This document shows, piece by piece, positions 1 through 64,000 of a DNA stretch of 64,000 nucleotides. The notes beneath the pieces were generated by a model. It saw nothing but the letters and a program-made list of their open reading frames with translations. It was not told the origin of the DNA and did no database searches. A program made the translations under genes and the position numbers. The stretch lies in NCBI RefSeq assembly GCF_001625215.2, contig NC_030388.2, positions 26,152,558 through 26,216,557 of the forward strand, read 5' to 3'. Each line of letters begins with the position of its first letter. Within the stretch, counting starts at the first letter, position 1. The stretch is from Daucus carota subsp. sativus (taxonomy: Eukaryota; Streptophyta; Magnoliopsida; Apiales; Apiaceae).

Positions 1-1008
1 AAATTGTGCTGGTATGGGGGATGAGAATTTTTATTTTAATCCCATCCAGCGGCCTTGATGGCTGTATTAATAGTCCTTGGCCGTCAATGGCCAGGAATGC
101 ACCCTTGTTCTAAATGATTATAGTTTCTAGGCTACGCCCTCCCTTCTTTCTTTTTTTTGTAATTAAAGGATTATTATTCCATTGAACAAGATTTCCACCA
201 TCTTTTTGATTTATTTCTATGGAATTTTAATACCTCCTCTAGGTATTATAATCCCATGGAAATGAACTAAATGTGATTAAAACGTAGATATATGTGATAG
301 TAGTTATTTAAATTGATCAATATAAGGAAATAATCCAGGTCTCCTGAAACAAAAGTGCAAATTATAAATATTCTTTACAAGCAAAAATTACTCATGTTAT
401 GTGTAGTTATTCATATCGCTGTGCAACTCACATTTAAAGTGGTTAAAAGAACTATTAGGAAATTTAAAGCCATAAACTGAGTTCGTATTCCAGTCAAGCT
501 AATACTTATAAAAGAGAACATACTTTGTTTATTATGCTTAACTGGATTCAATCCAGAATTGGATATAGCAAGCAAATTAAGTTACCCGTGCCATTATAAA
601 AGCAAAAACAGTTCATAACAAATTTTTGCAAGGTCTGAATATTCCTTTACTATTCTTATAGCTGTTTGTTGATCATATGATGATTTATTTGTTTGATTAT
701 TGGTTTTCTTGGAACTTTTTGATTGTTTACATGATTATTAACATCATATATATCATAAGAAGTAGGAACACTGCCATCTGTGTCTTTTCGGGGTTATTTT
801 ACTTCTATCCATGCCAACCACTTGTGCGAACAATCGCTACATAATTTTCTTGCAGTTTAGTCTAGACAGTGTTCTGCAGTCATTTGTCTTGTTAAGCTAA
901 AAATCGGTAGTAAAGGATCTAGTTCTCATCACTGCTTGTCAACTTGTTAAGCCTTTTTTTCACTTAAGTATATTAATTATCATATTGTTATTGTTTATGA
1001 TTGTGAAG
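1..1008 (+). other. upstream region and probable 5'UTR intron of NRPD7/NRPE7-like copy 1
   Basis: AT-rich sequence with no supported coding region. Its 3' end is a likely intron acceptor (AG at 1007-1008), followed by the leader GTGTGACC just before the start codon. The same leader follows an acceptor in copy 2 at 13894, so copy 1 probably also has a 5'UTR intron. The matching upstream UTR exon is not recognisable here and may lie before the window. Confidence 0.45.
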
Positions 1009-1020
1009 GTGTGACCAAAA

Positions 1021-1548
1021 ATGTTTCTCAAGGCACAGCTACAATGGAATGTCATAATTCCTGCTGATAATCTTGATGCCAAAGGACTGGCATTGCAGAA
1101 GGCAATAATAGTTCGCCTTATGGATGAGTTTGCTGCCAAGAAAGCTACAAGTTCTCTTGGCTATTTTCTTGCAGTAACCTCTTTGGACAAAGTGGGAGAA
1201 GGAAGAGTGAGAGAGCACTCAGGGGATGTGCTTTTTCCTGTAACCTTCACTTGCTTGACCTACAAGGCTTTTTCTGGTGAGGTTTTAGAAGGCGAAGTGC
1301 ACAAGATTCTGAAGCATGGTGTATTTATTAGGTGCGGACCAGTGGAGAACATCTATCTCTCTCATCTGAAGATGCAGGGCTACAGTTTTGTGCCTGGTGA
1401 GAATCCAATCTTCATGAGCGAAAAAGCAGCTAAGATTGAGAAAGGTGTGAAGCTGCGTGTTATGGTAATTGGTGTGAGGTATATGGAGGCTGAAAAGGAA
1501 TTCCAGGCAGTTGCCAACTTGGATGGCGATTTCCTGGGGCCTATTTAG
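1021..1548 (+). CDS. NRPE7: NRPD7/NRPE7-like RNA polymerase IV/V subunit 7, copy 1
   Basis: A single uninterrupted coding exon of 175 aa. It looks like the plant-specific RPB7 paralogue that pairs with subunit 4 in the stalk of Pol IV/Pol V, the polymerases of RNA-directed DNA methylation. The N-terminal half is the RPB7 N-domain (MFLKAQLQWN start). The C-terminal half is the S1/OB-type domain (about residues 80-175), with GEVHKILKHGVFIRCGPVE and the terminal DGDFLGPI. That ending is typical of NRPD7/NRPE7; canonical Pol II RPB7 ends differently, in a DDFLG form with extra residues. The start is fixed by the short leader after the acceptor at 1008 and by equal length with copy 2. It converges on the DRIP-like gene, with 399 bp between stop codons. 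An intronless coding region is usual for this family. Which of Pol IV or Pol V it serves cannot be told. Confidence 0.9.
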   Translation: MFLKAQLQWNVIIPADNLDAKGLALQKAIIVRLMDEFAAKKATSSLGYFLAVTSLDKVGEGRVREHSGDVLFPVTFTCLTYKAFSGEVLEGEVHKILKHGVFIRCGPVENIYLSHLKMQGYSFVPGENPIFMSEKAAKIEKGVKLRVMVIGVRYMEAEKEFQAVANLDGDFLGPI

Positions 1549-1947
1549 TAGTTTTTGTACTTTGACATGAACAGGGTTCATATGTGCAAGTAGACTACTA
1601 GACTCTTATCTGTATTTTGTGTTGGGGTACTTTTGGTAAATTCAGTAGATTTGGTTTCAAGTGACTATCAAAATTTCAAAATTATAGCATGGCTCTAGAG
1701 TTTAATGGTTTCAGGCTTTTATAATCAAGTTTGCTAAGGTGAGTAACTGTATCTTCCTAAAGCTTTAGGTGTTCAAGTTTGAAGTAATTAATACATAAAA
1801 AAAAAAGTCTGTACCATGAACATCTACTGCTAAAATAGTCAAACGCCAAGATGTTGATGCCTATGGGTAATCTTTAGCACATTTGCTGTACCTATCTTGT
1901 ATGCATGGTGGCCTGCTGGGAACTGTCTCGGAATATATGGTTGAAAG

Positions 1948-4450
1948 TCATATGTTATCATCATATCTTCCTGGCATGCTAATCCTTCTGTTACGTCGGC
2001 ACAGATACTTTCGACCATAACAAAGTACCATGACAAAGTTTTCAGCAGACTCTCCCACCTTTGCTGAAAACTTTTCTGAACTTGACATTGTTTGTGACCA
2101 CAAATCAACTACTGCATGTAGCTCCAAGCTGGAAGGAAGAGCCGAACCGCGCATGGTGATCTCAACCTATCATACCACATTTTTTAAAACAATCAGGAAT
2201 GCTATTTCACAGTTTGTACCTACAAATTGATAAACTGAAGAAGTGTTCTATATAGATAACGTAGGTTACCTCTTCTTTGCTATCAAGGCCCAGTTTCTGC
2301 GAAAGGTACTTCTTAATTGACGAAATTGGTACAGTAGCGTCCCTGTGATGCACATAATGTGAAGGATATTTACTGAACTGGCAAATGCTGATTATATAGA
2401 AAGCATGATATGGTAGAGCAACTAACACAAAAGCTTAATATATGATTCCAGCGATAAAACTATTGACTCACTTAATCATCAAGAAGCGGCAAGGGATTTG
2501 TGGCAGTGCTCTTACTCCTTCCCTGCAACCATAAAGCATAGGCAAAAGTTACACATATGTACCAAGGCTATAATATGGAAACAACCAAATTCTCTTAGCA
2601 GATGTATAAGCTCACTGGTTAACAGCAGAAACTAAGGAAAGCCAAACTGGAGCTACTCGTTTCGTATGCTGAGTGGTTGCAGTATCTTCAACAGCTGGTG
2701 TAGGAAATTTTGATCCTTGTTGTTCGTCTGCTTGTTTGGTCTGATAACGAGTCTTCCTTATAGGTCTAGTCGGAACATCACAGCTTCTTAAGTCCTTTCC
2801 TGAGCTCGTGGCTTCACATTTTGATATACTGGTAGTCTTGCAGGATATCTCCCCCTTCTTAACAGATTTAGCATAGTTTCTAATGTTTTCTAATTCTGTT
2901 GGAGGTTTCAGCAAATTACTCACCAATTCCATCCGCTTGTCATTTTTTTGAGTTCTGTCTCTACTTTTTCTCCGGATTTGCTGCTTAGACGACTCCACAG
3001 CAGAAAACTTATGCAGATGAAGATAATAACACAATCAGCATATCAAGTTAAGGTCTGCTTAAAGTACAATTGTCACATACAATTGACAAAAAGATTGGCA
3101 AAAATGTCAGTCTACACACAGAGACACAAACACACTTAAATAGAGAGTTAGAGACTTACCTGCTTATTAAATGAATCAGATTTGCGTAAATTCTTGTCTG
3201 ATCTTGAACCCTGTGAGCGTCCATCCGTTGATTTTTGTGGATTGTCTAGGGGTGAATCTGATCCTTGAGAAGAAAATATTCTTCTTCCATTTTCTTTTTT
3301 TCTTCTCTCAAACGTATATGGACTTGATGCGCTTCCTTTGTTCAACAAAGAAGAGAGACGCCTCTTCTTTCTTCTAGCAGGCGATGGGGAAGATTGCTCT
3401 GCTTCTCCACTAGAAATCTCATCATCAACCTTCACTGCCTGTCCTAGAGAAGGTCCAATTGATGCTGTAATCGCGCTCCAGCTGTGGTCTGGCCTGAAAA
3501 TATTAACAAATTTTTGTATTCAACAAAATAAGGGTTGTAATTTGTCTTTTCGCTTCATGTCAACAGAAAAGAAAAATCTGTTTACCTTAGCTTATCCAGT
3601 GGCATAGAACCAAGATATAAGCTGCACACAGGGCATCTGTTCAAATTTTCCTCTTCTATCTTCTCGCGTATGCATCTGTTGCAAACTGTCGAGCAAACTG
3701 AGATGAGAACCAGCAATTCAAGAAATTTATAAGAACAAGGAGAACACTAAGTGTCTAATCATAAAATAGTATAAAATAAACAAGAAATATTTACAATCAC
3801 TATCGTGTAATATTAACTCCAAATGGAGAAATAAAGCTGATGAACTCATAATCAAGTTCATACAAAAGCCCCATGGAACTTGGTAATGCTATTAAGTTGT
3901 CACTCAAGTGAAATGCAGCTGTAATTGTTAAGCTACCGCTTCTTCTAGGATCTCAGGGAGTTAAACGAACGGCTTAATAGGATCATATATTATCTGAACT
4001 CTGGCCTATAATTTTCAAACAGAGAAGTATATAATTTAGTAAGATATGAACTTGGATGAAATTAAGACAATTGCGTATTCCTGGTGGCCGAATCAGGGAG
4101 GCTAACTTCGCTAAACCAGGACATTGTAAATTTTTACAGGCAAAATCGATAGTTGATTTAGTAATCTATGAGAAATTTATTATTCCAGATTTCAAGTCGA
4201 GACTTGAAACAAAATATCAACCGACTTAACATTTTTATAATTTTTTTAATACAGTCAAAACCGTCGCATAAGGCTAGCCCCCTCTGGTTCGTCGTCGAAT
4301 ATATGCACACTTACATATGTGGAGGCACTCTGAAATATTAACAGGATCCTTGAAGATGTTGTTGCAGATGGAACATGTCAACAGCTTAGCCATAAAAGCC
4401 TTCCTGATAAGAACCTTCTCTCGATCATTATTGTTGTTGCTGATGGCCAT
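1948..4450 (-). CDS. DRIP: DRIP-like C3HC4 RING E3 ubiquitin-protein ligase
   Basis: Seven exons on the minus strand: 4450-4315, 3685-3586, 3493-3160, 3007-2616, 2522-2472, 2342-2270 and 2160-1948. They sum to 1299 nt, or 432 aa. The RING is C26-x2-C29-x12-C42-x-H44-x2-C47-x2-C50-x12-C63-x2-C66, split by intron 1 after ECLHI. The middle (exons 3-4) is basic, Ser/Lys-rich and probably disordered. Exons 5-7 give LPQIPCRFLMIK, VPISSIKKYLSQKLGL and the ubiquitin-like (RAWUL-type) C-terminus with LHAVVDLWSQ and FVMVLCYGRK. Arabidopsis DRIP1/2, with this architecture, ubiquitinate DREB2A and restrain drought responses; the same role here is inferred from the family. An upstream in-frame ATG at 4483 would add 11 aa. 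The gene lies head-to-head with the duplicated NRPE7-type 5'UTR exons, suggesting a shared divergent promoter. Confidence 0.88.
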
Positions 4451-4483
4451 CTTCATATATATATTTACCGTCCCTCCACACAA

Positions 4484-5129
4484 TTTGACACTTGACTGTG
4501 ACAGACTGTTTTACATGTACCTATAAATCAGTCAGATGCATATCAATCAAAAATAACGGAAGCTCGGATTATTTTTTTTGGTTGCCAAGTATCCACCATC
4601 ATTGTATACCACGAAATAAAATGTGTTCATGAATCATGTAAAGTACAAGAAATTACAAAATAATAAACTCTACATTACCGTAATCTATTTTCTGCAGATC
4701 TGAGGGAGTGTGCGAGACTGTGCGCGAGAAGAAGAGGTGAGACGGGGAAGGCGGTTTTGAATGAACAAGGTGATGAGATTGAATTATGAATTGAAAATTG
4801 AAATATTATGATTCCTGAAAATCGCATAGTATTATATGAAATTAATATGTAATAGGTAAATAAGTGTACCATGTTGAAAATTGTAATATTACAATTATTA
4901 AAAGGAGCATAATTTTATATCAAATCAATATGTAACAGGTAAATTAACGTGTACGACGCTGATAACAGCGAGTCTGTTACATGCGAATAAAGACACGTCT
5001 TTTAGATGTATAGATGTCCACATATCTTCAAAAATGTCAAATCAAACGTAATCGCATCAATGCATATGCACATAAATACAAATATTTTTGATAGATATCA
5101 TATACGTATTAAGTGATAGATATCATATA
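4484..5129 (-). promoter_or_regulatory. upstream region of the DRIP-like gene, first of four copies
   Basis: Non-coding sequence 5' of the DRIP-like gene. The part from about 4790 to 5110 (start: GAAATATTATGATT, then ATATGAAATTAATATGTAAT) recurs near 6690-7030, 8935-9240 and 11030-11345. The repeated minus-strand open frames in those copies are shadows of this non-coding repeat. No TATA box or start site can be fixed with confidence. Confidence 0.5.
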
Positions 5130-5625
5130 CTCCCTCCGTCCCACCAGATAGTTTCGTACCCTATTTGCACTCATTTTGAGGTTCTCGTAAAGTATAGTTC
5201 TATAACGTATTTTTATTTATTTATTTTTTTTGAATAAAAGTTTAAACGTTAAATTTTGTTTAGGAATTTTTTTCAAAAGAAAATGGACCTGACGCGTTTC
5301 CTTTGTTCAACAAAGAAGAAAGACGCCTCTTCTTTCTTCTAGCAGGCGAAGGGGAAGATTGCATACGTATTAAGTGATAGATATACTCCCTCCGTCCCAC
5401 CAGATAGTTTCGTACCCTGTTTGCACGCATTTTGAGGTTCTCGTAAAGTATAGTTCTATAACGTATTTTTATTTATTTATTTGTTTTGAATAAAAGTTTA
5501 AACGTTAAATTTTGTTTAGGAATTTTTTTCAAAAGAAAATGGACCTGACGCGTTTCCTTTGTTCAACAAAGAAGAGAGACGCCTCTTCTTTCTTCTAGCA
5601 GGCGAAGGGGAAGATTGCTCTGCTT
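5102..5625. repeat. tandem duplication of about 255 bp: truncated MITE end joined to a DRIP exon-3 fragment
   Basis: Two head-to-tail units, about 5102-5361 and 5362-5625. Each has ATACGTATTAAGTGATAGAT, then a lone Stowaway-like end (CTCCCTCCGTCCC at 5130 and 5386) with about 140 bp of its interior, then a piece of DRIP exon 3 starting at the AAAATGGACCTGACGCG junction. The second unit lacks a 5-bp CATAT before the MITE end. The MITE lacks its other terminus in both units, so it was broken before or during the duplication. The copies differ at only a few positions, so the event is recent. Confidence 0.8.
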
Positions 5626-6339
5626 CTCCACTAGAAATCTCATCATCAACCTTCACTGCCTGTCCTAGAGAGGTGCAATTGCTGCCTTAATCGGGCTCCA
5701 GCTGTGGTCTGGCCTGAAAATATTAACAATTTTTGGTATTCAACAAAATAAGGATTGTAATTTCTGATTTTGCTTCATGTCAATAGAAAGCAAAATTTGT
5801 TTACCTTAGCTTACCTAGTGGCATAGAACCAAGATATAAGCTGCACACAGGGCATTTGTTCAAATTTTCTTCTTCTATCTTCTCGCGTATGCACCTGTTG
5901 CAAATTGTCGAGCAAACTCAGATGAGAACCAGCAATTCATGAAATTTATAAGAACAAGGAGAACACTAAGTGGCTGAATCAGGGATGCTAACTTCGCTAA
6001 ACCAGAACATTGTAAAATTTTAAAGTCAAAATCAATAGTTGATTTAGTAATCTACGAGAAATCATTATTCCGGATATCAGTCGAGACTTAAAAACAAAAT
6101 ATCAACTGACTCAACTTTTTTATATATATATTTTTTAATTCAGTCACAACCGTCGCATAAGGCTAGCCCCCTTTGGTTCGTCGTGGAATATATGAACACT
6201 TACATATGTGGAGGCACTCTGAAATATTAACAGGATCCTTGAAGATGTTGTTGCAGATGGAACATGTCAACAGCTTAACCATCAAAGCCATCCTGACGAG
6301 GACATTCTCCGGATCATTGTTGTTGTTGCTAATTGCCAT
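5535..6339 (-). pseudogene. DRIP-like 5'-half pseudogene (RING part)
   Basis: A duplicate of part of DRIP exon 3, exon 2 and exon 1, about 85-90% identical by eye. Exon 1 still reads from MAISNNNND to SECLHI. Exon 2 (about 5905-5806) still encodes NRCIREKIEEEN and CPVC, but the AG acceptor used by the intact gene (at 3687-3686) has become AA here. A 1-bp deletion shifts exon 3 near 5670. About 350 bp of intron 1 is missing. The copy stops inside exon 3, so it cannot make the full protein. Confidence 0.85.
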
Positions 6340-6689
6340 CTTCGAATATATTTACGGTCCCTCTGCACAATTTGACAGCTGACTGTGACAGACTGTTTTA
6401 CATGTACCTATAATGGGTCAGATGCATATCAATTTAAAATAACTGAAGCTTAGATTATTATTTTTTGTTGCCAAGTATCCACCATCACTTTATACCACAA
6501 AATAAAATATGTTTATGAATCATGTAATGTACAAGAAATTACATAAGAATAAACTCTACATTAGTGTAATCTATTTTCTGCAGATCTGAGGGAGATATAA
6601 TTCATGGGTGTGTGACTGTGCGTGAAAAGAGAAGGTGAGACGAAGAGGGCGATTTTGAATGAACAAGGTGATGAGATTGAATTATGAAT

Positions 6690-7380
6690 TGAAAATTGAA
6701 ATATTATGATTGCCGTATTATGATTGCCGATAGTCATATAGTATTATATGAAATTAATATGTAATATGTGAATTAAAGTGCAGGATGTTGAAAATTGTAA
6801 TATTACAATTATTGGAAAGAGCATAATATTATATCAAATTCATATGTAACAGGTAAATTAACGTATGCGACGCTGATAATAGCGAGTCTGTTACAGGCGA
6901 ATAAAGACACGTCTGTTGGATGTATAGATGTCCACATATCTTCAAAAATGTCAAATGAAACGTAATCGCATGAATGTAGATGCACATAAATACAAATATT
7001 CCTAACAGATATCATATACGTATTAAGCAATAGATATCACACACACACATACACACACACACACAACAATTCTACAATAGAACCATATTCATCTGAAATG
7101 GTTCTATAGTAGAACCATATTTAAAAATTATATTATAAATATTTTTCATGCTCCGATAGTCAATTATATGATAAAATATTTTTCATTAAATTTGAATCAA
7201 AATTATAATTAAAAATTAGTACCATTTTAATTGATTACATTGTGAATTCTCGATTTAGATAATCTAAATCCCGCACATGTTTTTAATTTTGGTATCGAAA
7301 ATGAGATATTATTCTCATTCCTGTCAAATTGAATACTTTGGTGTTTTATTTATCCGCTATATAATTAGGAGAAAGTAATT
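6690..7380. repeat. second copy of the DRIP upstream/intergenic module with CA microsatellite
   Basis: Repeats the 4790-5110 sequence, then continues with a (CA)n tract at about 7037-7066, a small palindrome around GGTTCTATAGTAGAACC at about 7102, and AT-rich sequence up to the UTR exon. The palindrome copy has no insertion, unlike the fourth module, where a MITE sits in it. Confidence 0.75.
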
Positions 7381-7389
7381 TCTACGTCC

Positions 7390-7441
7390 GCCGCCGTTAC
7401 ATCCATTCACCATTGTTGCAGATAAAGCTCGAGCTGAGAAG
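7390..7441 (+). other. duplicated NRPE7-type 5'UTR exon (module 2)
   Basis: Contains TTCACCATTGTTGCAGATAA and ends GCTCGAGCTGAGAAG before a GTATAT donor. The same exon and donor recur ending at 9634 and 12056. Only the copy at 12056 lies upstream of an intact NRPE7-like coding exon without an intervening module, so this one may be an orphan first exon. The 5' boundary is approximate. Confidence 0.5.
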
Positions 7442-7741
7442 GTATATTTGTCGCAATTTCTTGTTCATTGAATATTGTAAGTGTTAAGAACACGCTTTTT
7501 TTAATTAAATTTTAACTAATTTCCAAAAACGTCCACCCATATATTTTTTTGTGCACGAAACATTTAACTCTATGTCTTGGGCCGGGTCTGATTTTACATT
7601 ATTTAGCCAGTGTTACAAATTATTTGTGTATGATATGTTGTTTGTGCACGCAAGTAGATCTTCATCATTATGCTTATTATCGTTTTAGTTCCTTTAAAAA
7701 ATGATGAGAATACCTTGCTTAAATGTAGTTGATTAATTTTT

Positions 7742-8093
7742 AGGCACCTCTGTTCTTTATGAGTCGATTTTTTTTCCTTTGTGAGTCATCTGGATGAAGG
7801 ATTTTATCACTACAGGAACTCCATCTTGTCAGGCCAATGTCCTCTTATCTAATTGTCCCAATGATGCCATCAAGTATAACTATATACATTTTCCTTATTC
7901 AAGTCCATCTACCATTTTTACTAGTGTTAGCCTCAAACTACCATTCTAGAGCTTTTCACTTACAATCAAGCTGTCATAGACAAAGTCATGGAAAAGGAAC
8001 TTTATGATACGTGAGTTATAAACAACACTTGGTCAGTTGTCTCGTCACTTGAAGGCAAGAAAGTTGTGGGGTACTGTAAAGGGGTTTACAAAG
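7742..8093 (+). mobile_element. decayed Ty1-copia pol fragment (module 2)
   Basis: A remnant of the linker before the reverse transcriptase and the very start of the RVT_2 region, with words like CPNDAIKYN and NTWSVVS split across frames. Homologous to the longer copies at about 9926-10676 and 12350-13690. It stops at TTTACAAAGT, joined directly to DRIP exon-6 sequence. No LTR is seen. Confidence 0.7.
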
Positions 8094-8930
8094 TAGCATC
8101 CCCGTAATACAAACAATGTGAAGAATATTTACTGAACTGGAAAATGCTGATTATAGAGAAAGCATTATATGGTAGAGCGATAAAACAAGTAACTCGATCA
8201 CTTAATCATCAAGTAGCGGTGAGGAATTTGTGACAGTGCTCTTACTCCTTCCTTACAACCATAAACCATAGGCGAAAGTTACAAATATGTAACAACGTTT
8301 ATAATATGGAACCAACCAAATTTCTCTTACCAGAAGTATAAGCTCACTGGTTAACAGCAGAAACTAAGGAAAGCCAAACTGGAACTACTCCTTTCATATG
8401 CTGAGTGGTTGCAGTATCTTCAACAGCCGGTGCAGGAAATTTTGATCCTTGTAGTTCATCTGCTTGTTTGGTCTGATAACGAGTCTTCCTTATAGGTCTA
8501 GTCGGAACATCACTGCTTCTCAAGTCCTAGCCTGAGCTCGTGGCTTCATATTTTGATATACCGGTAGCCTTGCTGGATATCTCCCCCTTCTTAACAGTTT
8601 TAGCATAGTTTCTAATGTTTTCTACTTCTCTTGGAGGTTTTAGCAAATTACTCACAAAGTCCATCCGCTTGTCCTTTTTTTGAGTTCTGTCTCTACTTTT
8701 TCTCCAAATTTGCTGCTCAGACGACTCCACAGCAGAAAACTTACGCAGATGAAGATAATAACACAATCAGCAAATCAACTTGAGGTCTGCTTAGAAGTAT
8801 AATTGTCACATACATTTGCCAAATAGAGAGTTAGAGACTAACCTGCTTATTAAATGAATCAGATTTGTGTAAATTCATGTCCGATCCTGTACCCTGTGAG
8901 CGTCCAACCGTTGATTTTTGTGGATTTTTG
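8094..8930 (-). pseudogene. DRIP-like 3'-half pseudogene
   Basis: Matches the intact gene from exon 6 back to the start of exon 3. Exon 5 (about 8260-8205) and exon 4 (about 8735-8345) are recognisable. Exon 4 carries a nonsense change: the AAG Lys codon after SSG has become TAG (about 8528). The plus-strand left junction lies inside exon 6 at an AGTAGC word shared with the copia fragment. The right junction is after TTGATTTTTGTGGAT of exon 3. It is roughly complementary in extent to the pseudogene at 5535-6339, as if one whole copy had been split. Confidence 0.85.
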
Positions 8931-8934
8931 TACC

Positions 8935-9634
8935 GAAAGCCATATAGTATTATATGAAATTAATATGTAATAGGTGAATTAAAATGCACGATGTTAAAAA
9001 TTGTAATATTACAATTATTGGAAGGAGTATAATATTATATGAAATTCATATGTAACAGGTAAATTAACGTATACGACGTTGATAATACCGAGTCTGTTAC
9101 ATGCGAATAAAGACACGTCTGTTAGATGTATAGATGTCCACATATCTTCAAAAATGTCAAATGAAACGTAATCGCATGAATGTAGATGCACATAAATACA
9201 AATATTCCTGACAGATAGCATATACGTGCGATAGATGTCATATACACACACACACACACATAATGGTTCTACAATAGAACCATATTAATCTGAAATGGTT
9301 CTATAGTAGAACCATATTTAAAAATTATATTATAAATATTTTTCATGCCCCAATAGTCAATTATATGATAAAATATTTTTCATTATATTTGAATCAAAAT
9401 TATAATTAAAAATTAGTACCATTTTAATTGATTACATTGTGAATTCTCGATTTAGATCTAAATCCCGCACTTGTTTTTAGTTTTGGTATCCAAAATGCGA
9501 TAATATTCTCATTCCTGTCAAATTGAATACTTTGGTATTTTATTTTTCCCCTATTTAGTTAGGAGAAAGTAATTTCTGCGTCCGCCTCCTTACATCCATT
9601 CACCATTGTTCCAGATAAAGCTCGAGCTGAGAAG
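8935..9634. repeat. third copy of the DRIP upstream module and NRPE7-type 5'UTR exon
   Basis: Repeats module 2, with a (CA)n tract at about 9240-9260 and the uninterrupted GGTTCTATAGTAGAACC palindrome at about 9296. The UTR exon copy ends GCTGAGAAG at 9634, followed by the GTATAT donor. This copy reads TTCCAG where the others read TTGCAG. Confidence 0.72.
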
Positions 9635-9925
9635 GTATATTTGTGGCAATTTCTTGTTCATTGATAATTGTAAGTGTTAAGAACACGTTATTTTTAATTA
9701 AATTTTAACTAATTTCCAAAAGCGTCCACCCATATATTTTTTTGTGCACGAAACATTTTACTCTATGTCTTGGGTCTGATTTTACATTATCTAGCTAGTG
9801 TTACAAATTATTTGTGTATGATGTGTTGTTTGTGCACGCAAGTAGATCTTCATCATTATTCTTATTATTGTTTTAGTTCTTTTAAAAAATGATGAGAATA
9901 CCTCGCTTAAATGTAGTTGATTAAT

Positions 9926-10676
9926 TTTTTAGGTACCTCTGTTCTTTATGAGTCGATTTTTTTTTTCTTTGTGAGTCATCTGGATGAAGGATTTTATCAC
10001 TACACAGGAACTCCATCTTGTCAGGCCAATGTCCTCTTATCTAATTGTCCCAATGATGCCATCAAGTATAACTATATCCATTTTCCTTATTCAAGTCCAT
10101 CTACCATTTTTACTAGTGTTAGCCTCAAACTACCATTCTAGAGCTTTTCACTTACAATCAAGTTGTTATAGACCTTCGTTGAGTTAAAGTCATGGAAAAG
10201 CAACTTCATGATACTTAAATTATATACAACACTTGGTCAGTTGTCTCGTCACTTGAAGGCAAGAAAGTTGTGGGGTACTGTAAAGGGGTTTACAAAGTAA
10301 AGTATTAATTAGCTGATGGTTCAATTAATAAGTTTAAAGCTCATTTACTATCAAAGGATACACTCATATTGAAGGTCAAGATTACCATAATACTTTTTCT
10401 CCGGTTGCAAAAGAGTAATGCTACGTCCACAGAATTGGTTACAGAAAAGTGTACAGAATGACCTAGATTTCACTATCTTCTGTACACTTGCATCCTTTTC
10501 GTATTTTGTAATGATCCTGTTCGTATGTTGTTATTGAGATTGTCGTGGTAAAAGGTTGGGACATCCACTGGATGTAAATAATGCTTTCCAAATTTACAAG
10601 AGAAAGTGTGCATGGAAATTGGATCGTAAAGGTCATTCACTTTGTAACTCTAGTCTAGTATGCAAGTTTCACAAAC
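9926..10676 (+). mobile_element. decayed Ty1-copia pol fragment (module 3)
   Basis: A longer copy of the same fragment, running into reverse-transcriptase sequence (around 10360-10670). Several stops and frameshifts. It breaks off at about 10676 and is joined to the DRIP 3'-flank sequence at a shared TTGAAGTAATTAATA word. No LTR or target duplication is visible. Confidence 0.7.
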
Positions 10677-10800
10677 CTTCAAATTTGAAGTAATTAATAC
10701 TTAAAAAAAAAGTCTGTACCATGAACATCTACTGCTAAAATCGTCAAACACCAAGAAATGCTGTAAGCCTGTAACTATCTTGTATGCATGGTGGCTGGCC
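10677..10800. repeat. duplicate of the DRIP/NRPE7 convergent 3' flank
   Basis: Matches 1768-1912 of the intact locus, including the A-run and GTCTGTACCATGAACATCTACTGC, with small deletions. It marks the left edge of the fourth module. Confidence 0.75.
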
Positions 10801-10804
10801 CCTT

Positions 10805-10970
10805 CATTTTTCTAGCCATTTTGCACATTCAGTTGACAAATCTAGCACCCAAGTTCCTTTTTTAATTTTTAGAACTTTATATAGTGAATAGTGATATTGG
10901 CCAAAAACGTGAAAACGGAGCTTGGGTGCTAGATTTGTCAACTGAACGTGCAGGGTGGCTACAAAAATTA
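10805..10970. mobile_element. foldback MITE, about 165 bp
   Basis: Terminal arms of about 50 bp are inverted complements: CAGTTGACAAATCTAGCACC on the left against GGTGCTAGATTTGTCAACTG on the right. They enclose an AT-rich centre. No coding capacity; ends and target duplication are not certain. It sits between the duplicated DRIP 3' flank and the fourth upstream module. Confidence 0.65.
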
Positions 10971-11029
10971 ACACAAGGAGGGCGATTTTGTATGAACAAG
11001 GCTATGAGATTGAATTAGGAATTGAAAAG

Positions 11030-11378
11030 TGAAATATTACGATTACCGAAAGTCATATAGTATTATATGAAATTAATATGTAATAGGTGAATTAAAGTGC
11101 ACGATGTTGAAAATTGTAATATTACAATTATTGGAAGGAGCATAATATTATATCAAATTCATATGTAACATGTAAATTAATGTATACGACGCTGATAATA
11201 GCGAGTCTGTTACATGCGAATAAAGACACGTCTGTTAGATGTGTAGATGTCCACATATGTTCAAAAATGTCAAATGAAACGTAATCGCATGAATGTAGAT
11301 GCACATAAATACAAATATTCCTGACAGATATCATATACGTATTAAGCGATGGATATCATATATATATATATATATAAT

Positions 11379-11424
<46 letters not shown>

Positions 11425-11467
11425 GGTTCTACAATAGAACCATATTCATCTGAAATGGTTCTATAAT
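11030..11467. repeat. fourth copy of the DRIP upstream module with long TA microsatellite
   Basis: Same module as 6690-7060. The CA repeat of the other copies is replaced here by (TA)n at about 11359-11422. Open frames reading through it (such as runs of YI) are artefacts of the repeat. Confidence 0.75.
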
Positions 11468-11468
11468 A

Positions 11469-11724
11469 CTCCCTCCGTCCCTTTTTAGTTGTCACCTTTG
11501 GTTTTGTGCCGGTCAAATTGACCAAAGTTTGACTGAAAATTATTAATATTTTATCAAGTGAAAAAATAAAAAAATTATGTCATCGAAAATAACTTTTAAT
11601 CTACTTTAAGATGTAATTTTCAGTTTTTAAAATAACGAAAGAGTGACTTATAAACTTTGGTAAAAAATTAGTCAATTTGACCAACAACAATAGAAATGTG
11701 ACAACTAAAAAGGGACGAAGGGAG
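11469..11724. mobile_element. Stowaway-like MITE, 256 bp, TA target duplication
   Basis: Terminal inverted repeats CTCCCTCCGTCCCTTTTTAG and CTAAAAAGGGACGAAGGGAG, flanked by TA on both sides (11467-11468 and 11725-11726). No ORF. It sits in the GGTTCTATAGTAGAACC palindrome that is unoccupied at about 7102 and 9296. Removing the element plus one TA restores that site with one substitution. Tc1/mariner-type MITE by its ends and TA duplication. Confidence 0.92.
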
Positions 11725-12004
11725 TAGAACCATATTTAAAAGTTATATTATAAATATTTTTCATGCCCCAATAGTCAATTATATGATAAAATATTTTTCA
11801 TTAAATTTGAATCAAAATTATAATTAAAAATTAGCACGCACCATTTTAATTGATTACATTGTGAATTCTCGATTTAGATCTAAATCCCGCACTTGTTTTT
11901 AATTTTGGTATCCAAAATGCGAAATTATTCTCATTCCTGTTAAATTGAATATTTTGGTGTTTTATTTTTCCCCTTTTTAGTTAGGAGAAAATAATTTTTA
12001 CGTC

Positions 12005-12056
12005 CACCGCCTTACATCCATTCACCATTGTTGCAGATAAAGCTCGAGCTGAGAAG
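12005..12056 (+). other. probable non-coding first exon of NRPD7/NRPE7-like copy 2
   Basis: The UTR exon nearest the copy-2 coding exon, ending GCTGAGAAG at 12056 with a GTATAT donor. The intron would run 12057-13893 (1837 nt) to the acceptor TTGATGTTGCAG. It contains the copia fragment and a foldback element. The transcription start is not defined; the 5' boundary given is where the three copies stay similar. Confidence 0.55.
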
Positions 12057-12349
12057 GTATATTTGTCGCAACTTCTTGTTCATTGATAATTGTAAGTGTT
12101 AAGAACACGCTTTTTTTAATTATATTTTAACTAATTTCCAAAAGCGTCCACCCATATTTGTTTTTGTGCACGAAACATTTAACTCTATGTCTTGGGTCTG
12201 ATTTTACATTATCTAGCTAGTGTTACAAATTATTTGTGTATGATATGTTGTTTGTGCACGCATGTAGATCTTCATCATTATTCTTATTATTGTTTTAGTT
12301 CCTTTAAGAAGTGATGAGAATACCTTGCTTAAATGTAATTGATTAATTT

Positions 12350-13690
12350 TTGGTACCCTCTGTTCTTTATGAGTCGATTTTTTTTGTTGAGTCATCTAGA
12401 TGAAGGATTTTATCACTATAGGAACTCCATCTTATCTAGTTGTCCCAATGATGCCATCAAGTATCACTATATCCATTATTCAAGTCCTTCTACCATTTTT
12501 ACTGGTGTTAGCCCTCAAACTACCATTCTAGAGCTTTTCACTTACAATCAAGCTATCATAGACCTTCGTTGGGTTGAAGTCATGAAAAAGGAACTTCATG
12601 ATGCGTAAATTATAAACAACACTTGGTCAGTTGTCTTGTCTCACTTGAAGGCGAGAAAGTTGTGGGGGTACTGTAAAGGGGTTTACAAAGTAAAGTATTT
12701 AATTAGTTGATGGTTCAATTAATAAGTTTAAAGCTCATTTAGTAGCAAAGGGATACATTCATGTGTCAAGATTATCATAATACTTTCTCTCCGGTTGCAA
12801 AATGGCATGTTCATACGTTATTGCGATTGTCATGGTAAAAGGTTGGGACATCCATCAATTGGATGTAAATAACGCTTTCTAAATTTACAAAAGAAAGTGT
12901 ACATGGAAATTCGTAAAGGTCATTCACTTTATAATTCTAGTCTGGTATGCAAGTTTTACAAATCTAATCACAGTTTAAAGCAAGCTTCTCATCTTCGGTT
13001 TGATAAATTGGCATCTGGCTTGTTAGACCTTGGGTTCACTCAAACTGTCACAGATTATTCCTTATTTGTTTACAACTTAGATTGTGTATTTGTCGCTGCT
13101 TTAGTGTATGTCGATGATATTATATTTATATGTAATAAAACAAACTTTATTGTTCATGTTAAAGGTGTTTTACACACCACTTTTACAACCATACATTTAG
13201 GTTTGGCAAAATATTTTCTTGGCTCTGAAATGCATAGGACACAATATGGATTATATCTATATCAGCACAAATTTGAGCAATTTTAAGCATGATATACTTG
13301 TTGAAGCGGGAGGAAAGCCTATGGCCCTGTGTGGAAGTTAGAGGTTTGGGGCAAAATTAGAGGTTTTGGGTGATTTAGAGGTTTGACCACTAGAATCCAC
13401 TAATATAATTGTTTGGTAGTTAGCGGATTGAAATAGAGGTTTGGACCCAAAAAGCTAATTTTGAAAAAGCTACTTTGAGGAGCTTTTTGGGTTACAGGTT
13501 TTGGTTTGTGTCAGAAAAAGCTAATCAATCAGCTATTAACCAAACAGTTTTACGAGAAACAGCTAATTCAATCCGCTAGTCAAAACATCTATTTCAATCC
13601 GCTAGTCAAAAAATCTAATTCAATCCGCTAACAGCTAATTCCCAAACAGGGCCATATGTCTTTACCGGTTGATGAGGAATTGTTTTAATT
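12350..13690 (+). mobile_element. decayed Ty1-copia reverse transcriptase (RVT_2) fragment, module 4
   Basis: The longest copia remnant. Recognisable RVT_2 words in order: DLRWVEVMKKEL, NTWSVVS, QDYHNTFSPVAK, SLVCKFYKSNHSLKQAS, DLGFTQTVTDYSLFVYN, the polymerase-type YVDDI and KYFLGSEMHRTQYGLYL. The segment 12897-13286 is open; earlier parts need several frame changes. After KHDILVEAGGKP the frame is interrupted by a 333-bp TA-flanked element, then continues as MSLPVDEEL at 13657. No integrase, RNase H or LTR is seen. It lies in the inferred 5'UTR intron of NRPE7-like copy 2. Confidence 0.85.
13322..13654. mobile_element. foldback MITE inserted in the copia fragment
   Basis: Ends TGGCCCTGTGTGGAAGTTAG and the complementary CTAATTCCCAAACAGGGCCA, with TA on each side (13320-13321 and 13655-13656). 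Removing the element and one TA restores the open copia frame (KP-MSLPVDEE). The interior is repetitive, with several AATCCGCTA and AGCTAAT words. Non-autonomous; TA duplication suggests a Tc1/mariner-type donor, but the GGCCCTGTTTGG end also occurs in other superfamilies. Confidence 0.82.
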
Positions 13691-13904
13691 TTGCACAAAA
13701 TGACACATGACAACTGAGGTGGGATTTTTTAATTGGTGCTATTAATGTATGAGGCTCATTCCAATCAAAATTTAACACATACTCATTTTGTGAATGTTTT
13801 TATATCCAATTTTGTGCATGAAGCATTTTTCTTATTATTAATTAAATGTTTCTTGATGTTGTGAACATGTTAAAGTTATACTTGATGTTGCAGGTGTGAC
13901 CAAA

Positions 13905-14432
13905 ATGTTTCTCAAGGCGCAGTTGCAATGGAATGTTGTAGTTCCCGCTGAAAAACTTGACAAAGGACTATCATTGAAGAAGGAAATCGTTGTTCGCCTC
14001 TTAGACACATTTGCTGCCACCAAAGCTACAAGCTCTCTTGGTTATCTGCTTGCAGTAACCACATTGGAAAATCTGGAAAAAGGAAAAGTGAAACGGGACA
14101 CATCAGGAGATGTCGTTTTTCCAGTCACTTTCTCGTGCATGACCTATAAAATTTTTGTGGGCGAGATTGTGGAGGCTGAAGTGCACAAGATTCTGAAGCA
14201 AGGGGTGTTCCTTAGGTGCGGACCAGTTGAGAACATTTTTCTATCTCGTTTTAAGATGAAGGGTTACAAATTTGTGGCTGGTGAAAATGCGATTTTCGTG
14301 AGTGAGGAATCAGGGAAGATTGAGAAAGGTATGAAGCTGCGTGTTGAGGTGATTAGCGTCAAGTATATGGAGATTGAGAAGGAATTCCAGGCGCTCGCCA
14401 ACTTGAATGGTGATTTTCTGGGGCCTATATAG
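13905..14432 (+). CDS. NRPE7: NRPD7/NRPE7-like RNA polymerase IV/V subunit 7, copy 2
   Basis: A single coding exon of 175 aa, the same length as copy 1. It has the same RPB7-like N-domain (MFLKAQLQWNVVVPAEKL) and C-terminal S1/OB domain (EAEVHKILKQGVFLRCGPVE), ending NGDFLGPI. Expected to form the stalk heterodimer of Pol IV and/or Pol V in the nucleus. The ATG follows the leader GTGTGACCAAA directly after a clear acceptor at 13893, so the GTG nine bases upstream is not the start. The two copies differ at many residues (for example VREHSGDVLFP against VKRDTSGDVVFP), so the duplication is not recent, yet both frames are clean and both are probably functional. Its promoter probably lies at the right edge of the duplicated module, about 1.85 kb upstream. 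Confidence 0.9.
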   Translation: MFLKAQLQWNVVVPAEKLDKGLSLKKEIVVRLLDTFAATKATSSLGYLLAVTTLENLEKGKVKRDTSGDVVFPVTFSCMTYKIFVGEIVEAEVHKILKQGVFLRCGPVENIFLSRFKMKGYKFVAGENAIFVSEESGKIEKGMKLRVEVISVKYMEIEKEFQALANLNGDFLGPI

Positions 14433-15806
14433 AAAGCTTAATTTAATTGTCATTTTATTTGACAATGGCTGTTTCTTGTTTTTCAACTTCTGGTTAGTTC
14501 GTGATTGGAACTTAATTATGATGTTTAAGTTCAGCGTGGTGCACTTTTGTTAAGTGACTATTTTGCTGTCAAATTTGTGGAGTTGGATCCTGAAATATTT
14601 TAAGTTTTGAAATTTTTGTATTATTTGCTTTTGAGTTCTTTTCATGCTTTTGAGGATAGCTAGGTTGTCTTGCTGGGCTGCAGTACAGTGAATATTCCAA
14701 CATTTAAGAGCCGGAGGTTGACTATGTTTTACAGTATATGAGAATTATCCTGACTGTCCAGCTGCAAGCTACCAAACAAAAGCGACCGATAGTAAAAGTC
14801 ACAGTTTTCGGTCGCTTTTATGCTTCAGTCTCCTAGAATTTGAATTGACTTTAAAAGCAACCGCTAGCGATTGCCTTTATATTTAGTGGCTTTTAATCGG
14901 TGACTTTTGGCCGGTTTTCTTATACTAAAGTGACGTCAATCCTGTCATGATGACACTCTTAAGGAAAATCAAGAAATATGAAAAGGCAATAAATTGGTTC
15001 GAGATAATCTTCTGAGCCATATGACACATGCGTTATTTGATCTATTTATTAATCTGTTGAAGCTATTTGGGAGACTCTTTTGAGAAGAAGTATGGAACTG
15101 ATGATGCAGGGAAGAAGAAATATATATGCTGCAATGGTACAACGCAGGATCGATTGATGACAATCGGATTATGGATCACATTCATGAGTACCAGAATACG
15201 AATTGAAGAAGCACATTTGATTGGCTTACATTCTTTACTAATGATATGGACCTCATGTATTCACAACAACCACACCAATCCAAATACATCAAATCTATAG
15301 ATTTTAGTGCTTAGCATGTGCTCATGAACACACACCAGACAAACTCTATATAAAAAAAAAAAATATTCGGTGATTAATCAGGCTAGCCTAGCCTCATTGT
15401 AATTCCCAGAACAATGAAACCAATCAATAGTCACATGGTCTTGCTCCCTTCCTCCATCACGTCTCCATTATGAATCAATGAATATTGTACTAGCAATTAT
15501 CATAAAAATGAATAAACACATACTTTAATTGAAAAAATATAAGCGTAGAAGCCAACAGCTATGGCAAACAATTAAGACAGCCAAGAAACACCAGAACAAG
15601 TATACAAGCAAGCAAACCACTGGCTATTGAAATAGAGAAGGCAGACAATATATATGTAAGAAAGTTGGTTGCTTCTTCTTGTCCATTACACACGTCCCAA
15701 ATTTTCACCTAAATGTCTATACATATGTCTATTTAATATTGCATCCAAAGCAAAATCATTCACAGATGAACTTGATATATAGCAGGCCGGTCAGTTTCTG
15801 CAAGCT
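14433..15806. other. intergenic region with a copia gag relic
   Basis: Apart from the gag relic listed separately, it holds an imperfect inverted motif around 14782-14820 (AAAAGCGACCGATAG near CGGTCGCTTTTA) that looks like a transposon scrap. 15300-15800 is AT-rich with no gene and includes the 3' flank of the minus-strand Aux/IAA gene. Confidence 0.5.
14995..15292 (+). pseudogene. Ty1-copia gag (UBN2-type) relic
   Basis: Across three frames the plus strand reads LLSHMTHALFDLFIN, then SVEAIWETL, then EKKYGTDDAGKKKYI, then WYNAGSIDDNRIMDHIHEYQ. These words occur in this order in the UBN2 gag domain of plant copia elements. At least two frameshifts and a stop make it non-functional. No zinc knuckle or LTR follows. 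Confidence 0.75.
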
Positions 15807-17347
15807 TTAGCACCTGCTTTTGCATTTTTGCATGGCTCTTGGGGCTGTAAAATTGATATAAAATTAATTACTCCAGGCTTTTAGGCAAATATTACATTAA
15901 GTAAATAATTAGTACTCTGCTTATATTTCAAAGATGAATTATAAATACAAGTAGAATAATTTATATATAGTACATACCCAGTCCAATTGCTTCTGATCCT
16001 TTCATTATACGCAGACGCTTGCACGAATCAACGAACATCCTGCACACGTTTAATTAGCACCATAATTTCTTGAATGGAGTTATGCTATCTGCAAGTCTGC
16101 ATAGCTAGCTATATATTGACCTATATTATTTCTTTCAAAATATATGAAACAATTATATAGCATCTATTTTATAACATCATCCATAACTAGATTCATACGA
16201 GAACCAATAACCCATTACAAATTGGTATACATTAGTTATTTCCTTGTGTTTACAAATAATTCAAATATTCATTATATAATCGACGATGTGGTACGTTATA
16301 ACTAGTGTACTATATATTGGACTGTAAATTTAGGGTTTAAAGTGAGGCTAGATTATATGATGAAAAAACTTACTCCCATGGCACGTCACCGACAAGCATC
16401 CAATCACCGTCTTTATCTTCGTAGCTGGGCACATACTCAGAACTGTTTAGTACATCCATGAGCTTGCTCTCGTTCATAAAATCTATCAATCCTTCGGACC
16501 CATATTTACCTATATATAATCGAAGTAATTAATTAATACAAGGTTATTATTTGACTTTTTACACATAATTTAAAGTTAGCATAAAAAAGATAAAAGCCGC
16601 GGGTGGTTTATAGAGTTTACCCAGGGTAAAAGAGCTGAACATTTTAGCCAAGGCATCGGAGAGTTGTTGGTAACTAGTATACATCTTTAAGTCCACTTTG
16701 CGAAGATAAGGCGCTCCGTCCATCGAAACCTTGACAAAAGCAGCACCACCGCCCGGTAAAGCCTTCGTCGTCGTCTCCTCAGCGTTGCTCTTCTGTACTG
16801 CCATTACATTCTTCCTGTATGACCGCACTGGTGGCCACCCTACAACTTGTGCCCTGTAAATAAATCAATCAACCACTTCTTGCACTAACAATACATCATG
16901 CAGGGGTTACACGTGTTCTCCTAAATTATTATTTTTTACAATTTTTCATCGTTATAATTTTTACTAATTTATAAAGTGTCTCCATAAAATTTAAAAATAT
17001 ATAAGTGTTTTTCAAAAATTTGAATCCAAGATTCACCCCTGCATTCGTGTATACATTCGCTACAAGAAAAAGGGTCATTTCCTATACGGACTAAATTAGA
17101 TATCAAAAAATAGATAAATAGATAGATTAACGTACTTGGCTGGTGGCTTGCTGAGAGAATGCTGAGGCAGGGTTTTGAGTTTATGATTGAGATCTATATT
17201 AGCTGCAGGATGGTCATTTTGATGAAGGTTGAGCTCGAGATTAACGGTTTCGGAGAAGCCTCTTTTTCCAGTTATCTTGGATGATTGATCAGCCTCTTCA
17301 ACGCCGCCGGGCAAGCCAAGGCATAACTCGGTTTCTTTGAGGTTCAT
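15807..17347 (-). CDS. Aux/IAA auxin-responsive repressor (IAA7/14/17-like)
   Basis: Five exons: 17347-17136, 16853-16621, 16509-16374, 16039-15978 and 15844-15807. They sum to 681 nt, or 226 aa. Domain I is [11 protein letters not shown] (EAR motif, residues 5-15); LELNL at 37-41 is a second LxLxL. The domain II degron is [14 protein letters not shown] (core GWPPV, 76-80), which TIR1/AFB bind with auxin. The PB1-type III/IV region spans [16 protein letters not shown] to [15 protein letters not shown] and [15 protein letters not shown]. The end [12 protein letters not shown] matches the IAA7/14/16/17 subgroup. Nuclear repressors of this class bind ARFs and recruit TOPLESS. The ATG is the one giving MNLKETEL; the frame is open upstream to 17509 but lacks family similarity. 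Intron 1 contains a small dispersed repeat. It faces away from the second Aux/IAA gene. Confidence 0.92.
16925..17045 (-). repeat. dispersed repeat in Aux/IAA intron 1
   Basis: The minus strand contains CACTTATATATTTTTAAATTTTATGG, also found on the plus strand around 19838-19935. Short AT-rich transposon-derived sequence, class unknown. Confidence 0.5.
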
Positions 17348-20249
17348 TATGCTTCTTGAAGCTGAAAGTGGACTCTTGTTGTTATTGATGTTAGCTAGCA
17401 ATTTATGTTTATATATTGCTTCTTGCGTTTCGGAGAGATGAGAGGAGGGAGGAGGCAAAGCAATTATAGAAGAAATGGGGAGGGATGCATAATGTTTGAT
17501 ATAGTACACAATAATTAGAAAAAAATATTAGGTAAAATTAGTACACAATAATTAGTTAATGGCTGCATTTTTCATTCGAGTTCTGGCGTATATCGTTATG
17601 ACACGTGAATTAATTGTTTTGTTAATCATGTTATGGGAGCAAGAGCTCATTAGGCGCTCGAAAAGTAATAATGAGTTCATTATCTGATTATCTGGTTTCG
17701 TTAAAATCTCGTAATTGATGAATTTTCTTGCACCAGACTGCTTCGGCATGTCAAATAAAGTCAGATAACGAGATTAATAAGTTAAGCCGGCCATTATGGT
17801 AACCGGAAATGAAAGAGCAGGTCCCGCAAATAAATAAATATAAGCAAAGAATCTTGATATCAACCATAATAATATTCTGTATGTAGGTTCAAGTTGAGAC
17901 AATGGATCCTTTGTGGGGAGGGCACTCGCCCTTTGGAATGTCTACTGCTTACCAGTTTTTTTCCTTAGTTAATTGCTCACGCGGTTTTCCACTTATTATT
18001 ACATCTTAAAAAACTGTCCTGCTTCATAAAATACAAATCAAGAGTTTTCTTTGATGATTAAAAAGAAAAGAAAGAGAAAGATTTAATTTCGTCGGGATGT
18101 TCAAATTTTGAGAGAAAGGAAAAGAAATTTAAAGATCTGGAGAGAAATCTCTTATATATTTATTCAATAGTTTTTTTTTCCTAACTTTCGAAAAGATTCG
18201 GAAAGAAAAGAAAATAACCAATTTTCTTTTTTTTTTCCCCCTTTCTTCAACGTGGGAGCACAGTGTTAAAAGTATATTTGGTTGGTTTTTTATGAAGTGT
18301 AGTTAACTCTATATTTCTATATGGTCTCCTAATCTTTATTTTATTTTATTAAGATTTTTTTTTTGTTACGTATCTATTTTTATTAATTGAGATTTATGTG
18401 AATACAAGATCGTCGTTGTAATAATGAGATTGGAATCAACACAAAGTCTGTCACCGAAAAGTAAAAGCTAGAAAATCCGTTATATTAATAACTATCTAGA
18501 GGTGGGAAATGATAAGGGTTATAATTTTATGGTCAGAGTAAGTGAATGGAATGGTGGCCTCACCTCATGAATATGTACATTGCATATTGAATGGTGCACA
18601 AGTGATGAGTAGGGATGGAGCTTTGTGCTGCGATATCAAAATGGATTATATGCAGTGGTCCTGTACAATTATACATGTAGCTTGGTTAATTGATGGCTGT
18701 ATTATAGCAGATACGTTATATTATTATTATCAACTCGACATCTGAATGCTCACGGATTTATTGCACAAAAATACCTCAACATTCCCCTCGCCCTTTTCTC
18801 TGTGTTTTTTTCTTTTTGCGAGGTGTCTTTCTTTTTCCCCGGACAAACTTGATTCTGTTACTTTCTCCCGGTATCAGTAATAATTTTTCTGGTGTGTGCC
18901 CTGAAGGCCTGAACGCATGATAATAATAATTTTTTAATTAAGTAGGGATGTTTATTGACCTCACATTGCACAAAAATCTCTATCGATGAAAATTTTATAC
19001 TTAAATAAAAAATAATTATTATTATGTGTCTATAAATACGGACACCAGCACACACACGAAAGACTCCACCGATAATATGCAAGACATATAACTTTCACTT
19101 AATTCATAAATCGTACAGCAGTCCTTATAAACTAACTCTCGGCGCAGAAAAAAAGTGCATCCATTATTCATCATCATATAAAAATCGTCGGTGCTAATTT
19201 TTAAATCACCTTTCTGTCTGGGTTTTATAAGGAAAATAAATGAATAAAATGTGTGATGGTCCTAAACGGCTGCACTAAGTTAAAGGAATATGTGCATGCA
19301 TCACCCACTGCTATACCATTTATAGGATAAAGCTAAATTATGTAATTAGGTTGTGATTATAACTAATAAGCAGACATTATCATTTTATATTTGAGTATTC
19401 TAATGAAACATATTGATGATTATTCAGATGGTTGGGAAATGATTACCTATTTAGTTATTGTAGTACTGGTACCTGCAGAACATCTTCTGAGAAGTAAGCT
19501 CATACTAATGTTGAAATTACATATGCGCGTAATGATGATTTTGTAATTATAAACAGAATTAGTTATAATCACTACTGTTAATAATTCATTAAATTAATTA
19601 AAAAGGTGGGATTTTAGTTGACTTCAGAAAATGCATGGGCTGAAACATTTAGCAACGAAGCATGTGAAAACAGATCTTCATTGAATGAGTCTTGTAAAAT
19701 TCACCTTTATAAGTTTAATAGACAAGGAACTGACACATAAATCCGAAACATATGCATTTTCCTAGAACTGGCAGATGGATCCCATGCCTAGTAGCTATCT
19801 AGCTTGTCAAGTGTATGCCTGTATCATATACAGCGATTTAGGATTCAAATTTGGGGATATCAAACAAATTTTGATAAAACACTTATATATTTCTAAATTT
19901 TACGAGAACACTTCTAAAATTTTGTAAACTTCTGAATGGCGAAAAAAAGTAAAGAAAAAATTAGGAGAAAAACGTGTCTCAAACCTCTTCTTGTCCTCCG
20001 ACACGGAACGAGAGTGGTAATTCAAGAATCACATCGGAAGATTTTATTTAAAATACATCATGGATGACCTATGATGGACCTCAGCTGTTCCAAATTTTAT
20101 GCATCAATATTCTAAACCCCGTTCTTTTTTAACTTAGGTACAGATGGATAGATACTTTGTTCGATTCATCTCCAATCTAGCTAATTTGGAGAGATGTGCG
20201 GCATTATACTAATTAGTAGTGTACTTTTAACAGGGAACACAAAATAGTA

Positions 20250-20500
20250 CTCCCTCCGTCCCCCTGAATTGTATACATTGAGGGATGGGGACGCGGCACG
20301 GACTTTAATGCTCCTGTAAAGTGTAGTTGTGTAATTTATTTTTAAAATTTTCTTTTTCTGAATTAAAGTTTGAATGTTATATTTTTATTCAGAAAAAGAA
20401 AATCTCAAAAATAAATTATGGAACTATATTTTATAAGAGCATTGAAATGCGTGTCGAACAGTTGAAAAGAAACGTATACAATTAAATGGGACAGAGGGAG
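20250..20500. mobile_element. Stowaway-like MITE, 251 bp
   Basis: Ends CTCCCTCCGTCCCCCTGAAT and ATTAAATGGGACAGAGGGAG, flanked by TA (20248-20249 and 20501-20502). The subterminal words GTATACA and AAAATAAATTATG also occur in the element at 59791-60028, of the same family but in opposite orientation. No ORF. Confidence 0.9.
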
Positions 20501-21544
20501 TAGTATCTTCTTTCTATAATCATCCGTTCACCGCACACAGTGACACAGATACTTCTCACATAATTTTTTTTTGAAAAAAAAAATTAATTCTAGTATTTAT
20601 GTGAATATATATAGAAACAATATTTAAACATTTTATCAGTAGCAATATTATTAGTAAAAGAATAAAGCTGATCTGTACTGTTCGTCTGTTATCCATCAGC
20701 CAGTTGCCGTAGGGTTGTTCATGTTCTACAGGTTTTTTTGCGTTTGGACTCTAGTTAACAGCTCCTAAAACAGCATCATAATCACAAGACAAAATCTGCC
20801 GGAGCAAACAAAATTCTAACGTGCACACGGTGTGGATGGACCATGTTGTTGATAACACTTTTTCCAATACAACCCGTGAGTTATCCTATCGTATCCAGTA
20901 CACAATTCTCCCGAACACTATCTTATCGTAACCAGTACACAATCCTCTCGAACACTAGACAATTGACACGTGATTTTAATGAATCAATTTAACTCACCGG
21001 AAAAGTTCAAATTCAGTGTCCTAATGATAGATGCAATCATGCAAGTCAACGTTTTGGTTTATAATCAGAAAATACAGTAATGAGCTCAGAATTAGAAATA
21101 CATTCTTAACCTGAATTTATGCATGAACTTCTGGAGTATTATATTACAGCAGCAAGAAAGAATCACAATGAGAAGAATCACGGGCCAACAGAAATATTAA
21201 TTAGGCGGCACTAGGTTCTTTGTTTTATCAAACAATAAACAGAAGAAACCGAATTCAGTGTAATAATACTCCCGCAATTTCCTCATCTAACCAAGTAAAG
21301 ATAAGATGAATGATTTAGTTCCAAGTCAACATACATTTGAGCAGAATGATATGCAGATTGCATGTGATACAGACATAGATCCAAAGTTTTCGTTTATACC
21401 CATTCAAGAATTGCAACAATAAGAATAACAGTTAAACCTCTTTAAAGTAATAACGTTGGTGTTGGGGTGCCCAGCATCTCCCTAACTCGAACCGTGGTGC
21501 TGGCTACTACATTATAAAGGCTTAGTTGCGCCATCTCCAACAAG

Positions 21545-21680
21545 TAGCTGCTTTTGGTGTAGTGGTTAGCGCTAGGGTCCTAAAAGTTGGTATCATAGGT
21601 TCAACTGTAGTTAGTTTTCCATTCCCAGGTGTTAGTGAGGTTATTACTTAATCGAGGTTCAACTGTAGTTAGTTTATTAG
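21545..21680 (+). repeat. possible tRNA-derived SINE scrap
   Basis: Has an A-box-like TGGTGTAGTGGTTAGCGC and, about 40 nt on, a B-box-like GGTTCAACTGT. The word GGTTCAACTGTAGTTAGTTT occurs twice (about 21597 and 21654). No poly-A tail or target duplication was found, and the cloverleaf does not close, so it is not a tRNA gene. Confidence 0.3.
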
Positions 21681-22217
21681 CCCTGTACTCATCAGGATGT
21701 CGAAAAATGATAAGTTACTAACTAAAAGCTTAAGACAGAGCCATAAATTGAAGGGATCAAGTGATAAAATGGTTGTGAGTGTGTGTGGCCAATAGCTGAC
21801 TTATGGATACAACACATGTAATGTAGCAATAATAAGCTCCAAGAATATACCAAACTCAAAACCAGCCAAATGCTAGACCCACATGGTCATCAACTGCCCA
21901 TACCAGCACCCATGTGAGCCCCTTGATTTCACATGGGATGCTAACTAATTGAACCCCCTAATACAATCCCCTAAAACGCATCTTGACCCTCACTTACATT
22001 TAAGTCCTTGGCTATTCCATATGGGCTGATGCCCTTGTCCAACTCCTGTCCCCTTATTGTAGGATCACTTGCCTCAAAGCTGCTGCCTTTGCCACAGACA
22101 ACTTAGCTTTCCTTTCTCTTCATTTCATTGCCTTGATTCCATTTCAAGTCTTTCAAGCATACATATATTTTTCACTAGCTAATCTCAAACATTTCATTCT
22201 TGTACACATAAGAGAAA

Positions 22218-22979
22218 ATGGAAAGTGTTATCACACATGAAGGTCTGAACCTTAAGGAAACTGAACTAAGGTTGGGATTACCGGGGAGCGATAAGCCGGA
22301 GAAAGAAACCATCTACAGCTTGAGAAACAATAAGAGAGCTGTGCCTGATTCAGTTGAGGACAGGGAATCAGTTTCAGATGCCAAACATGAAACTGCACCA
22401 CCTCCCAAGTAAGTAGTACTAGGCATGTCATATGTTTAGAAGAATGTACATTTTTTCGATTTTAATAAATTAGGAAACTAACAGGGGAATAAAATTACAG
22501 GGCACAGGTAGTTGGATGGCCACCTATCAGATCCTACAGGAAAAATTGCTTCCAACCAAAAAAGGCTGATTCAGAGACAGGGAATTATGTCAAAGTAAGC
22601 ATGGATGGGGCACCATATCTTAGAAAGGTTGATTTGAAAGTTTATAAGTGCTACGCGGAGCTCCTCGAGGCTCTGGAGAACATGTTTAAACTCACTATTG
22701 GTGAGTACTCTGAGAGGGAAGGTTACAAAGGATCTGAATTTGCACCGACTTATGAAGATAAAGACGGTGACTGGATGCTGGTTGGTGATGTTCCCTGGGA
22801 GTAAGTTCCAAATCCCTCACTTTATGCATCAATCTACCTCAAATTGAGATTTCCATTCTTTGGTTCTGTTTATGCATTTGTCTGACTAGTGTACATAATG
22901 CAGCATGTTTATGTCATCTTGCAAAAGACTAAGGATAATGAAAGGATCAGAAGCTAAAGGCCTAGGACATGGTGTCTAA
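22218..22979 (+). CDS. Aux/IAA auxin-responsive repressor (IAA1-4-like)
   Basis: Three exons: 22218-22408, 22501-22800 and 22904-22979. They sum to 567 nt, or 188 aa. Domain I is [13 protein letters not shown] (12-24), the degron [15 protein letters not shown] (core GWPPI, 69-73), then [20 protein letters not shown] and [19 protein letters not shown], ending [19 protein letters not shown]. The short GLGxG-type end and [11 protein letters not shown] start point to the IAA1/2/3/4 subgroup. Isoleucine replaces the usual valine in the degron core, a conservative change. The intron that splits domains III and IV in the neighbouring gene is absent, as exon 2 is continuous. Auxin drives its TIR1/AFB-dependent turnover; it represses ARF targets in the nucleus. 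Divergently linked to the IAA7/14/17-like gene. Confidence 0.93.
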
Positions 22980-25849
22980 AACAACCTATAAAACACGGGA
23001 GAGTACAACAGAAATGTGAATCAGGGATTATCCTGTGTGGAGAGACAGCCTTCCAGCTTGGACTTTCGAAGATCTTAAATACGCTATCGTAGCTTGTATG
23101 TATTACTGGTTTTCCTGTCGGTTTCGACAGGGAAGTAATAGCAGAATCTGCAAGTGTTAGAACTTATAACTTCTCTAATGAGGTTATGACAGGTACACTG
23201 CTTGTGGTTCTGAAGATTTGTGATATTTGTTTGTAATGTGATCTGATCGGATCAGAAATGTGTACATGCATCTGCAGCAATTGTATAAATGAAACATACT
23301 CAAGTTCTGATCATGTATAAATATTTTTACTGCTGGTCATTCACTATGACATCTTTTTTGTTGATGCACAAGTGAAACTACAGTTTGTATTGCCTTTTAA
23401 TGCTTTTGTATGAACTGGCTTTTAATGACAAGCTATAAGCATGAGTAATCAATCTAAGTGCCAAATCAGCTCAACAGAGAAAGGCTGTGGTTTAATTTTT
23501 AAGGATCTGAAGTGCCCCAGAAGAGTGCCAGACAGTTCTAAGAAAAGTATTTGATGCAGTTTGCAGCATAGAAGCTTAAAACCAGGCTAAAAAATATCAA
23601 TAAATATACAAACAAATAATAATTGAATACATTTTGCAATTAACATCCACAATTTTGAGCCTAAATAACTACGGGGCGTTTGGTTCATGATTAATGGGAA
23701 TCGAAACCCTAAATCCATGAGTTGGTATTTGGATTAGTATTTTGTGGTCTCGAATGAAAACCACTTAATAGGTAAATCGATCCATCCACACCTATTACGA
23801 CACTCATTCTCATACTCTTCATTCACATACCCGTCATTTTCATTCACGATTCCAATTTTCATCTAGCATCCAAACGGCCCCTATATTTTTAAGGCACTGT
23901 AACCTATGTAATAAGATGGAATTTCCATGAGATTTGGTCTGCATGGAACATGCCACCTCCAGAATATAAGAAGATAGAAGCAGAAACCCTGCTAGGTTGT
24001 TCATATGGTTGTAACTACACCCAGACATACCCTATATGTGTGGTTATGGATATGGACATCCTTGAGTTGTGCAGCATATGTGTGTTTGAGGTCCAGGACA
24101 GGGCACCCAAACTCTCATTATTAGTAACATGTTAGCACTAGTTGGTCATGGTGGGCTTGAAGCTTCCAGGAACAGGGGTCTCAGCCACGAGAATCTTTTG
24201 GAGCAGCGCACAGGCTGTGGGCTTATATAATGATTTACGAGTGAAAAGCGCCGATAAAAATCGAGAATCGGAAGCCACACTTTTTAAAAGTGGAGTCAAA
24301 ATTTGACCACTTTTTCGAGAATTTAGAACTCTAGCCAACTTTTTGAAAATCGGTGTAAACTTTGGTCACAACTTTGAAGTTTACTCTCTTAGTTGATCTG
24401 CTGATTTAGGATTAGCGGGAATTTTTAGTCAAATCAGATTGCAATCTTAAATCAATAAAAAAATTTTAAGGATTAATCGAGACATTTTCAATAAATCGAA
24501 GATCTTCAGAACACCTGCGAAAACTGTTAAATCATTTATCTGCGGATTAGTTTCTAACCAGGTGCGGATTTAGCTTCTGCTTTCACAAGCAATTTTCCGT
24601 TTGGACAACCTAGCATCCATTACAATTGGAGGCGAGTAATCTTAAGCACATAACAATATATGAAGTAAAAAGGAGACGAGATGAAAGGAAGATTTTAGGG
24701 TTAAAAAGAACATAACACTAACATGTAGCGTTTTACTACCTAGAGTTTTTTTTTTTTTTTTTTTTTTTTTAAAGGCCGGCGTTCTGCTAGGCTGTTAACA
24801 AAAATGTTGGGTTAACAAAATAGAACATTACACGAAGTAGCATTTTACTGAGATTAACAAAACACAACACTACACGATTTAGCGTTTTCTTCCAAAATTG
24901 AAAACACTAGATTAAATGATATTTGAAGACATTTTTCCCAACTCCCTCATTCAGGGCATTACTTGTCCGAGGCCTTTTCTCAAGATTTTAAGAGTCAGAG
25001 TCTCTTAAAACTAACTCTATTTACTATTTAGATCAAGTCTCTTGGAACTGTATTTAGACCGAGGCCCTCAAATTTTCAACTTTAAAGCTCACAAATTTTC
25101 TACTTAAAAGAACTCGCGAAGAGGGAGAGAGCTTAATTAAGTCAGAGAGCTCCTTGAGAAGCTCTGAATTGCGATACTTCTAGGAGGTGATCCTTACAGA
25201 AATAGATATGGGCCATGCCTCTCTGATAATTCAACATTGCTTAAAGCTAGAAAAGCACTACTTTCTAATTACACTCAACAAGCATAGCACCCTGGTTTGC
25301 CTTGTCCTACAAAAAAATTGTTTTTGCTTGAATTTACCAACTTATCAGACTTTAAGCATAAACTAGTTCTTGTTAGTTATAATAAATTTGCAACTAACTA
25401 ACTAATTATAAGTTAAAACCTTGCTAGTACCACAACTGAAATTAAATTTAAACTACACAAATACAGGTCAAGCAAAAATCAATTATCTGCAACTACTTGC
25501 AATAGGCACATTTCTTAATCCATCTATGTCCTTACTAAACTAATTCATACTTTTTGTCAACATCCTACTGGCCACCATGGAATATACGATTTCCCACCAC
25601 AAAAAGAAAGACTTTGCTTGCCAAATAATCTCCCTTTCACCACCTTGTGTAGGAAGACTTTAAGCAACACCAAAAAGACTAAAGGGAGGGAAAAGGTACA
25701 ATGGTGGCATCTGACTTTGATTGCATTACGGGGGAGAACGACAGGTAATAGAAGATAATACTTAATTACAGGATAAGGTTTGATGTAAAGGAGAATAAGA
25801 CATCACGCTGATCAGGAGTCGTCATAGGCACGTGCAGTTGGCGAGAGGT
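22980..25849. other. gene-free intergenic region
   Basis: 3' flank of the Aux/IAA gene, then a MITE at about 23673-23881, a T25 run at 24746-24770 and AT-rich sequence. 24220-24360 holds short inverted words (AAAAGTGG and CCACTTTTT). Open frames at 23840-24340 lack codon or family support. 25690-25849 is probably 3'UTR of the bHLH gene. Confidence 0.5.
23673..23881. mobile_element. MITE with GGGGCGTTTGG ends
   Basis: About 209 bp bounded by GGGGCGTTTGGTTCATGATT and the inverted TCTAGCATCCAAACGGCCCC. The interior is partly symmetric (CATTCTCATACTCTTC, ACCCGTCATTTTC). The ends resemble hAT or PIF/Harbinger MITEs; the target duplication is unclear. Confidence 0.65.
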
Positions 25850-28800
25850 CTAAGATGGCGCTGGAGGTTCAGGCTTGACAAGGGAGACGTCTGACTGATT
25901 AGTAGGATATATAAGAGAAGCAAGTGAGATTGGCATAATACATAATGCTTTAGACTGGAGGAATTGCATGGCAGATCCAACATCTTCTTCCATTAGTTTA
26001 GCTACTTCTTGTTCCATGTCATCATCAGACCAGTTCTCCCAAACAGGACGATCACCTCCATTTTCAGTCATGCCCCCCTATAAAAATTTTAAAGCCATAC
26101 TTAAAAAGAAACCTTACATATAAGAGATCTAGAACAAAGCTTCTGATACAAAATAATGGCCACAGGACGTATGAGTTAGATATTACCTCCACTGATTGCA
26201 ATGGGACATCTGATACAAGCTGAGCCACAGCACTAGCTCCACCCAGCCTACTCATGCTCAGAACCTGTCGAAACCATAATTAAAATAGTCAACAGATTAA
26301 TTTAAAAGATATATAACCACAAGCTGTCAAAACTATGCATCGTCATCTCTTGGTTCTGGAAACATTTCAATAGATATGGCCCCTTGATGTACCAACATAA
26401 CAAAGAATAGTAGAATACAACTTAACATATGAGAGCTATATGAATCAATGTTCTTCACAAACACCCTCATGAGATATACCAATTTACTAAAAACATCTCT
26501 ATCTAATTGCTAATGCTTTGCAGCACAGTGCCATTATTTGGTAATAACTTCAACTAACGTGAATCCCTGGAAACTAGAGTACAAGATCATACCAAGAAAA
26601 TACAGTCATCTAATAAGTGCTTTCATGTAAAACATGCATTATTTTACAAATGTTCTATGTTAATGAAACTACTTTGAAGAAAATACGTAAACAACAATTC
26701 CTGGACATACTCAGGTTATGAAACTATCAAACTACTTTAAAGAAAATGCAAGTCTGAGTAAAACTTTGATGAAATCTTGACTACAATAATTCACATAGTG
26801 TACAAGCCTTTACTTAAAGCCTAAAAAACATTCAGGATAGTCCACAACTACATACCTTTACTTGAAGCCTCAAAAACTTCACATATTCCAGGATCTCATC
26901 AAGCATAGCAGCCTTGTCTGACTGATAACATATGGGATGTATCAGCACTACGAAAACTTATTTCTTGGTAGAAAAATTTATCACAAACAGGGGCATATAT
27001 ACACATATGTACTCGTGAATTAATCTGAACCCTAAAGTGTTCACATAGATGGAATAGAATAGGAGAGAATGTAATGAGAAATTATAGAGAAGTTTTATAG
27101 AGAAAGAAGAATGTACGAGGCAATAGCGAATTACCATGAATGAGTCTAAATTTTTATAATGAAGATTGTAGGGAAAATGATGAAGAAGTGGAATGGAGTA
27201 TTCTTTCCAAAACATGTGGGTTAGATTTCTAGTTCAAATAGTTTGGAATGGAATGAGGGAAGGAATAAAAATTATAAATAACAATAATAAAATAAGAGTG
27301 CAAATTTCATTCCATCCTCCACCCCATTCCATTACATCCAAGTGAACACGGCAATTATGTGTATACAAAATAATACTGCACCATTTCCATTCAGAAAATC
27401 TTACCTTCTATATGTTTACATATTTAATGATAAACTTGCGAATATTAAGCCAGGAGTGAAATTTCTAAAAAAACAAAGCTAATAACAAATAGGATTCCAT
27501 TGTGTAAAAAAGAGAGTCGATAACAATAACAAGGTAAATATGGCCATGTTGCACATATTGTGTACACTTTAGATACATAAATTAACACAAATTTCTTATA
27601 TTTATTTATTTGTGGAGAATCCATATTTGTAACTATTCTTGATATTGATAACATATGTCTACTCCATTCATACATCTCTACGGTCAACATGTACATAACA
27701 GTGATGATGTCCTGTAATACTTAAACTATACGCAACATATAGAGGTATGAACTATGTGTATTACATTGAAGATTATGTGTACCTCAAAAGAGTTATCCAT
27801 TCTCATGGCAATCATTTTTTGATTTAAAATAAATTCATATGAACATAATTTGAGTGATATGACAGTAGATGGTAGACACTAAACTTTATACACATCGGAC
27901 AAGAATACATATACGGCGAATTGACCCATCTCTGACTTCCCATAACAGAAATAGAAGGCAAACAATGAGTCTTTGGCATATTATACGTGTAATTATATCT
28001 GTTTTATACAGATCTGGTAATAATTATCCTAAATGTTCACGTTTTGAGGGAAACAAAAGTGTAATGTCTTTTGCAAGCAAGTCATAAATAAAGCTAATTA
28101 AATGCAGGAATTAATGACACGGACTAATATAAGAATGATAACTATTAGATACAAACCTTGTTGCAGCTGGGAACGAGTGCCTGCAAGGCCCTCATCCGCT
28201 CCGCGATTCTTTCTCTACGCAGCTGCAAAAATATACATATTCATTCCAAGCATGATAGTTAATTTCTGTAATAAGGAATTAACAAGCAATGCCAAGTAAT
28301 TAAAATTTCTTTGCTTATATTTACTCCAATTACCCTTTCAGCAATACTATGGGGATCTGTAGCTTGTCCTCGTCGAGCTCGTACCCTTGGACGCATATTA
28401 GGAGGGTGTGGAACAGTCACTGCAGTGCTCGTTGTTGTCTGGTTTTGAAAAGGCTGAGAAAAAACGTTATGCAAGTCATGGTTCGCCAACTTAGCTTTAT
28501 AAGCAATGCAAATAACAATATCTCACAAGTTAATCATTGATTCTTCTATTTTATATTTTCCAGTATCTACTGATATATTCAATTTACTGAGCAATAGTAA
28601 GCATCAGCATTTCATTCAGTTCACAAACACAAAAAGCTCACCAGAGTCACCACAAAACCGGGTCTAGAACTATAATGCATGCACTTAAAATTTGCAAATT
28701 CTCATTGCTAATGACAACTTGACCTAATTTATACAAATAACTCATATTAACGGGAAAAAAAGTTGATCCCGCCAAAACATAATCGTGTGTTCCGCATCTG

Positions 28801-29614
28801 GCCATGTATAATCCTGGACAACCTGGATATGTCACAATGTGGCATACTTTGCACAATCGCCAACAAAGCGAATACCCCAAAAGTTCAAAACTTTAATCTC
28901 CAGTCTGCAAATTCCATTTTACCCTAATGAACCCGAATACACTCAGAAAAAGGTGTAGCACCCCTCAAACAACTGTGTCAAATCGAACAACCAACATGTA
29001 TTACAAATTTTGACAGAAAAACAAAACCAGACAAAGAATCACCGAGAATGGCAGCTTATCAATCACAAAAACAAAATTAACTAATATGGAACCCCGTAAG
29101 GCCATAAATCATTGTACAAGTCTACCCATAAATTCATCAACCAAATATAATAACAATAACACTTCGCCAACAAGACAAATTCAATTTATTTATCCATAAC
29201 CATAGTCAAAAATCACTTTAAAAAATGGGTATTTAACAAGACCTGGTGCATTTGAGGAGCAGCTTGACGCACAGAGTGAGGCTGTACATGATCAAACACT
29301 GGAAACATATTCCCCATGTTGATCGATCCTCTCTCCTGCACAACACACACACACACAAAAGCTTCAATTGCACACATGTAGTAAATGAGTGAAAAATCAA
29401 CAAGGGACAAAAGGGGTTGTAAGCTTACGCGGTGGCTATTATCTAAGCTCAAACCCAAAGGGAAAAGCGGCTGCTGAGAAGCTCCGGCGGTGGAGAGATG
29501 AGATGGGGTCAGGGTGGAATCAGTGTTGGACAAGGCAGCATTGTAAGAGGGGATGGCGAGAATTTGGTCGAGGAAGTCATCGGAGTAACCGTCGGGCGGT
29601 GGGTTGTGCGCCAT
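25850..29614 (-). CDS. UNE12: bHLH transcription factor, UNE12/LRL-type
   Basis: Seven exons, all phase 0: 29614-29429, 29335-29243, 28453-28334, 28222-28157, 26921-26856, 26264-26187 and 26077-25850. They sum to 837 nt, or 278 aa. The N-terminus [19 protein letters not shown] matches the UNE12/LRL family. The basic region and first helix read [20 protein letters not shown] (about 121-139), with the H-E-R residues that contact an E-box. The loop is [15 protein letters not shown], helix 2 [20 protein letters not shown], followed by the family block [13 protein letters not shown]. The C-terminus has [20 protein letters not shown] and [13 protein letters not shown], as in UNE12. Relatives act in root-hair growth, fertilisation or thermo-responses; the role here is not shown. 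Introns 2 and 4 are long (about 0.8 and 1.2 kb), and intron 4 carries a probable MITE. Confidence 0.93.
27031..27351. mobile_element. probable MITE in bHLH intron 4
   Basis: Loosely matching inverted ends: GTGTTCACATAGATGGAATA near 27034 against TCCATTACATCCAAGTGAAC near 27330. The interior has repeated GGAATGGAATG-type words. Ends are imperfect and no target duplication was confirmed. Confidence 0.4.
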
Positions 29615-32284
29615 GTTTTCCGGCGAGAGAGGTGTCGGAAATAATGGCGACCGAGAGAGAGTAGAGAGTGAAATTATGGAAGGGGGAGTTACTTGAAGGA
29701 ATGGGGATGGGGTAAAAGGGGGTGATGGGCTGAGTGGAAGTAAATTATTATCTTTTCTTGTCCTACGTCAGCGTTATTTTTATACGCGTTAATTTCATGG
29801 GTTAAGGCGTTAAGCGGCGTTTTGGTTACCGAAATGAATTATAACTTTCACTTTTCGTACCTATAAAACTGTCGATCAGGTTATTTAACTAGTAAAAATA
29901 TGCAATTTAATCATTAGAGATAATAAAAATTTCACAGCCATTAAATTTCATTGATGGTAGACGGTCCTCCGTTAAATCTTTACACTTATGTTGTCACGTT
30001 AGTTTATTAACCCGCCCAACAATAAAACCACTCCTCACTCATTATATTTTCCTGATTCATTTCATTTAACCAACCTATCTACAACCTAAGTGATCTAAAC
30101 AATAACAACGGCCTCTTGAAGAACGTCATCAACTCGACGACAAAAGTTTTGACGGAACGTGACGGCGGCTTGCAGTTCTAACTGGTGAACGAAATCGAAG
30201 TCTCGATGGTGAATGGTGCGGAGTCGGTGAAGATGTGAGGTGTAGGGGAGCAGCATGGGGAGAGACTTCAGGAGATTGTAGCTCCGGTGTGATAAAGCTA
30301 TCATCGAGATTCGCGCGAGAGAGAGATGGGGGTTTGATAGAGACGAGCTGAGAAATAAGATTTATATGTTTATGTGTATATTACCGGTTATATTGCGAGT
30401 CGTGTGTGTGTGTAAAATAGGGAGAAGAATTAAATATCGAGTGATTAATTCGATTGATACAAGTATCAGTAATTGTTTTTCAATGACTTCTATACGAGTT
30501 TGATGAATTATTAACAAAAAAGTTTGAGGCTGAGGAGTTTCTGGATGTGGATATGAACTCTGATTTTGAGATGATAAATTGAAGAAGATGCAGGGGAGAT
30601 TAAAAGATGCAAGGGAGATAAGAGAAAAGAAGGATTTATAGCTTTTCAAAGAAATGGACATGGAAGAGGGTTGAGGAAAAAAGATGGAAGAGAAGAAATG
30701 AATAAGGAAAAGTTAGAAATGGATTATGGGTGCTACACAGGTTGCTAATTTGCCATTTAAGCAAGCCAACTCAGTTTTCCTTCCAAGAGTTAAATCAATA
30801 ACGGTTAGTGACTTAATTGAAAGTTTTTATTAGTGCACATGAGTTAAATGACGAAAACGCCATTTAAAATTTATTATTCCATTCATCCCGTCTTCGTGTT
30901 TGAACTAGATGTTATAAAAAACTAAAAAATTCTATATAAAAAAATAAAATTGAGTAACACGACAACAAGATAAAAGCAATATCTTACTGATATTTTAGGA
31001 ATTTTGTATAAAAATAATGGATGAGGTGATCCTTGTATTATATAATTATATTATGTTTAGAGAGTTCTGAGAATTTTCATAAAGAGTTTGAGCATATATA
31101 TAATTCTGTACTTCAAATATTATTTTGAAATAATGATCAAATGAAATTTGAATGATATATGTCTATGATATGAAAATTGATATTTATATTTATTAAATCG
31201 AATGTAATTCAAATTTTGTCTCAATATTTTTTACCAAATAAAGTGATATATAAATAACTGATTATAATCGGATGATTTATGTGAATATGGATTATATTAT
31301 TATTAACTTTATTAAAAATATAATTTTTATTATTGTTAAATTTCCGATTAGAACTCTACTTTTTCTGTAGAAAGAAGTTTTCTTTCTATTAGCTACTTCC
31401 TAATAATAATATAATTTTTTTATAAAGACGTGACATGTCTTTATTCATAAATATTTTAATTTTATATATCCGTTAAATTTTTTTTATTTTAATAATAATG
31501 CAATGTCTTTAAATATATAAACAAAAGGAAATTATATTAGCATAACATTGTTCAAATGTTTCGTGATTTAAAAATTTTCGATTAATTTAAAATATATTTT
31601 ATCAATTTGATTTTAAAAATTCAATTAATCTCTCTCCAATAATTTTTTTTTGTATGTCTTCTTTTTTTGCTAAAGTTTTTGTATATTAAATTGTATGTCT
31701 GAGATTAATAAATATTTCTACATTATTTTATTTTTTCTCTATTTTTATATATATACTATTTCGTTTTTACTTTTATTAGATTTACAATCCTTTTTACATT
31801 AATTAAATTTGAATATATATTTTTTTCTTGTATACTGATTTATGTTTTGTTTGATTTGTTTGTTTTTTCAGGGTACTTTGGAAGCAAGCTTTTCGTGACT
31901 TCCTCCATGGCTATTCTTTTCTCATTCATTTAAGTTTTATTGTCTAAACGTCCGTAGTTGTGCTTGCATGACTTTCAGTTTGATGATAAATTTTCTTCAA
32001 AGAAAGAAATTCCGGATGCGATTTATTATATTTCGATACAATTAATCTACGTGTATGTAGACCTTAAAAAAATTACTAAAAATTAATTATTAAATTAATT
32101 TTAATTACACAATAAATATTCAAGCAACAAATAAGCTGATTAATTTTTTGATTTGAAATCATCACGACAACAAACCGGAATATGGCCATGTGGGTCGAGT
32201 AATAAAAAGATTGTATAGCGCTGAGGCAACGTGGTGAATATAAAATTATAAAGTACTGTATTTAATATCGTATATTATATTGAA
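29615..32284. other. intergenic region between the bHLH and AARE genes
   Basis: 29615-29760 is the purine-rich leader/promoter side of the bHLH gene. 30090-30330 is a patch with higher GC (minus-strand frame MIALSHRSYNLLKSL, 69 aa) and no recognised homologue. 30360-30700 is pyrimidine-rich on the minus strand. 31000-32200 is very AT-rich. No further gene is supported. Confidence 0.5.
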
Positions 32285-35200
32285 ATGAGAGTATTAGCTT
32301 CACTCTCACTCTCAGCATCTTCATCATCCCTATCAGCATCTCCCCACTATAATTTCTTGAATTCCCTTGCATTTATTCCTTATATTTCTTCCTTTTCATC
32401 TCCTCGTCCCAAGCATTCCCTTTTATCTCTCTCCAGGTGATCTCTCCCAATCTCTCTGTATGTATTCGTGTTTCTTTCGTTTTTATCTAGATTTTTTTGT
32501 GGATTGTATGTTCTAGCTGTGACATGGGGTTGACTTATCACTCAAAGTAATTATATTTATTCAAATGGGTTTTTCTATTTATTGAAATTAATATAAATTA
32601 GACAAATTAGACATCATTGTTTCATATATGAAATTTGGTCATTGGTCTTAGTCACTCTGTTTTTATTTGTGAAAGTAATCATTTTTAAAATGGGAGATTT
32701 CTTGTTCTTGGAAATTGAATAAATGATGGGCATTACAATGGATGAAGGAGAATTATAGTCACTATTTTAGTGTGTGTAACAATGGTCTTAATTTTTCAAT
32801 GTTTTCTTTAAATCTTGATGGATGTGATTGTGTAATTCCACTTGAAATTCGAATTGTGCAAGGTAGTTAACTTCGTGAAACTATAATAGAATGTTTGCGT
32901 ACAAGGTATGAAAATAACATGAATGTCAATAGTTTTTAAGTTTACATAACATCAAATTAGCACAAAGTTGTTGTTAATATAATTAGCAGAAACCACTATA
33001 ACTCACAAATATGAAGTACAAATAAATTTTTGCAATTTTTCAAGATTCTTTTGCCGCTTTCTGCCAATCTAATAAGAATAATGGTCATCGACATTCGCTT
33101 TCTGTGCTGTTTTATGATGCATTTTATCGGACTCAGTAATTCACTTATGACCCTATGTTCAATATCCTGACTGTAGTGATGTTAATTGTGGTTACATTCA
33201 CAAGTCAAGGGATTGTACCTTGTACTTATAGTTCACTTTTATTACTAAGTTCAGTTCTTTGCTAATAGGCTAGAGGTACCAGTGTGTACAAAATATTTCA
33301 CTGAAGAGATTATTAACTATTTTGAATTGTTTTGACTTCAAATATGTAGTCAAAAAGTGTCAGCACTTGTACCAATGAATAGTTCTCAAAGTAGCTCAAC
33401 AAAGGAACTTCCAGCAGGTCTGGATGCTGCCATGGAAGAAGAGTATGCTTCACAATCAGTATTACTGAAAGAATTCGCAAATATATCCACCATTGACAAG
33501 GCTTGGACTTTTAAGTCTAATGTTGGTAAGTTTGCTTATTGTTATTAGCAGATTGAGGCTTATTATGTTGTTTTCTGATTTTCACAGAGGCTTATGTTAG
33601 TCTTTGATTCATATATTCAAGTCTTTTTGTTTTGTGCTGTTTATCCTATTTCCTCTAACGCATAGCACTTTATGATGCAATATTTTGGTCTAGGCTCCCA
33701 GGCAATGTTTTCAGTAAGCCATCCAAATCTCTTGGCCAACAAGAGGAGGAAACATATTTTGTCCAGTCAGATCTTAAAAGAAAGTGATGATTCTGTAAGC
33801 TTTCAGTGGGCCCCATTCCCTATTGAAGTAAGTGGAGCATCAACGATGGTCCCCTCACCTTCAGGTTCCAAGCTTCTGGTAGTACGGAATTCTGAAAATG
33901 AATCTCCGACTCAATTTGAAATATGGAGTCCATCTCAGTTAGAAAAGGAGGTCCATGTTCCTCAATCGGTCCATGGCTCAGTATATTGCGATGGATGGTA
34001 AATCTTTGATCAATCTAGAATTCGTATTTGTTAAAAATTGTCAAGTAAGACCTCTATTGTATCAGGCATCTGCAACTCTGCCAGGTCTATTTCATATTCA
34101 AATGTTTAGTGAGAATGGAACGATTTGGATTTTAGCTTAAATTCACTCTTGCCATCCACTTTGTTCCACAATTTCGCTATGGTTTATTAGCTCCTTCCTA
34201 GGTTACCGGAATTGCCGATTCTATTCTTCCACTTCATCCTCTTCAGAAAGTACATAATCCTCTGAATAAACTCCATCATCACTTCACATCGTCATCTCTT
34301 ATTCAAATGGAGAAGAAAGAGAATGGGAAATAAATTTTACAGAAATTCTATATAATCTCTTATCCGGTTAGTCTCTGTACTACATTTGCTGACATGTTTA
34401 TTATTTAAACAGGTTTGAGGGGATCTCTTGGAACTCAGATGAAAGCCTTATTGCTTATGTGGCTGAAGAACCTGCTCCCTTAAAGCCTACATTTGGTGAC
34501 TTGGGATACAAGAAAGGAGGTTCTACTGATAAGGATTGCAGTAGCTGGAAAGGCGAAGGAAACTGGGAGGAGGACTGGGGAGAAACCTATGCTGGAAAAA
34601 GGCAGCCTGCACTATTTGTCGTCAATGTTAACAGGTCCCACTTACATTCTGGCTAATATTCATAGTCATAACCCATAATGCTAGATGCTTCATTAAAGTT
34701 AAAATTTAAAATTTAACATCATGCAGTGGTGAAGTAAATGCTGTTGGTGGAATTGGGAAATCCTTAAGTGTTGGACAGGTTGTATGGGCACCAATAAATG
34801 AGGGTATGCATCAATATTTGGTTTTTGTTGGATGGCCATCAGACTCTAGGAAGCTCGGTATCAAATACTGCTATAATAGGGCTTGTGCTTTGTATGCTGT
34901 CAGGGCTCCAACTAATAAGTCAGAAGCCAAATCGCTTCAGCCTGGGTAAGTGCGGTTGCTCTTTTCTTGTAGACTAGTAATATTAATTCCGATTTTGAAT
35001 TACTTCAGATCTGATTACTGCATTTGCAGGTTTCAGAGTTACAAAATTTATTTGATCTAAACTCGTTGATCTCATCTATACACCTTTTGTCTATTCAGAG
35101 GTGATGCAACTGATGATGTAACAGCATATAAACTCACTCAAGGCATAAGCAGTGCGTTTTTCCCTCGTTTCAGGTCTGTTTATTCTGACACTCTGTTACA

Positions 35201-38200
35201 GACCTGTCCAGGATGTCACGTACTTTACACTTTATTGTTAACTGTTCATATCTGTAAGGGCTATTAAGTTAAGTTGATTTTTTTGTAGAAAGGGCAGTAT
35301 AAAAGTTTTACCTTGTACTTTGGAAAGACCAAGTCTTGAAAATTGCTATCAACTGTTTCTACTTGCAAAGATAGCTTCAGTGAATTACCTAGTTTTGCTT
35401 TGTTTTATATTCTGTGTAACTCTCTCCATTTAATTTTGTAGCAATAAATTAATATTCCCTATCTTATAAAGTAACCTTGAAATTGCTGATTGTTAGATGG
35501 TTTTTTTTGCAGTCCTGATGGCAAATTCCTTGTATTTTTATCTGCAAAAAGCTCTATAGATACTTGGGCACATTGTGCAACTAATTCGCTTCACAGATTT
35601 GAATGGCCAACTGATGACAAGTTCTCTTCTATGAAGCTTGTTGATGTGGTGAGCATCTAAATCTGTTTAAATCACACAGTAACAAATAACGTTTTTGTGC
35701 AATGCATCTCACTTTTCTTCATTCCCCTCTAAGATATAAACAAGCACAAGAAAGCTTTGCACAAATTCATTCATACCCCTTTAGCACGCTCAAGTTTGAC
35801 TTAGATTATTTTATGTTACATGTCTTGGCAGAAGTTAATCAGCAATGCAAAAGATATGAAAAATTATAAACATATGTTTTGATTTAAGTGATAAGTTGAT
35901 ACCTTGATCCAGCTCCAGCGTCATCCTGCGTGATGCAGCTCATACCTCATTTAAATTAGACAACTGTGCACTAAAAAGTCTTTGATGATATGTTCGCAAA
36001 AAAAAAAAAGAAGAGACAAGAAGTCTCAGATGGGCTGATACTAGCAACATAGAAAAGTCACTAATTCACCTTAAAAGCCACAATTGATGTGAGCGAACAT
36101 ATTAATGACAAGGAACACTTTTTTATTAGGCTGCTATTGCCTGTAATTGATTTTCTATCTTCTCCTATTCTTCTCGACTTATAGCGCGTAAAGCAAACTG
36201 GTCAGCAGGCATATTGCATTAGTAAGGACTGTTCATGACAGAAGTTAGATGGTACTGTAAGCTATAACTTCATGTGTTTACACAGTTGAGGTAAGAGTAG
36301 AAGACCATTGTGGACTTCCTTTTCCCATCAGAGATGAAACATCTTGTGCGAGCTTAAATTTTATAGACAACACAACTTTAAACATGTTATAAGGACCTTA
36401 AAAGGACTTGGTATAGTATGATCGGTTAAACTTCAGTCAACAGAAGCATTACATTTATATATGACCATAACAATGTAACCTTTCTTTTAGGTCCCTGTGG
36501 TCATGTGTCCCAAAGATGGCTGCTTTCCCGGGCTTTACAGTTTAAGCATGCTAAGCAATCCATGGCTTTCTGATGGTTATACCTTGATTTTATCTTCCAT
36601 TTGGTGCAGCATGCAAGTAATACTTTCTATAAATGTGTTGAGGTAACTGGAACTGTAAAATATTACTTTGTTATACAAAGAGAACGTTTATTATATTTTG
36701 TTCTAATATATACCTATTGTTTGCAGCGGGAACGTATCACGTATCACTCCTAACAACTCAAACTATTCTTGGAATCTTCTTACTCTAGACGGGAACAATA
36801 TAATTGCTGGTAATAGAAGTTAATGTTATTCTATGTGACCTGGCTGTTTATATTGTAAGATATTTGAGCATTTCAAATTGTTTTCTGTCTACTGATACTT
36901 CTCTTTTTATAATATTTGTGCGTGTGTATAAAGTCTCTAGCAGTCCTGTAACTGTTCCTGAACTCAAGTATGGTAGCTGTGCTGGTGCGACATGGAGTTG
37001 GCTGGATGTCTCAAGCCCCATATTTAAATGCCCGGAAAAGGTTCTTTTTTCCTCATTTACAGAAACAATATGAAAACGAACATTCGTGACGGCTTGTGTA
37101 TTAAACTAAAACTGACTTATTTTATTTCACCATGTTCTTCCTACAGGTTACATCTTTGTTGTCAGCACTAAAATTCAGTATTATGCAGATTCCACTAAAA
37201 GGTGTTCCTGAAAGCCTTCCAGAAGGTATATACTAGCTAACATGCCACAAAAGTCTATTAATTAAATGTCTAGGCAAGTGTACTAAGTATTTAATACCTA
37301 TGAAACAAAAGATGTTTTTGCTCTTTCTTTGTTTTGTATGCTAAGCTTGCTCATATTTTCAATCTTTTCAAGCTTTATCTAACTGCTATATGCATAATTA
37401 CCAAAAATCAGGTGCTAAGAAGCCATTTGAAGCTATATTTGTATCCTCTAATACGAAAAGTCATGATGTATGTCAGCCCCTCATTGTAATGCTTCATGGT
37501 GGCCCTCACTCTGTTTCTCCGTCGAGCTATTCCAGGTCCATGGCATTCCTTGCTTCAACTGGATACAGCTTGCTCATTGTAAATTACAGGTAAACCGAGA
37601 GTTCTACTGCAAGCTTATTCGCTGATATTATATTTTATTTTTATGTATAAAGGTATCATAAAACTAATTTAAAATAGAGCATATTATATGTTCATTAATG
37701 TCAACAACTCGTGTATATTATATGAGGATGGTGAACTGGTGTTGCGGAAGGGGTGTGTTTGTTGTAGGATAGAGCGGGGGGTAATGACACACTTGGTACT
37801 GTAATTCTTCCCAGATATTAAGGCTCTGATAAGATAAAATGTTCCTAATTATGCTATATAACTGGCAGTTATATTGGTGGCATATGAACTCTACAAGATG
37901 CAACTTTTTAGAACTTGTTGCATATGTCTCTGCTTTTATACTTGGTATTAGTTACTAAAGTTTTGCTTGTTATTACTAGGTATCAGGAACTGAACCTTCT
38001 GTAAGAGTTGCAAACTGTGAGATTTGTTTTTATGTGGTACACAAAATATTTGCCAAGCAGAAACATGCCAAGGAACCAATTTAGTCACGTATTCATGTTC
38101 CAATTGAACACTTTCCTTTTATGATTATTCTCAAACTCAAAGGAGAAGATTATTCTCTTTACCAAACATATGTGTATCCAGTCACGATCTTATAATAAGA

Positions 38201-39748
38201 ACAAGAGATCTGGGAGATAGTTGTTATAAAGTTGATAGAACCTAAAATGGATGAAACACCAGATAGATGAGGACTAGAAATTGCTGAATCAACTGCTCCT
38301 CCAGAATGGCTGGTCATACCACTTAAGGGCGGATAGACTGTCCACCCAGTGCCGCTACCCACTTCTACTAAGGCTGGGCTTAATAGGAGCAAGAGACTTG
38401 GTGGCAACAACCAGAATGAAATATTATTTAATTGTGGAAATTCCATGTCAGGCGCACCTATCAGCATGGCCAGAGCATCTCTCCGGTTTCTACGAATGGT
38501 CCATTGAAAATAAATTAGATTCCTTTGTGGAATAGTATTATTCTTTCTAATCTATTACAGAGGAGTTTTTTGCCTTTCTAAGATAATAAAGTAACTATTT
38601 TATAATATGACCGAGGTATTCATGCATGAAAAGTAAAATAATGTCAAACAATTAGTAAATTAACATTGTTATTATCTGCATTTTTTACTATAAAACATCT
38701 AATTTTATGGATATATTCTATACTTTATTCAAGCATCTATTGACAATGAAGTGAATCTTATCATAGAGGTTCCCTGGGATTTGGTGAGGAAGCGCTGCAA
38801 TCTTTGCTTGGGAATATTGGCTCCCAGGTGTTTATTTTATTTTCAAGTGCATTTTTCTACTGCTAACTTTTCCAACTGGAATATTATTGTTCAAACTTGA
38901 AGTAATATAGCTTTCTGACAATATAAAATTTAAATGTTACTTTTGCATCTAAAACTTTGCTAATCTCTTTGATATTTATGCAGGATGTCAGTGATGTACT
39001 CGCAGCAATAGATTATGTTATAGACATGGGACTTGCGGATCGTGCTAAAATTTCTGTGCTTGGTGGTTCCCATGGCGGATTTCTGACAACACACTTAATT
39101 GGCCAGGTGCATTATTGATACAAAAATCACTATCAGTTTTTTTTTCACTTCTTCATGTAACCCCACATAAGGGATTACAATACAATGATGTATGTATACC
39201 ATAAAAGTTCTTGAAGAAAAATAAAATTCCATGATAAGGGGAGGAAGGTCCAGTAAGCCGTAAGGGTGAATAACAACACACACACGGGCGCGCGCGGGGC
39301 AATATTTTTAACATCTAACCAAGTGGTTGCAGAACTCAGAATATTAATCTTACTTTCACTGCTTGGACCTTATCATCACTATCTACTATAAATGATGTTT
39401 GGAGACCCATAAGCACATGTAGCAATGGTCTGCATGGAAGTGACTGACTTGCGAATTTTATAAAGTATTCTATTTTTCTCAGGTTAGAATATATGTCTCA
39501 TTAATTTGCTGAAACATGAACTACTGCAGGCACCAGATTTGTTTGCTGCAGCTGCTGTAAGGAATCCTGTATGTAACCTTGCCCTGATGGTTGGTACTTC
39601 AGACATTCCGGACTGGTGCTTTATTGAGACATACGGAAGGGAAGGAATATCTAAGTTTACCGAAGCTCCTTCATCTGAAAATCTATCTGTCTTTCACAGC
39701 AAGTCTCCTATTTCACACCTTTCGAAGGTAGCTTTCTAATCATAGGTA

Positions 39749-39791
<43 letters not shown>

Positions 39792-41267
39792 TGTTTACTG
39801 TAGTAGGCACTGGGATGAAATTAGGATGTGGGACAAGCTTTTCAGGATGGGTGTAAATAACATAGGACTATCCCTATAGGCACACGCACACCAGTATTGT
39901 GCTTGGCATCCATTCCACAAAGATCAAAATATAGTATATTTTTAAAAAAGAATACTATGGTAAACAATTTGGTTTACAGACCATCTATCAAATTGGGTTT
40001 CAACTTTCAAGTATTTTAAACCTCAAGTTTCTTTATACCTAAATTGTTGGTTCAACTGGAAAACTTAATTTCAACTTCTTCAATTATAAATTACTTGAAG
40101 ATTTCCAAAATGAAGTCGGAACAGTCACCCTTACATTTTCTACCTTTTACAAAAATAATGGGAAACTGGCCTGTTGTTTCTCTCACTCATATAAGGTACA
40201 TAATTGGCCAGCAGCAGTCGAAAACTAAATAAAGGTTTAAGGGGAGAGTTTAATCTGTTTTAATGACTTCTACTGTAGACGACAATTCATACATGACCAT
40301 AACTAAAATAATTTCTTAAAACTTTTGATATACTTTTTAATAATCTTTCTTACCGTGTGCAGGTCAAAACTCCTACACTGTTCCTTCTAGGAGCAAAGGA
40401 TCTCCGTGTTCCAGTTTCTAATGGTTTGCAAGTAAGAATTCATATTCTGTTTATAAAAGAAATTGAGGGACATATATGCATTGTTCCTAACTATTCAAGA
40501 TGGATTAACACGAATCAAATCTTCTGCAAAAATATTGAGAAATGCACTAGTTTAAGATACACTTCATATACACTGTGAAAAGCAGATTATCCAAAAACTA
40601 ATACAGATAATCACAATTTAGAATGTTAAAAACTGTATGCCTACCAAAAGATATTGTGCTTTATTTATGGTTAACATGCCAACTGTTGCAGTTTACAGAC
40701 TCCAGTAAGATTTGAACCTCCAGGAAACATTAATTAAACTTTTAAGTGTGGCAGAACTTTTATTAGGGAAGTGGTCTGCAAAAAAAAATATATCTGGACC
40801 AGTGCACTTTTTTGTTCTGTAGTATTACATCAAACAGTTTTTCATCTCTAGCTATGACAGGATGCTTCTGGTGTAGTGGTATTTATCTGCATAGGGATGT
40901 TACTTGGTTCATAATGAAGGCAACCCTGTGGTTGAATATCTGAATGTGTATTATTGATCAAAAATGTATTACAGTATAACTAATGGCATAATATATTCTG
41001 AAATACAGTATGCACGGGCACTGAAAGAGAAAGGCGGTGAGGTCAAAGTGATCGTCTTTCCTAATGACACTCATGGAATCGAGAGGTAAGCCATTTTCTA
41101 TCTACATTGTGCGGATCTGATGACGTCTTAATATATATTATGCAAAATGTACAATAAATAAATTCTACATCATAAATGAACTTATGCATGTTTCTGTTTT
41201 CAGGCCGCAGTCTGACTTTGAAAGCTTCCTTAATATTGGAGTGTGGTTCAAGAAATATTGTAACTGA
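32285..41267 (+). CDS. AARE: acylamino-acid-releasing enzyme (acyl-peptide hydrolase, S9 family)
   Basis: Eighteen exons: 32285-32436, 33350-33525, 33694-33997, 34413-34634, 34727-34945, 35099-35173, 35513-35648, 36491-36642, 36727-36809, 36934-37040, 37147-37225, 37412-37589, 38767-38827, 38984-39106, 39530-39727, 40363-40431, 41009-41085 and 41204-41267. They sum to 2475 nt, or 824 aa. It removes N-acylated residues from blocked peptides and clears oxidised protein (EC 3.4.19.1). The beta-propeller half ([49 protein letters not shown]) precedes the alpha/beta hydrolase. The triad is S677 in GGSHGG, D768 in [10 protein letters not shown] and H800 in [19 protein letters not shown] forms the oxyanion region. 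The Ser-rich, acid-free first 59 residues look like a plastid transit peptide. M60 would start a roughly 765-aa cytosolic form, about the usual length. Confidence 0.94.
38216..38464 (-). pseudogene. cox1: nuclear copy of mitochondrial cox1 fragment (NUMT) in AARE intron 12
   Basis: About 249 bp, antisense to AARE. The frame reads [20 protein letters not shown], then [20 protein letters not shown], then [19 protein letters not shown] and [11 protein letters not shown]. This is the central part of plant cytochrome c oxidase subunit I. Similarity stops abruptly at both ends. No stop lies inside. Several residues (P for S, S for L, P for L) differ from the usual protein by a C where T is expected, as genomic mtDNA would read before C-to-U editing. 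It lies within a 1.18-kb intron and does not affect its splice sites. Confidence 0.92.
39752..39788. repeat. (CA)n microsatellite
   Basis: About 18 CA units in AARE intron 15, directly after the exon ending HLSK. Likely length-polymorphic; no other function seen. Confidence 0.9.
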
Positions 41268-41979
41268 GCTTCAAAATTCATCTTCACATCCCAAAACTTG
41301 ATGTAATGAGGTACAAAGAAAATTATGTTGTACACTTTACCTTTCTTATGGATATGGATAATCTGTACAATTATTCCATTTGGACTACGACGAAATGCAG
41401 TTGTTTATGACATCATCAGCATAGTGAACCACCACAATAAATCGTATGGAGCTGATGATAAATAAAATCAATGATCTTAACTAGATACCACCTCTTATAT
41501 TCCCAGTTATGCAAATCATGTAACTTTGGCAGGAGGATAAATTGATGATTTCACTTGTATAGGCTTTGTGGTGGGATGTCTATTTTTTTTTATTAGTGTG
41601 GTGGAATGTGTTATTGTCTTACTGCAATTCTTAAATGTGTTTGTAGTATACTTTTAGATTCACATTTTATTTCTTATCACATTTTACATAATCTAAACCA
41701 CTTTCCATTTTTTTAAAAACCACTTTCCATTTAAAACTGATAACTTTGTTTAAACTTATATAAGTAGTGAAGGGCCTTTTAAATCTCTCATCAAGTTTTT
41801 ATTTCTAAAACAAATGCCATAATAAAGAACAAAGAAGAGGGGCCGGACATGGATCAAATGTACAAAATTGAGCAAATAGAGTATTACCAAATCTTTTGAA
41901 CCAACCTCGACTATTACATCAAAACAAGTACATTCAAAACACAACAAAATTAACAAACATTATACAAAATTGAACCACT
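41268..41979. other. 3' flank of AARE
   Basis: Contains the AARE 3'UTR (AATAAA-like AATAAAATC around 41460) and AT-rich sequence. No other gene is seen before the CIPK relic. Confidence 0.5.
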
Positions 41980-42620
41980 AACATCCATGCATTGAACCAA
42001 CACTATCACCAACTCCAAGTCCCAACCTCAGCTCCTCCCACTCAAAATCAACCCCTTGATTCCCACTAACCACCTCAATCTCCACCATCAACAACTCCAT
42101 TTGTTGCACCACCTCAACCATTCTCACCAACAAAACCACCTTCTCTTTCACCAACCCTAACTCACCCTCCCCCTTCCTTTTCTCAACCTTGTACCCCAAC
42201 TCTTCTCCAACGAACTCTCACTACTTTCTCTTCTACTTCTCTCATTCTCCATCTCGTTAGAAACCTCTCTTTTCTCATCCCACCCGAATCAAACATACCC
42301 GATAAATCCAACCCGTGCGACTTGATATTATATCAAACGCTTTCATTTCTAAACTACCATTATTCTTACCATCACCCAACACACACTCCAACTGATCATT
42401 CTCCCGGTCCGATCCGCAAAGCGGATCTGACTAATGATTTTTTAAACCAACCCAATCCCATCAAATCCTCAACCCCTATTCTCGTAGTCGAGTTCGGGTT
42501 GAGTAACCGGGAAATAACATTCCGGGTTGATTTCAAAATCCAACCCGGAAAGTTAATTTTCCTGGAACAAATCTTTTTATACATATTAGCAATATTACTG
42601 TCCCGAAAAGGAACAAACAA
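41980..42620 (-). pseudogene. CBL-interacting protein kinase (CIPK) C-terminal relic
   Basis: The minus strand starts inside the kinase domain: PFRDSNIANMYKKICS, INFPGWILKSTRNVISRLL, NPNSTTRIGVEDLMGLGWFK. It then passes an NAF-type motif (MKAFDIIS, then GLDLSGMFDSGG after a frame change). It ends in the phosphatase-interaction-type region (ELGYKVEKRKGEGELGLVKE, VVQQMELLMVEIEVV, FEWEELRLGLG). At least two frameshifts, and a stop just upstream of the kinase piece, show it is broken. The catalytic lobe (ATP loop, HRD, DFG) is absent. The P-GWI-KS-R pattern suggests the intronless CIPK4/7 side of the family. Intact members relay calcium signals from CBL sensors. Confidence 0.85.
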
Positions 42621-43046
42621 TAGGCGCTAAACTGCTAACCTCTTGTTCAGGTTAAGAACTATCGTGAGAGAACAAAATATTACTACACATGTTTAAGTAA
42701 AATCAAAGAATATTGACAGAACAATAACAACCTGATTTTTAAAATTCCTTCAAGTCGAAGAAACTTCAGAATGAATTGATGATACTGAATCAAGAAAGGG
42801 AATAATTTTAGAGGGATCATACATGAAGATAATGGTTTTGAGTCAAAATCAGTGTCACGAAAAAGTACTAAGATCACTAGGAAACTACACATGTCTTCAA
42901 GTATTACAATGGGAGACGATCATATTGAATTTTCATTCTCCTTAATGCTTGGAAGTTGGACCTATTCTAGAGCCACAGGTCCTAATTTTATCACCCAACA
43001 AGTTCCACTGATCAGAGACTCAGATTTTTCAAAGTTGTGAATCAGC

Positions 43047-43165
43047 CTCCAAAGCACCTATTTTTAGGCTTTCTCATTACAACCTCCAAAACAGAGCAGG
43101 CATTCCCAGGACACCATACCAGATTTTTGGATCACCCCAATGTAGATAATTTAATGAGTAAAAAA
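43047..43165 (-). pseudogene. JmjC-domain exon relic, copy 1
   Basis: The minus strand reads [17 protein letters not shown] and, after a 1-nt deletion, GNACSVLEVVMRKPKNRCF. This is the Fe(II)-binding JmjC core exon of JMJ14/KDM5-type H3K4 demethylases ([20 protein letters not shown] in intact members). It lacks the front of the exon (VEDHH). About 292 bp from a second copy in direct orientation. Confidence 0.8.
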
Positions 43166-43338
43166 TGATTTTAGCGCATTGAGTACCTGCACAAGATGAA
43201 GTTTGATACCAATAAGAGATTAATCATGGTGCATTTATATGTAGATCATTCATATAAGGATTTTTCATGATACATATATAGCATACAGTATACTTGCATG
43301 AATATAAGTATAACGTGTCTAAAAAGGATTAACATGAA

Positions 43339-43627
<289 letters not shown>

Positions 43628-44261
43628 TTAGAAAAGAAAATGACAATTTAGCTACAACAGTTTATCAAACAAATATGATACAATGCAGAGTGATGTATCA
43701 TTATTCATATTATACACAAACAAATTATTATCTCTCATTAGCCACACACAACAATAGAAGTGTTAAATTAAAAACCAAAGCCATAAAATTTGCAAATTGT
43801 AAGTACAAATAAGACAGTCTAATAATAATTATGACTTTATACTATATGTATTATGCATAGTAACAAATTAGGGATCCAACCAAGTACAAAGAACATTTAT
43901 ATCATAAATAATGTTCTAATGAAAATATAAACAAACATACGTGCAAAGGGAATTAAAAAATTATAAGCAAAGAAACAACAAAGAAAGAGCTATATACTTA
44001 TATACCTTGAGACTTGAACTCAGATCTTCAATCTTCAATTAAATCAAACATCAAGCTTCAATCGAAAGAAATCCAACCTCCAAACATATTGAAAATTAAT
44101 AAGAGAGAATTGAAAGTTTGGACAAATTTATAAACGAAAAATGTTCTCAAGGGAATATAAACAAACACCAGATACACATATAAAGGAAATCAAAAAACTA
44201 CTTGCAAAGAAGTTATAATGAAACAGCAGAAAACACATAAGATTTTAGATAATGAAAAATA

Positions 44262-44321
44262 TAAGAGAGAGACAGAGAGAGGGAGAGGGAGGAGGGAGGG
44301 AGGGGGGAGGAGGGAGGGGGA
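44262..44321 (+). other. GA/G-rich low-complexity tract with G-quadruplex potential
   Basis: About 60 nt of pure purine, starting (GA)n and becoming many GGG runs spaced by one to three A or GA, ending GGGAGGGGG. At least six GGG runs within 40 nt meet the usual G-quadruplex pattern. It is isolated in AT-rich DNA about 590 bp from the long inverted repeat. Confidence 0.8.
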
Positions 44322-44908
44322 CCAATAATAAATAAATTTTTAACAATTCTTTCCTCAAAAAAAAAACTCTATATAATAAAAAAAAAAGAAATACTAGCAA
44401 GTATTTCATATATTTAATATATTAAAATGAGAATACCTGCAAACTTCAAATCACAAGACATCTTGATCATGGAGCATTTTCTTCATTATTTACTGCAAAT
44501 AATTCAGAATTATAAATAAAAAAGAAATATGTTAAGTGACTTTGGCATTCAAACTTTCCAAGGCCGTAGTAAAATTTTGCATTAAAAATAGATAATAAAT
44601 TGGATTGAAATATTTATGTTGTAGTAAAGCTATTTAAATCATATGTTGGTTAATTCAAAAATATTTAAAGTTAGTAACAGAATTGACTTATAATTGTGAT
44701 ATTCAATAATAATCGTAATCAAAATCAAAATTTGAAAACCAAAATAAAATATTACTATAAGCATACAAGATTCAATTTGTTTTAACAAAATTTAAAATAT
44801 ATTACTATTAAAACTAAATAGATTGAGATCATCTACGGATGAGCATAAATATATAGCAGATGATTGACTTACTTGATAATCTGGAAATACTGGTGATTAA
44901 AAACTTCC

Positions 44909-45085
44909 ACAAGCATAATAAGAAATGTTTTGCAAATCAATCCAAGATGTCAAATGAATAAGTTGAAGTTGCACAACATTCCAATATTTTAGTAACTATA
45001 TCGATTTTTGAATTTGTTGAATTAAGAGAGAAACGAAAATTTAATAGAACGAAATAGAGTGGAGATATCCGAAAATGGAGTAGTG
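44909..45085 (+). repeat. left arm of long inverted repeat
   Basis: 177 bp, complementary to 45454-45632 with about 90% identity by eye. Shared words include AAGTTGCACAACATTCCAATA and CTATATCGATTTTTGAATTTG. The spacer is 368 bp (45086-45453). No transposase and no terminal target duplication seen. Confidence 0.88.
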
Positions 45086-45453
45086 AGCAGCGATCAAAGT
45101 AAGTATTTATTTATATATCAAATTCAGAAGGATCGAGAAGAATCGAGAGATGATAGTAGGGCCGGACTTATGTTCTTAATTACGTTGCAGATGGCCCACT
45201 TTTGTTGGGCCCGATTGTGTAATATTAAAATTCTTGGTTTCATGTCTTCGTTAAATAATTTTAGCCATATAATAATTGGTACATGTTTAATTAGCTTTCC
45301 TTAGTTTTTACATTCAAGACAATTTTTAGCTCCTCGGTTTTAAACTTTTATAGTACGGGACAAAGACAAATTTAAAATAGTCTTTGAACCTTTACAACAA
45401 AATTAAAATTTTAATTTATTTCATAATTATTTATGTCTCTTTATTTATGCACA

Positions 45454-45632
45454 CTACTCCATTTTCAGATATCTCCACTCCCTTTAATTCGTTCTATTAG
45501 ACTTCTGTTTCTCTCTTAATTCAACAAATTCAAAAATCGATATAGTTACTGAAATATTGGAATGTTGTGCAACTTCAACTTATCCATTTGACATCTTGGA
45601 CTGATTTGCAGATCATTTCTTATTATGCTTGT
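45454..45632 (-). repeat. right arm of long inverted repeat
   Basis: Mirror of 44909-45085. Differences are single substitutions and a 4-6 bp indel next to GGGAGTGGAGATATC. A transcript across both arms would fold into a long hairpin. The 80-aa open frame inside (from 45059) covers arm and spacer and has no family support. Confidence 0.88.
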
Positions 45633-46210
45633 AACAGTTTTTTAATCGTCAGAAATATTGATCAATCGTTTCCGGGTTAGTTATACTTCAGTTGTTGATT
45701 ATAAATAACCAACTAAGATAAACTGGAATCTTCTTGCACTTCACCTAAATCAGAATTAAAAAACATCTGCAACCCTGAAAGTCTTTGTACTTTGTTCATC
45801 ATCAAGGTTGAGTTCTGCCATTGTGATCTTTAATAAACTTTAGGATTCCTTGATATTTTAATTCTTCATATGTTTGGTATTCAAAACTTTTCGATTCCAC
45901 TTGGTGTTGTCATTCATAAATGAATAAGTATTGCTAGTACTTGATTTAGGAGTGCACTGAAACCTTGTGAGTACTTAGACAACAACTTCATTACTTCCAC
46001 AATCCTAAATACTTCAATATTTGTTCTGCATTGCAGTGTGAGCATATTAATGGACTTGTTTCAGTAAATTTATTCAATTAAGATTGTAGATGACTTATTT
46101 ATCCTTTATCTTCGTATCTTCTAATTCCATGCAAGCGTAATATTATTTATCTGTCTTGTTATGTTTTGAGTTATCATCCCTGTAACAGATATGGTTATCT
46201 TTATATTTTA

Positions 46211-46423
46211 AACTTACACAAAATCAAAATTTGTTATAATGAACTCTCATATAACAAACTCATTTGTGTTAATTCTATAAATTTATAACTTTAGTATTTT
46301 AGTTTGTAATTTTTGGAGAGTTTTTACTTGCATCTAGCACAAAGTCAAAATTTGTTATAGTACACTCATATAACAAACTTATTTGTGTTAATTCTATAAA
46401 TGTATAACTTTAGTATTTTTATT
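46211..46423. repeat. direct repeat, two units of about 90 bp
   Basis: Units at about 46211-46304 and 46336-46423 share CAAAATTTGTTATA, CTCATATAACAAACT and TTTGTGTTAATTCTATAAAT, separated by about 30 bp. AT-rich, non-coding, origin unknown. Confidence 0.75.
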
Positions 46424-46715
46424 TTTACTTGATATCATTCTTGCAATTGTAAGTTCTAAAATTCCTCATCGAAGAACATAGGTTGTCGCATTTTAGACTT
46501 GATAAAATATCATATTAGGATTTAGATGTGTGTTACTACTAGTACTATCATTCTTATCTGGCTCCATTTTATCTCATGCTTCACAAAAATTCATTTATTT
46601 ATTTGTATTGTCTATAAATGCTGCTTAATTTTATTAAAATCATAAAACAATACACACACGTCAACCCCAGCTCACACAGTCACAGGTCAAGTCAAATATA
46701 TATGTTGTATATTAC

Positions 46716-47177
46716 GGGGTGTATTCGATTGGGATTTTAATGGATTGTTTTTAGTCTATGGATTTTAATGGATTGTATGGGATTTTGATTTTATGCGGAT
46801 TCTTGATAAAATGTCGCAGAGTTGATAGGATTTAGGTACAGTGCTTCAAAATCCCATTGATTTTGGTGAGATTTCAGAATACTTAAAATATACTGAAGAA
46901 TGCCACAAAATCCATCATTTTATGAAATGAAAAAAAAATCCATCAGCATTTGAATACCATCAGATTTTAATGGATTTTAAACAATCCCAATTGAATACCA
47001 TCGGATTTTAAAACATAATTTAAAATCTCAATTGAATACCACCAGATTTTATAGCATAATTTAAAATCCCAATCGAATACCTCGAGATTTTAATGGATTT
47101 CAAACAATCCCAATCGAATACCCTCAGATTTCATGAATGCAAAAAAAATGTTTTAAAATCTCAATCCAATACACCCC
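46716..47177. mobile_element. MITE with GGGGTGTATTCGATTGGGATT ends, 462 bp
   Basis: Left end GGGGTGTATTCGATTGGGAT; right end is the inverted AATCTCAATCCAATACACCCC. The interior repeats AATCCCAATYGAATACC with TCAGATTTTAATGGATTT about four times, so it is built of internal copies of its own ends. No ORF. Resembles hAT or PIF/Harbinger non-autonomous elements. Confidence 0.8.
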
Positions 47178-47234
47178 AATTAGACTCAAAAATGATTTTT
47201 ATCTCCGTATAATAAATATATGATTGGATACATT

Positions 47235-47467
47235 GGGCCGTTTGAGTGTGCTTAAAATAAGTGCTTGTTGCTTAAAATAAAAAAAATGAAGTAGAATTTA
47301 GAAGTTAGTTAAGACTTATAAGTGATTGTGATTAAAGTGTTTGGGAGAAAAGCAGAAGTCATGAAACAAAAGTCAGGAATTCTAGTGCTTCTCGACTTTT
47401 TACCCAAACAGCCCAAACAGTACGAATAAGTGCTTATAATTTAAAACTAATGAAGCCGCCCAAACAC
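47235..47467. mobile_element. MITE with GGGCCGTTTG ends, copy A
   Basis: About 233 bp bounded by GGGCCGTTTGAGTGTGCTTA and CCGCCCAAACAC. Internal CTTTTTACCCAAACAGCCCAAACAG. Its reverse complement aligns with 51907-52154, so these are two members of one family in opposite orientation. Confidence 0.6.
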
Positions 47468-47909
47468 CCGCGCGACCGCGCGTTCGGCCCCAAACTCCCC
47501 TATAATAGTTACGCCGGATGTAAGGTTCAGTATTCATGTTTCGCCATGTGAGCGTTAAATATTAGTCATGGGCTCATGGCGCAAATGAATACACATTAAA
47601 ACATTAAATTAAATTACCTGGAGCCACCGTCTACTAGTCATGTTCGCACAGAGGGCAAAGTGGTCAAAAGTAGGTCCACCTATCGCTGCATATTTATATC
47701 GTAAACAGAGTTAATTAGGTAATTAGGTTATTCTGGTCGCTTGCACCATTTTGATATCAAATTGTTTGCTGATCTCGTTACCATTTCATACTGTACCGAA
47801 TAGTTTGAAATTATTTCTTCATAGTTTAAGCAAATCTTAAAATCAATGATCTGATTTTTCATCTTATTGTGAGAGAAACAAATTATGTTAAGATTATTAA
47901 CCTAACATG

Positions 47910-48030
47910 CATCTCTGTCGAGCACGGTTGGATAACTCAAATGATAAAAGAATTTATCATCTGTCGTCTTAGGTCTCGGGTCCGATCCTCGCTCAACCCG
48001 AGTTACATAATTTGTACATTGCACCACGCA
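47910..48030 (+). repeat. tRNA-derived SINE-like sequence
   Basis: An A-box-like GGATAACTCAAATGATAAAAG and a B-box GGGTCCGATCC spaced as in a tRNA gene, but stems do not pair as a functional tRNA. Followed by non-tRNA sequence and no clear poly-A. About 300 bp upstream of the KCS start. Confidence 0.42.
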
Positions 48031-48333
48031 ACAGTTCTAGTTGCCCAACCAGAGAATTGAATGCCATGCATTGCAGGCTATCCAGCTATTAAAGTTCGTT
48101 GGTGGTAGTTGCACTACCCTCACCTCTTCTCCTTCCCCTTTAAATTCTATTCTATCGCTCGATCTCCTTCAATCATAAATCATCTCGATCTTTCTTTCAT
48201 TCCTCATTTTCATTTCCAACCAAAAAGTAGAAAAAAAAAAATTCACCTGTATACTTTTTCTGTCCCCCTTGTTCCGTTATCTTTCACGTCATATTTTCCG
48301 TGATCACAAGTACTTCTTCTATCTTCGAAAATA

Positions 48334-50158
48334 ATGGCGGTCGAAAATTCGGAACCCGAAATTCCGAAAAACAACGCAACCACCATGCCGAATTTCCTCC
48401 TGTCAGTTAAACTCAAGTATGTCAAGCTAGGTTACCATTACTTGATCTCAAACGCCATGTATCTTCTCCTTGTTCCGTTACTAGGTATTATTTGCCTTCA
48501 CATTTCGACATTTTCGTTACAAGATCTCGCGCAAATATGGAACCACCTTAAATTCAATCTTGTGACCGTTATAACGTGTTCGACTCTAATAGTATTTTTA
48601 GCGACGCTCTACTACATGAGCCGGCCGCAAAAGGTCTATTTACTCGATTTCTCGTGTTACAAGCCCGAACCAGCCCGAATGTGCACAAAAGAGCTGTTCA
48701 TGAAAAGATCCGAGCAGAATGGGAGCTTCACCGAAGAGAACTTGGCATTTCAAAAGAAGATCGTCGAGAGGTCAGGATTAGGCCAGAAGACGTATTTTCC
48801 TGAGGCCGTTTTGGAGGTACCTCCGAATTTAAGCATGGCTGAGGCCCGAAAAGAGGCCGAGATGGTCATGTTTGGAGCTATCGATGAGCTTCTGGCGAAA
48901 ACAGGAGTTAAGGCCAAGGACATAGGGGTTCTTATTGTGAATTGTAGTTTGTTTAATCCGACACCGTCTCTTTCGTCGATGGTTGTGAATCATTACAAGC
49001 TTAGAGGTAACATTTTGAGCTATAATCTTGGTGGTATGGGTTGCAGTGCTGGCCTAATTTCTATAGATCTCGCCAAACAACTTTTGCAGGTTAGTTTTAT
49101 CGATTTTTTTATGATGTGTCCAAAGGCACACAATAGTGACTAATTTTCACGAGAATATTAGCTTTTGATTGGTGGATAGATAATAAATATATTTTTCTCT
49201 GTTGCTTTAACGAAATTGAATGTGTGTTTATGTGACATTTTAATACATTGTCCTGATGGAAATGTTTAATTGCATATACGTGCAAGTTCCTGTCATTCAG
49301 GAACGCTCAATTATATATCAGGACTCGGAAATATTTTTGGTGAATGTTAATAAACGATTTGATTTTATGCTACAGGTTCAACCGAACTCCTATGCGCTAG
49401 TTGTGAGCATGGAAAACATAACTTTGAACTGGTATCTCGGCAACGACAGGTCAATGCTAGTCTCGAATTGCCTCTTTCGTATGGGAGGAGCTGCGATTCT
49501 CCTCTCCAACCGATCATCCGATGTTCGACGTTCAAAGTACCAGCTCATCCACACTGTCCGGACTCATAGAGGAGCCGATGACAGATGCTACAATTGCGTG
49601 TTCCAAAAGGAGGACGAGAACAAGAAAGTTGGCGTCGCGCTGTCAAAAGACCTGATGGCCGTGGCAGGGGAGGCCTTAAAAACGAACATCACGACACTCG
49701 GGCCACTAGTCCTTCCAATGTCCGAACAAATCTTATTTTTCGCAACATTGACGCTTAGGAAAATATTTAAATTCAAGATCAAGCCCTACATTCCGGATTT
49801 CAAGCTCGCGTTCGAGCACTTCTGCATCCATGCAGGAGGCAGGGCAGTATTAGATGAGCTAGAGAAAAATCTCGAACTTAAAGAGTGGCATATGGAGCCT
49901 TCGAGAATGACACTTTATAGATTCGGCAACACTTCTAGTAGCTCATTGTGGTACGAATTGGCGTACATGGAGGCTAAAGGGAGGATCCGAAAGGGCGATC
50001 GGACCTGGCAGATAGCATTCGGGTCGGGTTTCAAGTGCAACAGCGCGGTGTGGCGTGCAATGAGGACCATTAATCCTGCAAATGAAAAGAATCCATGGAT
50101 TGATGAAATAGATGAGTTTCCAGTGCATGTGCCTAGAGTAACACAAATGGTTTCTTGA
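48334..50158 (+). CDS. KCS: 3-ketoacyl-CoA synthase (very-long-chain fatty acid elongase condensing enzyme)
   Basis: Two exons, 48334-49089 and 49376-50158. They sum to 1539 nt, or 512 aa, a normal KCS length. It condenses malonyl-CoA with long-chain acyl-CoA in the endoplasmic reticulum membrane, feeding waxes, suberin and sphingolipids. Two N-terminal membrane spans lie at about 41-60 and 77-95. The FAE1/CUT1 domain follows from [17 protein letters not shown]. The catalytic triad is C237 in [11 protein letters not shown]404 in [11 protein letters not shown] and N436 in [14 protein letters not shown]. The single phase-0 intron falls after AKQLLQ, next to the active-site block. The sequence is closest to KCS4/9/11-type enzymes by memory of the motifs; chain-length preference cannot be read. 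The leader before the ATG is pyrimidine-rich. Confidence 0.95.
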
Positions 50159-51469
50159 AGACTTGAACAAAACCGTTACTTTATATACCGAATGATTGAT
50201 TGATATTTATTTGATGTGTAAAAAAGATTGTGTGATCAGTGTCTATTTTCAGGACTACAATTTCGTGTTCATATTTCCTATCAATTTGATTTATAGCGTC
50301 GCGTTTAGTTTTACAAGCAAAACTTCACTAAAGCATGGATCAAAATAAAAAGGAGAAAGAACTCCCCTTCCGGATTTCTTTTTCTTATGAAAAGTTGAAT
50401 TCCATAAATAAAAGTTGAATATAGCATGCAGTGATCTTCAACTTATTTTAAAACATAAGGATGTCTCTGATGTTGATTGTGAAAAATTGTTTGGGATATT
50501 AAAAGTACTAAGAAAGTTTCAAAAAAAAAAATACTAAGAATTATTTTATTAAAAAAATGCTAGGCTTTTTTAAAAAAAATTCAAAAATTTCCCAAATTTC
50601 ACATGTCATCTGATTGGATATCCAATCAATAAACAAAAATAAACCCCTCACAATTACATCAACCTCACTAATGTAACCATCTCAAATTGACAAAACGTCA
50701 AATATGTCATGTATATATGAATAATAAAAAGATTTGATTGCTTTCCAAATATTTTATTGTATTTGCAACTATTTGAATGAGCTACTTATTTAGGAACTAG
50801 GAAGCAATTAGTCAGGAATGGAACAGTGCCACCCTCCTTTGGTGACCATACCAGAAATAGCAGAGAAATGAATACATTATGCGCGTCTCCACGTTATATC
50901 CACGGGGCTTTAATTCGGCGACTCAGTCATGGATGGAAGTTAAAATAAATGCGAGAAAAAAGTAGGTGTATACATAAGAGTGGCATGCAGTTTTCATTCA
51001 TTGTAATTGAGTTCTGTCATCTGTTAGCTCATTAATTGGGACAGCAACGAGAGTTAGTTGGCCCTGGACTCGAACACTAGTTGTATATATTGTACGTACA
51101 AAATTGGGTGCTTCCCAATTCTTGCTTTCGAGGGTTTGCATACAATAATAGTATCAAGTCGGTATCGGGGTTGGGGGGCCTAAATTCCGAAGGAACTTAT
51201 AAAATTTGAGGCATCATATGACTTTTTTCCGTTATTTCTTATATTGGAAAGGGAAAATATTTTTCGCTTTTCTTAAGACAATATTATGAAGATATATCCT
51301 CATATTGGTTTCCTTTTCTACTATTTTTATTTTTTAGACCACTCGGTGTTTTAGAAATCCATGCATTCCGATTCAATTTAGACGGTGAGTTATATTTTTT
51401 TCATTATTATCTTATTTATTTTGAAATATAGAAAGTTAAGTACAAATCATTTCCCAAAGTGGCCAAATA

Positions 51470-51830
51470 GCCTGTCAATTTTAACTGGGATTTCAAGAAA
51501 TGTATACTTATGAGGCTCAGTTATAAATGTATGTTAGTACAACACTCCCCTACCGTCGGCCCAGTTTACAGTGGGCTTTTTGAGAATAACTAAAATCACA
51601 ACAATTCCTTTGGGCTTTGGGGCTGATTACATTTTTGTACAACAACTTTTGAGGAAGTAGATAGTCTTTACAATATCAAACTCGCAAAATCAAAATTTAG
51701 CATCATCACGCACCATGACACCAACCTCATCATTATTGAATATTGATACAGAATCTTCCCGTACCAATAAGCAACGTCTTCCTCTTCAATTCATTTAAAT
51801 GGAACATCTGCAACTACAATTTAAATGGAG
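51470..51830 (+). repeat. dispersed repeat, copy A
   Basis: Starts CCTGTCAATTTTAACTGGGA and includes AACACTCCCCTACCGTC, ATCACAACAATTCCTTTGG and TTTAGCATCATCACGCACCATGACA. It recurs at about 62833-63410 in the same orientation, where about 200 bp of other sequence is inserted. No ORF or clear termini; possibly part of an LTR or of a gene 3' region copied together with neighbours. Confidence 0.75.
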
Positions 51831-51906
51831 TAACGTCACAAAATTACTGAATTCATAGGAATCAGCATAGTTTTAACTACAGAAGATTGAATAAATGTAA
51901 CACAGT

Positions 51907-52154
51907 GCCAGTTTGGGAAAGACCATTTCTGACTTTTTTCGATAAGAGGTCGGCTTCTACTTTTCTTGACCTATTTGTGTAAAAAGTCTGAAACACTTGT
52001 AAGAAGCTGAGAATGCTAGCTTTTGTTTCAGGATTTCTATTTCTTTCTCAAACAGTTTAATCACTTGTGAGCCTTAATTTATTTCTCACTCCTAGTCCAT
52101 TTATTTTACTTTTAGCAAAAAACACTCTCTTTTTTAATTTGCCCAAACGGCCTC
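51907..52154. mobile_element. MITE with GGCCGTTTG-type ends, copy B
   Basis: Reverse-complement relative of 47235-47467, ending GCCCAAACGGCCTCC. It shares CTTTTGTTTCAGGATTTCT-like and CAAACAGTTTAATCAC-like words with that copy. The 5' boundary (GCCAGTTTGGG) is imperfect. Confidence 0.55.
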
Positions 52155-52280
52155 CGTAGTCTTGGGGAAGAGGGGCTAGGTAGTAGGTACCACTTGGATT
52201 GCAGTACTATACTAATTCTCGAAAGAAACCATTAAATCTGGCTAGCCACTTGTCTGAAAACATGCAAGAACCAATCACTT

Positions 52281-52696
52281 TTATAATGTAGTAGCTCCAT
52301 GCATGACTTCTTGCAGAACTAACCTTCTTGATCTGTTTATTGTGAGAAAACACAGATTTATATGTTCTTCGAGCTCCTTCAATTGCTCGTTTAGGCAAGT
52401 CTCTCCAATCCAAAACTCCCTCACTACCTCTTTCAAAACCCCTGTCTTTTTATTTCTAACACACATGTCTGCCATGGCTTTGCTGTGCTCAATTTCATCG
52501 TACAACCTCATTACAAGTCGGCTCATGGTATTAAAATCATTGGTCAAATGTACACCCCTTTTGCTGCAACATCAAGCTGTGCTACTATTCTTTCCATAGA
52601 ACTTGCCTTGATCTTCACCACCTTATTATGTTTCCTGAGTAATCCAAAGGAACAAGTACACAAAGCCGGATCAAGTACATTTTTAATCATACGGTG
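52281..52696 (-). pseudogene. UPF0496 (DUF677) gene relic
   Basis: The minus strand reads MIKNVLDPALCTCSFGLLRK, SSMERIVAQLDVAAKGVYI, then with a 1-nt frame change LTNDFNTMSRLVMRLYDEIE, HSKAMADMC, LKELEEHINLCFLTINRSRR and LVLQEVMH. The last block is characteristic of plant UPF0496 proteins, of unknown biochemical role. The frameshift falls at about 52548. The N-terminal half of the family is not found upstream. Confidence 0.75.
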
Positions 52697-53378
52697 ATTG
52701 GCTCGGATCTAATGGATACTCTGAACAAGTACTTCACAAATAATGCAGGTTTCTATTCATCCACATTTACCTTGTTCACCAAGCTATCCTCACATTCTTT
52801 TCGTCGTTTTCCACCTCTCCCTGAAAATTATAAATCACAAAGATTACATTCAAGAAAATACATCGATATCGATCACAATATTATACTACTCGGAATTAGC
52901 AGGAGGCTAAGATATACGTAGACCTTACTCGAGAACGAACCTCGTATCCCAAAAGGCGATTTGAACTTGAAGCAGGGCATTATTCTGAACCTTACAAAAT
53001 CGTGAATGAAAGGAACGGTAACATGAATTACAATCTCTCAATATATATAGGCAGGACAGGTGGAATGTGTATTGTTATCTGTTGCTACAAACGAGGAAAT
53101 GAACTTGGAGAAGGAACCAGTTGGCAACAAGCACAGGCTTAAATTGGAGTATAAGCTTGTTGTCTTTCTTTACACCCTAACTTCTTGCCTACGTTCCTCT
53201 GCTACCTCCACCTGCTAATTTGGTAAAAATGATGTTATCTATATTTGATAAATTCATTGTAAATAAGAAAGATAACAGAAAAAATAACAGATTAATAGCT
53301 TGCGGGGAATTTGTGCCTTTGAAATGTTTGAATACGTCAGAGTGTGGTAGTTTTTTTTCGAAATTATGATTATAAATA

Positions 53379-54330
53379 GAGCTTATTGCACTTTGTAATC
53401 CTACACTTTGGTCAATTAGCAAATCAGACCCCACCTTTTGAAACGTGACACATTGTAACCTTACATTTTATTTTCCTTTCAGTTTGTAACCCGGACCCAC
53501 TATTCCGTTAAAAAACCACGTTACCGTGAAGTGATTAAGAGGTTAACAGCTGCAATTTCAGTTTATAACCCCCTATTACCCCTATACTTGATGTAGGCCT
53601 GGTAATTTAACACGTAACAGCCCGCAAGGGTTGGTTCAACTGGTTAAAGAGGGGACAAGTATCCTCTTGGTCACAGGTTCGACTCCCGAAGGGAGCAGAA
53701 TTTGTGATTATGCCTCCTGGATTACCTTGGTTCACGTAGTTTGCAGGCTATTGCGGGCTGCGGGTTCCTACGTTAAAAAAAATTAACACGTAACACGCTA
53801 ACACAAAACGAAATGACACGAAAAAAATGGATATGAGTTTTGATTTTTAATACACGAAACACGAAAGTACACGAACACGAAATTATACGATAGATTTCGT
53901 GTCGGATATGGATTTTCATTTTGAGTACACGAAATATTTGTACATAATTTTTATTATATATGTGTTATAATATATTATATAAATAATTGTGTAATATATA
54001 TATATATATATTAGAGATTCGTTAACAAATTTGTAGAGAATTGTATGCAAGCATAAATATATTATTCATATTTAATAAAATTATATAAGAAAATATATAT
54101 TAAAATTATTTATTGATTAAAATTATATTAATATTTGGGGGTTATAAACTGAAATTGCAGCTGTTAACTCTTAATCACTTCACGGTAACGTGGTTTTTTA
54201 ACGGAATAGTGGGTCCGGGTTACAAACCGAAAAGAAAATAAAGTGTAGGGTTACAATGTGTCACGTTTCAAAGTGTGGGGTCTGATTTGCTAATTGACCA
54301 AAGTGTAGGGTTACAAAGTGCAATAAGCTC
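53379..54330. mobile_element. Mutator-like non-autonomous element with long TIRs, 952 bp
   Basis: Terminal inverted repeats of about 195 bp (53379-53575 and 54136-54330), starting GAGCTTATTGCACTTTGTAA. Flanked by a perfect 9-bp duplication TTATAAATA at 53370-53378 and 54331-54339, the hallmark of Mutator-like transposition. No transposase. The interior is AT-rich and hosts a nested SINE. A second, diverged member is cut by the window end at about 63440-64000. Confidence 0.93.
53620..53782 (+). mobile_element. tRNA-derived SINE nested in the Mutator-like element
   Basis: About 163 bp with an A-box in GGTTGGTTCAACTGG, a B-box in GGTTCGACTCC and a short A-rich tail (TTAAAAAAAA). Flanked by a 13-bp duplication TTAACACGTAACA (53607-53619 and 53783-53795), proving target-primed insertion. 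The tRNA-like head is followed by an unrelated body (TGATTATGCCTCCTGG). Not a functional tRNA. Confidence 0.88.
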
Positions 54331-55222
54331 TTATAAATATTGAAAAGTTGATTGGATTTTTTAAGCTTTTGATTGAAATTTAGTGTATTTTATTTTATAA
54401 ATTGCAATAGGTACCTGATAATTTTGTTTGATGCACATTTGAATTAATGTACTAGAATAGAGAGAAACAAAAAAGAAATGTTTTAAAGTATGTGATTACT
54501 TTTCCATCTTATTACAAGTGTGTGTCAATGAAAAAATATTTAACTTGTAAATAAAGGTATTATATGTCTTAAAGTACCTCCCTCTACTATCTTTATAATT
54601 TAGGTAAGCCAATTATTTAACATGATATCACCGGTTACTCGATATAATTATTTAAAATAAAAATTAAATTTTAATATTGAATTCATAGCTAATTATATAT
54701 GATTATTTTAATATTGATCTAATTTATTGTATTTTTAGTATATGGTAATGTATATGATAATTATTTACTTTTTTAATTTGTTATTTGGTATGATATGATA
54801 AAGACGTATAGATTCATTTTTAAAACTAAATATAAATTAAAACTAAAAATATTTAATCACTAGAAGTTTGTCCTTGAATAGCTTAGACTTTTTTTTAAGA
54901 TAATTTGAATAGTTAAGACTTATATAATGCATAAATTATTATTATTATATTAATAAACTTTAAGACTCCGTGGAATAATAAAACATAGACTCACAAACAC
55001 AAACAAAACCCAAACACTGAAGATCATCGCATCATAATCATAACAATATCTATCATCCCCCTCTTTCTCACAAGCCACTCTGTGTCTATTCTTCTCTTCT
55101 GTGTCTATACCCGTGTTTGTTTAATCACACTCCCCGTGCCAAACACACCTTTAAACCCTAATTATTATTACTTGATAATTTACTATCTGTTTCGATTTAA
55201 GCCTCGTTTTCTTTACAGTGCT

Positions 55223-58200
55223 ATGCCCGCAGATATAACGTCTTCTACTCCGATTCATTCTCTCCCGAAAAAGTCGGCGACGGGAGACGTCTCCGTCGCC
55301 GCGGCCGTGCCGGAGGAGAGTTCCGATGACAATGCTGCTGGTGGTGGTTATAGGAAGTCTGTTTGGAAAAGTGTAAACGGCGTCGTGGAGCCTGCTCCGG
55401 TTATGGGAGGTGATGCTTGGCCTACTATTACTGAGTCCACTCGCGGCGGTTCGTCTAAATTAGTTTCGAGTTCTTCGAAAAATTTATCTGATGGCTCCGT
55501 TTCTGTTGTGCAGGTAATTGTGTTTTGTTGAGTTTGGATTGCGATTATTTAGTTCGAATTGAGTGCTTGTTAGTTTAGTAGCATAGTGTGTACAGAGACA
55601 TGTCACGTGTGGCACTAATAATCGGTAATCGTTTAGTCTGGAACTTTTATATGACATTGACAATCTATTGTTTAATGAATGTTAATTTAATGATCACGAA
55701 GATGCCTGCTTTAATCCTGATATTAATGAGTATTGGTTTTTATGTTTAACAGCTCTGTTTGTGAATGTATGTATTGTAGCTATTGTTTTTTGATTTGTTA
55801 GCCCTAATTTTGCTCTGTTTAGTAACATAGTTTTTACATGGACCTTTGATTATGTAATACACTAATACAAATATATTGTAAAGTCTAGACGAGTTTTATA
55901 TGGCATATTGATGATCTATTCTAGTGTAATTGATTCATATAGCCGATCTTGAATGCCTTGTTTGCTCTGATTGTGAATGAATGTTCTTTTTTATTTCAAA
56001 CAGCTTGGTTCGTGAATGTATATTATTTTTGATTTGAATGTATATATTTTTTTTGGTTTATAGCACTGAATCTGCTTCGCTTTGAACTGAATGCCTTACT
56101 ATTTGTTAGTTATGACTTATGAGAGAGTGTGATGGGAAATTTGTGAAAACAATTATGTTCAGGGTTTTTTTTTGGTTTTATTGTGTTTCTGTTTCATTTG
56201 AATACAGGAACAAGTAACATTACACGCATCCCCGAAACAAGCTACTGCTAATGGACACCATAATTCTAATCATAATCGCAAACAACCTCATCGACAAAGG
56301 TCTATGAAGAAAGGTGGCAGTGCGGGGTCTGGATCAGGTCAGAGTGATACCATTCGCCCGCCTCCCCCGCCCCCACCGCCTCCATTTCCAATACCTTTTG
56401 GGAATGTATTACATCCTAGGACGGAGATGCCTATTAGAGATCCAGCTTCATTTAAGGGCAATAACCGGGATGCAAGACCACTGGCAGGTGGAGGGTCTCA
56501 TTCACCAAGACATCCTTCTAGACGGGGTAACTTTGGTTCACGACCTGCTGGAGATGGAGGATATAACCATAGTTATGGAGCTCGACATGACCACGATCGC
56601 GAAAGAAATGCTTCTAGAAATTCTTCTGGAAGAGAAGTTCATATGCATCATATGGTCCCCCCTCCACCACCACCACCACCTCCTCCTCGAGGTTTGGCAA
56701 GACCAGTGCTGCCAGGACCAATCCCATACATTCCTCCCCCACTCGTGAGACCGTTTGGGGGTCCCATGCCTTTTGGTAAGTTTATATGGTTTGTTATCAC
56801 ATCAGAGTCTGTATTGAACTAATTTCGATTTTTTTTTACAGATATGGTCCCTCCATATATATATGGTCCACCAATGTCACCTGACTCCTTTAGGACCGTA
56901 CCACTCATTCTACCACCACATCCTCATATATATCTTCCTCTAATTGATCCACATTTGCGGACTTTGTTACTCAATCAGATTGATTATTATTTCAGGTATA
57001 AGAACTTACTTGGAGTGGACCCCTTAAATTGTAAACTTATCATAGTTAGATTTCGTTTCTAGTAGGTTTATGTGCTATTTGTTTGCTTGCTACAGTGAAG
57101 ATAATTTGGTTAAAGATGACTTCTTAAGGTCAAACATGGATGATCAGGGATGGGTATCTATTAGTTTAATAGCAAGTTTTCCTCGAGTAAGTAAATATTC
57201 ACTTCACATCGTTGTTATTCTCCTTGAACAAGTATTAGTTACAGAGTTTGCCTACAAAAAATAAAAAAATATGTCATGACTATTATTCTGCAGGTGCTCT
57301 TTGCAGAAAATGTACTTGCACTTGATTGAGTGCTATTTTGTAGTTGTAAACCCCCCCCCCTCCCCCCCTGCTGAATGAACTATTCTGAGTTGAAAAGGCT
57401 GTACTCCGACAAGGTGCCTAAATTATCCTACGGATCACCTACTATTTTCAACATGGGCGGAGGCAGCCATATTCTATCTTAGTGCTTAACTATTATTATT
57501 GAATGAATCATGATTTTTCATGACTCGAGTAATTTGGATTTCCAAAACTTAATTTACATGACTCACTTACCTACTATTTCACTCTATATATCTATTCAAA
57601 TGGAAGATTACGTGAAACATAATCTTTGTATTAGGTGTGTAACAATAAAGGGACATTCCGCTAAGAACTAAAAGTACGAGTCATGTTACTTTTCAAATCC
57701 ATTATACTGTAATTACCTTAATTTCTGATATGGCGGTGATTTTAATCTGACATGTAGACATCAAATCCTTTACAGCTTTTAAGCAATCTGACAAGATTTT
57801 CCTGTTTTATGGCTTATCCATTCAATTTTTGCTACAAAGCTAGGTTAGAGTTCCATACCAATTTTCTTTCCTGATAATTATAGGTGTAAATACAGGAGTT
57901 GGCAACAATTTTACTATATTTTGTGGACTTTGAAAGTCATACTATTTACTGTTATTATGAAAAGCAGCAAGTCCTTTTATATCTTGCAATTGCGTTTGAA
58001 TTTCATACTTGAAGTACTTATTTAGGATAAAAATGAAGGCTTGACTGGCACAGAAATTTAAAAAATCGATTCGGAAGTACTTGTCCTATATTTCGTGGTA
58101 GACTGGAGGGATACATATTCTCGTTCTATTTATTTGTTTAGGAAAATAGATGGTAAGAAAAGTTGATGGCTTTAGATCATTCGTATGGTCAGGTTATATA

Positions 58201-59625
58201 CATTTACTTCTTTGTTTTTTTTAATGCCTGAGTTGCTGTATTTATGTATGAATCTGCTTCTCAATTGTAGTAATTTATTTATTTTATATATTCTAGTCTT
58301 TTAAAATGTTATAGATTCATTTATATTTTAACATGCGTCATTTGCTCATATACTTGTCTAGCATATGAAGTGCTATTAGTCTATTACTGGTACCACTTTT
58401 TATGAGTTAGGTATCCCATGTTAAGCTTAATTGGAGCTTGCGTATATAATCGCATAGTTAATTGTCCTGGTTTGGCTTTACATCATATTTGTCAACCCCA
58501 TTCTGATATTACATTACCTTTGGACGTAATCTTTCCTCTTATTTTTTTATTTGGTTTTACATTCAATCTTTGTAATATATGGCAGGTTTTGAAATTGACA
58601 AGCGATGTCCAGTTGATTTTGGATACTTTGGGAGCTTCAACTGTTGTGGAAGTGCAGGTAAGGGTTTTTAGATGATGTGTTGCCTGATCAATTCGTGTCT
58701 TCTTATGTTTACAAGTTTTGTAAGTGCAAGTCTGTATTTTTTACTTTATAAATTCTATTGACAAATTTGTGTGGCGTGCTAAAAGAATGTATAATGTTCT
58801 TAAACTGTTGATCCGTGTTCACTTTCTGTGGTGCTTTGTCTGTCGTTAGTGAAAATGTTATGACTTCGTGGATCGCTTTTTTGGTAGCTTCTACATATTT
58901 TAAGTGACAGTAAGAGGGAACCACATAGGATGTTGAAACTCATAGGAAAAATTATGCATTAGATTTATATATAGAAAACACTTCTTCCATGTTTCATTAG
59001 AGTACTATATTTATTCTACATTCATTAGTAAAAGGACTTTTTGCAAACGGTTATAGAATCTTAATCACCCTTACATTTTACACATGATGCCGTCGAGGGC
59101 CATGTCAAGATGGTAAATGAATTGAATCAGATAACTGTCCGTCGAGGGCCAAAAATCTGATTATCCCCTTAATTTTACATTAAATTTCGTGTTTAGCTGT
59201 GCGTATGAGGGATTACAGCATGTTCTAGAAAATTTGTCTGAAGGAGGTTTTACACCTGCACCTGTGGTTGTGGATGTTCTAAATTTGTTTTTTTTCAAAT
59301 TATTATTCTTTAACCTGTTTATTCGTAGGGAGACAAGATTAGGAGGCGTGACAATTGGAACAAGTGGATTCCCTCATTTCGTCATAGTTTGCCAGACCTT
59401 GGTTTGCAATCTCAAAGCGAGTCAACTGACATCATGCTGGCAACTTCCATTCAGGAGGTCCATTTGGACAAGGAGACTACTAACGGGATCAATAGTACTG
59501 ACGCAAAAGTAGAGCACTCGGAGACAGAACCCAGTAGAGTTCCATCATCGGACTACACGATTACTCAACTAGAACCCGGGAAAGGGGAAAATTTAGCTGA
59601 AGCATCCATCCAGGGGTGTGCCTAA
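55223..59625 (+). CDS. LARP1: La-related protein 1 (LARP1b/c-type) RNA-binding protein
   Basis: Six exons: 55223-55513, 56208-56775, 56842-56995, 57096-57186, 58586-58657 and 59329-59625. They sum to 1473 nt, or 490 aa. Residues 1-100 are Ser/Ala-rich with KSVWKSVNGVVEPAPVMGGD-like conserved text. Exon 2 encodes two poly-proline runs (11 and 12 Pro in a row or nearly so) and an RG/H-rich low-complexity stretch. The La motif (about 325-400) is LRTLLLNQIDYYFS, EDNLVKDDFLRSNMDDQGWV, LIASFPRV, LTSDVQLILDTL and VEVQGDKIRRRDNWNKWI. Plant LARP1 proteins bind mRNA 5' ends or poly(A) in the cytoplasm and influence translation and heat-triggered decay; LARP1b/c are the short forms without the DM15 repeats, none of which is seen here. 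The start fits a GTGCTATG context after an in-frame upstream region without homology. Confidence 0.9.
57349..57368 (+). repeat. poly-C tract in LARP1 intron 4
   Basis: A near-pure cytosine run of about 20 nt interrupted by one T. Prone to slippage, and its length may be a sequencing uncertainty. No coding effect. Confidence 0.85.
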
Positions 59626-59790
59626 GCAAGAGCCAGCTACTGCAATTCCCATAGATGGATTTTTGAGAATTATGATAATAATTCTGTAGAGCCAAGTTGG
59701 GTCCAAAGTTTAAAATTGTTTGGAAGTTTCTATTTTGCTCTGATAATTGTTACATCTTACTCCTATATAGTATACCTTCTGTAGAAATTA

Positions 59791-60028
59791 CTCCCTCTGT
59801 CCCATTTAATTGTATACATTTCTTTTCAACTGCTCGACATGCATTTCAATGCTCTTATAAAACATAGTTCCGTAACTTATTTTTGAGATTTTCTTTTTCT
59901 GAATAAAAGTATAACATCCAAACTTTAATTCAGAAAAAGAAAACTTTAAAAATAAATTACACAAGAGCATTAAAGTCCATGCCGCGTCCCCGTCCCCCAA
60001 TGTATACTACTCAGGGGGACGGAGGGAG
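59791..60028. mobile_element. Stowaway-like MITE, 238 bp
   Basis: Ends CTCCCTCTGTCCCATTTAAT and CTCAGGGGGACGGAGGGAG, flanked by TA (59789-59790 and 60029-60030). Same family as 20250-20500, reversed. The two differ by small indels. Confidence 0.9.
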
Positions 60029-60664
60029 TACTGTTTTAGCTACAGTTTGGGATGGTAATTTGTACTGAACCGATGGTCACCGAGACCCGTTTCAACCCGA
60101 ATGGACCCAACCAAACTCGAAGTTATCCAAGCTGTGTTCGAAAGTCCGAAGTGTAAGTATAGTTTGTACGGTATAACATGTAGATGCACAAAGTGCATTT
60201 TACTCTAATTCATAACCCACAAAGTGTGATTCAGGAATCCGACAAATTCACTGAGTAACTAATTACAGTACTAATTACAGTACAAATTATGATTCTACAC
60301 ATGCTTCTTATGAATTATAATTCAAAATGAATATATTTCTTTAGTTGCACTAAATTCATGAGAAATCCTCTCCCACTTTATTTTCAAATTTTGTGGTAGA
60401 TGATGATTGTATTTGCACAACGTTAGGAACGTTATTTTTTTATGGGACAAAGAAAATATTCGTTCATTTCCTATAATTTACAAGTTGTATTTGATTATTC
60501 TGTTTTCGTCTTTTCGAAAACAAATGCTATTCACAATAGAAAAAAGTGAAAATGTTTTATCTTATTTAGCAAAAAAAAAAAAAAAGAAAAGAAAAAAAGA
60601 AAATGTTTTATCTTAAAAACTATTTGCACGGTCATATATTACGTTTGCAGAAGTTCAGCATAAT

Positions 60665-60736
60665 TCCATTGTCGTCCAGCGGTTAGGATATCTGGCTTTC
60701 ACCCAGGAGACCCGGGTTCGATTCCCGGCAATGGAA
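60665..60736 (+). tRNA. trnE-UUC: tRNA-Glu (UUC)
   Basis: 72 nt. The acceptor stem TCCATTG pairs with CAATGGA, followed by discriminator A. The A-box region is GTCCAGCGGTTAGGATATC; the anticodon loop is CTTTCAC with anticodon TTC; the T-arm CCGGGTTCGATTCCCGG contains the B-box. Followed by a T-run (TTTTTTT) that can terminate RNA polymerase III. No intron and no 3'-encoded CCA, as expected for a nuclear plant tRNA. All stems pair, so it is probably functional. Confidence 0.95.
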
Positions 60737-61922
60737 TTTTTTTATATTCCACATTTCCATCCATAAACCTCTGTATCTTTGGGTAAGATTTAGATAAAAA
60801 AAACTCGGGACTTTATTCATTTACTCCCCCTTTTTTACCTTGATTTAATCTTATTGCAGCTATCATGTTTGTTACTATGCCTCACTCAACTTCCAATGCT
60901 TTAATTTATTGTAGCTAGTTGATGTTTACATTACAAGAAATTGTCAAATGCTTGTTCATTTACAATCTTGTGGCATAAAGTTTGGTTTTTTCGTAAAGTT
61001 AAGTTGTGTTTCTTGATTTTTAGGTTTTTTTAACATATTTATCGAGATTCTGAATGTTTGAAATTTACTGCTGGATGATAAGCCTAGCATGTAATTTAGT
61101 TTGTCATAGTATGCATCAAAGATGCAATGCATTTGATACAATACCTTGTTTGGTCATTGCCATTCTTTTAGTTCGTTCGTTCTTGAGTAGGCATACTTTA
61201 CATTTCCGCAAGTAAATGGTAAAAATATAGGATGGGAGAGAATGAAGAGGAGAAGAAAGTGTGATAGAAATGGGAATTAGAGGGGTTATATAGACTGCGA
61301 GTAGTGTTTCTAAATGTTATAACTAAATAGTACATATTGGAAATACGTCATATGATGTTTGTTGCATTACGTATTTAGTTGTAGAATTAAGTCTTAAATA
61401 TGCTACTTTGATTAAATGCTTTGGTTGCTTTGGTGGTTCATTATCACCATTCATAGAATTGGAGCATGTAACTAAGAATCCGTTCAAATGAAAGCTACAT
61501 ATATGCTGCTGTAAGGTACTTTGGCAGCGAGAGCAATGAGGAGACAAGTGAGACTTTCTGATTGCTCTCATCCTGAAAAAAAGAGTAGAACATTTACTCT
61601 GACTCAGCTGCAAGCGTCCAACATGGATATGTGTCCGAGTGTCTGAATTGGAAACATTTTAAAAAATTTACATGTTTTTGGCCTAAAATAAGTGTCCAGG
61701 TGTCCGTACCCATGTCGGAGTCTCCGACACGGGTACTCGAGGTAAAATGCAGAGTCCAAGTAACATAACTTTAGTTGCATCACGGGCTTTGCTGAAGACT
61801 CTACAGCCATTTATAGTAAACGTTGTTATGCATAAATTACGCAGGTATTTTTTGTTTTGGTTTTTTAAATTTTCTAGATCTTTAGGTATTTTGACATGTC
61901 TCTTTCTGCAGAAGTTGTAGCA

Positions 61923-62160
61923 ATGGCTAGTAAAGTGATTAAAACTGTGGCGAAATCAGTGGGAGTCTACCAGTATCCTTGGTAGGAGAAGTTGATGAAA
62001 CACCAGAATGATCTTTCAAAAGGGAGTCTGGGGCTACTGGCACCTCTGCGCGTGGAAGCATAGCGGTATTAGTGCCCTCAATCGAGCCTGAGTCCGAAAA
62101 GAAGTACTACTTGCTGGAGAAGATTGGCATAATGACCCAGAAAGGAAAGATGTTGATTGG
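61923..62160 (+). pseudogene. relic of a conserved small plant protein (possibly mitoribosomal mL59-like)
   Basis: Reads MASKVIKTVAKSVGVYQYPW, then an in-frame TAG, then EKLMKHQNDLSKG. After a frame change it reads GVWGYWHLCAWKHSGISA, a TGA, then VRKEVLLAGEDWHNDPERK. I recall a conserved plant protein with KGVWGYWELGAWKPLGISA and RKEVLLAGQDWPYDPERK in this order, which I associate with an mL59-type mitoribosomal domain. The family name is uncertain, but the broken coding origin is clear. It begins right after a CTGCAG acceptor-like site. Confidence 0.6.
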
Positions 62161-62499
62161 CATAATTAACATCTACATATATTTTGTTCTAAACCTTTAT
62201 CTTTTGAGGGAGTGCATGTAATTTGTTCAGGACTTCTATGAGTAAAAAAGATTCATTCACTTCTCTATCTTTCTTATTCTTTGTCAACCTTCTAGTATCA
62301 GAGCTTCTAAACTACATTTATGTTATGATTCTTTATAATGTCCATGCCCCTTCACTGTATTTAGGACCATTCTTTGTATTAGTATACTTTGATATGTGCT
62401 AAACATGTATAATTCTCCACAAACTTGCCAATAGTAGTTCTCGTTATTTATGTACAGAGTCTCCATAAATTGTTAGTGTGACTCATTGTATAATGTTTG

Positions 62500-62800
62500 T
62501 CTAGGAAATTATCAAGGATCAGGTTGCAAATATGATCTATGGCCCAAAGTACTTGGAGTGCAGATCATCCTGCAAAGTAAGTGCAAATGTTTTTCTTTAA
62601 TTAAAAAATGCCTTTTTGGCCAACTAGTTTGAGCATTATTCTATGTCAGGGCCATGCAGAGACCTGTTAAATACTCAATGTGAAGGTTGTTAGGGCGATG
62701 AAGCTTAAGAGAAAAGATCTTTCAGGAGCTTCAGACCCATATGTTTAAAAAATTACAGAGCCTGATGCATTCCAGATATATAGTAATAAAACCAAACAAG
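62500..62800 (+). pseudogene. plant synaptotagmin (SYT) gene relic
   Basis: Two exon-like pieces. 62503-62577 reads EIIKDQVANMIYGPKYLE, matching the end of the SMP domain (ETIKEQVANMYLWPKTLE in intact SYTs), and is followed by a GTAAGT-like donor. 62655-62760 reads KVVRAMKLKRKDLSGASDPYV and then a stop, matching the start of the first C2 domain. The aspartates of the calcium site begin in DLSGASD. No transmembrane or second C2 part is present. Intact SYTs tether ER to plasma membrane. Confidence 0.8.
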
Positions 62801-62832
62801 AAGCAAATAAATTTTTGTATGTTGGACATATT

Positions 62833-63410
62833 AGCCTGTCAATTTTAAGTTTGAACTGGGATTTGAAGAAAATGTATACATATGGCCCAGTTATAGTAAT
62901 ATAGTAACAAGTATGTTACAACACTCCCCTACCGTCAGCCCGTTTACATGGGCTTTGAGAATAACGAAAAATCACAACAATTCCTTTGGTCCGATTACAT
63001 TTTTATAGAACCAACTTTTCAGGAAGTAGAATAGTAGATATAGGGCTTTGTCAAGGGCTTATTTTTCTAAAAATATTGCATATTTTGATATATATATATA
63101 TATGTTAAGAATGTGCTTAATATTGATTATATGAAGAAAAAAAATAAGAGCACATTTCAGGAAAAAGTAGAGTTTTATGTAATTTTCTGCAAAAATAAGC
63201 ATTTTTTTGAAAAATAAATTTAGCCGACCACATGGTCTTTACAATATCAAACTTGAAAAATTAAAATTTAGCATCATCACGCACCATGACACAACCTCGT
63301 TATTGAATATTATCACACTATCCTCCAAAAACAATAAGCAAAATCATTCTCTTTTTTTCATTCATTGAATGGAGCATCTGCAATTACAATTTATGACAGG
63401 CCTGTTTCTC
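62833..63410 (+). repeat. dispersed repeat, copy B, with about 200-bp insertion
   Basis: Repeats 51470-51830 (CCTGTCAATTTTAAGT, AACACTCCCCTACCGTC, TTTAGCATCATCACGCACC). Between about 63030 and 63232 it carries extra sequence with a short (TA)n. It follows the synaptotagmin relic directly. Confidence 0.75.
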
Positions 63411-63439
63411 TGATTCATGAATGCGTTATCAGAATTTAA

Positions 63440-64000
63440 ATAAAGAGTTAATTACAGTTTGTAACCCCTAGGATTGCTCCAAACGCACTTAAGATCCTGA
63501 ACTATCAAACGTGACATAATGCACCCTGAACTTTACATTCCTGTGCAAGTTGTAACCCATAGTCACTATTCCGTCCAAATATGCCGTTAACTTTAACTGT
63601 TTGAGAGGTAACAGTGTGTATATTAGTTTCTTACAGCTACTTTACCCCTTGTGACTCCTCAAAATTTATGTATTATATTTTGAAATTATTTCTGAACACA
63701 CACAACGATGTAAAAACTATTAAAATAATTTTTAAAATATGTATTTATTTTAAAATTTTAAAATAAGTTGCATCGTTTATGTAAAAATAATAATAAATTT
63801 TCAGATTCTAAATCTAGATACATATTTTAAACTTATTTTAAATTTTTTTACATCGTTGTGTGTGTTCAGAAATAATTTCAAAATATAATACATAATTTTT
63901 GAGGGGTCACAAGAGGTAAAGTAGCTGTTAGAAACTAATACACACACTGTTACCTCTCAAACAGTTAAAGTTAACGGCATATTTGGACGGAATAGTGACT
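63440..64000. mobile_element. second Mutator-like long-TIR element, cut by the window end
   Basis: Left arm about 63440-63775. The right arm, from about 63790, is its reverse complement and runs off the window at AATAGTGACT. The arms share ATTCCGTCCAAATATGCCG and GAACACACACAACGATGTA. The subterminal GTAACCC...CACTATTCCGT word also occurs in the element at 53379-54330, linking the two families. The ends and target duplication lie outside or are not fixed. Confidence 0.8.

Follow-up and report, generated by a model that had tools for sequence, protein, structure and literature searches.

The region described here is the part from 1 to 16000, chiefly 1021-14432, of a 64,000-nt Daucus carota window (the whole stretch of DNA that was analyzed), and it was examined by self-comparison and self-BLAST. 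Intact genes stand at both flanks, NRPE7a and a DRIP/BMI1-type gene on the left and NRPE7b on the right, as a sequence-only reading of this DNA had stated. The following features were identified:

1021-1548, plus strand: NRPE7a, intact 175-aa Pol IV/V-type subunit 7 (ORF; PDB 8hyj_G, 1.2e-78)
4456-1948, minus strand: D1, intact DRIP/BMI1-type gene model (six GT-AG introns, open frame to the stop)
4457-5130, no strand: P1, first upstream module copy, lacking its NRPE7 5' exon (self-comparison)
5102-5618, no strand: tandem pair of 256 bp, part of a CTCCCTCCGTCCC-type element joined to a DRIP exon 3 piece (TRF, 96% match)
5529-6343, minus strand: D2, DRIP remnant with exons 1-2 plus the 5' 186 of 334 nt of exon 3 (self-comparison)
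6344-7040, no strand: P2, upstream module copy 2 (self-comparison)
7041-7799, plus strand: U2, NRPE7b-type 5'UTR exon and intron start (donor at 7442)
7800-8093, left limit approximate, plus strand: C2, copia-derived, cut off at the D3 junction (DNA identity to C4)
8092-8926, minus strand: D3, DRIP remnant with the end of exon 3 and exons 4 and 5 (self-comparison)
8931-9245, no strand: P3, upstream module copy 3, shortened (self-comparison)
9246-9990, plus strand: U3, 5'UTR exon and intron start (donor at 9635)
9991-10677, plus strand: C3, copia-derived (DNA identity; one piece with weak RVT_2, 0.011)
10678-10793, minus strand: D4, scrap of DRIP 3' flank/3'UTR (self-comparison)
10803-10971, no strand: small inverted-repeat element between D4 and P4 (arms of 68 nt, 84% complementary)
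10977-11362, no strand: P4, upstream module copy 4, now beside NRPE7b (self-comparison)
11420-12390, plus strand: U4, NRPE7b 5'UTR exon and intron start, split by the next element (donor at 12057)
11467-11726, no strand: Stowaway-like MITE flanked by TA, in copy 4 only (uninterrupted site in U2 and U3)
12391-13730, plus strand: C4, copia-derived RT stretch in the predicted NRPE7b 5'UTR intron (RVT_2, 2.9e-13)
13905-14432 (coding), plus strand: NRPE7b, intact 175-aa subunit 7 paralogue (ORF; PDB 8hyj_G, 8e-64)
4802-5101, 6716-7015, 8922-9221 and 11035-11334: cores of the four upstream module copies (self-comparison)

The outer limits of the copia-derived stretches, above all the right end of C4 at 13730, were read by eye.

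The best PDB match of NRPE7a is Pol V subunit 7 (8hyj_G). NRPE7a and NRPE7b match Pol V subunit 7 with 266 and 217.5 bits, Pol IV subunit 7 with 199.5 and 179 bits, and RPB7 with at most 62 and 47 bits; by these scores both paralogues class as Pol IV/V-type subunit 7, clearly above RPB7. At the 65 sites that differ between the references, NRPE7a is V-like at 32, IV-like at 10 and neither at 23, and NRPE7b at 30, 12 and 23, respectively, an assignment limited by the fact that the Pol IV and Pol V references are mutually as close (108/173) as NRPE7a is to Pol V (108/175). A predicted splice acceptor (13891) lies shortly 5' of the NRPE7b ATG. A faster evolution of NRPE7b was rejected, as 12 vs 19 changes do not differ significantly (chi-square 1.58).

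The D1 gene is predicted to consist of 7 coding exons and to encode 436 aa from the first ATG or 434 from the next in-frame ATG. Its RING domain (Pfam zf-C3HC4_2, 2.8e-10, residues 28-68) exceeds the curated cut-off, and a RAWUL-like stretch at residues 342-383 (E 2.4e-4) reaches 21.9 bits, under the curated 33.5. The top PDB matches are PRC1 RING proteins, the best being a RING2-BMI1 chimera at 59.6 bits; the scores against single proteins (PCGF5 39.3, RING2 34.6, BMI1 33.4) are too close to separate. A passage of PMC2447854 presents the RING and RAWUL architecture as a key feature of the PRC1 RING family, and a passage of PMC3952079 equates DRIP1/2 with AtBMI1a/b. D1 looks like a RING protein resembling the PRC1 RING and RAWUL class that includes DRIP1/2, a name that we use at family level. 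At that level the gene names proposed from the letters, a Pol IV/V-type subunit 7 and a PRC1-class RING protein, hold.

The self-comparison that the sequence-only reading had proposed recovered the repeated block order. A DRIP piece on the minus strand, the upstream module, the 5'UTR exon on the plus strand and a copia-derived stretch on the plus strand recur colinearly in blocks 2, 3 and 4, and block 1 follows the same order with its U and C missing. The counts of four DRIP upstream modules and three NRPE7-type 5'UTR exons were confirmed, in one order and orientation throughout. Matches between block pieces range from 119 bits (D4) to 2038 bits (P2-C2 to P3-C3), and the best off-diagonal score in 20 first-order Markov simulations of 16.5 kb each was 38.3 bits. 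Self-BLAST at E 1e-5 found no additional block copies in the remainder of the 64 kb; the present sequence contains an array of four blocks. Among the literature matches listed, no title refers to this locus or to DRIP and NRPE7 in head-to-head arrangement.

The upstream module cores (300 nt, ungapped) are 78-95% identical to the reference copy, and module-to-module identity with gaps is 89-96%. K2P distances are 0.104-0.117 between P1 and the other modules, 0.047-0.070 among P2, P3 and P4, and 0.045-0.062 among the U and C modules together. A 24-base donor-side motif is identical in U2, U3 and U4. The DRIP start in D2 and the NRPE7 exon donor in U2 lie head to head, ~1.1 kb apart.

NRPE7a does not belong to this series and is no product of the block duplications. 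Against the 89-96% between modules, NRPE7a and NRPE7b are 78.5% identical over the coding region and 23 nt upstream, with a dS of 0.57-0.75; their dN/dS of ~0.2-0.3 fits two constrained coding genes. Exact 24-mers are common to the two at 0 of 505 positions and exact 21-mers at 3 of 508, and self-BLAST found no 5'UTR exon copy within 1 kb upstream of NRPE7a. Judged by sequence, NRPE7a is the older paralogue outside the duplicated block, excluded by its much greater divergence and by having no exact 24-mer in common with NRPE7b.

Three copia RT fragments had also been claimed. The three copies stand by DNA identity, but the RVT_2 domain is clear only in C4, where the open piece 12897-13286 matches Pfam RVT_2 at 2.9e-13. 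When ten stop-free pieces were compared with RVT_2, one of four in C3 (0.011) and one of four in C4 (0.059) matched weakly, and neither of the two in C2 matched, so that reverse transcriptase in every copia copy is not supported. C2 matches DNA located upstream of the strong RVT_2 match in C4, and an inverted-repeat element at 13320-13656 splits C4 itself. The copia stretches were most likely duplicated together with the exon module, because their relative position is constant from block to block and they align together with that module in a single run.

The DRIP copies of the inner blocks are broken. In D2 the first ATG is altered, the acceptor AG of exon 2 is gone and exon 3 has a one-base deletion; D3 carries an in-frame stop in exon 4 and has lost the exon 5 acceptor; D1 is open throughout. 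Between D1 and D3, exon 4 has dN 0.062 and dS 0.073 (129/130 codons), which fits a decaying copy. For exon 1 of D1 and D2 the values are 0.056 and 0.268, and D2 may once have been under constraint for a while. Intron 1 of D1 holds ~330 bp that are missing from D2. The D4 scrap, absent from the earlier list of features, is 93.75% identical in its first 80 nt to 1772-1851, and the similarity was followed by eye to about 1914. Two DRIP halves had been placed at 5535-6339 and 8094-8930, and these limits are close to ours, but they are not one gene split in two. Insertion into a single DRIP gene is ruled out because a minus-strand gene needs its 3' half on the left, where here the 5' half lies; the pieces come from two blocks.

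Small elements and deletions have further shaped the array. A deletion at 5102-5618 would explain why block 1 has no U1 or C1 and why D2 lacks its 3' half. The element at 11467-11726, which we take to be of the Stowaway class, was inserted after the duplication, since copies 2 and 3 keep the uninterrupted site. Both copia-to-DRIP junctions enter the 3' part of DRIP, as expected at a tandem junction; at 8092, inspection by eye shows four bases of microhomology. Because the two junctions fall at different points, either one of them must be secondary or the duplications must have been independent, which speaks against a single simple scheme. Within 1-16000 there are two inverted pairs of >=60 nt, both inside small elements (shorter pairs were covered in four sub-regions), and the repeats of the array are direct; a hairpin source of small RNAs was accordingly rejected. 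Rfam at the gathering threshold reports one tRNA within the 64-kb window, outside the array region.

The copies are direct, adjacent and colinear, and the junction joins the right end of the unit to its left end. The order, strands, junctions and divergences lend good support to the earlier proposal that head-to-head blocks were duplicated in tandem and then trimmed. We consider it very probable that a block of ~5 kb, comprising DRIP, intergenic DNA and the 5' part of NRPE7b, underwent tandem duplication, followed by at least four deletions and insertions of small elements. In the ancestor a DRIP/BMI1-type gene on the minus strand and NRPE7b on the plus strand would have stood head to head with ~1.1 kb of common upstream region, and the copia-derived stretch would already have been present in the NRPE7b 5'UTR intron. 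The duplicated unit would have begun in the DRIP 3'UTR, taken in the common upstream DNA together with the 5'UTR exon, and ended within the copia stretch, and would have been copied in tandem up to four consecutive blocks, likely by unequal crossing-over or microhomology-mediated repair. The inner copies could then have decayed freely: U1 and C1 would have been lost together with the 3' half of D2, further deletions would have occurred at C2/D3, D3/P3 and D4/P4, and small elements would have inserted. The survivors would be the leftmost DRIP and the rightmost NRPE7b, now ~7.6 kb apart, each presumably left with a private copy of the once-common upstream DNA; expression of the genes and their functional uncoupling are likewise presumed, as is the order of events. 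The closest pair is P3-P4 in the upstream part (bootstrap 0.66) but U2-U3 in the exon-copia part (0.90); this leaves a plain stepwise series of duplications unproved and allows for later exchange among the copies.

It is unlikely that the U and P modules have been retained to serve NRPE7b as alternative promoters and first exons, splicing over up to ~6.4 kb to the acceptor at 13891. All three 5'UTR copies retain the same donor motif, and in the exon-plus-donor stretch 2 of 57 columns are changed vs 137 of 1013 overall. However, this stretch was picked post hoc and is unexceptional, as 3.9% of windows of the same length do equally well or better, which leaves selection on the exon copies unconvincing. 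With exon-copia copies just 4-6% diverged, a retained donor is expected without function; moreover, the block 1 exon is entirely lost, and in copies 3 and 4 deletions extend into the upstream part.

Because tandem repeats often arise through misassembly and a single sequence is at hand, the array might consist of haplotypes, or of one module, placed in tandem. The coherent block order and the 4-11% differences between copies, each with its own deletions, junctions and element insertions, make such an artefact very unlikely. A copia-derived stretch does lie in each of blocks 2, 3 and 4, as it would had the modules been brought in separately by a copia-linked event (transduction or capture). Yet the copies are direct, colinear and adjacent with copia at the same relative place, none occurs elsewhere in the 64 kb, and no LTRs were noticed (without a dedicated LTR tool), which renders this origin extremely improbable. 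Tandem duplication of the head-to-head block remains our preferred explanation.

A further reading concerns regulation. The sequence-only reading had suggested that the locus may itself be under heavy silencing, for and against which the letters speak equally little. The multi-copy upstream modules and MITEs would attract 24-nt siRNAs, and Pol V activity would then methylate and damp the gene of its own subunit, NRPE7b, because the live upstream region has many exact 24-mers in common with the dead copies. P4 has 79 in common with P2 and 94 with P3, of 363 positions; U4 has 166 with U2 and 184 with U3, of 948; and P1 has 80 with P2, 36 with P3 and 26 with P4, of 651. We regard such a self-sensing locus as highly improbable. 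If it were real, the array would serve as a rheostat for RNA-directed DNA methylation, with P1 upstream of DRIP, and through it a PRC1-type gene, as a side target; were the array methylated through Pol V, it would offer a natural feedback test.

The locus seems to illustrate clearly how tandem duplication can break up a head-to-head pair yet keep both genes, each with its own upstream copy. As an event this is, for the most part, what plant genomes ordinarily undergo, though the gene pair is an interesting one. It links two silencing pathways, one through a RING protein of PRC1 type and the other through a subunit of Pol IV/V, so that asking if DRIP and NRPE7b are still co-expressed would be both straightforward and useful.

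Plants are known to carry tandem segmental duplications whose copies decay into pseudogenes (birth-and-death), and the array resembles these in its direct adjacent copies, intact ends, decayed middle and post-duplication MITE. It differs in that the unit spans from the DRIP 3' end across the intergenic DNA into the NRPE7b 5' intron, that the copies contain no coding DNA of NRPE7b, and that a single complete DRIP is left. D2 and U2, head to head over ~1.1 kb, recall divergent gene pairs with a shared upstream region, whereas the intact DRIP and NRPE7b each have a separate upstream copy. Tucker et al. 2010, listed among the references of PMC4607528 and PMC10815247, reportedly dealt with subunit origins. 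As with NRPD7/NRPE7, subunit 7 of Pol IV and Pol V, there are two intact Pol IV/V subunit 7 paralogues with uninterrupted coding regions, but here both lie at one locus and neither is firmly Pol IV or Pol V by sequence. The ROS1 promoter 'methylstat' of Arabidopsis is a precedent for a DNA-methylation gene with transposon-derived DNA by its promoter, and in the carrot locus, too, transposon-derived DNA adjoins the promoter of a DNA-methylation gene, a likeness at the level of sequence.

Self-BLAST and repeat-family analysis recovered four upstream modules, three modules carrying a 5'UTR exon of the NRPE7b type and three copia-derived stretches, which recur in the order DRIP piece (minus strand), upstream module, exon (plus strand), copia (plus strand). 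The repeated modules of the sequence-only reading, four upstream and three exon copies in fixed order, are thus real. Bit scores for matches among block pieces range from 119 to 2038; in 20 first-order Markov simulations the maximum was 38.3 bits.

Genes and blocks of the locus, left to right (D, DRIP/BMI1-type gene or remnant; P, upstream module; U, 5'UTR exon with intron start; C, copia-derived stretch)
NRPE7a: 1021-1548, plus strand, predicted intact 175-codon gene for subunit 7 of Pol IV/V type
D1: between NRPE7a and NRPE7b, minus strand, predicted gene model with 7 coding exons, 6 GT-AG introns and 436 residues
Block 1: D1, P1
Block 2: D2 (exons 1, 2 and part of 3), P2, U2, C2
Block 3: D3 (end of exon 3, exons 4 and 5), P3, U3, C3
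Block 4: D4 (a 3'UTR scrap), P4, U4, C4, NRPE7b coding exon
NRPE7b: 13905-14432, plus strand, predicted intact 175-codon gene for subunit 7 of Pol IV/V type

When positions 1-16500 were compared with the remainder of the window by self-BLAST (E 1e-5), only simple repeats and a small inverted pair at 16.4/22.7 kb were found; this pair (16367-16441 and 22733-22807, 81% identical) lies beyond the array. TRF reports an internal 83-85 bp imperfect tandem repeat in upstream module copies 1 and 4 (4791-4954 and 11022-11180), and a small duplication at an earlier stage may have given rise to the module itself.

By its gene content the window is plant-type genomic DNA. Two ORFs at 48334-50158, each matching a different half of a FAE1/KCS-type ketoacyl-CoA synthase, are probably one gene with an intron. 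An ORF at 17096-17509 (minus strand) resembles an AUX/IAA start (LCLGLPG motif); it has no Pfam match at 0.01. A single tRNA gene lies at 60665-60736 (plus strand).

In PDB searches Pol V subunit 7 (8hyj_G) is the top match of NRPE7a (1.2e-78) and NRPE7b (8e-64), followed by Pol IV subunit 7, with RPB7 far lower. At 65 sites separating the references for Pol V and Pol IV, NRPE7a is V-like at 32 and IV-like at 10, and NRPE7b at 30 and 12; because these references resemble one another no less than NRPE7a resembles the Pol V one, the label NRPE7 here stands for Pol IV/V subunit 7. The paralogues are identical at 125/174 residues (dN 0.16-0.18, dS 0.57-0.75 by two methods); judged from sequence, their split is far older than the block duplications, and NRPE7a stands outside the duplicated block.

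D1 carries a RING domain and a RAWUL-like stretch, the latter scoring under the Pfam cut-off. Its PDB matches are headed by PRC1 RING proteins and do not separate BMI1-type from RING1-type. RING plus RAWUL is described as a key feature of PRC1 RING proteins (PMC2447854), and AtBMI1a/b are given as DRIP1/2 (PMC3952079). D1 intron 1 contains about 330 bp (3757-4084), with GTG at either edge, that D2 lacks, through either a deletion in D2 or an insertion in D1.

The proposal that DRIP had been split in halves fails on the order of the pieces. One gene interrupted by an insertion would, on the minus strand, have its 3' half on the left, and this explanation was rejected; in fact the left-hand piece (5529-6343) is the 5' half and the right-hand piece (8092-8926) the 3' half, and the pieces are therefore remnants of two copies. 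Tandem duplication of whole blocks followed by trimming, also put forward in that reading, we judge to be right. D2 lacks exons 4-7, D3 exons 1, 2, 6 and 7, and D4 every coding exon. In D2 the first ATG is altered, the acceptor of exon 2 is gone and exon 3 is one base shorter by deletion; in D3 exon 4 is interrupted by an in-frame stop and the acceptor of exon 5 is gone. Exon 4 of D1 and D3 diverges near neutrally (dN 0.062, dS 0.073); exon 1 of D1 and D2 does not look neutral (dN 0.056, dS 0.268), but the sequence is short.

The three supposed copia reverse transcriptase fragments hold up as copia-derived stretches, with a reverse transcriptase match clear only in C4, weak in C3 and unseen in C2; C2 and C3 are so classed because their DNA matches C4. 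Since the stretch occupies an identical relative place in blocks 2, 3 and 4, it was probably present before duplication. A TA-flanked Stowaway-like MITE occurs only in copy 4, copies 2 and 3 retaining the uninterrupted site. The predicted NRPE7b intron has an inverted-repeat element with TATGGCCCTG ends (13320-13656) inside its copia stretch.

K2P distances are larger between P1 and the other upstream modules (0.104-0.117) than among P2, P3 and P4 (0.047-0.070), so that the first split was probably earlier, with two more after it; exon-copia modules differ by 0.045-0.062. The upstream part makes P3-P4 the nearest pair (bootstrap 0.66), the exon-copia part U2-U3 (bootstrap 0.90), a difference that weakly suggests that copies exchanged sequence. 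At the copia-to-DRIP junctions (8092 and 10678) the unit's right part meets its left part; because these junctions fall at different points, one is probably a later deletion. The missing U1, C1 and 3' half of D2 would all be accounted for by a single deletion running from a CTCCCTCCGTCCC-type element to within DRIP exon 3; its join was subsequently duplicated, giving the 256-bp tandem pair found there by TRF (96% matched).

About 1.1 kb separates the DRIP start from the exon donor at D2/U2, where the two are head to head. Intact D1 is now about 7.6 kb from NRPE7b (4456 to 12057), each adjoining its own module copy, and we infer that duplication uncoupled the divergent pair. The donor is kept in 3/3 exon copies, and alternative first exons are therefore possible there; conservation of these copies is not exceptional (2/57 columns changed, 3.9% of windows equal or better). 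If siRNAs arise from the dead copies, shared 24-mers would give them a route to the live upstream region. Tandem duplication with trimming is a common type of event in plants, and it is the identity of the gene pair that makes this one mildly interesting.
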